A DNA stretch of 36,656 nt, taken from positions 1-36,656 of IMG/VR virus record IMGVR_UViG_3300021165_004379; one strand, given 5' to 3'. The position numbers and the translations under genes are program-made. The first letter of the stretch is position 1. Each line of letters opens with the position of its first letter. Below the pieces are notes generated by a model that searched no databases, was not told the origin of the DNA, and worked only from the letters and a program-made list of their open reading frames with translations. Of this stretch, positions 1-36,656 are shown piece after piece. This DNA comes from a virus.

Positions 1-106
1 AGCGTTGGTGTTGGGCTTTCTTGCAGTGGTTCTAGGAACTTTAAATGTAGTAGGTGGGTTTGTGGTTACGGATAGAATGTTAGAAATGTTTAAGAAGAAA
101 AAATAA
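1..106 (+). CDS. pntA: NAD(P) transhydrogenase alpha subunit (PntA membrane part), C-terminal fragment
   Basis: Frame 2..106 reads the last 34 residues of a protein cut by the window edge, ending TDRMLEMFKKKK. The run of hydrophobic residues followed by VVGGFVVTDRMLEMFKKK is the typical end of the membrane-embedded part of the PntA subunit of proton-translocating transhydrogenase, which couples proton entry to hydride transfer from NADH to NADP+. It is followed 21 bases later by pntB, the expected operon partner. In Bacteroidota the alpha subunit is often split in two, so this may be the separate short membrane subunit; the fragment is too short to tell. Confidence 0.85.
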   Translation, partial: ALVLGFLAVVLGTLNVVGGFVVTDRMLEMFKKKK

Positions 107-127
107 ATTTTAACAAACAAGGGTACA

Positions 128-1567
128 ATGGAATTGAACATACTTGCTTTATGTTATTTGCTCGGATCAATATCTTTTATTAGCGGGTTAAAGATGTTGT
201 CGAATCCTGCCACGGCTCGCAAGGGAAACCTTTTAGCCGCAGTTGGTATGGGAATTGCAATTTTCGGCACTATTTTTCTTTATCAAGAAGACGGTGCTAA
301 ATTGGGCAATTATGCATGGATTTTTGGGGGATTGTTTATTGGTACTGTAGTCGGATTTTTGATGGCTAAGAAAGTTAAGATGACCGCTATGCCAGAGATG
401 GTGAGTTTATTTAATGGTATGGGAGGGGCTTGTGCTGCCTTGATTTCAATCATTGAATTCAGGCACCTTGCGCATGTTGACCCTGTTGAATATGCAAGCG
501 GTGGCTATCAGTTTTATTCAAGTTTGGATGGAACAAAGTTGTTGATAATATTACTTGGGCTCATCATAGGCGCTGTTTCTTTTTCTGGAAGCATGATAGC
601 TTGGGGTAAATTGAATGGAAAAATAAAAGACTTTTCTTTCAAAGGCCAGCACATTGCAAATCTTGTGATATTTGGTTTGAATGTTTTATTGGCTGCATTC
701 ATCATTGTTGCTAGACCTGAAGAAACGCCGTTGTTTTTTTATGTGATTATATTCCTATCCATTTTGTATGGTGTGTTTTTTGTTCTTCCCATTGGAGGAG
801 CAGATATGCCAGTGGTAATTTCTCTCCTTAATTCATTCACGGGAGTAGCTGCTGCATGTGGTGGATTCTTGTACGACAACAAGGTGATGTTAACAGGAGG
901 AATTCTAGTAGGGGCGGCAGGTACATTGCTTACCGTGTTAATGTGTAAGGCTATGAACCGCAGTTTGAAAAATGTATTGATTGGGTCGTTTGGTGGCAGT
1001 AAAGCAAGTGGACAACCAGGGGCTGCCATGACGGGTGCTTACAAGGAAATATCATTGAGTGATGCTGCAGTGGTAATGGGATACGCAAATAAGGTGATGA
1101 TTGTTCCAGGATATGGATTGGCTGTTGCACAAGCCCAGCATGTTTGTCATGAATTGGAAAAAACATTAGAAAGCAGGGGAGTTGAGGTAAAATATGCTAT
1201 CCATCCCGTTGCAGGAAGGATGCCAGGCCACATGAATGTATTGTTAGCTGAAGCTGATGTGAGTTATGAAAAATTGTTAGAAATGGAATTGGCAAACGAA
1301 GAATTTAAATCTGTCGATGTTGTGCTCATATTAGGTGCCAACGATGTTGTAAATCCAGCTGCCAAAACAGATCCTGCTTCACCTATTTATGGGATGCCAA
1401 TTTTAGAAGTAGAAGATGCAAAACATGTTATTGTAAACAAGCGAAGCATGAAGCCTGGATATGCCGGTATTGAAAATCAATTATTTTTTCAACCCAAAAC
1501 ATCTATGTTGTTTGGTGATGCCAAAAAAGCACTTCAAGATTTGTTGGCTGAAATAAGGAATATCTGA
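128..1567 (+). CDS. pntB: NAD(P) transhydrogenase subunit beta
   Basis: Complete 479-residue protein, the usual length of PntB. The N-terminal two thirds hold many membrane helices (domain II, proton channel). The C-terminal part from about residue 300 is the NADP(H)-binding domain III, with the P-loop-like VPGYGLAVAQAQ near residue 325 and the conserved GANDVVNPAA and KRSMKPGYAGIENQLF stretches. It catalyses NADPH formation from NADH using the proton gradient in the inner membrane. It follows the PntA end by 21 bases. Codon use and sequence are those of a Bacteroidota chromosome and differ from everything after about 2,620. Confidence 0.97.
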   Translation: MELNILALCYLLGSISFISGLKMLSNPATARKGNLLAAVGMGIAIFGTIFLYQEDGAKLGNYAWIFGGLFIGTVVGFLMAKKVKMTAMPEMVSLFNGMGGACAALISIIEFRHLAHVDPVEYASGGYQFYSSLDGTKLLIILLGLIIGAVSFSGSMIAWGKLNGKIKDFSFKGQHIANLVIFGLNVLLAAFIIVARPEETPLFFYVIIFLSILYGVFFVLPIGGADMPVVISLLNSFTGVAAACGGFLYDNKVMLTGGILVGAAGTLLTVLMCKAMNRSLKNVLIGSFGGSKASGQPGAAMTGAYKEISLSDAAVVMGYANKVMIVPGYGLAVAQAQHVCHELEKTLESRGVEVKYAIHPVAGRMPGHMNVLLAEADVSYEKLLEMELANEEFKSVDVVLILGANDVVNPAAKTDPASPIYGMPILEVEDAKHVIVNKRSMKPGYAGIENQLFFQPKTSMLFGDAKKALQDLLAEIRNI

Positions 1568-1637
1568 CAAAAATAAAGTCTGCTGTCATTTTCAGGAATT
1601 GATTTCATACTTTTATGCCATCAAAAATTTCCTGAAC

Positions 1638-2624
1638 ATGCGTATATTATTTGCATTAATCACCTGCATCTTTCTCACTTTATTTGTAAGTGCTCAAAAA
1701 AAATTGAGTGGATTCTTCCCAGCTAATACGCAGAAGCAGCTTGATTATGAAAAGCAGTTTGATGCGATGATCAGTGAATCCAACCAGGATGTTTGGATGA
1801 AATTTTTAACTTCACGCCCTCACCATATAGGCTCGGAACAAGGGAAAGCCAATGCTGAATACATGGCTGGTTTTTTCAGGCAATGGGGTTATGAAACAGA
1901 GTTGGCTAGGTACGATGTGTTGTTCCCCACCCCAAAATCAAGGTCGTTGGAATTGTTGGGTGATAAACCTTACAAAGCTAAGTTAGAAGAGCCCTCTTTG
2001 AAAGAAGATGGAACGTCTGGACAAAAATCGGAGCAACTACCAACCTACAATGCATATTCTGCCGATGGAGATGTTACTGCAGAATTGGTATTTGTAAATC
2101 GAGGAATTCCAGCAGATTATGAAGAGTTGGAAAAAATGGGGATCAGTGTAAAAGGTAAAATAGTAATTGCTAAATACGGAGGTTCATGGAGAGGCATTAA
2201 GCCAAAAGTGGCTGCCGAACACGGTGCAATAGGTTGTTTGATTTATTCTGATCCAAAAGATGATGGATATGTAGAAGGTGATGTTTATCCCAAAGGTCCC
2301 TTTAGGCCGGAACAAGGCGTACAGCGCGGTTCAGTAATGGACATGCCTGTATATCCAGGAGATCCAACAACACCAGGATATGGGTCAACTAAAGATGCCA
2401 AAAGATTGGATAGAAAAGATGCTATCAATATCATGAAAATTCCGGTGCTCCCAATTTCTTATCAAGATGCACTGCCCTTGTTGGCCGCCTTAGAAGGACC
2501 AGTTGTTCCAGATGCATGGAAAGGAGGTTTGCCTCTTACGTATCATGCGGGTCCAAGTAAAGCAAAGGCATATGAAAAGATTAAAAAATATCCAATGGTT
2601 ATGAAAATTCACGTAAAAAAATAA
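1638..2624 (+). CDS. Secreted M28-family (glutamate carboxypeptidase II-like) peptidase, truncated at the contig junction
   Basis: The start at 1638 gives a clean signal peptide (MRILFALITCIFLTLFVSAQ); an upstream in-frame ATG at 1599 would add 13 residues before it. The mature part has the N-terminal region and the PA domain of the glutamate carboxypeptidase II group (FLTSRPHHIGSEQGK, GKIVIAKYGGSWRGIK, GCLIYSDPKDDGY). Family members run to about 700-760 residues and carry the zinc catalytic domain after the PA domain. Here the frame stops at residue 328, just after MKIHVKK, so the catalytic domain is entirely missing. The stop falls exactly where the sequence becomes phage, so the truncation is probably an assembly artefact rather than a real mutation. 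Confidence 0.8.
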   Translation: MRILFALITCIFLTLFVSAQKKLSGFFPANTQKQLDYEKQFDAMISESNQDVWMKFLTSRPHHIGSEQGKANAEYMAGFFRQWGYETELARYDVLFPTPKSRSLELLGDKPYKAKLEEPSLKEDGTSGQKSEQLPTYNAYSADGDVTAELVFVNRGIPADYEELEKMGISVKGKIVIAKYGGSWRGIKPKVAAEHGAIGCLIYSDPKDDGYVEGDVYPKGPFRPEQGVQRGSVMDMPVYPGDPTTPGYGSTKDAKRLDRKDAINIMKIPVLPISYQDALPLLAALEGPVVPDAWKGGLPLTYHAGPSKAKAYEKIKKYPMVMKIHVKK

Positions 2625-2625
2625 T
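2613..2625. other. Junction between Bacteroidota chromosome and T4-like phage sequence
   Basis: Upstream of the A-run the reading frame is a chromosomal peptidase, cut mid-domain. One base after its stop, phage genes start and continue without interruption to the window end. The junction lies in an A-rich stretch that could serve as microhomology. There is no integrase, tRNA attachment site or direct repeat next to it. T4-like phages are lytic, so chimeric assembly is favoured over integration. Confidence 0.7.
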
Positions 2626-2919
2626 ATGAAAGAACTTGTTGATTATGTATTTGTAGAAAAACCGTCATCGGATTTTTATTCGGTAAAATTGCTTAAAGGA
2701 GCATACACCGATGTGATTTATACATACGGTGCGGTAACACTGAAAGAAGATAAAGAAAATGATACCGCGGTATTACAATTTCAATATAAGATTGAATCAA
2801 CGCCTGAACATATTGACGGCGCAAAATTGTTTGAAAATGCACACTTTAAAAATTATATTGGAGATATATTATCGTGCATATTGGATGAAAATGAATTTAA
2901 AATTGGCAAAAAACGATAA
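2626..2919 (+). CDS. Hypothetical phage protein upstream of the gp41 helicase
   Basis: A 97-residue protein with no motif I recognise. It is acidic with alternating beta-like stretches (SVKLLKGAYTDVIYTYG, AVLQFQYKIEST) and an acidic/basic tail. It starts with TAATATG right after the chromosomal fragment and ends three bases before the helicase start, so it is the first complete phage gene here and co-transcribed with the helicase. Its promoter would lie in phage sequence missing from this contig. Conserved small genes next to gene 41 are common in T4-like phages, but I cannot assign this one. Confidence 0.75.
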   Translation: MKELVDYVFVEKPSSDFYSVKLLKGAYTDVIYTYGAVTLKEDKENDTAVLQFQYKIESTPEHIDGAKLFENAHFKNYIGDILSCILDENEFKIGKKR

Positions 2920-2922
2920 AAT

Positions 2923-4323
2923 ATGGAAGCTCAGCTTGAGGACATTATAATTAAAAACTTAATTCAAAACGAAACCTTTTGTAGAAAAGCATTACCGCAT
3001 TTAAAACCAGAATATTTTGAAGGTCATTACCGATCGGTGTATGGCCTTATTTTGGCTTTTATTGGAAAGTACAATAAGCTTCCCAATGCTAGTGTTCTTG
3101 ACATTGAATTTAGAAACAGTGAAATTGTAAGTCGTAATGATTGCAATGAAGTACTAAAAGTAATCAATGAAATTGAACAATCGTGTGTTGTTGAAGATCA
3201 ATGGTTATTGGACAGCACCGAAAAATGGTGTAAAGATCGAGCGGTGCATCTTGCCGTTATGGAAGCAATTACTATTATTGATGGTAAAAGTAAAACCAAA
3301 GCGGAAGGTATGATTCCGGATATTTTGTCCAAAGCGTTGAGCGTTACGTTTGACACAAACGTAGGCCACGATTATATTGCCAATGCTGAAGAACGATATG
3401 AATTTTATCATAAGACAGAAGATAAAATTCCTTTTGATCTTGAAATGTTCAATACAATTACCAATGGAGGAATTCCACGAAAAACATTGAGTATGTTAAT
3501 GAGCGGCACCGGCGGCGGTAAAAGTTTAACTATGTGTCATTTGGCCGCTGCCAATTTGGCAGAAGGACGAAACGTATTGTACATTACAATGGAAATGTCC
3601 GAGGAAAAAATATCAGAACGAATTGATGCCAATCTTCTTGATGTTCGTATTGATCAACTTAAGGAATTGTCACATTCGTCCTTTTCATCCAAAATTAAAG
3701 GTGTTGCAAACCGAACAAAAGGAACTCTTATTGTAAAAGAATATCCGACGGCCGCTGCTCATGTTGGTCACTTTCGAGCGTTATTGCTGGAATTGAAAAT
3801 GAAAAAGAAATTTGTTCCTGATGTAATTTACATTGACTACATTAACATTTGCGCAAGCAGCCGAATGAAAGGTTTAGGAGGTTCTATTAATTCTTATGGT
3901 TTGATTAAAAGTGTTGCGGAGGAAATTCGTGGTCTTGCCGTTGAATTTAATGTTGCCATTTGGAGTGCAACTCAGGTAAACAGAGACGGTTACAACAATA
4001 GTGATATTGATATTACCAATGTTTCGGAATCTATGGGTATTTCACATACAGTTGACTTATTTCTTGTTATTATCAGCACCGAACAATTGGACAAATCCAA
4101 TCAAATTATGGTCAAACAACTTAAAAATAGATACAATGATCTTTCCAAACATAAGCGATTTACTGTTGGCATTGATCGCGGTAAAATGAGGTTGTATGAC
4201 GTTGCAGATCCTACGGCAAACATTTCCGTTGACAGTGATGTTGCTCAAGCACCCGCTCCTTCACAATTTGTTGCAGGAAAAACTAATGTAAGATCAAATA
4301 ATTTTGGTGGATTCAAAATATGA
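2923..4323 (+). CDS. 41: DnaB-like replicative helicase (T4 gp41 type)
   Basis: 466 residues, close to T4 gp41. An N-terminal helical region (residues 1-150, primase/hexamer contact in the family) precedes a RecA-like ATPase core. Walker A is SGTGGGKS at 194-201; ITMEMSEEKISERI is the conserved DnaB element after it; Walker B is DVIYIDYINI near 305; the ATQVNRDG stretch near 350 is sensor-like. The hexamer unwinds DNA 5' to 3' on the lagging strand. The genes on both sides are packed within 3-26 bases. The following gene has its own late-type promoter, so expression classes change right after this gene. Confidence 0.95.
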   Translation: MEAQLEDIIIKNLIQNETFCRKALPHLKPEYFEGHYRSVYGLILAFIGKYNKLPNASVLDIEFRNSEIVSRNDCNEVLKVINEIEQSCVVEDQWLLDSTEKWCKDRAVHLAVMEAITIIDGKSKTKAEGMIPDILSKALSVTFDTNVGHDYIANAEERYEFYHKTEDKIPFDLEMFNTITNGGIPRKTLSMLMSGTGGGKSLTMCHLAAANLAEGRNVLYITMEMSEEKISERIDANLLDVRIDQLKELSHSSFSSKIKGVANRTKGTLIVKEYPTAAAHVGHFRALLLELKMKKKFVPDVIYIDYINICASSRMKGLGGSINSYGLIKSVAEEIRGLAVEFNVAIWSATQVNRDGYNNSDIDITNVSESMGISHTVDLFLVIISTEQLDKSNQIMVKQLKNRYNDLSKHKRFTVGIDRGKMRLYDVADPTANISVDSDVAQAPAPSQFVAGKTNVRSNNFGGFKI

Positions 4324-4328
4324 TAAGA

Positions 4329-4336
4329 TATAAATA
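4329..4336 (+). promoter_or_regulatory. T4-type late promoter box TATAAATA
   Basis: Exact TATAAATA, the consensus of T4 late promoters (read by the gp55 sigma factor). The box ends 13 bases before the ATG of the leader-bearing ATPase at 4349. The same 13-base spacing recurs at 6356-6363. Confidence 0.6.
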
Positions 4337-4348
4337 CAACAATACCAT

Positions 4349-5893
4349 ATGAAACATAAATTCAAATTTAAAGAATATCTGACTGAAGGGCTTACTTCTG
4401 AAACTGCATTAAAAGTAGCAGAAGTTATTTCCACATACATTGCCAAAAAAACTGGAGTAACCTTTTTCAAAATGCCAGGCATTGAGGAATATAAAAATGG
4501 AAGTGATTCCGGCTTTGGACTAAGAATGTTTTCCAAAAAAGCAAATCAAAGCATCCGTTTTAACTATAAAAGCTTTGGTAATATTGATTTGGTAAATCTT
4601 GCTTCTGTTCATTATTGGAACGGATCCGACCCATCACCGTATTTTATTGAATTTGATACTCGTGTTTCGGTTATTAAAGTGCTTCCTGTGCTTGTTGATA
4701 TGATTAATAACAAGGAAATCAAATTAGGCAAAATGATCTCTCCTCCTGATGATGTTCCTTTAAATGAATCCGATTTTACTCTTTATGAAAATGAAGCGAT
4801 GGATTCAAGTGTAATGTATGACGGTATTCTTTCTCTTATTGCGGCCAATGGCCCTAAAGGAACGTTGACGCAAAGTAAAATTTATTCTTACAACAAAATT
4901 GCAGGTGTTAAAGTGTTTGATGCTATAAGAGCCGATTTTCCAAAATTATTCTTTAAAGATGGTAACAAATATGAATGGCGCGGAACAAGCGCCGACCTTG
5001 AAAGCATTAAAAATGATAAGAGTAAAATCTTATCAGACCTTGGCGCCGTTGGAATTAAAGTAAGCCGTGGCAGCGCAAATGAAACATATAAGCAAAACGA
5101 TGCGCTTAAAGATCTTTCCAAAAACATTGAACGCTTATCGTTCGAAAAACAATTGGAAGATTTGGAAAATTTAATCCGAATGACCATAAGCGGTTCAAGC
5201 AACGGATTGTTTATTAGCGGTTCTGGTGGTGTTGGTAAAACATTTACAACCGAAAAGATACTAAAGAGTGCGGGATTACGTGACGGTTCAGGTTATTTCA
5301 AAAACACAGGTACTTCAAGCGCGGCAGGTTTATATTCATTGTTGTTCCGTTATAAAGATAAGATTGTACTATTTGACGATAGTGATAGTACACTTGGTGA
5401 TCAAGAAGCACGCAACATTGTTAAAGCGGCAACTGACACCAAGAAAATTCGTAAGCTTGTATGGAACAAAATGGGCAAAAATGTCGTTGATCCTGAGGAT
5501 ATGACAGATGAGGAAATATTAAACGACGGCTTAATTCCTCGCTATTTTGAATTTACTGGAAGAATTATTTTCATTTCCAACTTATCGCTTGATAAACTTG
5601 ATCCGGACGGTGCTCTTCGCACGCGCGCGTTTATTGTTAACATTGATCCTACCGATGATGAAATCTACAACTTTATGGAAAAGATTGTTGGTACCATGGA
5701 ATTGGAGGACGGTTTAAGTCTAGGCCTTGATTCACGCAAAACTGTTATTAAATTGCTCCGCGCAGGAAAATCACAACAAAAACCAAACTTACGAAAACTA
5801 TCTCGTGGTTTAAATATGGCAGCCGGCGCTGAAGCAGCGGGTGTGAATATTTCCAAAGCAGAATTGGCACGATTGATCGAAATGTACGCTTAA
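4349..5893 (+). CDS. AAA-type ATPase with N-terminal capsid-targeting-like leader
   Basis: 514 residues. The start KFKFKEYLTEG resembles the leader of T4 internal head proteins with an LxE cleavage site (LTE-G at residues 11-14). Residues 20-260 match nothing I know. The ATPase part has Walker A GSGGVGKT at 291-298, Walker B VLFDD around 340-344 and a sensor-1-like IIFISNLS near residue 410; the arginine-containing GALRTRAF follows near 425. Related ATPases occur in marine T4-like phages but their role is unknown to me. A late-type promoter directly upstream and the leader suggest a late, possibly packaged protein. DNA or protein remodelling after infection is one possibility and is inference only. 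Confidence 0.85.
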   Translation: MKHKFKFKEYLTEGLTSETALKVAEVISTYIAKKTGVTFFKMPGIEEYKNGSDSGFGLRMFSKKANQSIRFNYKSFGNIDLVNLASVHYWNGSDPSPYFIEFDTRVSVIKVLPVLVDMINNKEIKLGKMISPPDDVPLNESDFTLYENEAMDSSVMYDGILSLIAANGPKGTLTQSKIYSYNKIAGVKVFDAIRADFPKLFFKDGNKYEWRGTSADLESIKNDKSKILSDLGAVGIKVSRGSANETYKQNDALKDLSKNIERLSFEKQLEDLENLIRMTISGSSNGLFISGSGGVGKTFTTEKILKSAGLRDGSGYFKNTGTSSAAGLYSLLFRYKDKIVLFDDSDSTLGDQEARNIVKAATDTKKIRKLVWNKMGKNVVDPEDMTDEEILNDGLIPRYFEFTGRIIFISNLSLDKLDPDGALRTRAFIVNIDPTDDEIYNFMEKIVGTMELEDGLSLGLDSRKTVIKLLRAGKSQQKPNLRKLSRGLNMAAGAEAAGVNISKAELARLIEMYA

Positions 5894-5914
5894 CTAATTT
5901 TAAGGCTCTTTGTT

Positions 5915-6364
5915 TTGATACAAGTAAAAATTTACGGATGCTCGGATAAGGCTTTACAAAGTCTGATTCGCCTAGCATTCTATTTTTTTATTAAACAATT
6001 AATGCCTCGCAAAAGAAAATTGTGCGTTGCCATATTTATGAAGCATAAACTTCTTGCTGAAGAAGGCATATATGCATCATGCTATCAAATGGATTTAAAT
6101 AATGTAGGTTGCGACTACACAATACTCATGGATTCAAATCAAGATGAAAAAACAATTATAGGTTCGCTTGCGCATGAAATGGTACATGTTAAACAGTTTG
6201 CACGCAAAGAATTGTCAATATTAAACGGTGATTATTGCGCAAAGTGGAAAGGTGTTAAATTTGGTGATGACGTTGAATATGAAGATATGCCTTGGGAAAT
6301 TGAAGCCAACAATGCTGAATCACAATTAACACCAGCTTTTTTCAAAAATAGAATTTATAAATAG
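5915..6364 (+). CDS. SprT-like zinc metalloprotease
   Basis: 149 residues from a TTG start; AAGG at 5902-5905 sits at a good distance for ribosome binding, and the N-terminal stretch VKIYGCSDKALQSLI reads as real domain sequence. The alternative ATG at 6002 would remove it. The zinc site HEMVH (87-91) is followed by the acidic WEIEAN (127-132), which supplies a plausible third ligand, as in SprT/SPRTN domains. Cellular SPRTN cleaves DNA-protein crosslinks; the phage homologue's substrate is unknown. The gene fits between the AAA ATPase and a run of leader-bearing late proteins, but it lacks the leader itself. Confidence 0.8.
   Translation: MIQVKIYGCSDKALQSLIRLAFYFFIKQLMPRKRKLCVAIFMKHKLLAEEGIYASCYQMDLNNVGCDYTILMDSNQDEKTIIGSLAHEMVHVKQFARKELSILNGDYCAKWKGVKFGDDVEYEDMPWEIEANNAESQLTPAFFKNRIYK
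6356..6363 (+). promoter_or_regulatory. T4-type late promoter box TATAAATA
   Basis: Exact TATAAATA overlapping the last codons of the SprT-like gene, 13 bases before the ATG at 6376. It would start the transcript for the run of leader-bearing genes 6376-9555. Confidence 0.6.
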
Positions 6365-6375
6365 TATAATACAAA

Positions 6376-7698
6376 ATGAAATCATTTAAACAACATTTTT
6401 TAACGGAAGCCAATAATTTAGCGCCAGGTGAATTGTACAAATATCAAGTGCGCGTTGATAAATTTATTGAAAAATTTAAGAAAAAATCTCCTTTTGTACT
6501 TACAACTGGTGAAACTGTTGTATTGAAATATGATAAAGCAGTGGCCGATGCAATACTAAATAAAGTGGATCCTACGAAAATCGTTTTAAAAAGTGCTGAT
6601 GGCACAGCATCATACACACTTGGTAAATTTGCAAAAACTGCTGAATTTGGTGGTGCTGAAAAAGCCGCAGGTGCAGGAAGTGCAATTACAAAACTAACCG
6701 AAAGTGCGCAATGTGTATACGCTCAGGCATTATGGAACGGAACTAAGGATTATAATGATGATGATTTAAAGGAAGCATATGCCAGCGTTGATGTTAATGA
6801 ATCATTGGAAAATATTCTTAATCTTCCGGAAAGCTGGAAAAAATCTTGTATTATTGGTGCAGAACTATTGTATAAAAAATTTAGTAAAAAGAATTATACA
6901 TTTCATAGAGGTTCATCATGGGTGCAAAATCTAGAAAAGGTTTTCATGAAACTGAATAAAGTTGATAAATTTTTCAGTAACCTTAACAAATGGAGTCCTG
7001 CAGATATTTACATGCTTTCACCTGTAGGAGCTCAAATTAAAATTGATCATACCATCGATGACATTGTTGAATTGAATAAAATTCTATATGAAGCACTGGC
7101 CAGTGGAGATATTGTAGGTGTTTCATTGAAAAAAATGGCCAAAGGCGGAAAAATTGATTACTACAATTATGATGAAGAAAAGAAAGTAATTGAATTTGAT
7201 AAGTTTACCACTGGCGCGGACGGATTCTTTTCTTCAAAGGATATTTACATTTACTTTACAGTTAATGGTAAAGTTCAATTTAGAACATTTAGCGAACCTA
7301 CATCTTGGCAAGGTGAAATTAAAGGCAAAATCGCCAACGGAGGAAAACTTGGTTACGGTCCAATTCAAGGTGTTCTAAGACGTTTAGGTCTTAAACAGCT
7401 TACAGATGTTAAGGTTTTAAAATCGGCAATTGACAAAATGGATCCTATTATGCTGAAGAAATTTTATGAAAATTACAGCAGATATGCAAATGATAGTAAA
7501 AAATTATCATATGATGAATTTAAAGATCAAGTTGATGCTAATGGAAAACCATGGTTATTTAGCAAATATATCGGTTTGGAACTTATTGATATTGTTACCG
7601 ATGCAAATGAACAAGATGATTTTATTACCAGTAGCATTCAATATGCAAGCAGTCAATCCGAATTAAGCGCACCATTTATCAAAATTCACAGCGATTAA
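6376..7698 (+). CDS. Unknown protein with capsid-targeting-like leader (440 aa)
   Basis: Starts MKSFKQHFLTEA, closest of all in this window to the T4 internal-protein leader, with a predicted cleavage after LTE (residues 9-11). A second LTE-S site lies near residue 107. The body is mixed alpha/beta with no motif I recognise; FHRGSSWVQNLEKVF and WSPADIYML (about residues 178-215) are the most distinctive parts. A late-type promoter lies 13 bases upstream. The next gene starts three bases after its stop and carries a similar leader, so these are probably one late operon. The protein most likely enters the prohead and is trimmed by the maturation protease; its function is unknown. Confidence 0.8.
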   Translation: MKSFKQHFLTEANNLAPGELYKYQVRVDKFIEKFKKKSPFVLTTGETVVLKYDKAVADAILNKVDPTKIVLKSADGTASYTLGKFAKTAEFGGAEKAAGAGSAITKLTESAQCVYAQALWNGTKDYNDDDLKEAYASVDVNESLENILNLPESWKKSCIIGAELLYKKFSKKNYTFHRGSSWVQNLEKVFMKLNKVDKFFSNLNKWSPADIYMLSPVGAQIKIDHTIDDIVELNKILYEALASGDIVGVSLKKMAKGGKIDYYNYDEEKKVIEFDKFTTGADGFFSSKDIYIYFTVNGKVQFRTFSEPTSWQGEIKGKIANGGKLGYGPIQGVLRRLGLKQLTDVKVLKSAIDKMDPIMLKKFYENYSRYANDSKKLSYDEFKDQVDANGKPWLFSKYIGLELIDIVTDANEQDDFITSSIQYASSQSELSAPFIKIHSD

Positions 7699-7701
7699 AA
7701 T

Positions 7702-8307
7702 ATGATCTCATTTAAAACATACACAACAGAAGCTTCCAAGGTTGGCGATATTGTAAAGATCGCATCCAAGGATCTTGTGTATGAATATGAGAAAACATCC
7801 AACCGTGATTTTTTCAACGATGCATTTGATCCACAAGGTGGTGCTGGTGGATATGATCCGTTTGAATCAACAATTGCAGCAAAAGAAGCAAGTGCTTGGG
7901 TAAAGAAAAATGACAGTAATATTGGTACAACAATTGATTATTTTTTACCAAAAAGCCCACTGCTTCAGCAGTTAAAACTTGATGCACCGTCATTTTCAAA
8001 CAAATACAAATATGGAGTTGATGATAATTTTCCTGTTGTTGGTAAAGTGCGACCGACCGAACGCTATAAATTTATAGTTGATGAAGCAACATATAAAGCA
8101 CTACCAATTGATACCATTGCAACATCTCAATATGACTATTCATTTCACGCAGGTGAAGGAATTGTGACAAGTTGGATTATGGCAATTGGTAAAAATCAAG
8201 CAGAAGTTAAAAACAAATTAGATGCCGCTCTTACAAAAGTAAAAGTACAATACGTTGGCTCGGAAACAGAATTAAAATATGCACAAAAACGTGCAGTAGG
8301 AAGATAA
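7702..8307 (+). CDS. Unknown protein with capsid-targeting-like leader (201 aa)
   Basis: Starts MISFKTYTTEAS, a variant of the same leader seen in the neighbours, although the cleavage position reads TTE rather than LTE. The rest has no recognised motif; there is a glycine-rich stretch (DPQGGAGGYDPFES, about residues 43-56) and a basic C-terminus. It sits three bases after the previous gene and six bases before the next, both leader-bearing, so it is in the same late transcript. The short length and lack of enzyme motifs would suit a simple internal head protein like T4 IPI-IPIII, but that is an inference from context. Confidence 0.78.
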   Translation: MISFKTYTTEASKVGDIVKIASKDLVYEYEKTSNRDFFNDAFDPQGGAGGYDPFESTIAAKEASAWVKKNDSNIGTTIDYFLPKSPLLQQLKLDAPSFSNKYKYGVDDNFPVVGKVRPTERYKFIVDEATYKALPIDTIATSQYDYSFHAGEGIVTSWIMAIGKNQAEVKNKLDAALTKVKVQYVGSETELKYAQKRAVGR

Positions 8308-8313
8308 CAAAAT

Positions 8314-9555
8314 ATGATCTCATTTAAACAACATTACATAACGGAAGCCTCGGCCGAAGGTAAAAATCTACACATGGTTCACATCGAGGATCAGGTGTTA
8401 TATGGTGGAGTCCAAGGTGCGCGTGAAGCAATTACCGCGTTACGCAGTATGCGCGATATGTTGGCAGGAAACAGCGAACAATCATATGACATTGCCGCTA
8501 AATTTGATGGAGCACCGGCCATATTTGTCGGTACAGATCCAACGGATGGCAAATTCTTTGTTGCAAAAAAAGGAATCTTTAATAAAAACCCAAAGGTATA
8601 TAAGACCGAAGCTGATGTTCGTGCTGATACGTCTGGTGATCTGGCCGATAAACTTTCCATTGCATTGCAATACTTTCCAAAACTTGGTATCAAAGGTGTA
8701 CTTCAAGGCGACCTTGCATATACATCTCAAGATTTGAAGGATGAAGAATATGATGGTGTTGAATATCTTACGTTCCAACCAAATACAATTGTTTATGCCA
8801 TCCCAAAAGACAGTGCTTTGGCCAAAAAGATAAGAGCAAGTAAAATTGGAGTATTTTTCCATACACAATATAGCGGTGATACTTTTGAATCTATGAAAGC
8901 ATCATACGGATTTGATTCATCCGTTCTTAATAAAACAAGTGATGTATGGTACACAGATACTTACATTCGAGATCTTTCAGGAAAAGCAACATTAACAGCG
9001 GCCGAAACAAAAGAATTAACAGCTGTAATTTCCAAAGCAGGTAAAATTTTCCAAAGCATAAGCGGTTCAACGTTAAAAACAATTGAGGAAAACCCAACAC
9101 TTGCACAAACATTGGAAACATATAACAATACACTTGTGCGTAAAGGACAAACTATTGGTAATACAACGCAACATGTAAAAGATTTGTTGGTTTGGATTAA
9201 TGACAAAGCTCAAAAGGATATTGATTCCAAAAAGAGTGAAGCAGGAAAAACAAGTGCAACGACAAAGCGCGATGAATTTTTAAAATTCTTTTCACCAGAA
9301 AATAAGAAAAATTTGGCACTCATATATGATCTTCAAAATGCAATTGTTGAGGCAAAACTTATTATTATTGGTAAATTGGAAGATCTTAAAAAGATGGAAA
9401 CATTTGTGCGAACAGAGGATGGATTTAAAGTTACAGGTCAAGAAGGGTTTGCCATTAATGATAAAATTAAACAAAATGTTGTTAAACTTGTTGACCGTAT
9501 GAGTTTCTCTCGTAACAATTTTGATCCTTCTATAATCAAAGGTTGGGAGCGATAA
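8314..9555 (+). CDS. Ligase-like covalent nucleotidyltransferase with capsid-targeting-like leader
   Basis: 413 residues starting MISFKQHYITEAS (ITE-A cleavage site at 9-12). The body has a KxDG motif, KFDGAPAIF with K63 as candidate nucleotide-accepting lysine. This is followed by FVAKKGIF, the acidic GVLQGDLAYTS near residue 130, and YAIPKDS with a later KIGVFFHT. Order and spacing fit the nucleotidyltransferase fold of ATP-dependent RNA/DNA ligases and capping enzymes. A related family of unknown function is known in marine T4-like phages. The C-terminal half is helical and lacks the OB-fold motif I would expect of a DNA ligase. If packaged, it could act on nucleic acid straight after injection. 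Confidence 0.72.
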   Translation: MISFKQHYITEASAEGKNLHMVHIEDQVLYGGVQGAREAITALRSMRDMLAGNSEQSYDIAAKFDGAPAIFVGTDPTDGKFFVAKKGIFNKNPKVYKTEADVRADTSGDLADKLSIALQYFPKLGIKGVLQGDLAYTSQDLKDEEYDGVEYLTFQPNTIVYAIPKDSALAKKIRASKIGVFFHTQYSGDTFESMKASYGFDSSVLNKTSDVWYTDTYIRDLSGKATLTAAETKELTAVISKAGKIFQSISGSTLKTIEENPTLAQTLETYNNTLVRKGQTIGNTTQHVKDLLVWINDKAQKDIDSKKSEAGKTSATTKRDEFLKFFSPENKKNLALIYDLQNAIVEAKLIIIGKLEDLKKMETFVRTEDGFKVTGQEGFAINDKIKQNVVKLVDRMSFSRNNFDPSIIKGWER

Positions 9556-9558
9556 GTT

Positions 9559-10200
9559 ATGCCATATTGTAATCACAACATACCGACAATTACTTGTCTT
9601 ATTCGCAACGAATACTTATTCAACCACGAAAAAGGCCATGGTGAATATTCGCGGTGTGATGTACATAGTGTTGCATCACTCGAAAAAAGAACACCACTGT
9701 TTGAAGCATTTTTAACCAATGGTGTAAATTGGACACGTCGGCCACTGTCAGCATTTTGTTGGAAACCTTGCGATCCAATGCCGCTTGAGCATTGTGTATA
9801 TTGGGATTGTTTTAGTCCATACATTGATGTTCAAATACGAGCACGTATGAAAGGACTAAGAGCGCAGTGCATAACACCATCAAATACAAAAGAAGAGGGT
9901 GAATATATATTTACACTTGATTGGGCTTGGGAAAATAAAGCAATGCTTGATACAAATTTTGCCGAAACACCAGAACACAAATGTGCTCATTTATTTAAAA
10001 TGGACAATGGCAACTTTTATGCATATCCAAACAATCGAATTATTTGGCATGATAATGCTTGGACGGATAAACCTATTATTGGCAATCCAGGATATAAAAT
10101 AGATATGACAGTATACAGCGTGGAAAATAAAAGACCGTTGCTAACTGATTATAATTACATTACAAATTTTACCGAGGTCCCTAAAACCTGTAAATCATAA
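9559..10200 (+). CDS. Conserved-looking phage protein of unknown function (213 aa)
   Basis: No leader is visible: it starts MPYCNHNIPTITCLIRN. The sequence is rich in aromatic residues and in Cys and His (CNHN, SRCDVHS, FCWKPCDPMP, LEHCVYWDC, EHKCAHLF), so metal binding is possible, but the spacing fits no finger or enzyme I know. It begins three bases after the ligase-like gene and is followed by a late-type promoter at 10205, so it is the last gene of that late run. I do not recognise the family. Confidence 0.7.
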   Translation: MPYCNHNIPTITCLIRNEYLFNHEKGHGEYSRCDVHSVASLEKRTPLFEAFLTNGVNWTRRPLSAFCWKPCDPMPLEHCVYWDCFSPYIDVQIRARMKGLRAQCITPSNTKEEGEYIFTLDWAWENKAMLDTNFAETPEHKCAHLFKMDNGNFYAYPNNRIIWHDNAWTDKPIIGNPGYKIDMTVYSVENKRPLLTDYNYITNFTEVPKTCKS

Positions 10201-10204
10201 TCCT

Positions 10205-10212
10205 TATAAATA
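10205..10212 (+). promoter_or_regulatory. T4-type late promoter box TATAAATA
   Basis: Exact TATAAATA five bases after the preceding stop. It ends only six bases before the ATG at 10218, so a transcript starting at the usual distance would have almost no leader. Confidence 0.55.
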
Positions 10213-10217
10213 GAAGT

Positions 10218-10562
10218 ATGAAGCCCGAACCTTTGCGTCTAAGAGACATTATTGCCGTTGATCCGACCGACGGTTGGCTTCCCGATGATAATGTTGGTCT
10301 TATTCCATACCAATACTATAAACGCCATCATTCATATGATGAAGATGCAGAAATTGGTGCCGATGATATTGTGGAACCTGATGCGCGAGAAATTGCCATG
10401 GCTCGAAGTGCCGCTCGCGAAATACTTCGTTTGGAAATACTGGACGGCAGCCCAAAAGATGATTTGCCAATGGCTCGGCGCATTGAAATTGAAACAATTA
10501 TAGCAGGTCGTCAAAAGGAAGTTAACACCATTGCGCAAACCATTTTAACTCAAACAGCATAA
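10218..10562 (+). CDS. Small acidic hypothetical protein (114 aa)
   Basis: MKPEPLRLRDIIAVDPTDGWL with an acidic N-terminal half (DEDAEIGADDIVEPD) and a helical, charged second half (AREIAMARSAAREILRLEIL, then ARRIEIETIIAGRQKE). No motif is recognised. It lies between two late-type promoter boxes and just upstream of the nucleotidyltransferase at 10573. The acidic/helical composition would suit a scaffold or adaptor protein, but nothing in the sequence proves that. Confidence 0.68.
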   Translation: MKPEPLRLRDIIAVDPTDGWLPDDNVGLIPYQYYKRHHSYDEDAEIGADDIVEPDAREIAMARSAAREILRLEILDGSPKDDLPMARRIEIETIIAGRQKEVNTIAQTILTQTA

Positions 10563-10565
10563 ATA
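10558..10565 (+). promoter_or_regulatory. Late-promoter-like box CATAAATA
   Basis: One mismatch from TATAAATA, overlapping the stop codon of the previous gene and ending eight bases before the ATG at 10573. Eight bases is the commonest spacing of these boxes in this window. Confidence 0.4.
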
Positions 10566-10572
10566 ATCCTTA

Positions 10573-11409
10573 ATGAAAACATTTAGAAAATTTACCGAGG
10601 AACGAATAAAGGAAATTATTGTTACCTTTGGGCGCTTTAATCCACCTACAATCGGCCACGAGGAAAATATCGAAGCCATTGCAGATATGGCAAAAGGTAA
10701 AACTTTCAAAATATATGCTTCTCAAAGTGAAGATCCTAAGAAAAATCCTTTGCCGTATGAAAAGAAAATTGATTTTATGCGCAAAATGTTTCCTAAATAT
10801 GGACGCAACATTATATTTGACCGCGACATAAAAAACATTTTTGATATTGCAACCAATGCATATGATGAAGGATATACACGCTTTACTGTTGCCGTTGGAA
10901 GTGATCGTGTTAATGAATTTAAAGCATTATTACAAAAATATGATGGAGTAGAAGGCAAGCATGGATATTTTAAATTTCCCGATGGAATAAATGCTGTATC
11001 AACTGGCAGTCGCGACCCTGACATTGATGACCGAACAGGTGATGCAACATTTAAAGTAAGTGCATCCAAAATGCGCAGTGCGGCAGCCGACAATGATTTA
11101 CAAGCATTTTCCGCAGGCATACCAAAAACATTTGGAGCTGTTAAAGAATTATTTAATGCTGTGCGGCAAGGTATGGGACTAGAAGAAAGTTATAATTTCC
11201 GTACACATGTACAATTTGATTCCATAAGTGACTTACGCGAACAATATATTAAAGGATTAATTTTTAATATTGGAGACGTTGTGCAATGTAACAAATCGGA
11301 TGATCATCAATACACCATTCTTGAGCGCGGAGCAAATCATGTCCTTTGCCGCAATCTTAACACACTAAAAGAAAACAAATTTTTCATTAAAGACTTAATA
11401 ATCAAATAA
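10573..11409 (+). CDS. Cytidylyltransferase-like (HxGH superfamily) nucleotidyltransferase with leader-like start
   Basis: 278 residues. MKTFRKFTEER is a degenerate form of the leader seen at 6376. It is followed directly by the catalytic motif VTFGRFNPPTIGHE (residues 17-30), the (H/T)xGH signature of nicotinamide-mononucleotide and pantetheine adenylyltransferases. SASKMR near residue 155 corresponds to the second phosphate-binding motif (ISxTxxR). The C-terminal 70 residues after LEES form a separate small beta module (GDVVQCNKSDDHQYTILERG). The likely reaction is nucleotidyl transfer from NTP to a small phosphorylated substrate; NAD synthesis is plausible but the substrate cannot be read from sequence. 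A late-like box lies just upstream. Confidence 0.8.
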   Translation: MKTFRKFTEERIKEIIVTFGRFNPPTIGHEENIEAIADMAKGKTFKIYASQSEDPKKNPLPYEKKIDFMRKMFPKYGRNIIFDRDIKNIFDIATNAYDEGYTRFTVAVGSDRVNEFKALLQKYDGVEGKHGYFKFPDGINAVSTGSRDPDIDDRTGDATFKVSASKMRSAAADNDLQAFSAGIPKTFGAVKELFNAVRQGMGLEESYNFRTHVQFDSISDLREQYIKGLIFNIGDVVQCNKSDDHQYTILERGANHVLCRNLNTLKENKFFIKDLIIK

Positions 11410-11413
11410 AACT

Positions 11414-14272
11414 ATGAACAGCAATACAACAATCTTAAATCTTTTAAAAACAAATGGATTTACACAAGTTCCAAATAAAGATTGGCCTAATACGGTAGGT
11501 GATAAACTTAAAGATGCAGTTGATTCTGTATGGGGTTTACAAATGCGCGCAAATAAATGGGCTGATGTTTTTGTTGTTTCACTTGATGATGGTGATTGGA
11601 AAATTATCAATGACGATCAAATAAAAAATATTGGTGCCAATACAATTGAAAAAGAACTTACATCATTAATGAGTGAAGAATACGGTGCTGGGTTTGAAGG
11701 AACAAATGAGTTAAGAAATAAATACATAAAAGATACTCCAGGACAACGCATACAACAATTTAAAACCGAGATGAAACAATACGACTATCAAGAGTTTGAA
11801 GCTCAACACAAAAAGATGTATCCTTCGCATACGACGGATCAAATAAAAGCCGCATACAAAAAGTACAGCGAATATATTGAAGTAATTCAAAATATTGAAT
11901 TGGAAGAAGCTGAAGGTAAGACAGTAGAATCTGCATATAACGATTTGTCCAAAATGAGTGATTCTGCTTTACGTGGAATTTTACGAAGAATGGATATTGA
12001 TGATTACAACATTATTAAAGATCAAGGAAGGGAAGATATTATTGCAGAAATTCTCATGTCAAAATTTGGTGAAAAAGAAGCTTTAGAATTTTTAGAAAAT
12101 CCTGATAATTTCAAAATGGAAGAAGCTTTTGGTGAATCATGGGTTGTGTACAACAAGGACACCAAAGCAAAAATCAAACCTTTCAAAACAAGAAAAGGTG
12201 CGTATGAATATGCTGCAAAAAATGGAGGAGTTGTATACAGTGGTGAATATTACCATGACCACCAAGATGACATTAATTCCGGTAAACTTGTAAAAGAAGA
12301 ATCATTGGATGAAGCACAAAATTTAGTTTCAAAAGGAATCTACACATTTGACGGTAAAAAAATTGACGGTGCAAGATCAAGCAAATTGTTTCTTCAAGCA
12401 TTGGACAGCGATGGTTTTCTTCATAATCTTTCTTGGAAAGAATGGTCTGAATCCGATTTGGAAGATACATCGGCCGATAGCACTAAAAAGCAATTTGTTG
12501 ACCGTTTGGCAAAAGAAATTAAGGTGTTTAATAAAAGAATTGATCTTAATACATGGCTTAAAGGTGGAGATAGAAGCTTTACGGATACAGTAAATTATAT
12601 CTTTAAGCTTGATCCTAATATTAAATATGCTAAGGCTTCTGGATTAAAAGAAGAATCTTTACAAGAAGCTGTTACGCCAAAAGAAATAAGTCAAATAAAA
12701 AATGAATTTGATATGGAACTTATTCCACAAAGCAAGTGGGCTAAAAACTATCAAGATAATGTAAGAACGGTAAAACAGTTGTATGGAATTTCCCAAGGCA
12801 ACGGAGAATATGATGATGTTTATTTTGTCATTTATGATGATGAAAACAAACCATACGGTGTGGTTGACATTGAAGGTATCACAATGTATGCTAAATTTTC
12901 TGCTGCTAAAGCAGGATTGAAAATTTCATTAAATTCAATGAAAGAATCTTTACAAGAAAGTCGTGATTTTAAATCCTTTAGCAAAGAAAATTTAATCTTA
13001 TGGTTGCAGACAAACTGGACAAGCAAAAAGGTTTCTCCGCAATTTAGACAAGAACTTGATGCAGCAGTAAGAGAAGCACAAAGTCGCGGATTATACCGTC
13101 ATATAAAAATAGAGCCACAAAAGACCGATACTGTACAAGAAGCTGTTCCAGCAATTGACGTTGAAGAATTGCTTAAGCGGGCCGTAGATTTACGAAATGA
13201 TAATATGTCTCTTCGTAAAGGTCAGGCTATTATGATCGAGCTGCTGAAAATGGACCGAAAGGTATATGATTTGGCTGTACAAAAGGCCGATGCATTTTAT
13301 TTGGATTCGAAAATTCCAGCATTAATTAAATTTTTAGATCCTAATTACTACGAAGATGAAGGTGAATTTGCCGAATCATATAATGTTCAAGAAGCTGTTC
13401 TTAAAGTTGGTACATTTGTTACACTTAGCAATGGAAAAGTTGGTAAGGTTACCAATGTCAGTGGTGATAAAGAAATCGTAGATATCAAACTTAATGACGG
13501 ACGCCAAGTAAGCGTCACTATGGACAAAGTAATATCTTCGATGAGTGAAGCCATTAACATTAGAGACTATATGGCAACTTCCGAAAAATCACAATTTGGT
13601 GGTTACAGACCAAAAGTAGTTGGATCAGAAAGCGGCAAAGTGATGTATCTTGGCCAAGCATTGTATTACAGCCACGATGAAGCAAAAGATCATGCTGAAG
13701 ACTATTTAAAACAATACGCTCGTGGCATCAGTGAACCAAGAGTACCAAGCAAAGGTACTTATGATCTTAAAGAACAAAACAATGAATCGGTTGATTTCCG
13801 CACCATGAAAGATGCCAACCTTAAACAGTGGCTGAAAAGAAATGACACTGATGATAGTGTCTCTGCTGTCTTTGGAGCTCAGATTTTGGCTGCTAAGAAA
13901 GAAGCCAAACGTCGAGGTATCAGCGCACCGAGGCGTCTTAAAGAAGAAAAGGAATCATATGATTCCTGGATTATTAAACCGCGTGACGGCGGTGAATCTG
14001 TAAAAATTAAAGCACCTGATGAAAGCAGTGCTATTGAAATTGCATTAGGACGCAAGCCGTCGCAACATGAAATTGATTTTTTCAACTTTCATTACATTTT
14101 AATTCAAGAAAAAACAAATGTATCAACGTTGCGCAATATGAAAATTGTTGAACTTGCTACAAATTGCCACGATGAAAAGACATTAAAAGAATATGTTGAA
14201 CAACAATACGAATCAGGCTCTTCAGTCCTTGCCATAAAAGAATCATTCAAAAAATTCGTATCCAACAAATAA
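11414..14272 (+). CDS. Modular 952-residue protein with serial LxE-A sites, candidate internal-head polyprotein
   Basis: No enzyme motif is recognised. The sequence is a string of small modules separated by acidic linkers with the same cleavage-like motif: LEE-A (after residue 165), MEE-A (237), LDE-A (300), LQE-A (418), LQE-S (515), VQE-A (576), VQE-A (660), MSE-A (712) and LKE-Q (787). These match or closely resemble the (L/I)xE site of T4-type prohead protease. Two modules are clearly duplicated: DFKSFSKENLILWLQ (518 on) and DFRTMKDANLKQWLK (794 on), both ending in a K/R-rich AA-x-x-EA helix. An SH3/KOW-like module lies at about 661-705. It follows the nucleotidyltransferase by four bases. 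The interpretation as a packaged polyprotein is inference. Confidence 0.8.
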   Translation: MNSNTTILNLLKTNGFTQVPNKDWPNTVGDKLKDAVDSVWGLQMRANKWADVFVVSLDDGDWKIINDDQIKNIGANTIEKELTSLMSEEYGAGFEGTNELRNKYIKDTPGQRIQQFKTEMKQYDYQEFEAQHKKMYPSHTTDQIKAAYKKYSEYIEVIQNIELEEAEGKTVESAYNDLSKMSDSALRGILRRMDIDDYNIIKDQGREDIIAEILMSKFGEKEALEFLENPDNFKMEEAFGESWVVYNKDTKAKIKPFKTRKGAYEYAAKNGGVVYSGEYYHDHQDDINSGKLVKEESLDEAQNLVSKGIYTFDGKKIDGARSSKLFLQALDSDGFLHNLSWKEWSESDLEDTSADSTKKQFVDRLAKEIKVFNKRIDLNTWLKGGDRSFTDTVNYIFKLDPNIKYAKASGLKEESLQEAVTPKEISQIKNEFDMELIPQSKWAKNYQDNVRTVKQLYGISQGNGEYDDVYFVIYDDENKPYGVVDIEGITMYAKFSAAKAGLKISLNSMKESLQESRDFKSFSKENLILWLQTNWTSKKVSPQFRQELDAAVREAQSRGLYRHIKIEPQKTDTVQEAVPAIDVEELLKRAVDLRNDNMSLRKGQAIMIELLKMDRKVYDLAVQKADAFYLDSKIPALIKFLDPNYYEDEGEFAESYNVQEAVLKVGTFVTLSNGKVGKVTNVSGDKEIVDIKLNDGRQVSVTMDKVISSMSEAINIRDYMATSEKSQFGGYRPKVVGSESGKVMYLGQALYYSHDEAKDHAEDYLKQYARGISEPRVPSKGTYDLKEQNNESVDFRTMKDANLKQWLKRNDTDDSVSAVFGAQILAAKKEAKRRGISAPRRLKEEKESYDSWIIKPRDGGESVKIKAPDESSAIEIALGRKPSQHEIDFFNFHYILIQEKTNVSTLRNMKIVELATNCHDEKTLKEYVEQQYESGSSVLAIKESFKKFVSNK

Positions 14273-14273
14273 T

Positions 14274-14585
14274 ATGAAAACACTTGACACCATACGGTCT
14301 GGATCTCAACCTACAATATTTCCCAATAGAAAACAAACCGCGCTTTTGCGTCTTGAGTCCGAAGAACTTGATGTTATTGACGATACTCTTGGATTGTCAT
14401 GTATGTATCTTAGTGATGCCGTTGTAATGCTTGACGGTATGTACAATATGGTTTGCAGTTTGGAATCAACAGATGATGAAACAAGAGAAATCATTGCATC
14501 ATTGTATGATAACATTAAAGAAGTATCACTGCAAATGCAATCCAAATATTCAATTGATGCGCCTATAACATCGGAAGCATATTAA
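14274..14585 (+). CDS. Hypothetical protein (103 aa)
   Basis: Starts TAATATG overlapping closely with the stop of the 952-residue gene. The N-terminal 25 residues are polar and basic; the rest is predicted helical and acidic (LRLESEELDVIDDTLG, STDDETREIIASLYDN). No motif is recognised. The tight spacing (one base) suggests it is translated with the polyprotein candidate. It could be a helical adaptor or structural protein, but I cannot assign it. Confidence 0.68.
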   Translation: MKTLDTIRSGSQPTIFPNRKQTALLRLESEELDVIDDTLGLSCMYLSDAVVMLDGMYNMVCSLESTDDETREIIASLYDNIKEVSLQMQSKYSIDAPITSEAY

Positions 14586-14590
14586 TTGTT

Positions 14591-14908
14591 ATGATCAAAT
14601 CATTTTTAACATTCTTATCCGAAGCGGAATATCAAGGAAAAAAAGTTGAACTTGATAACCCTTTTAGATCAAGCGATGAAAAACATAAGTTTTATGTTTA
14701 TGTTAAAAATGAAAAAGGCAATGTAATTAAACTTGGCTTTGGTGATCCAAGCACGGACATTAAAAGAGATGATCCAAAGCGTCTAAAAAGTTTTAGAGCA
14801 AGACACCATTGCGATACAAATCCAGGACCAAAATGGAAAGCACGTTATTGGAGTTGCAAATTTTGGGAAAAAGGGAAAACTGTTACGGATCTATTGGCTG
14901 ATAAATAA
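14591..14908 (+). CDS. Conserved phage domain protein (ARYWSCK type) with capsid-targeting-like leader
   Basis: 105 residues. The first 12, MIKSFLTFLSEA, are another copy of the leader, with LSE-A as the predicted cleavage site. The remainder is one compact domain: KFYVYVKNEKGNVIKLGFGD, IKRDDPKRLKSFRARHHC and ARYWSCKFW. I recognise this pattern as a widespread small phage domain, often seen as a free protein or at the end of larger phage proteins; its role is unknown to me. The conserved Cys and His residues (RHHC, YWSC) might bind metal. That such a common domain carries the leader here supports the idea that the leader is a portable targeting tag. Confidence 0.78.
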   Translation: MIKSFLTFLSEAEYQGKKVELDNPFRSSDEKHKFYVYVKNEKGNVIKLGFGDPSTDIKRDDPKRLKSFRARHHCDTNPGPKWKARYWSCKFWEKGKTVTDLLADK

Positions 14909-14919
14909 CCTTATAGGTT

Positions 14920-15291
14920 ATGCAAAGCTCAAATTTAGAACTTAATGATAAAAATTTCAACATATATGCCGCAAGGCATTATAACAACCCAAACTGTTTG
15001 GATGTAGATGATTTTTATGAAGATCTTGATCATTTTAAGTATTTAAAAAAGCTCTTTAATAAGTATAGTAATGGTAAGACATTACAAGAAAGACTTATTT
15101 TAAATCACTTGATTATTTTACATAACGTGTTTTCAATTTCTGCGGCAACACAAATGTGTTTTTATAAGCTTAATGAAGAACATTGGCCCGCATTAAAAAC
15201 ATTTTTGCTATATTTAAACTATATTTACTCGGACGACTATATAAATATTCCGACCGATCTTTACATTACCAAAAAACTTCAACACCTTTAA
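14920..15291 (+). CDS. Hypothetical protein (123 aa)
   Basis: Acidic N-terminal part (DVDDFYEDLDHFKYLKKLF) followed by hydrophobic helical segments (LILNHLIILHNVFSISAAT, FLLYLNYIYSDDY). No clear transmembrane helix and no motif I know. A box GATAAATA (14900-14907), one mismatch from the late consensus, overlaps the preceding stop and lies 13 bases before the ATG. The next gene begins two bases after its stop. Probably a late gene of unknown role. Confidence 0.65.
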   Translation: MQSSNLELNDKNFNIYAARHYNNPNCLDVDDFYEDLDHFKYLKKLFNKYSNGKTLQERLILNHLIILHNVFSISAATQMCFYKLNEEHWPALKTFLLYLNYIYSDDYINIPTDLYITKKLQHL

Positions 15292-15293
15292 CC

Positions 15294-15881
15294 ATGAGCA
15301 TACTTACCAGAACGGCTGATACAATTTATGCAATTCGTTTTTTGCGTTTGTTAACTACTCGTTGGACCAGCACAGGTGCATATAAGTTGGGAATGATTGA
15401 CGCAAACGGGAAACACATTCGCAGTCCTCAAAACAGTGTTGAGCGCAGTAAATACAATATTTTTCACCGTTTGGTTTTTAACATTAAAAGATTGTTGAAT
15501 AAAATTCCTCTTGGTAAAACTACAATTGCTTCATACCTTACGGCATTGTATTTGATTAAGGAACATACAGGAATGTCGGATAAAAAGATTCTTCATGTTA
15601 TGGAAGAAATAACAGGAACTCCACTTGACGTTTCGATCTTAAATGAATCAACATGGAACCTTACAGAAAACAGCCAACTTAAAAGTGGCAATTATGTTTT
15701 AAATCGAGACGTTGCTTTGGTGTCCAGTGGTCAAATTTTGGCATTAAATCGTACAGCCGTAATTGTTGAAAATGATACAACGCCTGTAGGTCAAATTTTA
15801 GGTGTTAATGTTTACAAAGTACATCACTGTAAAACACAGCAACCGATATATATTACACAACAGGATATTACAAGACAATGA
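15294..15881 (+). CDS. Conserved T4-like phage protein of unknown function (195 aa)
   Basis: The start at 15294 (MSILTRTADTIYAIRFLRLL) avoids a 109-base overlap with the previous gene that the longest open frame would require. I recognise the pattern AIRFLRLLTTRW...AYKLGMID and VFNIKRLLNKIP from conserved proteins of marine T4-like phages near late genes, without a known function. The C-terminal 50 residues (VALVSSGQILALNRTAVIVE, VGQILGVNVYKVHH) look like a small beta domain. ATGA overlap with the next gene indicates translational coupling. Confidence 0.75.
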   Translation: MSILTRTADTIYAIRFLRLLTTRWTSTGAYKLGMIDANGKHIRSPQNSVERSKYNIFHRLVFNIKRLLNKIPLGKTTIASYLTALYLIKEHTGMSDKKILHVMEEITGTPLDVSILNESTWNLTENSQLKSGNYVLNRDVALVSSGQILALNRTAVIVENDTTPVGQILGVNVYKVHHCKTQQPIYITQQDITRQ

Positions 15882-16222
15882 ATAAAGAAAAAAGGGAAGA
15901 TGTTTCAATTGGAAGCGGTGCGGTGGCAATACCAGCATTTCCACTAGGAATGAAAAGAAAAGATGTTGATGGTAAAACACCAACACCAAGTGATACTATT
16001 GCCAAAAGACAAACATGGAAAATGTTTGACGTAACAAATGAAACTTTTGTTAAATTTAAACCGGGAAATTCAGTGTTTGAAAAATGGAGCACTTATTTAA
16101 ATTTGGAAAATGATTCCGAAAAAAGCATTTATGAATATGCCAAAACCAATAAGACATATACAATTGTTCTTAAAAATGGCCGAAACGGTTCTTTGAAAAG
16201 CATAAGCCGAGAAAAAGAATAA
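15878..16222 (+). CDS. Hypothetical protein (114 aa)
   Basis: Overlaps the previous stop by four bases (ATGA). The N-terminus contains a Gly/Pro-rich stretch (SIGSGAVAIPAFPLGMKRK) reminiscent of cleaved or flexible tails; the middle is WKMFDVTNETFVKFKPG. Basic C-terminus. No recognised motif. It is the last gene before a promoter-containing gap and the nrd genes, so it ends this transcription block. Confidence 0.65.
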   Translation: MNKEKREDVSIGSGAVAIPAFPLGMKRKDVDGKTPTPSDTIAKRQTWKMFDVTNETFVKFKPGNSVFEKWSTYLNLENDSEKSIYEYAKTNKTYTIVLKNGRNGSLKSISREKE

Positions 16223-16240
16223 TAAGTTTTGATATAAAGG

Positions 16241-16269
16241 TTTACTTTTTTGAAATTTTAATTTATAAT
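16241..16269 (+). promoter_or_regulatory. Sigma-70-type promoter for nrdB/nrdA
   Basis: TTTACT at 16241-16246 and a perfect TATAAT at 16264-16269, spaced by 17 bases. It lies in the 103-base gap before nrdB and is one of eight promoters with the same geometry in the window. Confidence 0.75.
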
Positions 16270-16286
16270 ACATCTAACAACAACTA

Positions 16287-16307
16287 TAGGTCACACCACG
16301 TGGCCTA
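16287..16307 (+). promoter_or_regulatory. Hairpin in the nrdB 5' untranslated region
   Basis: TAGGTCAC and GTGGCCTA (one G-U pair) form an eight-base stem around a five-base loop, followed by TTTTT. It sits just downstream of the nrd promoter and 19 bases before the nrdB start. The short stem plus U-tract could act as a weak attenuator, or protect the mRNA end. No ribosome-binding sequence is inside it. Confidence 0.5.
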
Positions 16308-16325
16308 TTTTTACAAACACTAACA

Positions 16326-17324
16326 ATGAACAACAACAACAAACAAACAACTACTATTTTTGACGAACAAGTTTCCCGCAAACCAAACCGTTATCCGTGG
16401 ACCGATAAATTTATTCAGGCCATGCACGATGGTTTCTGGACGGATAAGGAATTTAGTTTTAAAAGTGATGTACACGACTTTAAAACAGTTCTTACCGAAC
16501 AGGAGCGCAATATTATTATTCGTACACTAAGCGCGATCGGTCAAATTGAAGTTTCAGTTAAAAGTTTTTGGGCAAAATTGGGTGATAATCTTCCTCATCC
16601 ATCGTTACAAGACTTGGGATATGTTATGGCCAATACGGAGGTTATTCATAACAATGCATATGAGCGATTGCTTACCGTCCTTGGTCTTGAAGATGTTTTT
16701 GAGGAAAACCTTAAATTGGATTGGATTCAAGGCCGCGTCAATTATCTTAAAAAATACACGCATAGATTTTATAAAGATAGCAAAAAACAATACTTATACG
16801 CACTAATATTGTTTACATTATTTGTCGAAAATGTTTCATTGTTCAGCCAGTTTTATATTATCAACTGGTTTGCAACACATAAAAATGTTCTTAAAGATAC
16901 CGACCAGCAAGTCAAATATACGCGCAACGAAGAAAACATTCATGCACTTGTCGGTATTCAAATTATTAATACGGTGCGTGAAGAATGCCCTGAATTGTTT
17001 GATGATGAACTTGAAGCTAAAATTACAGGTCATGCGCTTGATGCATACAAAGCCGAATCCAAAATTGTTGATTGGATGATTAATGGTATTGATGAGCCAG
17101 GACTAAATGCAAACATTCTTAAAGAGTTTATTAAAAGTCGTATTAATGACAGCATGAAACAAATTGGATTTGCAGCACCTTTTGAAATTGATTCTGCTCT
17201 TATTGCTGAAACTGTTTGGTTTGATGAACAATTGCACGGCAATAACATGACCGATTTCTTTTTCTCAAGACCGACAGAATATTCTAAAAAGAATCAAAGT
17301 TTTGGTGAAGACGATCTTTTCTAA
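16326..17324 (+). CDS. nrdB: Ribonucleoside-diphosphate reductase, beta subunit
   Basis: 332 residues, class Ia/R2 type, supplying the tyrosyl radical for making deoxynucleotides. The di-iron ligands are in order: E75 (place of D84 in E. coli), E105 and H108 with the radical tyrosine Y112 four residues on (VIHNNAYERLL), E168 (LFVEN), and E203/H206 (RNEENIHALVG). The C-terminal tail ends in SFGEDDLF, the usual acidic peptide that docks on the alpha subunit. nrdA follows 20 bases later. A sigma-70-type promoter and a hairpin precede the gene, consistent with early/middle expression for DNA synthesis. Confidence 0.96.
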   Translation: MNNNNKQTTTIFDEQVSRKPNRYPWTDKFIQAMHDGFWTDKEFSFKSDVHDFKTVLTEQERNIIIRTLSAIGQIEVSVKSFWAKLGDNLPHPSLQDLGYVMANTEVIHNNAYERLLTVLGLEDVFEENLKLDWIQGRVNYLKKYTHRFYKDSKKQYLYALILFTLFVENVSLFSQFYIINWFATHKNVLKDTDQQVKYTRNEENIHALVGIQIINTVREECPELFDDELEAKITGHALDAYKAESKIVDWMINGIDEPGLNANILKEFIKSRINDSMKQIGFAAPFEIDSALIAETVWFDEQLHGNNMTDFFFSRPTEYSKKNQSFGEDDLF

Positions 17325-17344
17325 AGGATACATACATTTACATT

Positions 17345-18997
17345 ATGGAAAAACAAAAAATATATTGGTTAAATTCCGATAGTCGCAAATTCTTAGAACG
17401 AGGATATTTGCTTGAAGATGAAACACCTGAAAGTCGTATGCGCGACATTGCAGATGGAGCAGAACGCCTATTAGGAATAACCGGATTTGCCGATAAGTTT
17501 GAAAGGTATTTGCACGCAGGTTATTATTCATTAAGCAGTCCTATTTGGAGCAACTTTGCTCGTGAACGTGGATTACCTATTAGTTGTTTCGGATCATACA
17601 TTCCAGATACAATGGAAGGTATTTTTGGAAAACTCAGTGAAGTTGCCATGATGACAAAAGGTGGCGGTGGTACAAGTGGTTATTTTGGAAACATACGACC
17701 GCGTGGTAGCGTTATCAGCAGCGGCGGTACAAGCACTGGCGCGGTTCATTTTATGGAACTGTACGATAAAACCATGAATGTTGTATCACAAGGTAATGTA
17801 CGCCGCGGAAGTTTTGCGGCATATCTTCCAATCGACCATGGTGACATTGAAGAATTTCTCCAAATTAAAGGCGATGGTAATAGCATTCAAGACATGAGTA
17901 TTGGTGTTACGGTATCTGATGAATGGATGCGCAGCATGATTGATGGTGACAAACACAAAAGAAAAATTTGGGGTCTTGTTATTAAGAAGCGATTTGAAAG
18001 TGGATATCCATATTTGATGTTTAGTGACAATGCAAATAATGCTGCGCCACAAGTATACAAAGACAAAGGAATGACAATTAATAATTCAAACCTTTGCAAC
18101 GAAATTATGTTGTCCAATGGACCTGATGAAAGCTTTGTTTGCAACCTTTCATCCATTAACCTTGAACGCTGGGATGAACTTAAAGATACCGATGCAATTG
18201 AAACACTTGTATATTTTCTTGATGCTGTAATGACGGAATTTATTAATAAGACTGAAGGTGTGGCATATATGGAAGCACCTAGAAAGTTTGCGATGCATCA
18301 ACGTGCTCTTGGTGTTGGCGTTCTTGGGTATCACACATACCTTCAAAGTAAAAGCATTCCATTTGAAGGTATGGATGCGCAAACCGAAAACATTTCAATC
18401 TTTAGCACGCTACGTCAAAAATGCGATGCCGCAAGTACCGAATTGGCTAAACTTTTTGGCACGCCGCCATTGTTAAAAGGATATAAGCGCCGAAACACAA
18501 CAACAATGGCTGTTGCTCCTACAACAAGCAGCAGCTTTATTCTTGGTCAAGTCAGCCCTTCCATTGAACCACTAAACAGTAACTACTTTGTTAAGGATTT
18601 GGCCAAAGGTAAATTTACATATAAGAATCCAGAACTTATTAAACTATTAAAATCCAAAAATCTTAATAATGCGGAAGTATGGAAAGATATTCTTATTCAT
18701 GGTGGGAGTGTACAACATTTGAGCACACTAACGGATGAGGAAAAAGCCGTATACAAAACCTTTGGTGAAATAAGCCAAAAGGAAATTGTAATTCAAGCAT
18801 CACAACGCCAAAAATATATTGACCAAGGACAATCATTAAATCTTATGATTGCGCCCAAAGCCAAACCTAAGGAAGTGAACGAGCTTATGATTTTTGCTTG
18901 GGAGCTTAAAGTAAAAGGATTGTACTATCAGCGCAGTGCAAATCCATCTCAAGAATTAGCGCGATCAATTACAACTTGCGCAACCTGCGAATCATAA
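17345..18997 (+). CDS. nrdA: Ribonucleoside-diphosphate reductase, alpha subunit (short form)
   Basis: 550 residues, about 200 fewer than the E. coli enzyme; the N-terminal ATP-cone is absent, so overall-activity inhibition by dATP should be missing, as is common in phage forms. Catalytic residues are intact: C81 (ISCFGSY), N249-C251-E253 (SNLCNEI), C266 (VCNLSSINL) and the C-terminal redox pair C545/C548 (TTCATCES). It reduces ribonucleoside diphosphates together with NrdB. It ends in a TAATG overlap with the next small gene, indicating translational coupling. Confidence 0.96.
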   Translation: MEKQKIYWLNSDSRKFLERGYLLEDETPESRMRDIADGAERLLGITGFADKFERYLHAGYYSLSSPIWSNFARERGLPISCFGSYIPDTMEGIFGKLSEVAMMTKGGGGTSGYFGNIRPRGSVISSGGTSTGAVHFMELYDKTMNVVSQGNVRRGSFAAYLPIDHGDIEEFLQIKGDGNSIQDMSIGVTVSDEWMRSMIDGDKHKRKIWGLVIKKRFESGYPYLMFSDNANNAAPQVYKDKGMTINNSNLCNEIMLSNGPDESFVCNLSSINLERWDELKDTDAIETLVYFLDAVMTEFINKTEGVAYMEAPRKFAMHQRALGVGVLGYHTYLQSKSIPFEGMDAQTENISIFSTLRQKCDAASTELAKLFGTPPLLKGYKRRNTTTMAVAPTTSSSFILGQVSPSIEPLNSNYFVKDLAKGKFTYKNPELIKLLKSKNLNNAEVWKDILIHGGSVQHLSTLTDEEKAVYKTFGEISQKEIVIQASQRQKYIDQGQSLNLMIAPKAKPKEVNELMIFAWELKVKGLYYQRSANPSQELARSITTCATCES

Positions 18998-19179
18998 TGA
19001 CCGAAAAAACTCCATCAGATAACCTTGATCCACTATGGTATTCAATTGCCTGTGTGCTTAGCGTTCCACTATTAGTAATATTATTGTTAATTTCATGCGT
19101 GATAGTTTTATGCGCATGGCCAATTATTCCAATATTCGCATATTACCAACGTAAACAAGAATTACAAAACGATGATTGA
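18997..19179 (+). CDS. Small single-span membrane protein
   Basis: 60 residues from the ATG at 18997, which overlaps the nrdA stop by one base (TAATG). It has a polar N-terminus, one long hydrophobic stretch of about 35 residues (from ACVLSVPLLVILLL on) and a short basic tail (YYQRKQELQ). This predicts one or two membrane helices. An in-frame upstream ATG at 18976 lies inside nrdA and is less likely. The function is unknown; small membrane proteins of this kind are common among phage host-takeover genes. Confidence 0.65.
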   Translation: MTEKTPSDNLDPLWYSIACVLSVPLLVILLLISCVIVLCAWPIIPIFAYYQRKQELQNDD

Positions 19180-19366
19180 ATCAAATAAATGCACCAAATG
19201 CAAATATGTATATGAAGTAACGTGGGATGATGACGGTCAATACTACAATGATTATGATGAAACGTATGATGATAATCCTGAGGAAGATTTGTACCCTGAA
19301 CATTGTCCGTTTTGCGGAACTCATAAAAATTATTGTGATGAAGAAGATGCATCCGATATTTTTTAA
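19172..19366 (+). CDS. Small zinc-ribbon-like acidic protein
   Basis: 64 residues, overlapping the previous gene by eight bases. Two cysteine pairs, CTKC (residues 7-10) and CPFC (45-48), frame a very acidic middle (DDDGQYYNDYDETYDDNPEED), the layout of a zinc ribbon. A further C54 is close to the end. Zinc ribbons in small phage proteins usually mediate nucleic-acid or polymerase contacts; the acidic insert might mimic DNA, which is speculative. Confidence 0.7.
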   Translation: MIESNKCTKCKYVYEVTWDDDGQYYNDYDETYDDNPEEDLYPEHCPFCGTHKNYCDEEDASDIF

Positions 19367-19376
19367 TACATAAACT

Positions 19377-19817
19377 ATGACACCATGGTATTACAAAGGA
19401 CAAAAATTTACAACTGAAAATGCTCAAGCAGAAATTGATTCTGGAGCGGTAGGTTTTGTTTATTGTATTACCGACGGTCTTAATGGTAAAAAATATATTG
19501 GTAAGAAAACACTGATCAGCAAACGCCGGTTGGCTCCATTAAAAGGAAAAACAAAGAAACGAACTAAAATTGTTCATAGTGATTGGGAAAAATATTACGG
19601 ATCAAGTGAAATTGTAAAAGCTCTTGTTCAGGAAAGACCTGATAGTTTTAAAAGAGAAGTGTTGATCATATGCAACTCCAAAGGCGCTTTAAACTATGAA
19701 GAAGCACGCCTACAATTTCAACTTGAAGTACTACTAAGTGATGACTATTACAACAATTTTATCGGCGTAAAGATACACTCAAACCACGTCAAATCTTTGT
19801 GGAAAAAAGATGCATAA
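19377..19817 (+). CDS. SegE-like GIY-YIG endonuclease
   Basis: 146 residues. The GIY-YIG core is present as GFVYCITDGLNGKKYIGKK (residues 31-49), followed by a basic insert (KGKTKKRTK), SDWEKYYGSS and the conserved FKREVLIICNSKGALNYEEARLQ with its catalytic glutamate. This order is the SegE-like family known from T4-like phages, related to free-standing homing endonucleases. The family is short and lacks a distinct DNA-binding domain. It may be mobile or serve in phage recombination. It lies between the nrdA operon and the rnh promoter. Confidence 0.85.
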   Translation: MTPWYYKGQKFTTENAQAEIDSGAVGFVYCITDGLNGKKYIGKKTLISKRRLAPLKGKTKKRTKIVHSDWEKYYGSSEIVKALVQERPDSFKREVLIICNSKGALNYEEARLQFQLEVLLSDDYYNNFIGVKIHSNHVKSLWKKDA

Positions 19818-19822
19818 AGTTG

Positions 19823-19851
19823 TTTACATTGCCGTGAAAGTTTGGTAAAAT
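19823..19851 (+). promoter_or_regulatory. Sigma-70-type promoter for rnh
   Basis: TTTACA at 19823-19828 within TTGTTTACA, 17 bases, then TAAAAT at 19846-19851 preceded by TTGG. It lies 22 bases before the rnh start. Confidence 0.7.
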
Positions 19852-19872
19852 ATATCTTCAAACAACAAATAA

Positions 19873-20742
19873 ATGATTCTCATAGACTATTCCGGCATTG
19901 CCGTATCAAGTGTATTTTCTCAAGTCAAACCTGACAAAATTGAGGAAAGCTTTATCCGCCATATTATTCTTAATTCGTTGAGAATGTACAATTTAAAGTA
20001 CCGTGATAAGTATGGATCCATGGTAATTGCATGTGACGGTAATTCATGGCGTAAACAATATTTTCCACAATACAAAGGCGTTCGTCGTAAAAATCGAGAA
20101 GCAAGTGCTCTTGATTGGACCGAAATATTCCGCATTATTAATAAGGTAAAAGATGAAATTTCACAATTTTTTCCTTATGCTGTAATTCAACATTCTCAAG
20201 CAGAAGCGGATGATGTTATTGGCGCACTTGTGGAAAATACTCAACAATTTGGTAATCACGAGCCTGTTATGATTGTCAGTGCGGATAAAGATTTTATTCA
20301 ATTGCAAAAATATAACAACGTGCAACAGTTTAGTCCGCTGACCAAAAAACAAGTGACTGACAAAAACCCTCAACGGTATTTGTTGGAACATGTGCTGCGC
20401 GGCGATTCAGGTGACGGTGTTCCAAACGTACTTAGTGCTGATGATATTTTTCTGCAGGACGGAGGAAGGCAAACACCACTACGCGCAAAACAAATTGATG
20501 TATGGTGCAAAGCAATTACCGAAGGCACACTTCAAAATGTCATGCCATCTGATGTTTACCGTAATTACATTCGCAACTTGAATGTTATTGATCTTGACAA
20601 AACACCGTCGGATATTAAAGATGGCATTATTGAATGTTACAATAACAAAGCGCAAAAAGATAATTCCAAAATCTTAAATTATCTTATCTCGCATCGTTGT
20701 AACCTTTTGATCTCTTGCGTCAACGAATTTTTCCATAAATAA
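19873..20742 (+). CDS. rnh: Ribonuclease H / 5'-3' exonuclease (T4 Rnh, FEN-1 family)
   Basis: 289 residues; T4 RNase H is about 305. Motifs of the FEN-1/5'-nuclease family appear in order: LIDYSGIA near the start, VIACDGNSWRKQYFPQYKGVR (central arch/helix region, about residues 51-71), QAEADDVIGAL with metal-binding acids near 110, SADKDFIQL near 136 and RGDSGDGVPNVL near 175. It removes RNA primers from lagging-strand fragments. It has its own sigma-70-type promoter, which fits early/middle replication genes. Confidence 0.94.
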   Translation: MILIDYSGIAVSSVFSQVKPDKIEESFIRHIILNSLRMYNLKYRDKYGSMVIACDGNSWRKQYFPQYKGVRRKNREASALDWTEIFRIINKVKDEISQFFPYAVIQHSQAEADDVIGALVENTQQFGNHEPVMIVSADKDFIQLQKYNNVQQFSPLTKKQVTDKNPQRYLLEHVLRGDSGDGVPNVLSADDIFLQDGGRQTPLRAKQIDVWCKAITEGTLQNVMPSDVYRNYIRNLNVIDLDKTPSDIKDGIIECYNNKAQKDNSKILNYLISHRCNLLISCVNEFFHK

Positions 20743-20749
20743 ATCTACT

Positions 20750-21190
20750 ATGATTAAAAGAAGAACTATAGCATTGTTTCCACACGAAGTGTTTGAAAGT
20801 TTAGAAAAAAGTAAGTCTAAACAAGAGCGCGCCGAGATTCTAAAAAATGGATCGTCATTGGCAATTCAACTTATTTTGCAATGTGCATTTAATGATGCCA
20901 TTGTTTTTGACTTACCTGAAGGTGCGCCTCCATACAAAGAAGATCGCGCACCCGCCGGTTTACAAGCAACACCATTAAAACAAGCAATTCAAATGTTGCC
21001 ACGGTTAACAACAACCAACACAAGAATTGATAGGTTTAGAAAAGAAAAACTGTTTATTCAGTTAATTGAAAATGTACATGCAAAAGATGCAGTAATCATA
21101 ATTGCAGCAAAAGATAAAAAGTTGCACAAGCTTTATCCTTTGGTTACAAAATCATTGACGTTGGAAGCATTTCCCAATTTGCCGTTATGA
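20750..21190 (+). CDS. Conserved T4-like phage protein of unknown function (146 aa)
   Basis: Starts seven bases after rnh; a box CATAAATA (20734-20741) overlaps the rnh stop nine bases before the ATG. The N-terminal part is helical with LEKSKSKQERAEILKNGSS, then a Pro/Gly stretch (LPEGAPPYKEDRAP), a middle helix with TRIDRFRKEKLFIQLIENV and a basic C-terminal end. The pattern resembles a family of unknown function that marine T4-like phages keep next to rnh. Position suggests a role in replication; no catalytic motif is visible. Confidence 0.72.
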   Translation: MIKRRTIALFPHEVFESLEKSKSKQERAEILKNGSSLAIQLILQCAFNDAIVFDLPEGAPPYKEDRAPAGLQATPLKQAIQMLPRLTTTNTRIDRFRKEKLFIQLIENVHAKDAVIIIAAKDKKLHKLYPLVTKSLTLEAFPNLPL

Positions 21191-21447
21191 CATACACATA
21201 TAAATGTGAAAAATGCGATCATGTATATGATTGCAGTTTGCCAATGGCCGACCGTGATGTCCCTCTTTCCCAACCGTGCGTACATTGCGCAGAACAATCT
21301 TTTGTAAAAAGAATTATTTCATTTGCTCCAAGCATTACAAGTGAAAGTGCAATGACACTACAACAAAGAGCGGGAAGCGGATGGAATGATGTTCTTACAA
21401 AAATTAAAAGCAAAAGCGGAAGGTATTGTACAATTCAAACTCGTTAA
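21187..21447 (+). CDS. FmdB-like small zinc-ribbon protein
   Basis: 86 residues, ATGA overlap with the previous gene. The N-terminus YTYKCEKCDHVYDCSLPMAD with CEKC, followed by CVHC near residue 33 and VKRIISFAPSI, is the layout of FmdB-type zinc ribbons: two CxxC pairs about 25 residues apart. In bacteria FmdB proteins are putative regulators; in phages the role is unknown. Late-expression factors of T4-like phages include small zinc proteins, but I have no evidence for that here. Confidence 0.72.
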   Translation: MTYTYKCEKCDHVYDCSLPMADRDVPLSQPCVHCAEQSFVKRIISFAPSITSESAMTLQQRAGSGWNDVLTKIKSKSGRYCTIQTR

Positions 21448-21452
21448 AAGGT

Positions 21453-21608
21453 ATGAGTAAACCTAAAAGAGACAAACAAACAAAAAGAACAAATGATTAT
21501 ACTTCCTATGATGATCATAGGAAATTTAAAAAGAATAAACATAATAATGATCGAAGAAAAAAGAACATTGATCAAAGTTTGTTTATTGACAGCAATCCGT
21601 TCCGATGA
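21453..21608 (+). CDS. Small Lys/Asn/Asp-rich basic protein
   Basis: 51 residues from the ATG at 21453; the longer open frame would start inside the upstream gene. The composition is extreme: KPKRDKQTKRTNDYTSYDDH then KKNKHNNDRRKKN, with no hydrophobic core. It overlaps the next gene by four bases (ATGA). Probably disordered and nucleic-acid binding; the coupling at both ends supports it being translated. Confidence 0.55.
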   Translation: MSKPKRDKQTKRTNDYTSYDDHRKFKKNKHNNDRRKKNIDQSLFIDSNPFR

Positions 21609-22285
21609 TCGTAAAACATTTTGTCCATGAACCTGTAACATTAGGATATGAAAATCTTGGTGATGCCAGCGTTCCTGGTACTAGAATATATGTTACGCCG
21701 GCCGGTAAACATTATCCAAGTATTACAACAGTTCTTGGTTCTTTATCCAAGAAAGGTATAGAGCAATGGAAAACCGCGGTAGGTACGCAGGAAGCGGCGC
21801 GTGTACTGCATCATGCCGGAACAAGAGGTACAGCATTGCACCTTATTGCAGAAAAATATCTTAATAATGAAAAGGATATTTTTGAACACAATACAATGCC
21901 TCATGTCAAGGCGTTATGGTTTGGTATAAAACGTTTGCTTGACGCACACGTTGGAAAAGTTATTCTTCAAGAATGCGCATTGTACAGTGACTTTTTTGGA
22001 GTTGCTGGTCGTGTTGATTGCATTGCGGAATATGATGGAACGTTAAGTGTAATAGATTTTAAAACGTCAAGCAGAAAAAAAACAAAACAAGATATTTCAA
22101 ACTATTTTCTTCAGGCGGCATTTTATGCAGCGGCGTTTTATGAACGCACCAACATTCCTATTACACAAAGTGTTATTTTAATGGCGGTTGACAATGATCC
22201 AAATCCTATTGTATTTAAGGAAAATACATATAAATGGTTAAAAGAGCTTAAAACAATAATTAAACAATACAATGAAAAAACTTAA
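21605..22285 (+). CDS. PD-(D/E)XK exonuclease (MGME1/Cas4-like)
   Basis: 226 residues. Nuclease motifs in order: GTRGTALHLIAEKYL (motif I helix with His, about residues 73-87), GVAGRVDCIAEYDG (metal-binding Asp), VIDFKTSSRKK (the D-x-K core near residue 154) and the helix YFLQAAFYAAAFYE. This is the arrangement of single-strand exonucleases related to mitochondrial MGME1 and to Cas4, known in T4-like marine phages. It likely degrades host DNA or trims recombination ends. It overlaps ClpP by 14 bases. Confidence 0.86.
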   Translation: MIVKHFVHEPVTLGYENLGDASVPGTRIYVTPAGKHYPSITTVLGSLSKKGIEQWKTAVGTQEAARVLHHAGTRGTALHLIAEKYLNNEKDIFEHNTMPHVKALWFGIKRLLDAHVGKVILQECALYSDFFGVAGRVDCIAEYDGTLSVIDFKTSSRKKTKQDISNYFLQAAFYAAAFYERTNIPITQSVILMAVDNDPNPIVFKENTYKWLKELKTIIKQYNEKT

Positions 22286-22904
22286 TCAAACAAAACCGCA
22301 AGGTATAATGGATCTTATAAAAGGAAGCCAAAACACTCCGTATATTGAAGATTATGGTTCGCTTAAAGAATATTATCTTGTTGAAGAAATTGGAGAGCCT
22401 GAGGATTATGTTGATTGTTTTCACGACATAAGAAACAGCCGCAGCACGGACATTATTAAGATTTATATTAATTGTCCTGGAGGCAATTTATTTACTACAA
22501 TTCAATTTATTCAAGTGCTGTCTGAAACCAAAGCAAAAGTTGTTGTTTGTGTTGAAGGTGCTTGTATGAGTGCAGCAACTCTTATCTTTCTAATGGCTGA
22601 TGAATTTATTATTACCAATCACAGTGTGTTTATGTTTCATAACTATAGTGGTGGGACCGCAGGCAAAGGCGGTGAAATGTATCACAGTATGATTCACGAA
22701 CGTAAATGGGCGGCAACATTATTTCAAGAAATGTATGCAGGATTTCTTACACAAACCGAAATTACGGATCTTTTAAATGATAAGGACATTTGGTTGGATT
22801 CCAATGAAGTATCCGAACGGTTGGAGCAACGATTTAAAACCGAGAACAATGTCGCCGCGGAACCTGAGGTTAAAAAAACCAGAAGTCCGAGAAAAAACAA
22901 ATAA
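22272..22904 (+). CDS. clpP: ClpP-like serine protease subunit
   Basis: 210 residues. Hallmarks of the Clp/crotonase fold: IYINCPGGNLFTTIQF (oxyanion glycines, residues 64-79), the nucleophile S100 in EGACMSAATLI, H123 in FMFHNYSGG, and an acidic position near 172 (LLNDKDIWLDSNEV) as third residue. The tail after residue 190 is basic and disordered (KKTRSPRKNK). Phage-borne ClpP could pair with the host ClpX/ClpA to redirect proteolysis. A role as prohead protease is less likely because the setting here is DNA metabolism, not capsid genes. Confidence 0.88.
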   Translation: MKKLNQTKPQGIMDLIKGSQNTPYIEDYGSLKEYYLVEEIGEPEDYVDCFHDIRNSRSTDIIKIYINCPGGNLFTTIQFIQVLSETKAKVVVCVEGACMSAATLIFLMADEFIITNHSVFMFHNYSGGTAGKGGEMYHSMIHERKWAATLFQEMYAGFLTQTEITDLLNDKDIWLDSNEVSERLEQRFKTENNVAAEPEVKKTRSPRKNK

Positions 22905-22910
22905 AAGTCC

Positions 22911-22939
22911 TTTACAAAGCAAAGAGATTGTGATAGTAT
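22911..22939 (+). promoter_or_regulatory. Sigma-70-type promoter, probably giving a leaderless mRNA
   Basis: TTTACA at 22911-22916, 17 bases, TAGTAT at 22934-22939. The usual start point six to seven bases downstream coincides with the ATG at 22946, so the phosphoesterase mRNA would have no leader. Confidence 0.65.
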
Positions 22940-22945
22940 AGACAT

Positions 22946-23632
22946 ATGAACAAACCTGTTTACATTGTAGGAGATTTACATGGCACATTTGGTGTCATCA
23001 AACTGAGCATTTTGCGTTATAACATACGCGATTGCTATTTAATTTGTGTTGGCGACTTGGGTGTTGGTTTTCATGGGATAAAAACAGAAAAGTCAATTTG
23101 GAAAATGCTTAATTCTTTTTTTGCCGAACACAACATTATGTTTTTCAGCATACGAGGCAATCATGATGATCCAAAATATTTTACTGGACCTGATCGGATT
23201 GTTCATAGCAATTTAGAATTGTTGCCAGACTACACGCTCAGAAATATCAACGGAGAGGACTTTTTGTTTGTTGGCGGCGCAATCAGCGTTGATCGAATAG
23301 ACCGTATTCCTGAAAGATCATATTGGCACGATGAAGGTTTTGTGTTGCGCCCTGAACTTGTGGCACAATGTGATGTATTAATCACTCATAGTGCACCACT
23401 ATGGAACGGTCCTACAGATAAAGGTGGAATTTCTGGTTGGTGCAATATTGACAAGATGCTATGGGATGAATGTGTTCAAGAGCGTCAAAATCATTCAACG
23501 TTGTTGCAACTTTGCACACCAAAAAAACATTATTGTGGACATTTTCATTTGTCATCTGTAGCTGAAAACAATGGGTGTGTATCCACAATATTAGACATTG
23601 ATGAAATTAAAGAACACAACTCAACATTATGA
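22946..23632 (+). CDS. Calcineurin-like metallophosphoesterase
   Basis: 228 residues with all metal-binding motifs in order: GDLHG (residues 9-13), GDLGVG (about 32), GNHDD (about 69), THSAP (about 147) and CGHFHLS (about 190). These bind two metal ions that hydrolyse phosphoester bonds in proteins, nucleotides or nucleic acids. The substrate cannot be told from sequence; lambda-type protein phosphatases and diadenosine-tetraphosphatases are related. It has its own promoter directly at the start codon and overlaps the next gene by four bases. Confidence 0.9.
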   Translation: MNKPVYIVGDLHGTFGVIKLSILRYNIRDCYLICVGDLGVGFHGIKTEKSIWKMLNSFFAEHNIMFFSIRGNHDDPKYFTGPDRIVHSNLELLPDYTLRNINGEDFLFVGGAISVDRIDRIPERSYWHDEGFVLRPELVAQCDVLITHSAPLWNGPTDKGGISGWCNIDKMLWDECVQERQNHSTLLQLCTPKKHYCGHFHLSSVAENNGCVSTILDIDEIKEHNSTL

Positions 23633-23838
23633 CAATGAATGAATATATTGCAATAAGCATATTTGTATTTTTAGTAGTATGCTTTGCCACATTTTTTTTT
23701 ACTCCTACAATTATAGCATTTAATAAAAAGCACAAATACCGATGGATCATTTTTTTGATAAATGTTGTTTTCGGATCTACACTTATAGGATGGTTTGGAG
23801 CATTAGTTTGGGCTCTTGCTGGTGATGATTTGATTTAA
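23629..23838 (+). CDS. Small two-span membrane protein
   Basis: 69 residues; two hydrophobic stretches (IAISIFVFLVVCFATFFF and IIFLINVVFGSTLIGWFG) separated by a basic loop (NKKHKYRW), so a helical hairpin. The ATG overlaps the previous stop (ATGA); a second ATG six bases on would also work. The sequence FVVCF...TLIGWFGALVWAL resembles small superinfection-immunity-type membrane proteins (T4 Imm family), whose members have two helices and a conserved Gly-Trp near the end. That assignment is tentative. Confidence 0.62.
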   Translation: MTMNEYIAISIFVFLVVCFATFFFTPTIIAFNKKHKYRWIIFLINVVFGSTLIGWFGALVWALAGDDLI

Positions 23839-23842
23839 CATT

Positions 23843-24070
23843 ATGGAACACATTGAAACACAACAGTTAATTGATGCATGCGAAAGATGCAGTCAAACAA
23901 TTCCATCGGAATCTTTAAAATCCTTGCTGCTCGCCACGGCATTTAGGCTGAAGGAATTACAACACGAAAACCAAAGCTTAATTCAACTTTTGGTTCAAAA
24001 TAATGTGCTGCAGCAAGTTGAAGAACCGACTAACATTATTGAATTTCCAACACCAAACAAACAATCATAA
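23843..24070 (+). CDS. Small helical hypothetical protein (75 aa)
   Basis: MEHIETQQLIDACERCSQTI with a CERC pair, then a long helix with heptad-like leucines (LKSLLLATAFRLKELQHENQ, then SLIQLLVQNNVLQQVEE) that could form a coiled coil, and a polar tail. No family is recognised. It lies four bases after the membrane protein and eight before the next gene, so it is in the phosphoesterase transcript. Confidence 0.62.
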   Translation: MEHIETQQLIDACERCSQTIPSESLKSLLLATAFRLKELQHENQSLIQLLVQNNVLQQVEEPTNIIEFPTPNKQS

Positions 24071-24078
24071 TTACAACT

Positions 24079-24312
24079 ATGGGAAAAGCAAAACGCAAAG
24101 GAACGTATGAAGAACGCAAAAGAATGGCATGTGAAGATAATGCACTTGCCGCGAAATTGTTATTGGAACAGGAACGAATGTGGTTTGAATCGTTAAGCCC
24201 TGAAGTACAAATGGCGGTAAAAATTAAAAGAGCGCAACAAGCAAAAACTCTTGCCAGCATAGGAAATGTTGAAGCCGTGAATCACATTTTTGGTGGTGTT
24301 CCGTTTCAGTAA
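24079..24312 (+). CDS. Small basic helical hypothetical protein (77 aa)
   Basis: Starts MGKAKRKGTYEERKRMACED; a strongly charged N-terminal helix followed by LLLEQERMWFESLSPEVQMA and a helix KIKRAQQAKTLASIG. I do not know a function, though short proteins with this GKAKRKGTYEER start are common in phages and plasmids. It is the last plus-strand gene before the minus-strand glycosyltransferase block, with 22 bases between the converging stops and no clear terminator there. Confidence 0.62.
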   Translation: MGKAKRKGTYEERKRMACEDNALAAKLLLEQERMWFESLSPEVQMAVKIKRAQQAKTLASIGNVEAVNHIFGGVPFQ

Positions 24313-24334
24313 AACGATTATGGTTTTTATATCC

Positions 24335-25000
24335 TTAATTGTATTTAACTTTATTTCTTACTAAATCCAGTAATAGAGTTTTATTTTCCAGTCCTATAGT
24401 AAAATTTGCGTGAAATGCAACAACGTCTGAATCTAAATTAAATGACGGAGAATCTACTGTCCACAAATTCCCACCAATATTTCCATAGGTTGTAAATTGT
24501 GGCCCTAGCATAGAATATTTTAAATTACTATGTGGCAACATTTCATTTACTGCCGTTTGATCGGCTGATTTTCCGACGTAATATTCTATATTAGATTGCA
24601 ATGTATCCAATACATTTTCAAAAAACGCTATAGTTTTTGCGTTTTTTCTACAAATAAACATACCAGCACAATATGTGGATCCTCCGTCTCTTTGAAAGCA
24701 AATATCATATTGGTCTAATTGTTTTTTCATTTCATCAACCACGTTTTTAAATATGCATACATCAGAGTCTAAATATATTAAATACGATTCGTCAACTTGT
24801 TCGTGAAGAGTTTTTAATATAAAATCAATTTTAGCAAAACATGAATTAAAAAATCCAACCGTTCCCCAAATTCCTTCACAGCTCGAATCTAAATCACATA
24901 TCTCCAATTTATAATCTGTATATTTGTTAATTTCCGCACTCAATTCTTTTGCCATTTGTAAATGACCTTTGGTTGATACTGTTATTATTCTATCTGACAT
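24335..25000 (-). CDS. Glycosyltransferase-like protein (nucleotide-diphospho-sugar transferase fold)
   Basis: 221 residues on the minus strand. The start (MSDRIITVSTKGHLQMAKEL) and the central YLIYLDSDVCIF, with a DxD metal/nucleotide-sugar motif near residue 98, fit GT-A-fold transferases of the nucleotide-diphospho-sugar transferase group. Later SADQTAVNEMLPH resembles their D/Q-containing acceptor motif. It is the third gene of a three-gene minus-strand block, three bases after its neighbour. Possible jobs are glycosylation of phage DNA, capsid or host surface sugar. The AT-rich, low-complexity sequence suggests separate acquisition. Confidence 0.8.
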   Translation of the reverse strand: MSDRIITVSTKGHLQMAKELSAEINKYTDYKLEICDLDSSCEGIWGTVGFFNSCFAKIDFILKTLHEQVDESYLIYLDSDVCIFKNVVDEMKKQLDQYDICFQRDGGSTYCAGMFICRKNAKTIAFFENVLDTLQSNIEYYVGKSADQTAVNEMLPHSNLKYSMLGPQFTTYGNIGGNLWTVDSPSFNLDSDVVAFHANFTIGLENKTLLLDLVRNKVKYN

Positions 25001-25003
25001 ATA

Positions 25004-25627
25004 TTAATATGGTTTTGATTTTCTTAACAAAGGAATATGTTCTTCTCTAGGTTGGTGATTTTGCATAGTCCCAGAAGGATAATGAACTATTGGAAAACTA
25101 TCCCAACCTAATTCTCCGTATTCCACACACAATGGAATACGATTGTAAAATTTATCAACCGTTTGTAAAATATTTTGATCTGATGCATGAGGTTTGCCAT
25201 TTTCCAAATTGGTTTGTCCTTCCCACTCAAAAAAAATTTTTGCAACACGAGTATAATGTTCGCTCTTTCCAGATACCAAACACGGCACAATATCCTTTCC
25301 GTAAGACCAAAAAGTAAGATCTTCGGGAGGCGTGTATGGTGCAAAACAATATGGAATTACATCACTATCACTCATCCATCCTCCACCAACTACGGCCATA
25401 GCCAACCAACGTAAATAGCACGCCAATTCATATCGTGAAGGATTTACCGTTGGTAATTTTTGATACTTACATAAAAATTCATTATAATTGGGGTGTTGCT
25501 CGGCATGAGATCTATTGAGTATTATTGGTGTCCATCCAGCATTTTCCCAACATTGTTTCCACAAATCTAATAATTTGTGACCATTTGGAATTTCTGGGAC
25601 ATATTCGTGATAAGTGTATATTTTCAT
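25004..25627 (-). CDS. Glycosyltransferase-like protein (DXD sugar-binding family)
   Basis: 207 residues, minus strand. The region RYELACYLRWLAMAVVGGGW followed by MSDSDVIP (about residues 65-92) has the arrangement of the GT32-like 'sugar-binding region containing DXD motif' family: an R...L.RW helix, a Gly-rich turn and DxD. The conserved end HYPSGTMQNH also fits. It overlaps the upstream gene by four bases, so the block is translationally coupled. The substrate is unknown. Confidence 0.8.
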   Translation of the reverse strand: MKIYTYHEYVPEIPNGHKLLDLWKQCWENAGWTPIILNRSHAEQHPNYNEFLCKYQKLPTVNPSRYELACYLRWLAMAVVGGGWMSDSDVIPYCFAPYTPPEDLTFWSYGKDIVPCLVSGKSEHYTRVAKIFFEWEGQTNLENGKPHASDQNILQTVDKFYNRIPLCVEYGELGWDSFPIVHYPSGTMQNHQPREEHIPLLRKSKPY

Positions 25628-26304
25628 AGATTTTTTGAAGCACTAATAATTTTATCGAAAACGTCTTTTGTTTTAATGCCATGTAGAGCATACGCTCCGT
25701 TTTGAACATGCTGTATTGCATTATTTACTAATTCCACCGTATCAAAAGAATTTCTAGAATATCCTTCCCACACTCCAGTTTTTACTCCCATCAAATTGTA
25801 AATTTTAAAATCGTGTTTCATTATTTGTTGTGCCAACCATACATCCTGTGGAGTCTCATCATTTTCGTCAAGTGTGACAACTTTTAAAAATTCAATTAAT
25901 TCTTTTTTCGGAAATATCCATGGGAAATGTAAAAAACATTTCCATTCATCCATCGCAGTTTGGTCTTTTTGTAATAATACATGTTCATTCCATACATTAC
26001 ACTGAATAATATTTCTATTTTTTGGTTTTTTTAACAGCAACGCGTCGTATTCTAAAAAGACATAATAGTCGGAATCATACAGCATAGCAGCATTCATTGC
26101 AAACATTTGTCGTTTTAAACTTAAAGGGCCATGATGCTGTCGGCCTTCATATGTTAAACAATCAATTCCATTAACAATGCATGCATTATTATTAGGGGAA
26201 ACTATAAGAAGATTATCGGTATTTGATTTCCATATTGGAAGATGCACATTTACTGTATTGATAGCATCGCCATGCGCAAATATTACAGTTGTTATTTTAT
26301 TCAT
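25624..26304 (-). CDS. Glycosyltransferase-like protein, first gene of the minus-strand block
   Basis: 226 residues, minus strand. MNKITTVIFAHGDAINTVNV at the start and DYYVFLEYDALLL near residue 85 (E-x-D in place of DxD) indicate a GT-A-type fold; WLAQQIMKHDF and GVWEGYSRNSFD follow. The EYD variant is seen in some transferases that handle galactose or in inactive relatives, so activity is uncertain. A late-promoter box on the minus strand lies six bases upstream of its ATG, so all three genes are probably late and may modify virion or host glycans. Confidence 0.72.
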   Translation of the reverse strand: MNKITTVIFAHGDAINTVNVHLPIWKSNTDNLLIVSPNNNACIVNGIDCLTYEGRQHHGPLSLKRQMFAMNAAMLYDSDYYVFLEYDALLLKKPKNRNIIQCNVWNEHVLLQKDQTAMDEWKCFLHFPWIFPKKELIEFLKVVTLDENDETPQDVWLAQQIMKHDFKIYNLMGVKTGVWEGYSRNSFDTVELVNNAIQHVQNGAYALHGIKTKDVFDKIISASKNL

Positions 26305-26309
26305 AAAGG

Positions 26310-26317
26310 TATTTATA
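26310..26317 (-). promoter_or_regulatory. Minus-strand T4-type late promoter box for the glycosyltransferase block
   Basis: On the minus strand the sequence reads exactly TATAAATA, ending six bases before the ATG of the gene 26304-25624. No other minus-strand box was found before an ORF, which supports this one being functional. Confidence 0.6.
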
Positions 26318-26343
26318 AATATCTTAGGATTTTAAAATAAAGG

Positions 26344-26372
26344 TTTACAAACCGTTTCAAATATAGTACAAT
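26344..26372 (+). promoter_or_regulatory. Sigma-70-type promoter for 26391
   Basis: TTTACA at 26344-26349, 17 bases, TACAAT at 26367-26372. It diverges from the minus-strand late promoter 27 bases away, so the gap 26305-26390 is a divergent control region. Confidence 0.7.
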
Positions 26373-26390
26373 ATCTAAACAATACAAACT

Positions 26391-26648
26391 ATGTCAGCAA
26401 AAAATGATATTACAGGAGATTCAATATCCTCAAAAATTATGTCCAAACAAGGACGTGACAATTGGGACAATATTTTTAAGCCTAAAAAGACCGCAAACGA
26501 ATGGGCATCACATAAAAATTTAAATATTAAAATTTTAAATGCAAACGGTTGGGCTCAAGGCGACGGCGTAACACTGGATACACCTATTTCCGAAGCAGAT
26601 TTTAACATGCGGCTAAGTCTTTCTACAATTTTGGGTGCAACACTATAA
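26391..26648 (+). CDS. Hypothetical protein (85 aa)
   Basis: MSAKNDITGDSISSKIMSKQGRD... with a middle NIFKPKKTANEWASHKN and a C-terminal half NANGWAQGDGVTLDTPIS. No motif is recognised. It has a good sigma-70-type promoter 18 bases upstream and overlaps or abuts the HNH gene, so the two are co-expressed. Small proteins before HNH genes in phages are sometimes nuclease partners; nothing here proves it. Confidence 0.65.
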   Translation: MSAKNDITGDSISSKIMSKQGRDNWDNIFKPKKTANEWASHKNLNIKILNANGWAQGDGVTLDTPISEADFNMRLSLSTILGATL

Positions 26649-26649
26649 T

Positions 26650-27270
26650 ATGAAACCGATTAGCCCAACAACAAAAACCACACTAGTCCTTTCTGGTGGA
26701 TTTGAACCGCTTGGGTTTTTTAATGCACGATCAGCAATGCGCAACCTTGTTGTTGGTGCTGTAAAAGCATATGATCCGCATGGTAACATTCACGATTGGA
26801 GCTCATGGATTGGAAATGATACTGGCCTTCCAGATGATTATCCGTGTATGCGCACCGCAGATGTGGCGTATGCCGTTCCTACAATTGTTGTAATTCCTGG
26901 ATATTTCAATAGCAAAAGATTTATGAAACGCCGGCGCAAAACAATCAAGTTGCGCCAGCTGTATAACATTTATGATCGTAAATGCCAATATTGTTTAAAG
27001 GAAATTCCTTATTCAGTTGCAACACGAGATCATGTAGTTCCAAGAAGTAAAGGTGGTGATAACTGTGATTCAAACATCGTGTTGTCATGTAAAAAATGCA
27101 ACTTGCGTAAAGGATCAAAATTTCCGTATGCCAATGTGTTTGGATCATCCGTTGTGCCAAAAATCCTGTCTGATGTTGAATTTTCTGCATTAAGCGATAG
27201 CGTAAGTCATCGTGCCGAATGGGATGTTTTTGTTGGTAACCCAAGAGAGCATATGGTTGCAATTGCATAA
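26650..27270 (+). CDS. HNH endonuclease
   Basis: 206 residues from the ATG at 26650, one base after the previous stop; an upstream ATG at 26635 would overlap that gene. The N-terminal half has the LVLSGGFEPLGFFNARSAMR start and RKTIKLRQLYNIYDRKCQYC connector typical of phage HNH proteins. The nuclease core is CQYC, ATRDHVVPRSKGGDN (the first catalytic His with Asp), NIVLSCKKCNLRKG (second Cys pair around a zinc and the HNH asparagine region). It could be a homing or a DNA-processing endonuclease. The next region contains repeated leader genes, possibly its insertion neighbourhood. Confidence 0.88.
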   Translation: MKPISPTTKTTLVLSGGFEPLGFFNARSAMRNLVVGAVKAYDPHGNIHDWSSWIGNDTGLPDDYPCMRTADVAYAVPTIVVIPGYFNSKRFMKRRRKTIKLRQLYNIYDRKCQYCLKEIPYSVATRDHVVPRSKGGDNCDSNIVLSCKKCNLRKGSKFPYANVFGSSVVPKILSDVEFSALSDSVSHRAEWDVFVGNPREHMVAIA

Positions 27271-27272
27271 AT

Positions 27273-27376
27273 AATTCATTGTTGAAGCATAAAAATTGTA
27301 TAAATAAAGATATATGAAACAAACATATTTTAACAATAAACAAGACAGTATTTTCCAAGCGGCATACAATGTGCTT
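27273..27376 (+). repeat. Direct repeat copy A: late promoter plus leader start
   Basis: This 104-base block (AATTCATTGTTGAAGCATAA..., late box, ATG and the first about 21 codons) is repeated at 27684-27786 with about seven differences and a one-base indel. The upstream piece TTGCAATTGCATAAATAATTCA (27258 on) recurs a third time at about 28165-28186. Confidence 0.85.
27299..27306 (+). promoter_or_regulatory. T4-type late promoter box TATAAATA
   Basis: Exact box, eight bases before the ATG at 27314. A second, imperfect box CATAAATA (27266-27273) lies 33 bases upstream, so tandem late promoters are possible. Confidence 0.6.
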
Positions 27377-27628
27377 ACCGAACAATCGGTTAGCACAAAT
27401 TGTAATTCTATTAATGAAGAAGAAGACAAAATGTCTGAGGATGAACATAAACAAATCGCACGCGATTTATACAAAAAATATGGATATGATGCTCATTCAA
27501 TCGGTGATTTTATGAAAGAACTTGTTATCCTTAAAGGAAAGTTTGAATCGGAAAAGAAACGCAAACCTATTACGAACACGGACAAATGGGATGAATACCC
27601 TGATCGCCGGCCGAGGGGGGATTCATGA
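27314..27628 (+). CDS. Late protein with second-type leader (104 aa)
   Basis: Starts MKQTYFNNKQDSIFQAAYNV followed by LTE, a leader shared with the genes at 27724, 34218, 34686 and 32488 (pattern: F/Y-x-N-N-x-x-D/H-x-[IL]-x-A-A-x-x-[IVF]-L...E). LTE-Q at residues 21-24 matches the LxE cleavage rule. The rest is charged, with CNSINEEEDKMSEDEHKQI and a helix ARDLYKKYGYDAHSI; the end is basic (YPDRRPRGDS). A late box precedes it. Probably a small capsid-internal protein; otherwise unknown. Confidence 0.72.
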   Translation: MKQTYFNNKQDSIFQAAYNVLTEQSVSTNCNSINEEEDKMSEDEHKQIARDLYKKYGYDAHSIGDFMKELVILKGKFESEKKRKPITNTDKWDEYPDRRPRGDS

Positions 27629-27683
27629 TGGTGATTACTATCAAGCTTAAGCAGAGAAAGAGAAACAAAGTAAAAATGAAATT

Positions 27684-27786
27684 AATTCATTGTTGAAGCA
27701 TAAAATTGCATAAATAAAGATATATGAAACAAACATATTACAACAATAAACAGGACAGTATTTTCCAAGCCGCATACAATGTTCTT
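27684..27786 (+). repeat. Direct repeat copy B: late promoter plus leader start
   Basis: Second copy of the block at 27273-27376, covering upstream sequence, the late-like box and the codons for the leader. After the leader the two proteins are unrelated, so duplication was followed by domain replacement. Confidence 0.85.
27709..27716 (+). promoter_or_regulatory. Late-promoter-like box CATAAATA
   Basis: One mismatch from the consensus, at the same place in repeat B as the exact box in repeat A, eight bases before the ATG at 27724. Confidence 0.45.
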
Positions 27787-28155
27787 TCCGAAAGTATGAA
27801 TGCTGAGAATTGGGGTAATACATATTGGGCTGATACTATTAATGGTAAAGAAATAAAAGTATCAATAAACGATTTAATGAATGTTACGAAGGGTGTACCT
27901 GTTATTGAGATGAGCACTAAAATATTAGAACCTTATGCTCTACATAAGAATAAAAAAGATGCTGAAACACTAGCTAATATTCAAAAGTCAGACTTACAAT
28001 ATCCTATTATTGTATTAAAGAAAAATAATAAATATCAAATTTTAGATGGGCATCATAGACTGCAAAAGGCTATTAACAATAATATTGAAAAGATAAAAAC
28101 GAAGCTAATTGATATTAATACATTACCAGACGACTGGCAAGAACTGTTTAGATAA
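27724..28155 (+). CDS. ParB-nuclease-like protein with second-type leader
   Basis: 143 residues. The first 23, MKQTYYNNKQDSIFQAAYNV then LSE, are nearly identical to the leader at 27314. The remainder is a small ParB/sulfiredoxin-type domain: YPIIVLKKNNKYQILDGHHR (the strand and DGHHRL box, about residues 97-118) followed by a helix QKAINNNIEKIK. In other proteins this fold hydrolyses CTP, cuts DNA or uses ATP. Domain plus leader suggests an enzyme aimed at the capsid. Codon use is more AT-rich and the sequence reads like a recently acquired domain. Confidence 0.8.
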   Translation: MKQTYYNNKQDSIFQAAYNVLSESMNAENWGNTYWADTINGKEIKVSINDLMNVTKGVPVIEMSTKILEPYALHKNKKDAETLANIQKSDLQYPIIVLKKNNKYQILDGHHRLQKAINNNIEKIKTKLIDINTLPDDWQELFR

Positions 28156-28204
28156 TTAATATGATTGCAATTGCATAAATAATTCAATTGATAAACAAAA
28201 ATTG

Positions 28205-28212
28205 TATAAATA
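28205..28212 (+). promoter_or_regulatory. T4-type late promoter box TATAAATA
   Basis: Exact box, five bases before the ATG at 28217, downstream of the third copy of the repeated intergenic sequence. Confidence 0.55.
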
Positions 28213-28216
28213 ACTT

Positions 28217-28351
28217 ATGAATATGAAACACGTCAAACAAAACACACGCAACGCATCGCGCTCTATTGAGTGTGATGGCACCGTGTGGTATCTTGGCGGT
28301 GAGAACATTATCGCTGCAGGATCACAAAGCTTTAATCCGACAACGCCATAA
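28217..28351 (+). CDS. Short late protein (44 aa)
   Basis: Reads MNMKHVKQNTRNASRSIECD then GTVWYLGGENIIAAGSQSFN and PTTP. It starts just after an exact late box and ends before a strong terminator, so the transcription unit frames this frame exactly. The sequence is a plausible small folded protein with a GTVWYLGGENI beta segment. No family is recognised. An alternative start is the ATG six bases on. Confidence 0.55.
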   Translation: MNMKHVKQNTRNASRSIECDGTVWYLGGENIIAAGSQSFNPTTP

Positions 28352-28378
28352 GGCAGAGAACAATCAAAAACCACTTTG

Positions 28379-28412
28379 AAAGACTCTCCGCCGCCAAGCA
28401 GAGAGTCTTTTT
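28379..28412 (+). terminator. Intrinsic terminator
   Basis: Perfect 10-base stem AAAGACTCTC/GAGAGTCTTT with a 12-base loop, running into TTTTTG. It closes the late gene block before the RNA island. Confidence 0.85.
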
Positions 28413-28457
28413 GTTATAGACTAAGGGAAAATAAAATGAAAAATATGTAAAAAGTTG

Positions 28458-28486
28458 TTTACAACTGCGGCTTTTTATGGTAGAAT
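28458..28486 (+). promoter_or_regulatory. Sigma-70-type promoter heading the RNA island
   Basis: TTTACA (28458-28463, within TTGTTTACA), 17 bases, extended -10 TGGTAGAAT (-10 hexamer 28481-28486). Its sequence is almost identical to the promoters at 33553 and 35530. Confidence 0.75.
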
Positions 28487-28541
28487 ATTCACATACGGCG
28501 GCAACAAAGAAGATTCAAAACCTTCTGCCAATGTAAAAAAG

Positions 28542-28667
28542 ATGTATTACATTCCACTGAAAATGTGGTATGATAACATTAATGAAACGCTGAATGAGTG
28601 CGTGAAACTCAAAACGACCGTGGTTGAACGGCATGGATCACAAGATGATGCGTTGACAATTGATTGA
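28542..28667 (+). CDS. Possible 41-residue protein downstream of the island promoter
   Basis: Open frame MYYIPLKMWYDNINETLNEC... ending ALTID. The frame extends upstream to 28455 but that part overlaps the promoter, so the ATG at 28542 is the first usable start. AAAAAG just before it is a weak ribosome site. No motif. It may only be leader sequence of the tRNA transcript. Confidence 0.3.
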   Translation: MYYIPLKMWYDNINETLNECVKLKTTVVERHGSQDDALTID

Positions 28668-29007
28668 AAAAAGAATGTGGTCATCAAGTCCGCAACAGAT
28701 TGGTAGATCCAATCAACTTGAAGAACCACGTTGTGTGTTCGAACGGTAACTCTACTTCATGAGTTTTAAAGATTATGTTGTAATCACCGACAAATTTTAA
28801 ATAGCACACTAATGATTAACCGATGCCTGATGTATAATATCCTCGGTTAATCATAAGAGGAATTGGTGTAAAATAACTTATGAGGTTTGGTTGCTCATCG
28901 GCGTTCTGAATGCTAAGGCATTCACCAATATGAATATGGAGTTGCAAATCCTATATATTGCGAAACCGATGATTTTGGTTCGAGTCCAAAACTCTGGAAT
29001 TTCTAAT
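28668..29007 (+). other. Structured non-coding stretch before the first tRNA
   Basis: No protein gene. It contains a perfect 12-base inverted repeat (28812-28823 with 28843-28854, 19-base loop, no U-tract). It also has a 68-base element closed by ATTGGTG/CACCAAT (28862-28929) with an inner ATGAG/CTCAT hairpin and GAATGC/GCATTC. A mini tRNA-like element (28938-28994) follows, with a good T-arm: TTTTGG, loop TTCGAGT, CCAAAA. None folds as a normal tRNA by eye. Confidence 0.5.
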
Positions 29008-29081
29008 AGCGGGTTAGAGTAGTGGTTACTCGGTAGTCTCATAAGCTACATAGGTCGGTTCGATTCCCACACCCGCAACCA
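29008..29081 (+). tRNA. tRNA-Met (CAT)
   Basis: Anticodon stem GTAGT/GCTAC with loop CTCATAA; D-arm GAGT/ACTC; T-loop TTCGATT with one mismatch in the stem; encoded CCA. Pair 1-72 is A-A, unusual. Not initiator-like (no G-C triplet in the anticodon stem). Lysidine-modified tRNA-Ile(CAT) is an alternative. Confidence 0.8.
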
Positions 29082-29146
29082 ATTTTATAAAATCTGGGAG
29101 TTTCCTCGACTCCAATGCAAGCTGAAAAGCATCGAGGTTAATTTTC

Positions 29147-29231
29147 GCGGACGGAAAGCTGGTGGCTCCAGCAGTAAGACTGTAAATCTTATCCTTAACA
29201 GGGAGTGGATCGAAACCACACGGCCGCACCA
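29147..29231 (+). tRNA. tRNA-Tyr (GTA)
   Basis: Acceptor GCGGACG/CGGCCGC (one mismatch), anticodon stem TAAGA/TCTTA with loop CTGTAAA, long variable arm as in bacterial tRNA-Tyr, encoded CCA. The stretch 29104-29138 just upstream can form a separate hairpin (CCTCG/CGAGG plus ATGC/GCAT). Confidence 0.88.
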
Positions 29232-29243
29232 ATTTCCAAAATT

Positions 29244-29375
29244 ACTGTTGAATGAGGGGAGAAAAAACCCTGCTGGGCGGTGAAAATCCGCTTTTACAAC
29301 TGCGTAACTCTACATAAGATGCAAATCTTGGAATGAGAAGCCCTAGTAGAAATCACTGAGGTCATATTCAACAGT
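29244..29375 (+). ncRNA. Unassigned structured RNA, 132 nt, closed by a perfect 10-bp helix
   Basis: ACTGTTGAAT (29244-29253) pairs perfectly with ATTCAACAGT (29366-29375). Inside are smaller helices, for example GCGG/CCGC around 29277-29294 and CCCTGCT/AGTAGGG-like pairing between 29268 and 29345. No tRNA arms, no open frame. It lies between tRNA-Tyr and tRNA-Glu. T4 also has two small stable RNAs of unknown function in its tRNA cluster; this may be an analogue. Confidence 0.5.
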
Positions 29376-29389
29376 TTATTTTTCAAAAT

Positions 29390-29464
29390 GCTGCCATCGT
29401 CTATCGGTTAGGACAAATGGTTTTCAACCATTAGAGCGGGGTTCAACTCCCCGTGGCAGTACCA
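29390..29464 (+). tRNA. tRNA-Glu (TTC)
   Basis: Acceptor GCTGCCA/TGGCAGT, anticodon stem AATGG/CCATT with loop TTTTCAA, T-arm GGGG-TTCAACT-CCCC, encoded CCA. Confidence 0.93.
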
Positions 29465-29470
29465 ATTTTT

Positions 29471-29544
29471 GCGGGATTAGTTTAATGGTAAAACCCCTTC
29501 CTTCCAAGTAGGTGACATCAGTTCGATTCTGATATTCCGCTCCA
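29471..29544 (+). tRNA. tRNA-Gly (TCC)
   Basis: Acceptor GCGGGAT/ATTCCGC, anticodon loop CTTCCAA (one mismatch in the stem), T-arm ATCAG-TTCGATT-CTGAT, encoded CCA. Confidence 0.9.
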
Positions 29545-29549
29545 ATTTT

Positions 29550-29790
29550 TAACAGGTATGTCGGCTTAAAAGTAGCCATCATATAAGAAGTGGAACTAGA
29601 CGTGGAGAAGAGGTAATTCGTATGTATACAATTCAACCAAGACATATATCCTTGCAAGAAGAAATGTGAGTGAATTCTCTCATTACACTGTTGCAAAGGT
29701 GCTGCGATACTCGTGAATTGCGTTTCATAGGATGCGACTTTAGGACGCTAAACAAGCATAACTCCTTTGGTGTAGCAACAACACCTGTTA
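29550..29790 (+). ncRNA. Unassigned structured RNA region, about 240 nt
   Basis: TAACAGGT (29550-29557) pairs with ACCTGTTA (29783-29790). Between them lie no tRNA and no credible protein frame; local hairpins include TGAG..CTCA around 29667-29682. The remaining bases to 29847 show nothing further except a TATAAT-like string at 29832 without a -35 partner. Confidence 0.4.
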
Positions 29791-29847
29791 AGCCCTGAGC
29801 ATGGCACAAAAATAAAGGCTCGTCACTTTCGTATAATTTTTAACATC

Positions 29848-29923
29848 GGGGGTTTAGCTCATCTGGTAGAGCATCTGCTTTGCAAGCAGAATGTGGTCGG
29901 TTCGAGCCCGGCAACCTCCACCA
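29848..29923 (+). tRNA. tRNA-Ala (TGC)
   Basis: Acceptor GGGGGTT/AACCTCC, anticodon stem TCTGC/GCAGA with loop TTTGCAA, T-loop TTCGAGC, encoded CCA. Confidence 0.95.
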
Positions 29924-29929
29924 TTTTAT

Positions 29930-30001
29930 GCCACAATAGCTCAGAGGCAGAGCAGCTTCTTCATACGGAGCAGGTCGAGATTTCAAAATTCTCTTGTGGT
30001 A
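29930..30001 (+). tRNA. tRNA-Met-like (CAT), CCA not encoded
   Basis: Acceptor GCCACAA/TTGTGGT, anticodon stem GCTTC/GGAGC with loop TTCATAC, T-arm GAGA-TTTCAAAA-TTCTC. The base after the discriminator reads CTCA instead of CCA, so the end needs the CCA-adding enzyme. Could be tRNA-Ile with lysidine at C34. Confidence 0.78.
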
Positions 30002-30011
30002 CTCATTTTAT

Positions 30012-30086
30012 GCGCCGGATGGGGAATGGCTACCCGACAGACTGCAAATCTGTTATACGTCAGTTCGATTCTGACTCGGCGCTCCA
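30012..30086 (+). tRNA. tRNA-Cys (GCA)
   Basis: Acceptor GCGCCGG/TCGGCGC, anticodon stem ACAGA/TCTGT with loop CTGCAAA, T-arm GTCAG-TTCGATT-CTGAC, encoded CCA. Confidence 0.94.
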
Positions 30087-30097
30087 CTTTCTATAAT

Positions 30098-30173
30098 GCC
30101 TCCTTAGCTCAGCTGGTAGAGCAGCTCATTTGTAATGAGCATGTCGTTCGTTCGAATCGGACAGGAGGCTCCA
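30098..30173 (+). tRNA. tRNA-Thr (TGT)
   Basis: Acceptor GCCTCCT/AGGAGGC, anticodon stem GCTCA/TGAGC with loop TTTGTAA, T-loop TTCGAAT, encoded CCA. Confidence 0.95.
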
Positions 30174-30186
30174 ATTTTTCATATAT

Positions 30187-30261
30187 GCGCTTCAAGCTTT
30201 AACAGTGAAGCATCTGGCTTTTAACCAGACTAACACGGGGCGGTACCGTGGAAGCGCACCA
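30187..30261 (+). tRNA. tRNA-Lys (TTT) with atypical T-loop
   Basis: Acceptor GCGCTTC/GAAGCGC, anticodon stem CTGG/CCAG with loop CTTTTAA, encoded CCA. The T-stem CACGG/CCGTG is perfect but the loop is GGCGGTA, lacking the TTCRA signature, so the normal D-loop/T-loop contact is doubtful. Confidence 0.82.
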
Positions 30262-30270
30262 ATTTTCAAC

Positions 30271-30333
30271 GCCTTTGAAGCATTATGATGATGCACTCAG
30301 GAGAACACAGTTTGATTCTGTGCATAGGCTCCA
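30271..30333 (+). other. tRNA-like element lacking an anticodon arm (63 nt)
   Basis: Acceptor GCCTTTG/CATAGGC (one mismatch), one arm GCAT/ATGC, T-arm CACAG-TTTGATT-CTGTG, discriminator and encoded CCA. Only 11 bases remain between the first arm and the T-arm, too few for an anticodon arm. Spacer sequences on both sides match those of true tRNAs here. Confidence 0.6.
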
Positions 30334-30342
30334 ATTTTCAAA

Positions 30343-30418
30343 TCCCAAGTAGCTCAGTTGGTAGAGCGCCGAGCTGTTAACTCGGATGTCGTTGGATCGT
30401 GACCAACCTTGGGAGCCA
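30343..30418 (+). tRNA. tRNA-Asn (GTT)
   Basis: Acceptor TCCCAAG/CTTGGGA, anticodon stem CCGAG/CTCGG with loop CTGTTAA, T-stem GTTGG/CCAAC with an unusual loop ATCGTGA, encoded CCA. Confidence 0.93.
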
Positions 30419-30425
30419 TTTTATA

Positions 30426-30502
30426 CGGGATGTAGCTCAGCTTGGTAGAGCGCATGCTTTGGGAGCATGATGTCGTCAGTTCGAATCTGGCCGTCCCGAC
30501 CA
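30426..30502 (+). tRNA. tRNA-Pro (TGG)
   Basis: Acceptor CGGGATG/GTCCCG-type end, anticodon stem CATGC/GCATG with loop TTTGGGA, T-loop TTCGAAT, encoded CCA. Confidence 0.94.
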
Positions 30503-30749
30503 CTTTTGCGGTCATTGAGGGGTATTCGTCACAAAGACGTTTGTGCAAGGTAGTCAACATAAAACGCACGATTTAGAAATAGGTTAATGCAGTTGATATA
30601 AATCGGGTCTTTCGAGGCGATTAGCCGGTTGGGAACACATTGCACGATATAGCGACCTGAGCCGCAAATCACTTTCCAATTGCCTGACTGCCAGCGGCTA
30701 TACCTGATAAAGTAGTGCGCAGCAGGTCAGGAATTGGTCAATTTTCAAA
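30503..30749 (+). ncRNA. Unassigned structured RNA region between tRNA-Pro and tRNA-Ile
   Basis: No tRNA and no protein frame. CGATTTA (30569-30575) pairs with TAAATCG (30599-30605). A larger hairpin near the 3' end pairs CCAATT and CCTGAC (about 30677-30689) with GTCAGG and AATTGG (about 30726-30737); CTGC/GCAG extends it. I see no match to RNase P, 6S or other known RNAs by eye. Confidence 0.45.
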
Positions 30750-30824
30750 CCTGGTGTAGCTCAAAGGCAGAGCATCCGCTTGATAAGCGGAAGGTTGAGA
30801 TTTCAAAATTCTCCACCAGGACCA
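30750..30824 (+). tRNA. tRNA-Ile (GAT)
   Basis: Acceptor CCTGGTG/CACCAGG, anticodon stem TCCGC/GCGGA with loop TTGATAA, T-arm GAGA-TTTCAAAA-TTCTC like that of the tRNA at 29930, encoded CCA. Confidence 0.93.
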
Positions 30825-30837
30825 ATTTTATTTTAAT

Positions 30838-30911
30838 AGGGGATTAGCATAATAGAAGTGCTCCTGACTTTGACTCAGGCCGTATGTGTGCGACTCACAT
30901 ATCCCCCACCA
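30838..30911 (+). tRNA. tRNA-Gln (TTG)
   Basis: Anticodon stem CCTGA/TCAGG with loop CTTTGAC, T-stem ATGTG/CACAT with loop TGCGACT, encoded CCA. The acceptor AGGGGAT/ATCCCCC leaves an A-C mismatch at position 1-72. Confidence 0.85.
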
Positions 30912-30917
30912 TTTTTA

Positions 30918-31248
30918 GGGGATGTTTTTGGTTTCGACATGATTGGAAAAACAGCATCTGCAATCAAAGGTCTGCACGACCTTAAGTGCGCAACAACAAA
31001 AGGCATTAATAACCTAGCTCTCGCTGCTTAAGTGGCGATCATTTATCATTGACTCCTCTATTTGATAAATGACGACAGAGGATATTCTCATAATGAAAAT
31101 ATGATACGAAGTGTGCAAGAGATGATACACTCGGGCGCCGTTCCGTATGCGGCTCGTCAGTTGGCGGACAATAAATGCCAAATATGATTGTAGAGTGATG
31201 CTGATGCACCAATCGTGGACGCGGGTTCAACTCCCGCCATCTCCACCA
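30918..31248 (+). ncRNA. ssrA: Transfer-messenger RNA (tmRNA)
   Basis: 331 nt. The 5' end GGGGATG with GGTTTCGACATG is the tmRNA signature; the 3' end GCGGGTTCAACTCCCGC is the T-arm, and CATCTCC pairs with the 5' end before ACCA. The tag frame runs from GCA at 30990 to TAA at 31029-31031 and reads ATTKGINNLALAA, ending in the ALAA degradation signal recognised by ClpXP. It rescues stalled ribosomes and tags the nascent chains. The downstream pseudoknot region fills 31035-31215. Confidence 0.93.
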
Positions 31249-31255
31249 TTTTAAT

Positions 31256-31331
31256 GCGCGATTAGCTCAGTTGGTAGAGCGGTTGATTTACATTCAACAA
31301 GTCGGCGGTTCGAGCCCGTCATCGCGTACCA
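31256..31331 (+). tRNA. tRNA-Val (TAC)
   Basis: Acceptor GCGCGAT/ATCGCGT, anticodon stem GTTGA/TCAAC with loop TTTACAT, T-loop TTCGAGC, encoded CCA. Confidence 0.93.
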
Positions 31332-31340
31332 TTTTCACAT

Positions 31341-31364
31341 GCCTCGTTCGTTCTAATTCGAATC
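31341..31364 (+). pseudogene. 5' half of an interrupted tRNA
   Basis: GCCTCGT here pairs perfectly with ACGAGGC at 32363-32369, and TCTAAT (31352-31357) pairs with ATTAGA near 32334-32339. Joining the halves gives an acceptor, an anticodon-like stem and a T-arm. The break falls in the putative anticodon loop (TTCGAAT). The identity cannot be fixed; CGA (Ser) is one reading. Confidence 0.5.
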
Positions 31365-31405
31365 TTGTATAAATATAACTTTATGCAAAATGAGATTCGA
31401 ATTAG
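31353..31405 (+). promoter_or_regulatory. Stem-loop holding the late promoter and start codon of the homing endonuclease
   Basis: CTAATTCGAATC (31353-31364) and GATTCGAATTAG (31394-31405) are perfect inverted repeats, extendable by a G-U and an A-U pair. The 29-base loop contains an exact late box TATAAATA (31368-31375) and the ATG at 31383. Read-through RNA would fold and hide the start; RNA from the late box would lack the 5' arm and be free. Confidence 0.7.
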
Positions 31406-32285
31406 GAAATGTTCATTTTGTAGTATTGAGATTTCCAATGAAACTAGAGGATCTATTGGAGGCCACATACGGTGGTGCAAATCAAATCCAAACAGAAAAC
31501 AGAGGAAAGAAAAAACATGTCTACGATGTGGAATATTTTTTAATAGTAGAGGAAAACGATGTGTCGAATGTAAGAAATTTCCAATTGTTTTTTCCGAGGA
31601 AAGAAAAAAAAATCTCTCAATAAAGAGAAAAGATTTTCTTAAGAAGAATCCGGATAAACACCCTTGGAAGAATAATTCTAAATTTATATCCGTTCCTTGT
31701 GAATATCTTAAGACCTATCTTAATTCCAAGGGAATATCATTCGTTTCAGAATGGAATCCACTGGAAGATAGAAATTTTTCAATAGATATATGTTTTCCCG
31801 ATTTAAAATTTGGAATAGAGGTAAATGGAAATCAACATTATAATAAGGATGGAACACTCGCCGAATATTATCAAAAACGACATGATTTAATCACCGATGC
31901 TGGATGGACATTAATTGAATTACATTATACTTCTGTGTACAATCATGAACTCATTGATTCCGTAATAAAAATCGGAAACCAACCATCTTATGAAAAATAT
32001 TTTGAAATATTAAGACTTAAAGCCGTTAAAGAAAAAACATTGGCGCCTGGAGAAAAAATACTATTAAGAGAAGCCATTAGATGGGAACCATATAAAGACT
32101 TGGTTTTAAATTCGGGTATAGATTTTTCAAAATTTGGGTGGGTAAATAAAGTTTCAAAGCTACTTGGTAAAAAACCACAGAATGTTTCAAAGTGGATGAA
32201 AAGATATTTGCCTGAGTTTTATGAACTTAAATGTTTTAAAAGAAAATTTTCAGCAGGTGTATCGGAACTGTCTTCTAAGCAGTAG
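31383..32285 (+). CDS. Free-standing homing endonuclease, PD-(D/E)XK (EDxHD-like) type
   Basis: 300 residues from the ATG at 31383; a TTG start at 31365 is less likely as it lies in the stem-loop before the late box. Two Cys pairs (CSFC near residue 10, CLRC near 46) suggest N-terminal zinc binding. The nuclease core is SIDICFPDLKFGIEVNGNQH (about residues 132-151) with Asp/Glu and the GNQHY box, then ITDAGWTLIELHYTSVY, the pattern of Vsr/PD-(D/E)XK homing enzymes. The C-terminal part contains a helix-turn-helix-like KVSKLLGKKPQNVSKWMKR. The last ten codons (AGVSELSSKQ) lie inside tRNA-Arg. Inserted between two halves of a tRNA. Confidence 0.82.
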   Translation: MQNEIRIRKCSFCSIEISNETRGSIGGHIRWCKSNPNRKQRKEKTCLRCGIFFNSRGKRCVECKKFPIVFSEERKKNLSIKRKDFLKKNPDKHPWKNNSKFISVPCEYLKTYLNSKGISFVSEWNPLEDRNFSIDICFPDLKFGIEVNGNQHYNKDGTLAEYYQKRHDLITDAGWTLIELHYTSVYNHELIDSVIKIGNQPSYEKYFEILRLKAVKEKTLAPGEKILLREAIRWEPYKDLVLNSGIDFSKFGWVNKVSKLLGKKPQNVSKWMKRYLPEFYELKCFKRKFSAGVSELSSKQ

Positions 32286-32330
32286 CACCGTAATGGAGCG
32301 ATGGAGGTTCAAATCCTCTCACCTGCACCA
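32253..32330 (+). tRNA. tRNA-Arg (TCT), D-arm missing, overlapping the endonuclease gene
   Basis: Acceptor GCAGGTG/CACCTGC perfect, anticodon stem ACTGT/GCAGT with loop CTTCTAA, T-arm GGAGG-TTCAAAT-CCTCT, encoded CCA. Only seven bases separate acceptor and anticodon stem, so no D-arm; the variable region is long (19 bases). The first 33 bases also encode the end of the homing endonuclease. Confidence 0.68.
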
Positions 32331-32373
32331 TTTATTAGATAAGATCTAGGTTTGATTCCTAGACGAGGCACCA
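32331..32373 (+). pseudogene. 3' half of an interrupted tRNA
   Basis: T-arm CTAGG-TTTGATT-CCTAG followed by ACGAGGC, A and encoded CCA. The matching 5' acceptor strand is GCCTCGT at 31341, about 1 kb upstream, across the endonuclease and tRNA-Arg. Confidence 0.55.
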
Positions 32374-32377
32374 ATAT

Positions 32378-32453
32378 GCACATGTACTTTCAATGGCAGA
32401 TGGGAACATTGTCAATGTTTCGGACGCGAGATCGGTACTCGCCATGTGCGCCA
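32378..32453 (+). tRNA. tRNA-Asp (GTC)
   Basis: Acceptor GCACATG/CATGTGC, anticodon stem AACA/TGTT with loop TTGTCAA, T-stem GCGAG/CTCGC with unusual loop ATCGGTA, encoded CCA. Confidence 0.9.
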
Positions 32454-32471
32454 TTTTAAAACCAAAACTAT

Positions 32472-32479
32472 TATAAATA
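32472..32479 (+). promoter_or_regulatory. T4-type late promoter box TATAAATA
   Basis: Exact box nine bases before the ATG at 32488. Confidence 0.6.
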
Positions 32480-32487
32480 ACATTAGT

Positions 32488-32946
32488 ATGAATAACATTA
32501 AAACAAACGACGAAACGTATATTGCTGCAAAAGCAATATTGGAAGGCCAAATGCTTGAAGCACGTGGTGGATCTGATCCAGGTAATCCTGTTTGGATTGA
32601 AAAAGGTCCACACAATTATAATAACTTTTTAGCCGCAAACGAAGATAAAATTGGGAAACCAATGATCGACGGTGGTCTTGCAGCAAACTATAAAAATGCT
32701 GTTAAAGTAAATGGACAGCCTAATGTAGATGTAATCTATTGCGGTGCAGGTTGCGTTGCATACATGGATGGTGATAAAAAGGTCTTTATTAAATTGCCAT
32801 CAGAGCTTATTAACAAAAAAGCCGAGGGAACAACACCATGGTCATCTTATAAAAGCTATGATTCAGAAGGTGTCATTGTTAAAGGCAAAACTTCTGCAGA
32901 ATTTAGAGCTTATGCAGCCGCGCTGGCTGTTGCCGCAAAAGTATAA
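32488..32946 (+). CDS. Late protein with second-type leader-like start (152 aa)
   Basis: The ATG at 32488 follows a late box; the longer frame from 32446 would run through the tRNA-Asp end and the promoter. MNNIKTNDETYIAAKAILEG then QMLE-A fits the second leader pattern (N-D/N, AA, IL, LxE-A at residues 23-26). The body is glycine- and alanine-rich with GLAANYKNAVKVNGQPNVDV, IYCGAGCVAYMDGDKKVFIK and an Ala-rich end. No enzyme motif. A strong terminator follows, so this is a one-gene late unit among tRNAs, probably a capsid-internal or decoration-type protein. Confidence 0.72.
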   Translation: MNNIKTNDETYIAAKAILEGQMLEARGGSDPGNPVWIEKGPHNYNNFLAANEDKIGKPMIDGGLAANYKNAVKVNGQPNVDVIYCGAGCVAYMDGDKKVFIKLPSELINKKAEGTTPWSSYKSYDSEGVIVKGKTSAEFRAYAAALAVAAKV

Positions 32947-32975
32947 ATTTAAGTACAGATAATTTTAATCAAAAC

Positions 32976-33009
32976 AAAAGAGGCTGTATTAATTTGCAGC
33001 CTCTTTTTA
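32976..33009 (+). terminator. Intrinsic terminator
   Basis: Stem AAAAGAGGCTG/CAGCCTCTTTT (11 pairs) with a 10-base loop, running into a U-tract. It ends the late unit 32472-32946 just before tRNA-Arg(TCG). Confidence 0.85.
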
Positions 33010-33013
33010 TTAT

Positions 33014-33088
33014 GCGTGCATAGCTCAATGGAAGAGCGTCTGTCTTCGAAACAGAATGTTGGAGGTTCGAGTCCTTCTGTGCGCACCA
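33014..33088 (+). tRNA. tRNA-Arg (TCG)
   Basis: Acceptor GCGTGCA/TGTGCGC, anticodon stem TCTGT/ACAGA with loop CTTCGAA, T-loop TTCGAGT, encoded CCA. Confidence 0.93.
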
Positions 33089-33100
33089 AATTTTCTTAAT

Positions 33101-33177
33101 GCCCTCGTAGCCCAATTGGCAGAGGCGCTTGCCTTAGAAGCAAGATGTTGTCAGTTCGACTCTGACCGAGGGTACCA
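33101..33177 (+). tRNA. tRNA-Leu (TAG) with a short variable loop
   Basis: Acceptor GCCCTCG/CGAGGGT, anticodon stem CTTGC/GCAAG with loop CTTAGAA, T-arm GTCAG-TTCGACT-CTGAC, encoded CCA. Bacterial tRNA-Leu normally has a long variable arm; here the variable region is short (class I), so charging by host LeuRS is uncertain. Confidence 0.88.
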
Positions 33178-33205
33178 TTTTTGTGAGAGGGTGTCTAGAC
33201 CGCTT

Positions 33206-33267
33206 GGCCCGTCGGTTGAACTCACAACGCAATGATTCCAAATCATTTTGCTGTTAACGGGCCGCCA
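33206..33267 (+). other. tRNA-Trp-like element lacking a T-arm (62 nt)
   Basis: GGCCCGT pairs with ACGGGCC; one arm GTTG/CAAC; anticodon-like stem AATGA/TCATT with loop TTCCAAA (CCA); discriminator G and encoded CCA. Only nine bases stand between the anticodon stem and the acceptor. A competing stem TGTGAG/CTCACA (33182-33228) overlaps its 5' part. A normal tRNA-Trp exists at 33458. Confidence 0.5.
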
Positions 33268-33276
33268 ATTTTCTAT

Positions 33277-33365
33277 GGAAGCTAGCGTCAAGGTGACAAA
33301 CCAGATTTGAACTCTGGGCTATGCGTTTGTAGCGGGTAGGGGTTCGATTCCTCTAGCTTCCTCCA
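33277..33365 (+). tRNA. tRNA-Ser (TGA)
   Basis: Acceptor GGAAGCT/AGCTTCC, anticodon stem CCAGA/TCTGG with loop TTTGAAC, long variable arm, T-loop TTCGATT, encoded CCA. Confidence 0.94.
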
Positions 33366-33374
33366 TTTTATAAA

Positions 33375-33449
33375 CCACACTTAGCTTATGCGGTAAAGCG
33401 TTCGCCTGAAGAGCGAAACAAGACGATTCGGACACGTCAGTGTGGACCA
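33375..33449 (+). tRNA. tRNA-Phe (GAA)
   Basis: Acceptor CCACACT/AGTGTGG, anticodon stem TTCGC/GCGAA with loop CTGAAGA, T-arm GACG/CGTC, encoded CCA. Confidence 0.92.
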
Positions 33450-33457
33450 TTTTCGAT

Positions 33458-33535
33458 GCACCATCAGACTGTGGGTAAGTCGGAAGGACTCCAAATCTTT
33501 CGTCTCAGTGAGTTCGATTCTCACGTGGTGTGCCA
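33458..33535 (+). tRNA. tRNA-Trp (CCA)
   Basis: Acceptor GCACCAT/GTGGTGT, anticodon stem AAGGA/TCTTT with loop CTCCAAA, T-arm GTGAG-TTCGATT-CTCAC, encoded CCA. Confidence 0.93.
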
Positions 33536-33552
33536 TTCTTTGTAAAAAGTTG

Positions 33553-33581
33553 TTTACAACTGCCGTGTTTTATGGTAGAAT
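33553..33581 (+). promoter_or_regulatory. Sigma-70-type promoter, repeated cassette copy
   Basis: TTTACA (33553-33558), 17 bases, extended -10 TGGTAGAAT (hexamer 33576-33581). The 5' UTR TAAGGAAACACCAC follows, shared with the genes at 35583 and 35987 and carrying the AAGGA ribosome site. Confidence 0.8.
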
Positions 33582-33605
33582 AGTCCTGTAAGGAAACACC
33601 ACACT

Positions 33606-33911
33606 ATGGCCACCACATCAAAACGAATCAAATGGAACAAAAAAGACCTAATGGAGAAATATCCTATTGGAACTCCAGTGGCGCACCTTCGCGGCTATCC
33701 ATCCAGTGAGCTCAATACATGCTTTGGAGTTGTGACTGGATATGACAACGAGACATATCGGTCGACTTGGGGCATTATTGTAACTCGATGCGACGGTCAC
33801 GAAACGTCACATGTTCCTGCCGCACCCGAAAAACTCGGATTTACTTCAACATCAGCTGAAGTTCTCGCATTGCTGGAAGCACAGTTCAAGAAATGCATGA
33901 ACATTGCATAA
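33606..33911 (+). CDS. Small hypothetical protein (101 aa) behind the repeated promoter cassette
   Basis: MATTSKRIKWNKKDLMEKYP with a middle part GTPVAHLRGYPSSELNTCFG and GIIVTRCDGHETSHVPAAPE; the end is helical (EVLALLEAQFKKCMNIA). The pattern of short strands (FGVVTGYDNETYRSTWGIIV) suggests a small beta-barrel. No family is recognised. It is a single-gene unit with a strong sigma-70-type promoter and ribosome site, sitting among tRNAs, so it is likely expressed early. Confidence 0.75.
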   Translation: MATTSKRIKWNKKDLMEKYPIGTPVAHLRGYPSSELNTCFGVVTGYDNETYRSTWGIIVTRCDGHETSHVPAAPEKLGFTSTSAEVLALLEAQFKKCMNIA

Positions 33912-33927
33912 AAACACTTACAACAAC

Positions 33928-34004
33928 ACCCTTGTAGCTCAGCTGGTTAGAGCATTCGACTCATAATCGACAGGTCCTTGGTTCAAGTCCAAGCGGGGGT
34001 ACCA
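33928..34004 (+). tRNA. tRNA-Met (CAT), third CAT tRNA
   Basis: Acceptor ACCCTTG/CGGGGGT (two G-U pairs), anticodon loop CTCATAA on a four-pair stem TCGA/TCGA, T-arm CTTGG-TTCAAGT-CCAAG, encoded CCA. May be tRNA-Ile with lysidine. Confidence 0.85.
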
Positions 34005-34047
34005 ATTTCTAATATTATGTGCATCAATTCCAACTTTACCGACTATT

Positions 34048-34197
34048 ATGATTTTTTGCACCAAGTATGGTCAAGATCCTAAGATTGTCTATAACCGCAA
34101 CTGGTACAGGTGGATGACAAATACAAAACACTTGCGCACGGAATGGACTCCTGTTCTTTTAAAAGAGAACCTGGAGGTCCTACACACGCAAATGTAA
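34048..34197 (+). CDS. Possible 49-residue protein
   Basis: Open frame MIFCTKYGQDPKIVYNRNWY then RWMTNTKHLRTEWTPVLLKE and NLEVLHTQM. It fills the gap between tRNA-Met and the late gene at 34218, and its protein-like composition (Trp, Tyr, Arg pattern) speaks for coding. An upstream ATG at 34018 opens another short frame that overlaps its start. No ribosome site stands out. Confidence 0.42.
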   Translation: MIFCTKYGQDPKIVYNRNWYRWMTNTKHLRTEWTPVLLKENLEVLHTQM

Positions 34198-34202
34198 AAA
34201 AG

Positions 34203-34210
34203 TATAAATA
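34203..34210 (+). promoter_or_regulatory. T4-type late promoter box TATAAATA
   Basis: Exact box eight bases before the ATG at 34218. Confidence 0.6.
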
Positions 34211-34217
34211 GTTTATT

Positions 34218-34514
34218 ATGAATGAAAATTTTACAAATAACAAACACAATCACCTTGTAGCCGCTGCTGCACAATTCTTAAATGGAAGATCACAATTAAA
34301 TGAAGATCTTAAGCCGGCTAAAACGCCACTTGCTCGTAAAGCAATTGAAGCTGTGGCCAACTGTGACCAAGATGAAATGGAAGATTTTCTTTATAGTTTT
34401 CATAATCATTTGGAATTCGGCGAACGCGATAATGAAATCAATGATGTCACGTATGACGAAGTAAGTAAACATATTTTGAATGCCGCAAAAGTTTGGAAAG
34501 AAAGATTTGATTAA
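34218..34514 (+). CDS. Late protein with second-type leader (98 aa)
   Basis: Starts MNENFTNNKHNHLVAAAAQF then LNGRSQLNED, matching the second leader pattern (F-x-N-N, AAA, FL, later LxE). The rest is a compact acidic helical domain (ARKAIEAVANCDQDEMEDFL and DEVSKHILNAAKVWKERFD). No known motif. A late box stands directly before it. Four bases after its stop the degenerate tmRNA-like element begins. Confidence 0.72.
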   Translation: MNENFTNNKHNHLVAAAAQFLNGRSQLNEDLKPAKTPLARKAIEAVANCDQDEMEDFLYSFHNHLEFGERDNEINDVTYDEVSKHILNAAKVWKERFD

Positions 34515-34518
34515 TTTT

Positions 34519-34664
34519 GGGGATGTTATGGTTTCGACATGACATGAGAGGTTATACTGCAACACATGGGTGGTGTCCTACACCGCAAAACTAAACGGCA
34601 AAAACAATAACACCTCCTGTAGCTCAGTGGTAGAGCGGGTTCAAGCCTCGGCTGGCGGCGGCCA
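34519..34664 (+). pseudogene. Degenerate tmRNA 5' half fused to tRNA-like 3' sequence
   Basis: GGGGATGTTATGGTTTCGAC is a near copy of the tmRNA 5' end at 30918. A possible tag start GCAAAACTAAACGGC follows, but no pseudoknot domain and no ALAA-stop. From 34612 it turns into tRNA sequence with a D-arm (TAGCTCAGTGGTAGAGC) and a GGGTTCAAGCC T-arm-like end plus CCA, without an anticodon arm. The two ends do not pair. Confidence 0.6.
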
Positions 34665-34670
34665 ATTTCT

Positions 34671-34678
34671 TATAAATA
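34671..34678 (+). promoter_or_regulatory. T4-type late promoter box TATAAATA
   Basis: Exact box eight bases before the ATG at 34686. Confidence 0.6.
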
Positions 34679-34685
34679 TACTATT

Positions 34686-35162
34686 ATGTACAAACATTTT
34701 ACAAATTCAAACAACGATCCTCTTGTTGCTGCAGCAGCTTCTATACTTAATGTAAAATCTTTAAATGAAAAATACAACATTTCAGGTCGCTTTAAATTTT
34801 ACACATCAGAACAAGATTACATTGAAAGTGAAGCGGTAACGTATGCAGATATAGCTGTTGGAGAAGGCACAATGTCTTGGGATGAAGCTTATATTGAAAA
34901 TAAGAAAAGAGCAACACTTAATGTTGACGCATATACCGGAACAGATGATGCAAAATATGACGGATCAACTGAATATCATGATCCTTCAATGTTAATAGAA
35001 CCTGAGGTTTTTGAAAAACATACTGGTGTCAAAAGCCGCCCTGATTTTCTTTACGGATATAATACCGATGAAGATGTAATGTTTTCTTATGACATCGGCC
35101 GTACAATGCATTATTTTTATACACGCAACGGTGCACCGTTGGAAGATTTAGATTTATATTAA
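34686..35162 (+). CDS. Late protein with second-type leader (158 aa)
   Basis: Starts MYKHFTNSNNDPLVAAAASI then LNVKSLNEKY, clearly related to the start of the gene at 34218; cleavage after LNE (residues 26-28) would fit the LxE rule. The body is acidic and Tyr-rich (SEQDYIESEAVTYADIAVGE, YTGTDDAKYDGSTEYHD, FLYGYNTDEDVMFSYDIG). No recognised fold. The late box is directly upstream, and tRNA-His begins one base after the stop. Confidence 0.73.
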   Translation: MYKHFTNSNNDPLVAAAASILNVKSLNEKYNISGRFKFYTSEQDYIESEAVTYADIAVGEGTMSWDEAYIENKKRATLNVDAYTGTDDAKYDGSTEYHDPSMLIEPEVFEKHTGVKSRPDFLYGYNTDEDVMFSYDIGRTMHYFYTRNGAPLEDLDLY

Positions 35163-35237
35163 CCGAGGGTAGCCTATGTAGTAAGGCCTCAGACTGTGAA
35201 TCTGACCAACTTGGTGCAAATCCAAGCCCGCGGACCA
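35163..35237 (+). tRNA. tRNA-His (GTG)
   Basis: Acceptor CCGAGGG/CCCGCGG (one mismatch), anticodon stem CAGA/TCTG with loop CTGTGAA, T-arm CTTGG/CCAAG with loop TGCAAAT, encoded CCA. It begins directly after the stop codon of the previous gene. Confidence 0.88.
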
Positions 35238-35243
35238 TTTTTA

Positions 35244-35334
35244 GGAACGCGACTGGACGGACGAAGACTACACTTGGAAAGTGTAGAACACTCCTATAAG
35301 AGTGTCGCAGGTTCAAATCCTGCACGTTCCGCCA
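35244..35334 (+). tRNA. tRNA-Ser (GGA)
   Basis: Acceptor GGAACGC/ACGTTCC, anticodon stem TACAC/GTGTA with loop TTGGAAA, long variable arm ACACTC/GAGTGT, T-arm GCAGG-TTCAAAT-CCTGC, encoded CCA. Confidence 0.94.
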
Positions 35335-35339
35335 TTTTT

Positions 35340-35428
35340 GGATGATGAATCAGCGAAGCGCTGAAACTGATTGCTAATCAGTATGAGCTCCGAAAGAGCT
35401 TTGGGGGCAGGACCTACTTCATCCGCCA
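35340..35428 (+). tRNA. tRNA-Ser (GCT)
   Basis: Acceptor GGATGAT/TTCATCC, anticodon stem ACTGA/TCAGT with loop TTGCTAA, long variable arm GAGCTC/GAGCTT, encoded CCA. The T-arm is weak (GGGGGCAGGACCTAC). Last tRNA of the island. Confidence 0.85.
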
Positions 35429-35491
35429 TTCTTTTTCAATCAATTGTCAACTTCCAATGTGTGAAAATTAGGCTTTTCCTATATCCGGCGT

Positions 35492-35510
35492 AAGATTAGA
35501 ATCTTTTTTC
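35492..35510 (+). terminator. Possible weak terminator after the tRNA cluster
   Basis: AAGAT, loop TAGA, ATCTT followed by TTTTTC. The stem has only five pairs but sits where the tRNA transcript should end. Confidence 0.4.
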
Positions 35511-35529
35511 ATTTTATTGAAAAAAGTTG

Positions 35530-35558
35530 TTTACAAACCCTGCTTTTTATGGTAGAAT
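35530..35558 (+). promoter_or_regulatory. Sigma-70-type promoter, repeated cassette copy
   Basis: TTTACA (35530-35535), 17 bases, extended -10 TGGTAGAAT (hexamer 35553-35558), then the shared 5' UTR TAAGGAAACACCAC before the ATG at 35583. Confidence 0.8.
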
Positions 35559-35582
35559 AGTCACGTAAGGAAACACCACATT

Positions 35583-35903
35583 ATGACAAATCAAATCACC
35601 TACACCGCCAAAGTATCTCGTCGTTATCGTACCGGAGACCAATTTGGTCGGATTTGGGAAGGGTCCAAAGTTCATCGTGATACAGAGGTTGTTGCATCCG
35701 ATGGTTCTGCAGTTCCGAGCTATTTGTACACCAGTTTGGAACTGGTATCGGCCGCAAAACTTTTGTGTGCGTGCTTAAACGCCGGCATGACTTTTGCTCA
35801 AGCTAATACAGTTGATTTTGACTGGGCTGCTCGTTGTAAGGAAACGGTTGAACAAATTTTGACCAGAAAATCGGTGGTTGCGGTCCGTGAGTCCGGAAAC
35901 TGA
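35583..35903 (+). CDS. Small hypothetical protein (106 aa) behind the repeated promoter cassette
   Basis: MTNQITYTAKVSRRYRTGDQ with basic N-terminal strands, then EVVASDGSAVPSYLYTSLEL and a helical, Ala-rich middle (VSAAKLLCACLNAGMTFAQA) ending WAARCKETVEQIL. No motif is recognised. The promoter, 5' UTR and ribosome site are almost identical to those of the genes at 33606 and 35987, so the three are probably expressed together early, though their proteins are unrelated. Confidence 0.75.
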   Translation: MTNQITYTAKVSRRYRTGDQFGRIWEGSKVHRDTEVVASDGSAVPSYLYTSLELVSAAKLLCACLNAGMTFAQANTVDFDWAARCKETVEQILTRKSVVAVRESGN

Positions 35904-35933
35904 ATATTGTTTGCACGAGTTTGAAAAATGTTG

Positions 35934-35962
35934 TTTACATTGTTCGAAAAATATATTAGAAT
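35934..35962 (+). promoter_or_regulatory. Sigma-70-type promoter, repeated cassette copy
   Basis: TTTACA (35934-35939), 17 bases, TAGAAT (35957-35962), then TAAGGAAACACCAC before the ATG at 35987. The spacer differs from the other two copies. Confidence 0.78.
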
Positions 35963-35986
35963 AGCCCTGTAAGGAAACACCACAAT

Positions 35987-36220
35987 ATGAACATTCTCTC
36001 TATAAAAGAAATCGAAAATCGCATCTTTTTTCCGTATGGTTCAAGCGGCCGATATATTCAAACAATATTCGATCCTATTCAAACGCACGCTCTTTATGGA
36101 ATCGCTGCTGATGAATTGCCAAAATTTAAAGAGAAACTAAAAAAGCTCGGAGCAAGCAAGTTCCGCACTTGCGGCCGCAAAGGCTTCAAGATTCTCTGCT
36201 TTAACATAAATAAAATTTAA
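35987..36220 (+). CDS. Small hypothetical protein (77 aa) behind the repeated promoter cassette
   Basis: MNILSIKEIENRIFFPYGSS, then a middle helical part (YGIAADELPKFKEKLKKLGA) and a C-terminal basic end with SKFRTCGRKGFKILCF. The K/R-rich second half suggests nucleic-acid contact. No family is recognised. Single-gene unit with a strong promoter and an AAGGA ribosome site. Confidence 0.72.
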   Translation: MNILSIKEIENRIFFPYGSSGRYIQTIFDPIQTHALYGIAADELPKFKEKLKKLGASKFRTCGRKGFKILCFNINKI

Positions 36221-36226
36221 TACAAC

Positions 36227-36304
36227 GAGAGGTTGAAGTAAAGAGTAAAATCTAGGTCCAACTTGGTGTAAAAATCAGTTCATGTCACGAATGAACGCCT
36301 CTCA
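36227..36304 (+). other. tRNA-sized structured element, possible degenerate tRNA
   Basis: GAGAGGT pairs with GCCTCTC over seven positions (one G-U) across exactly 77 bases, with a GTTCAT/ATGAAC arm directly before the 3' strand as in a T-arm. The middle has no clear D-arm or anticodon arm, and no CCA is encoded (ACCC follows). Confidence 0.4.
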
Positions 36305-36324
36305 CCCTTTTAAACAAATACAAC

Positions 36325-36525
36325 GTGAAACCTGAAAATAAGATGGTAACTGCTGACATGTTTTACCGATTGCGATTCGATCGTGGATTTATAGTAAATC
36401 CGAATGCAGAATTTTCAAACCCAAGGCTGAAAGAAATTGCGGCGGAACAAACCGAGCTTTTTGATCGTTTGGGTGCTCTTGATAAAGAAATTGCAGAACT
36501 GAAAGAAAAAGAAAATAATGAATAA
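36325..36525 (+). CDS. Small hypothetical protein (66 aa, or 60 aa from the ATG)
   Basis: The longest frame starts with GTG at 36325; an ATG at 36343 gives MVTADMFYRLRFDRGFIVNP. Neither has a good ribosome site. The C-terminal half is a charged helix (LKEIAAEQTELFDRLGALDK, EIAELKEKENNE) likely to form a coiled coil. It overlaps the start of the next gene by eight bases. No known motif. Confidence 0.6.
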   Translation: MKPENKMVTADMFYRLRFDRGFIVNPNAEFSNPRLKEIAAEQTELFDRLGALDKEIAELKEKENNE

Positions 36526-36656
36526 TACACTACACTGCGCGCCGATACAATTGAAACTTGTCGGATTGGATGGAAATGCTTGGAGCCTTATGGGTGCATT
36601 TTCACAGGCCGCGAAAAAACAAGGAAGAAGCAAGGAAGAAATAAAAGCTGTTATGG
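36518..36656 (+). CDS. Conserved small phage protein (DGNA type), cut by the window end
   Basis: The frame from the ATG at 36518 is open to the edge: MNNTLHCAPIQLKLVGLDGN, then AWSLMGAFSQAAKKQGRSKE and EIKAVM. The pattern [LV]-x-G-x-DGNA followed by a short helix, AA-x-x-x-G-x-x-x-EEI, is a widespread small protein of unknown function in phages and plasmids. Only the first 46 residues are visible; the end is outside the window. Confidence 0.75.
   Translation, partial: MNNTLHCAPIQLKLVGLDGNAWSLMGAFSQAAKKQGRSKEEIKAVM

Follow-up and report, generated by a model that had tools for sequence, protein, structure and literature searches.

Six proteins encoded by a T4-like phage carried a short N-terminal leader of 10–14 residues (class 1) that very probably represents a capsid-targeting sequence of the T4 internal-protein type, in an explanation that comprises packaging into the head, trimming and presumed ejection. 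The leaders, their late promoters, the match between protease and cut motif in relatives and the swapping of tags were observed by sequence, and the presence of homologues in virions was reported by others.

Window and relatives

The window, the whole stretch of DNA analysed, was a 36,656-base IMG/VR record carrying 19 tRNAs and one tmRNA. A DnaB/gp41 helicase gene was located at position 2923, and the genes at 16326 and 17345 were read, from translation and synteny, as the small and large subunits of ribonucleotide reductase (nrd). The left end of the window is judged to be chimeric because bases 2–2566 matched a Chitinophagaceae MAG contig with 94.9% identity and phage relatives have phage genes there. 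The block of leader proteins lay well within the phage part, away from this end. The nearest named relatives by DUF6267 were phage C48C1, Methylophilales phage Melnitz, and Stenotrophomonas phage DLP_6, followed by Kyanoviridae cyanophages. G001 (173.8 kb), the closest of the long relatives, encoded a DUF6267 protein 80% identical to that of the window. The window itself is only a fragment (36.7 kb), and it contains no head genes.

Table 1. Leader proteins, the 952-residue protein and late promoters of the window. A slash in a leader marks the predicted cut; genes are named in the text by their start positions.
Feature	Position (strand)	Leader nt	Leader	Remarks
Late promoter TATAAATA	4329..4336 (+)			12 nt before ATG 4349
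AAA/P-loop ATPase-like protein, 514 aa	4349..5893 (+)	4349-4387	MKHKFKFKEYLTE/G	class 1; phrog_1250, 6e-29
Late promoter TATAAATA	6356..6363 (+)			12 nt before ATG 6376
440-aa protein	6376..7698 (+)	6376-6408	MKSFKQHFLTE/A	class 1; phrog_1462
201-aa protein	7702..8307 (+)	7702-7731	MISFKTYTTE/A	class 1
DUF6267 protein, covalent-nucleotidyltransferase (ligase)-like	8314..9555 (+)	8314-8346	MISFKQHYITE/A	class 1; PF19782, 1.4e-99
Late promoter TATAAATA	10205..10212 (+)			before 10218, leaderless ORF directly upstream of nucleotidyltransferase
Late-promoter variant CATAAATA	10558..10565 (+)			7 nt before ATG 10573
NMNAT/cytidyltransferase-like nucleotidyltransferase (TxGH)	10573..11409 (+)	10573-10602	MKTFRKFTEE/R	class 1; phrog_395, 8.6e-64
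952-aa multi-segment protein	11414..14272 (+)			candidate protease-cut polyprotein cargo
105-aa cargo protein	14591..14908 (+)	14591-14623	MIKSFLTFLSE/A	class 1; leader ends exactly at conserved AEYxGKKV start
Late promoter TATAAATA	27299..27306 (+)			before 27314
Class-2 leader protein	27314..27628 (+)	27314-27382	MKQTYFNNKQDSIFQAAYNVLTE/Q	
Late-promoter variant CATAAATA	27709-27716			before 27724
ParB-like domain protein	27724..28155 (+)	27724-27792	MKQTYYNNKQDSIFQAAYNVLSE/S	class 2
Late promoter TATAAATA	32472..32479 (+)			before 32488
Class-2 leader protein	32488..32946 (+)	32488-32559	MNNIKTNDETYIAAKAILEGQMLE/A	
Late promoter TATAAATA	34203..34210 (+)			before 34218
Class-2 leader protein	34218..34514 (+)	34218-34304	MNENFTNNKHNHLVAAAAQFLNGRSQLNE/D	
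Late promoter TATAAATA	34671..34678 (+)			before 34686
Class-2 leader protein	34686..35162 (+)	34686-34769	MYKHFTNSNNDPLVAAAASILNVKSLNE/K	

Class-1 leaders

The class-1 leader had an aromatic residue at positions 4 and 7 and [LIT]xE at the predicted cut. All six leaders named in the original prediction were found again, although the first residues of the 4349 leader had been dropped in that reading. When a regular expression for this leader was run on the 55 ORFs of the window, the N-termini of 6 matched; from matches at internal positions of the same proteins, 0.22 would be expected. Because this expression was derived from the window tags themselves, a second pattern, fixed beforehand from T4 genetics and literature, was used. 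Its strict form, M..[FY]..[FY][LIVMT].E, took residues 4, 7, 8, and 10 from the T4 literature; in the leader of T4 IPIII, residues 4 and 7 contribute to targeting and residues 8 and 10 to processing (PMC9026906). In T4, the strict pattern recovered ipII and ipIII, and also gp61.1, against 0.09 expected. In the window, it gave two strict matches (0.01 expected) and seven loose ones (0.31 expected). The loose match at 25004 on the minus strand was a false positive, which left six with looser spacing. The strict T4 register was found in 7702 and 10573, while 4349, 6376, 8314, and 14591 were variants with a one-residue spacing or an N-terminal extension. The gp21 consensus (L/I)xE ended the tags of the latter four; 7702 and 10573 deviated by a threonine at P3.

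The window-derived expression also matched 5 of 192 ORFs in C48C1 (1.0 expected) and 3 of 205 in Melnitz (0.7 expected), mostly in the same gene neighbourhood. Across 80 related IMG/VR viral loci, the leader was found on 220 of 1,388 ORFs, against 5.7 expected, and in about 20 cargo families. The residue before x-E was Leu or Ile in 191 of these 220 tags, and Ala was the commonest residue after the cut. Chance resemblance was ruled out by the enrichment in the window, with the T4-fixed pattern, and in the 80 loci.

Tagged proteins

The 4349 protein contained a Walker A motif, GSGGVGKT, at residue 291 and a Walker B candidate at residue 339. The 6376 protein had a homologue annotated as a virion protein (SSCSM1_90); its assignment as a PD-(D/E)xK nuclease, considered from a DxxY..SLK pattern, was unsupported, with no PDB fold match. 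In the DUF6267 protein, residues Lys63, Asp65, and Gly66 (KxDG), Glu377, Gly378, and Lys391 were invariant in 50 sequences, and Glu377–Gly378 and Lys391 were read as putative motifs IV and V of covalent nucleotidyltransferases. No significant Foldseek match was obtained for this protein (best E at least 0.33), although ligases and capping enzymes made up about 20 of the top 50 hits, and no sequence match to a solved member of the ligase/capping family was found. The protein may thus be likened to ATP- or NAD-dependent ligases and capping enzymes in its way of working only. The literature searched contained no mention of DUF6267. For the 10573 protein, which has the TxGH motif, only the superfamily PF01467 scored over its cut-off; the score against the NadR-type NMNAT family TIGR01526 was 20.3 bits with a cut-off of 341, and the protein was not assigned to that family. 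Cargo in relatives added a zeta-toxin-like kinase, a lysozyme, and small proteins.

The 952-residue protein gave no Pfam domain over the cut-off. It may be cut into pieces, as it had 11 internal [LIVM]xE[AS] sites against 2.5 in shuffles, an excess that its acidic linkers make only suggestive.

The leader as a detachable tag

The mature parts of the six tagged proteins shared no Pfam or PHROG family, in agreement with the earlier view that they are otherwise unrelated; the exception was phrog_455 of other phages, in which DUF6267 and the nucleotidyltransferase are fused. Among homologues in the 80 loci, some of whose sequences are fragments, a leader-like N-terminus was present in 18 of 21 AAA proteins, 58 of 81 DUF6267 proteins, 46 of 68 nucleotidyltransferases, 23 of 39 homologues of 6376, and 21 of 44 of 14591. 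In these loci, it was absent from every homologue of the flanking genes (DnaB/gp41, p5915, p9559, p14920, and p15183).

In the 6376 family, 6 of 22 full-length homologues had no tag, and some of these relatives (L051 and L052) had the Met directly at the mature start. Since some DUF6267 homologues also had no leader, the class-1 tag is an optional cassette rather than part of a domain. The original prediction had counted leaderless homologues against itself; they exist for these two families. The tag was likewise not a property of the AAA family, as the T4 relative nrdC.10 has no leader.

The AlphaFold models agreed with this arrangement. The DUF6267 and 6376 proteins were modelled with mean pLDDT values of 86.7 and 85.8, respectively, whereas residues 1–19 of the former and 1–12 of the latter were disordered (pLDDT < 50), and in both the domain started after the cut. 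In the 14591 family (25 unique sequences), the pro-segment ranged from about 11 to 87 residues. On inspection, [LIVMT]xE ended 0–1 residue from the conserved (A/S/T)EYxG(K/R) mature start in 25 of 25 sequences; by strict count, Glu lay directly at the junction in 17 of 25, the remaining sequences being shifted by one.

The resemblance of the tags to one another might also be taken as that of inherited N-termini of one paralogous family, with no transferable signal. This is highly improbable, as the mature parts belong to unrelated families and one mature part can occur with class 1, with class 2, with no tag, or in a fusion with the nucleotidyltransferase. Unrelated mature families and leader swaps together ruled out shared ancestry of whole proteins.

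Second leader class

A second leader, roughly [DN]xL..AAxxIL followed by [LIM]xE, was found on five window proteins. The original prediction had placed the tagged module at 4349–14908; six tags are there, but the tag family is wider, with this second class at 27314–35162. With a threshold of 10 bits, a class-2 profile detected 24 N-termini, of which many were seed sequences and some were new, and no internal control segments. Homologues of the 7702 protein in four loci (L046, L066, L072, and L073) started with a class-2 leader in place of class 1. A DUF5824 protein, elsewhere fused to the nucleotidyltransferase, switched between class 1 and class 2 from G001 to L073. The strongest argument that both tags would lead to the same place is the occurrence of one cargo with either of them. 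The class-2 tag, a short helical segment, very likely does the same job as class 1, with capsid targeting as its predicted function.

Late promoters

The exact T4 late-promoter sequence TATAAATA occurred 12 times in the window. For 9 of the 12 copies, an ORF started 4–12 nt further on, compared with 0.13 expected, and 20,000 circular shifts never gave as many. Eight plus-strand genes were served by it, and six of them started with a class-1 or class-2 leader (4349, 6376, 27314, 32488, 34218, and 34686); the other two were 10218 and 31383, the latter probably a homing endonuclease. Late promoters were commoner at leader genes than at other genes of the window (Fisher p = 0.001, or 5e-5 when CATAAATA was also allowed). 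In G001, a regex-based Fisher test did not reach significance (p = 0.13), which is probably explained by the many leader genes internal to operons and by false positives of the loose regex. The promoter case relies on the position test in the window, not on this cruder test. The 7702 and 8314 genes are probably co-transcribed with 6376 and served by its promoter, because the gaps are only 3 and 6 bases. From the placement of TATAAATA before ORF starts, the leader genes appear to be driven by late promoters despite their location among the early replication genes gp41 and nrd.

Protease, cut sites and virion proteins in relatives

A Peptidase_S77 (gp21-type) protease was encoded in C48C1, Melnitz, DLP_6, S-SCSM1, and G001 (2e-44 in G001). 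The capsid proteins contained, near residue 55, the same motif as the tag ends (..SAYLAE/GNS in G001 and ..GGFLTE/TGP in C48C1), with the cut sites predicted from motif and position.

Homologues were reported in virions of three cyanophages. According to the available parts of the publications, virion proteomics of S-SCSM1 placed ORF89-93, a syntenic block that contains the 6376 homologue and the NMNAT-like enzyme, among the virion proteins, and the cytidyltransferase was detected by virion mass spectrometry in S-SZBM1 and S-CREM2. All three enzymes carried the leader (MKSFLQFLKEA, MRFRQFIIE/A, and MKNFSSFLTE/A, respectively). The DUF6267 protein adjacent to the enzyme of S-SZBM1 was leaderless, and it was not in the published virion list as available. 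Counter-examples were also present: S-SCSM1 ORF30 was clearly tagged and had no virion-protein annotation, and several virion proteins of the syntenic block had no such tag. In the same published material, the authors discuss packaging and state that carry-over of enzymes into CsCl-purified virions could not be excluded (PMC10665884); the available text of the papers on the NMNAT-like enzymes names no targeting signal and gives no N-termini of the virion proteins.

The location of the genes between the replication genes gp41 and nrd would fit a tag that directs proteins to the replication complex, a membrane or another compartment, its likeness to T4 being convergent. This is very unlikely in view of the late promoters, the [LI]xE that matches the capsid motif, the strict T4 register, and the mass spectrometry of homologues in virions.

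Discussion

The proposal of a capsid-targeting leader with protease trimming and packaging, made in the original prediction, was supported by the T4 pattern, late promoters, the protease and capsid motif in relatives, the conserved junction, leader swapping, and the virion proteomes of relatives. Late in infection, the AAA ATPase-like, ligase-like DUF6267, NMNAT-like and other tagged proteins would be made alongside the head proteins. The tag would bind the scaffold core, so that the tagged proteins would be enclosed in the prohead. A gp21-type protease would then cut after [LIT]xE, and the mature proteins would remain in the head and presumably be ejected with the DNA. The 952-residue protein is possibly a string of domains separated by the same protease. 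Packaging and cleavage in this phage, ejection and a role in early infection are inferred; that the cargo acts before phage gene expression, for example on NAD or on nucleic-acid ends during host defence, is speculation.

The tag could instead dock proteins to the scaffold core as assembly factors or core filler, which would be degraded or retained and not delivered. In T4, IPIII influences how the head is assembled and gp22 co-purifies with the internal proteins (PMC9026906), and retention and delivery are indistinguishable from the tag alone. This alternative is nevertheless unlikely, as the cargo has conserved catalytic motifs (KxDG, TxGH, and Walker A) and homologues are present in mature virions; a changeable, enzyme-rich repertoire with a zeta-toxin-like kinase, lysozyme, and ParB-like proteins fits delivered effectors better.

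The preferred reading, targeting to the capsid with presumed delivery, has its closest counterpart in T4 IPI, IPII, and IPIII. The shared features are the tag length, the register (aromatic residues 4 and 7, cut after xxE at 10–11), late promoters, a small N-terminal cassette on unrelated mature proteins, and the gp21 protease family, here seen in relatives. The present system differs in that its cargo includes probable enzymes of larger size and that a single module between early genes holds six tagged proteins, with one-residue longer spacing in several tags, Thr at P3 in two, and a second tag type. T4 Alt is likewise an enzyme that travels in the head after trimming by gp21 (PMC9026906), whereas the enzyme classes here are unrelated and the propeptide differs. 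Alt is itself a large ADP-ribosyltransferase that is packaged and ejected, and the earlier statement that the cargo goes well beyond it was overstated. In phiKZ, SPN3US, and 201phi2-1, which belong to another phage group, ejection proteins have propeptides cut after xxE, and many head proteins including enzymes are trimmed after Glu by a gp21-like protease (PMC9026906). The NMNAT-like cytidyltransferases of S-SCSM1, S-SZBM1, and S-CREM2 are homologous to the 10573 enzyme and lie in a syntenic or similar position; the published text as available names no targeting signal for them and leaves carry-over open. Phage polyvalent proteins (PMC5512222), which are injected, are long and combine several domains (ParB-like, lysozyme, kinase, and NTase); they loosely resemble the 952-residue protein and the cargo list. 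However, the cargo here consists mostly of separate tagged proteins, and the 952-residue protein, having no Pfam domain over the cut-off, was not placed among them.

On capsid-targeting sequences in cyanophages, the literature search gave nothing beyond one review (PMC9026906). What is new here is the extension of the T4 internal-protein system to enzyme cargo. It is not a new principle, because that 2022 review already suggested the tag as a possible general T4-like route for packaging various proteins. A broader reading, on which the balance is only slightly favourable, is that in T4-like phages outside the T-evens the loading of cargo is general and modular, with two interchangeable tags for the capsid, an enzyme kit of about 20 families, and long polyproteins cut by the prohead protease inside the head into separate effectors.

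The leaders would provide a sequence-only rule for predicting phage proteins that travel in the head, and would explain the NMNAT-like enzymes in cyanophage virions. The tags might also be used to load phage heads with foreign proteins. The "unknown" families DUF6267, phrog_1462, and DUF5824 would become candidate effectors of early infection.

Tagged and tag-like proteins in relatives, T4 and S-SCSM1

In related viral loci, a zeta-toxin-like kinase carried the class-1 leader (T4-type capsid-targeting tag) in six loci (L114:5017-5913), and a phage lysozyme carried the class-2 leader, the second N-terminal tag family (L063:6955-7788). The N-terminus of T4 gp61.1 (NC_000866 18966-19130; labelled there as a hypothetical protein), MKTFKEFIKED, matched the strict capsid-targeting pattern. 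SSCSM1_93 (L004:23878-24087), a 69-residue virion protein of cyanophage S-SCSM1, had a tag-like sequence, RTFKEFLEYIE, at its C-terminus.

Segment shared with the 952-residue protein

The 952-residue candidate polyprotein (window 11414-14272) and an 818-residue, class-2-leader protein of the closest long relative, G001 (12920-15376), shared the segment TSEKSQFGGYRP...AKDHAEDYLKQ in differing contexts, with SLxEA/LEEA sites on the flanks. These were possibly shuffled polyprotein segments.

Left end and other features

Positions 1-2600 were bacterial, containing pntB and a truncated M28 peptidase gene, and were 94.9% identical to a Chitinophagaceae MAG, the match stopping at 2566; phage genes occupied this position in phage relatives. 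This region is likely an assembly chimera.

Other features of the window
Feature	Position	Sequence	Setting
Phage-encoded tmRNA	30918-31248	tag AQQQKALIT	amid 19 tRNA genes
Small metalloprotease-like protein	5915-6364	HExxH (HEMVH)	no N-terminal tag; inside module

Late promoters

Exact late promoters, TATAAATA, lay only 4–12 nt, mostly 5–8 nt, upstream of the start codon (window 4329-34678; G001; G003), whereas this gap was mostly 15–30 nt in T4, C48C1, and Melnitz. The short gap suggests that the late mRNAs of this phage group are leaderless or near-leaderless.
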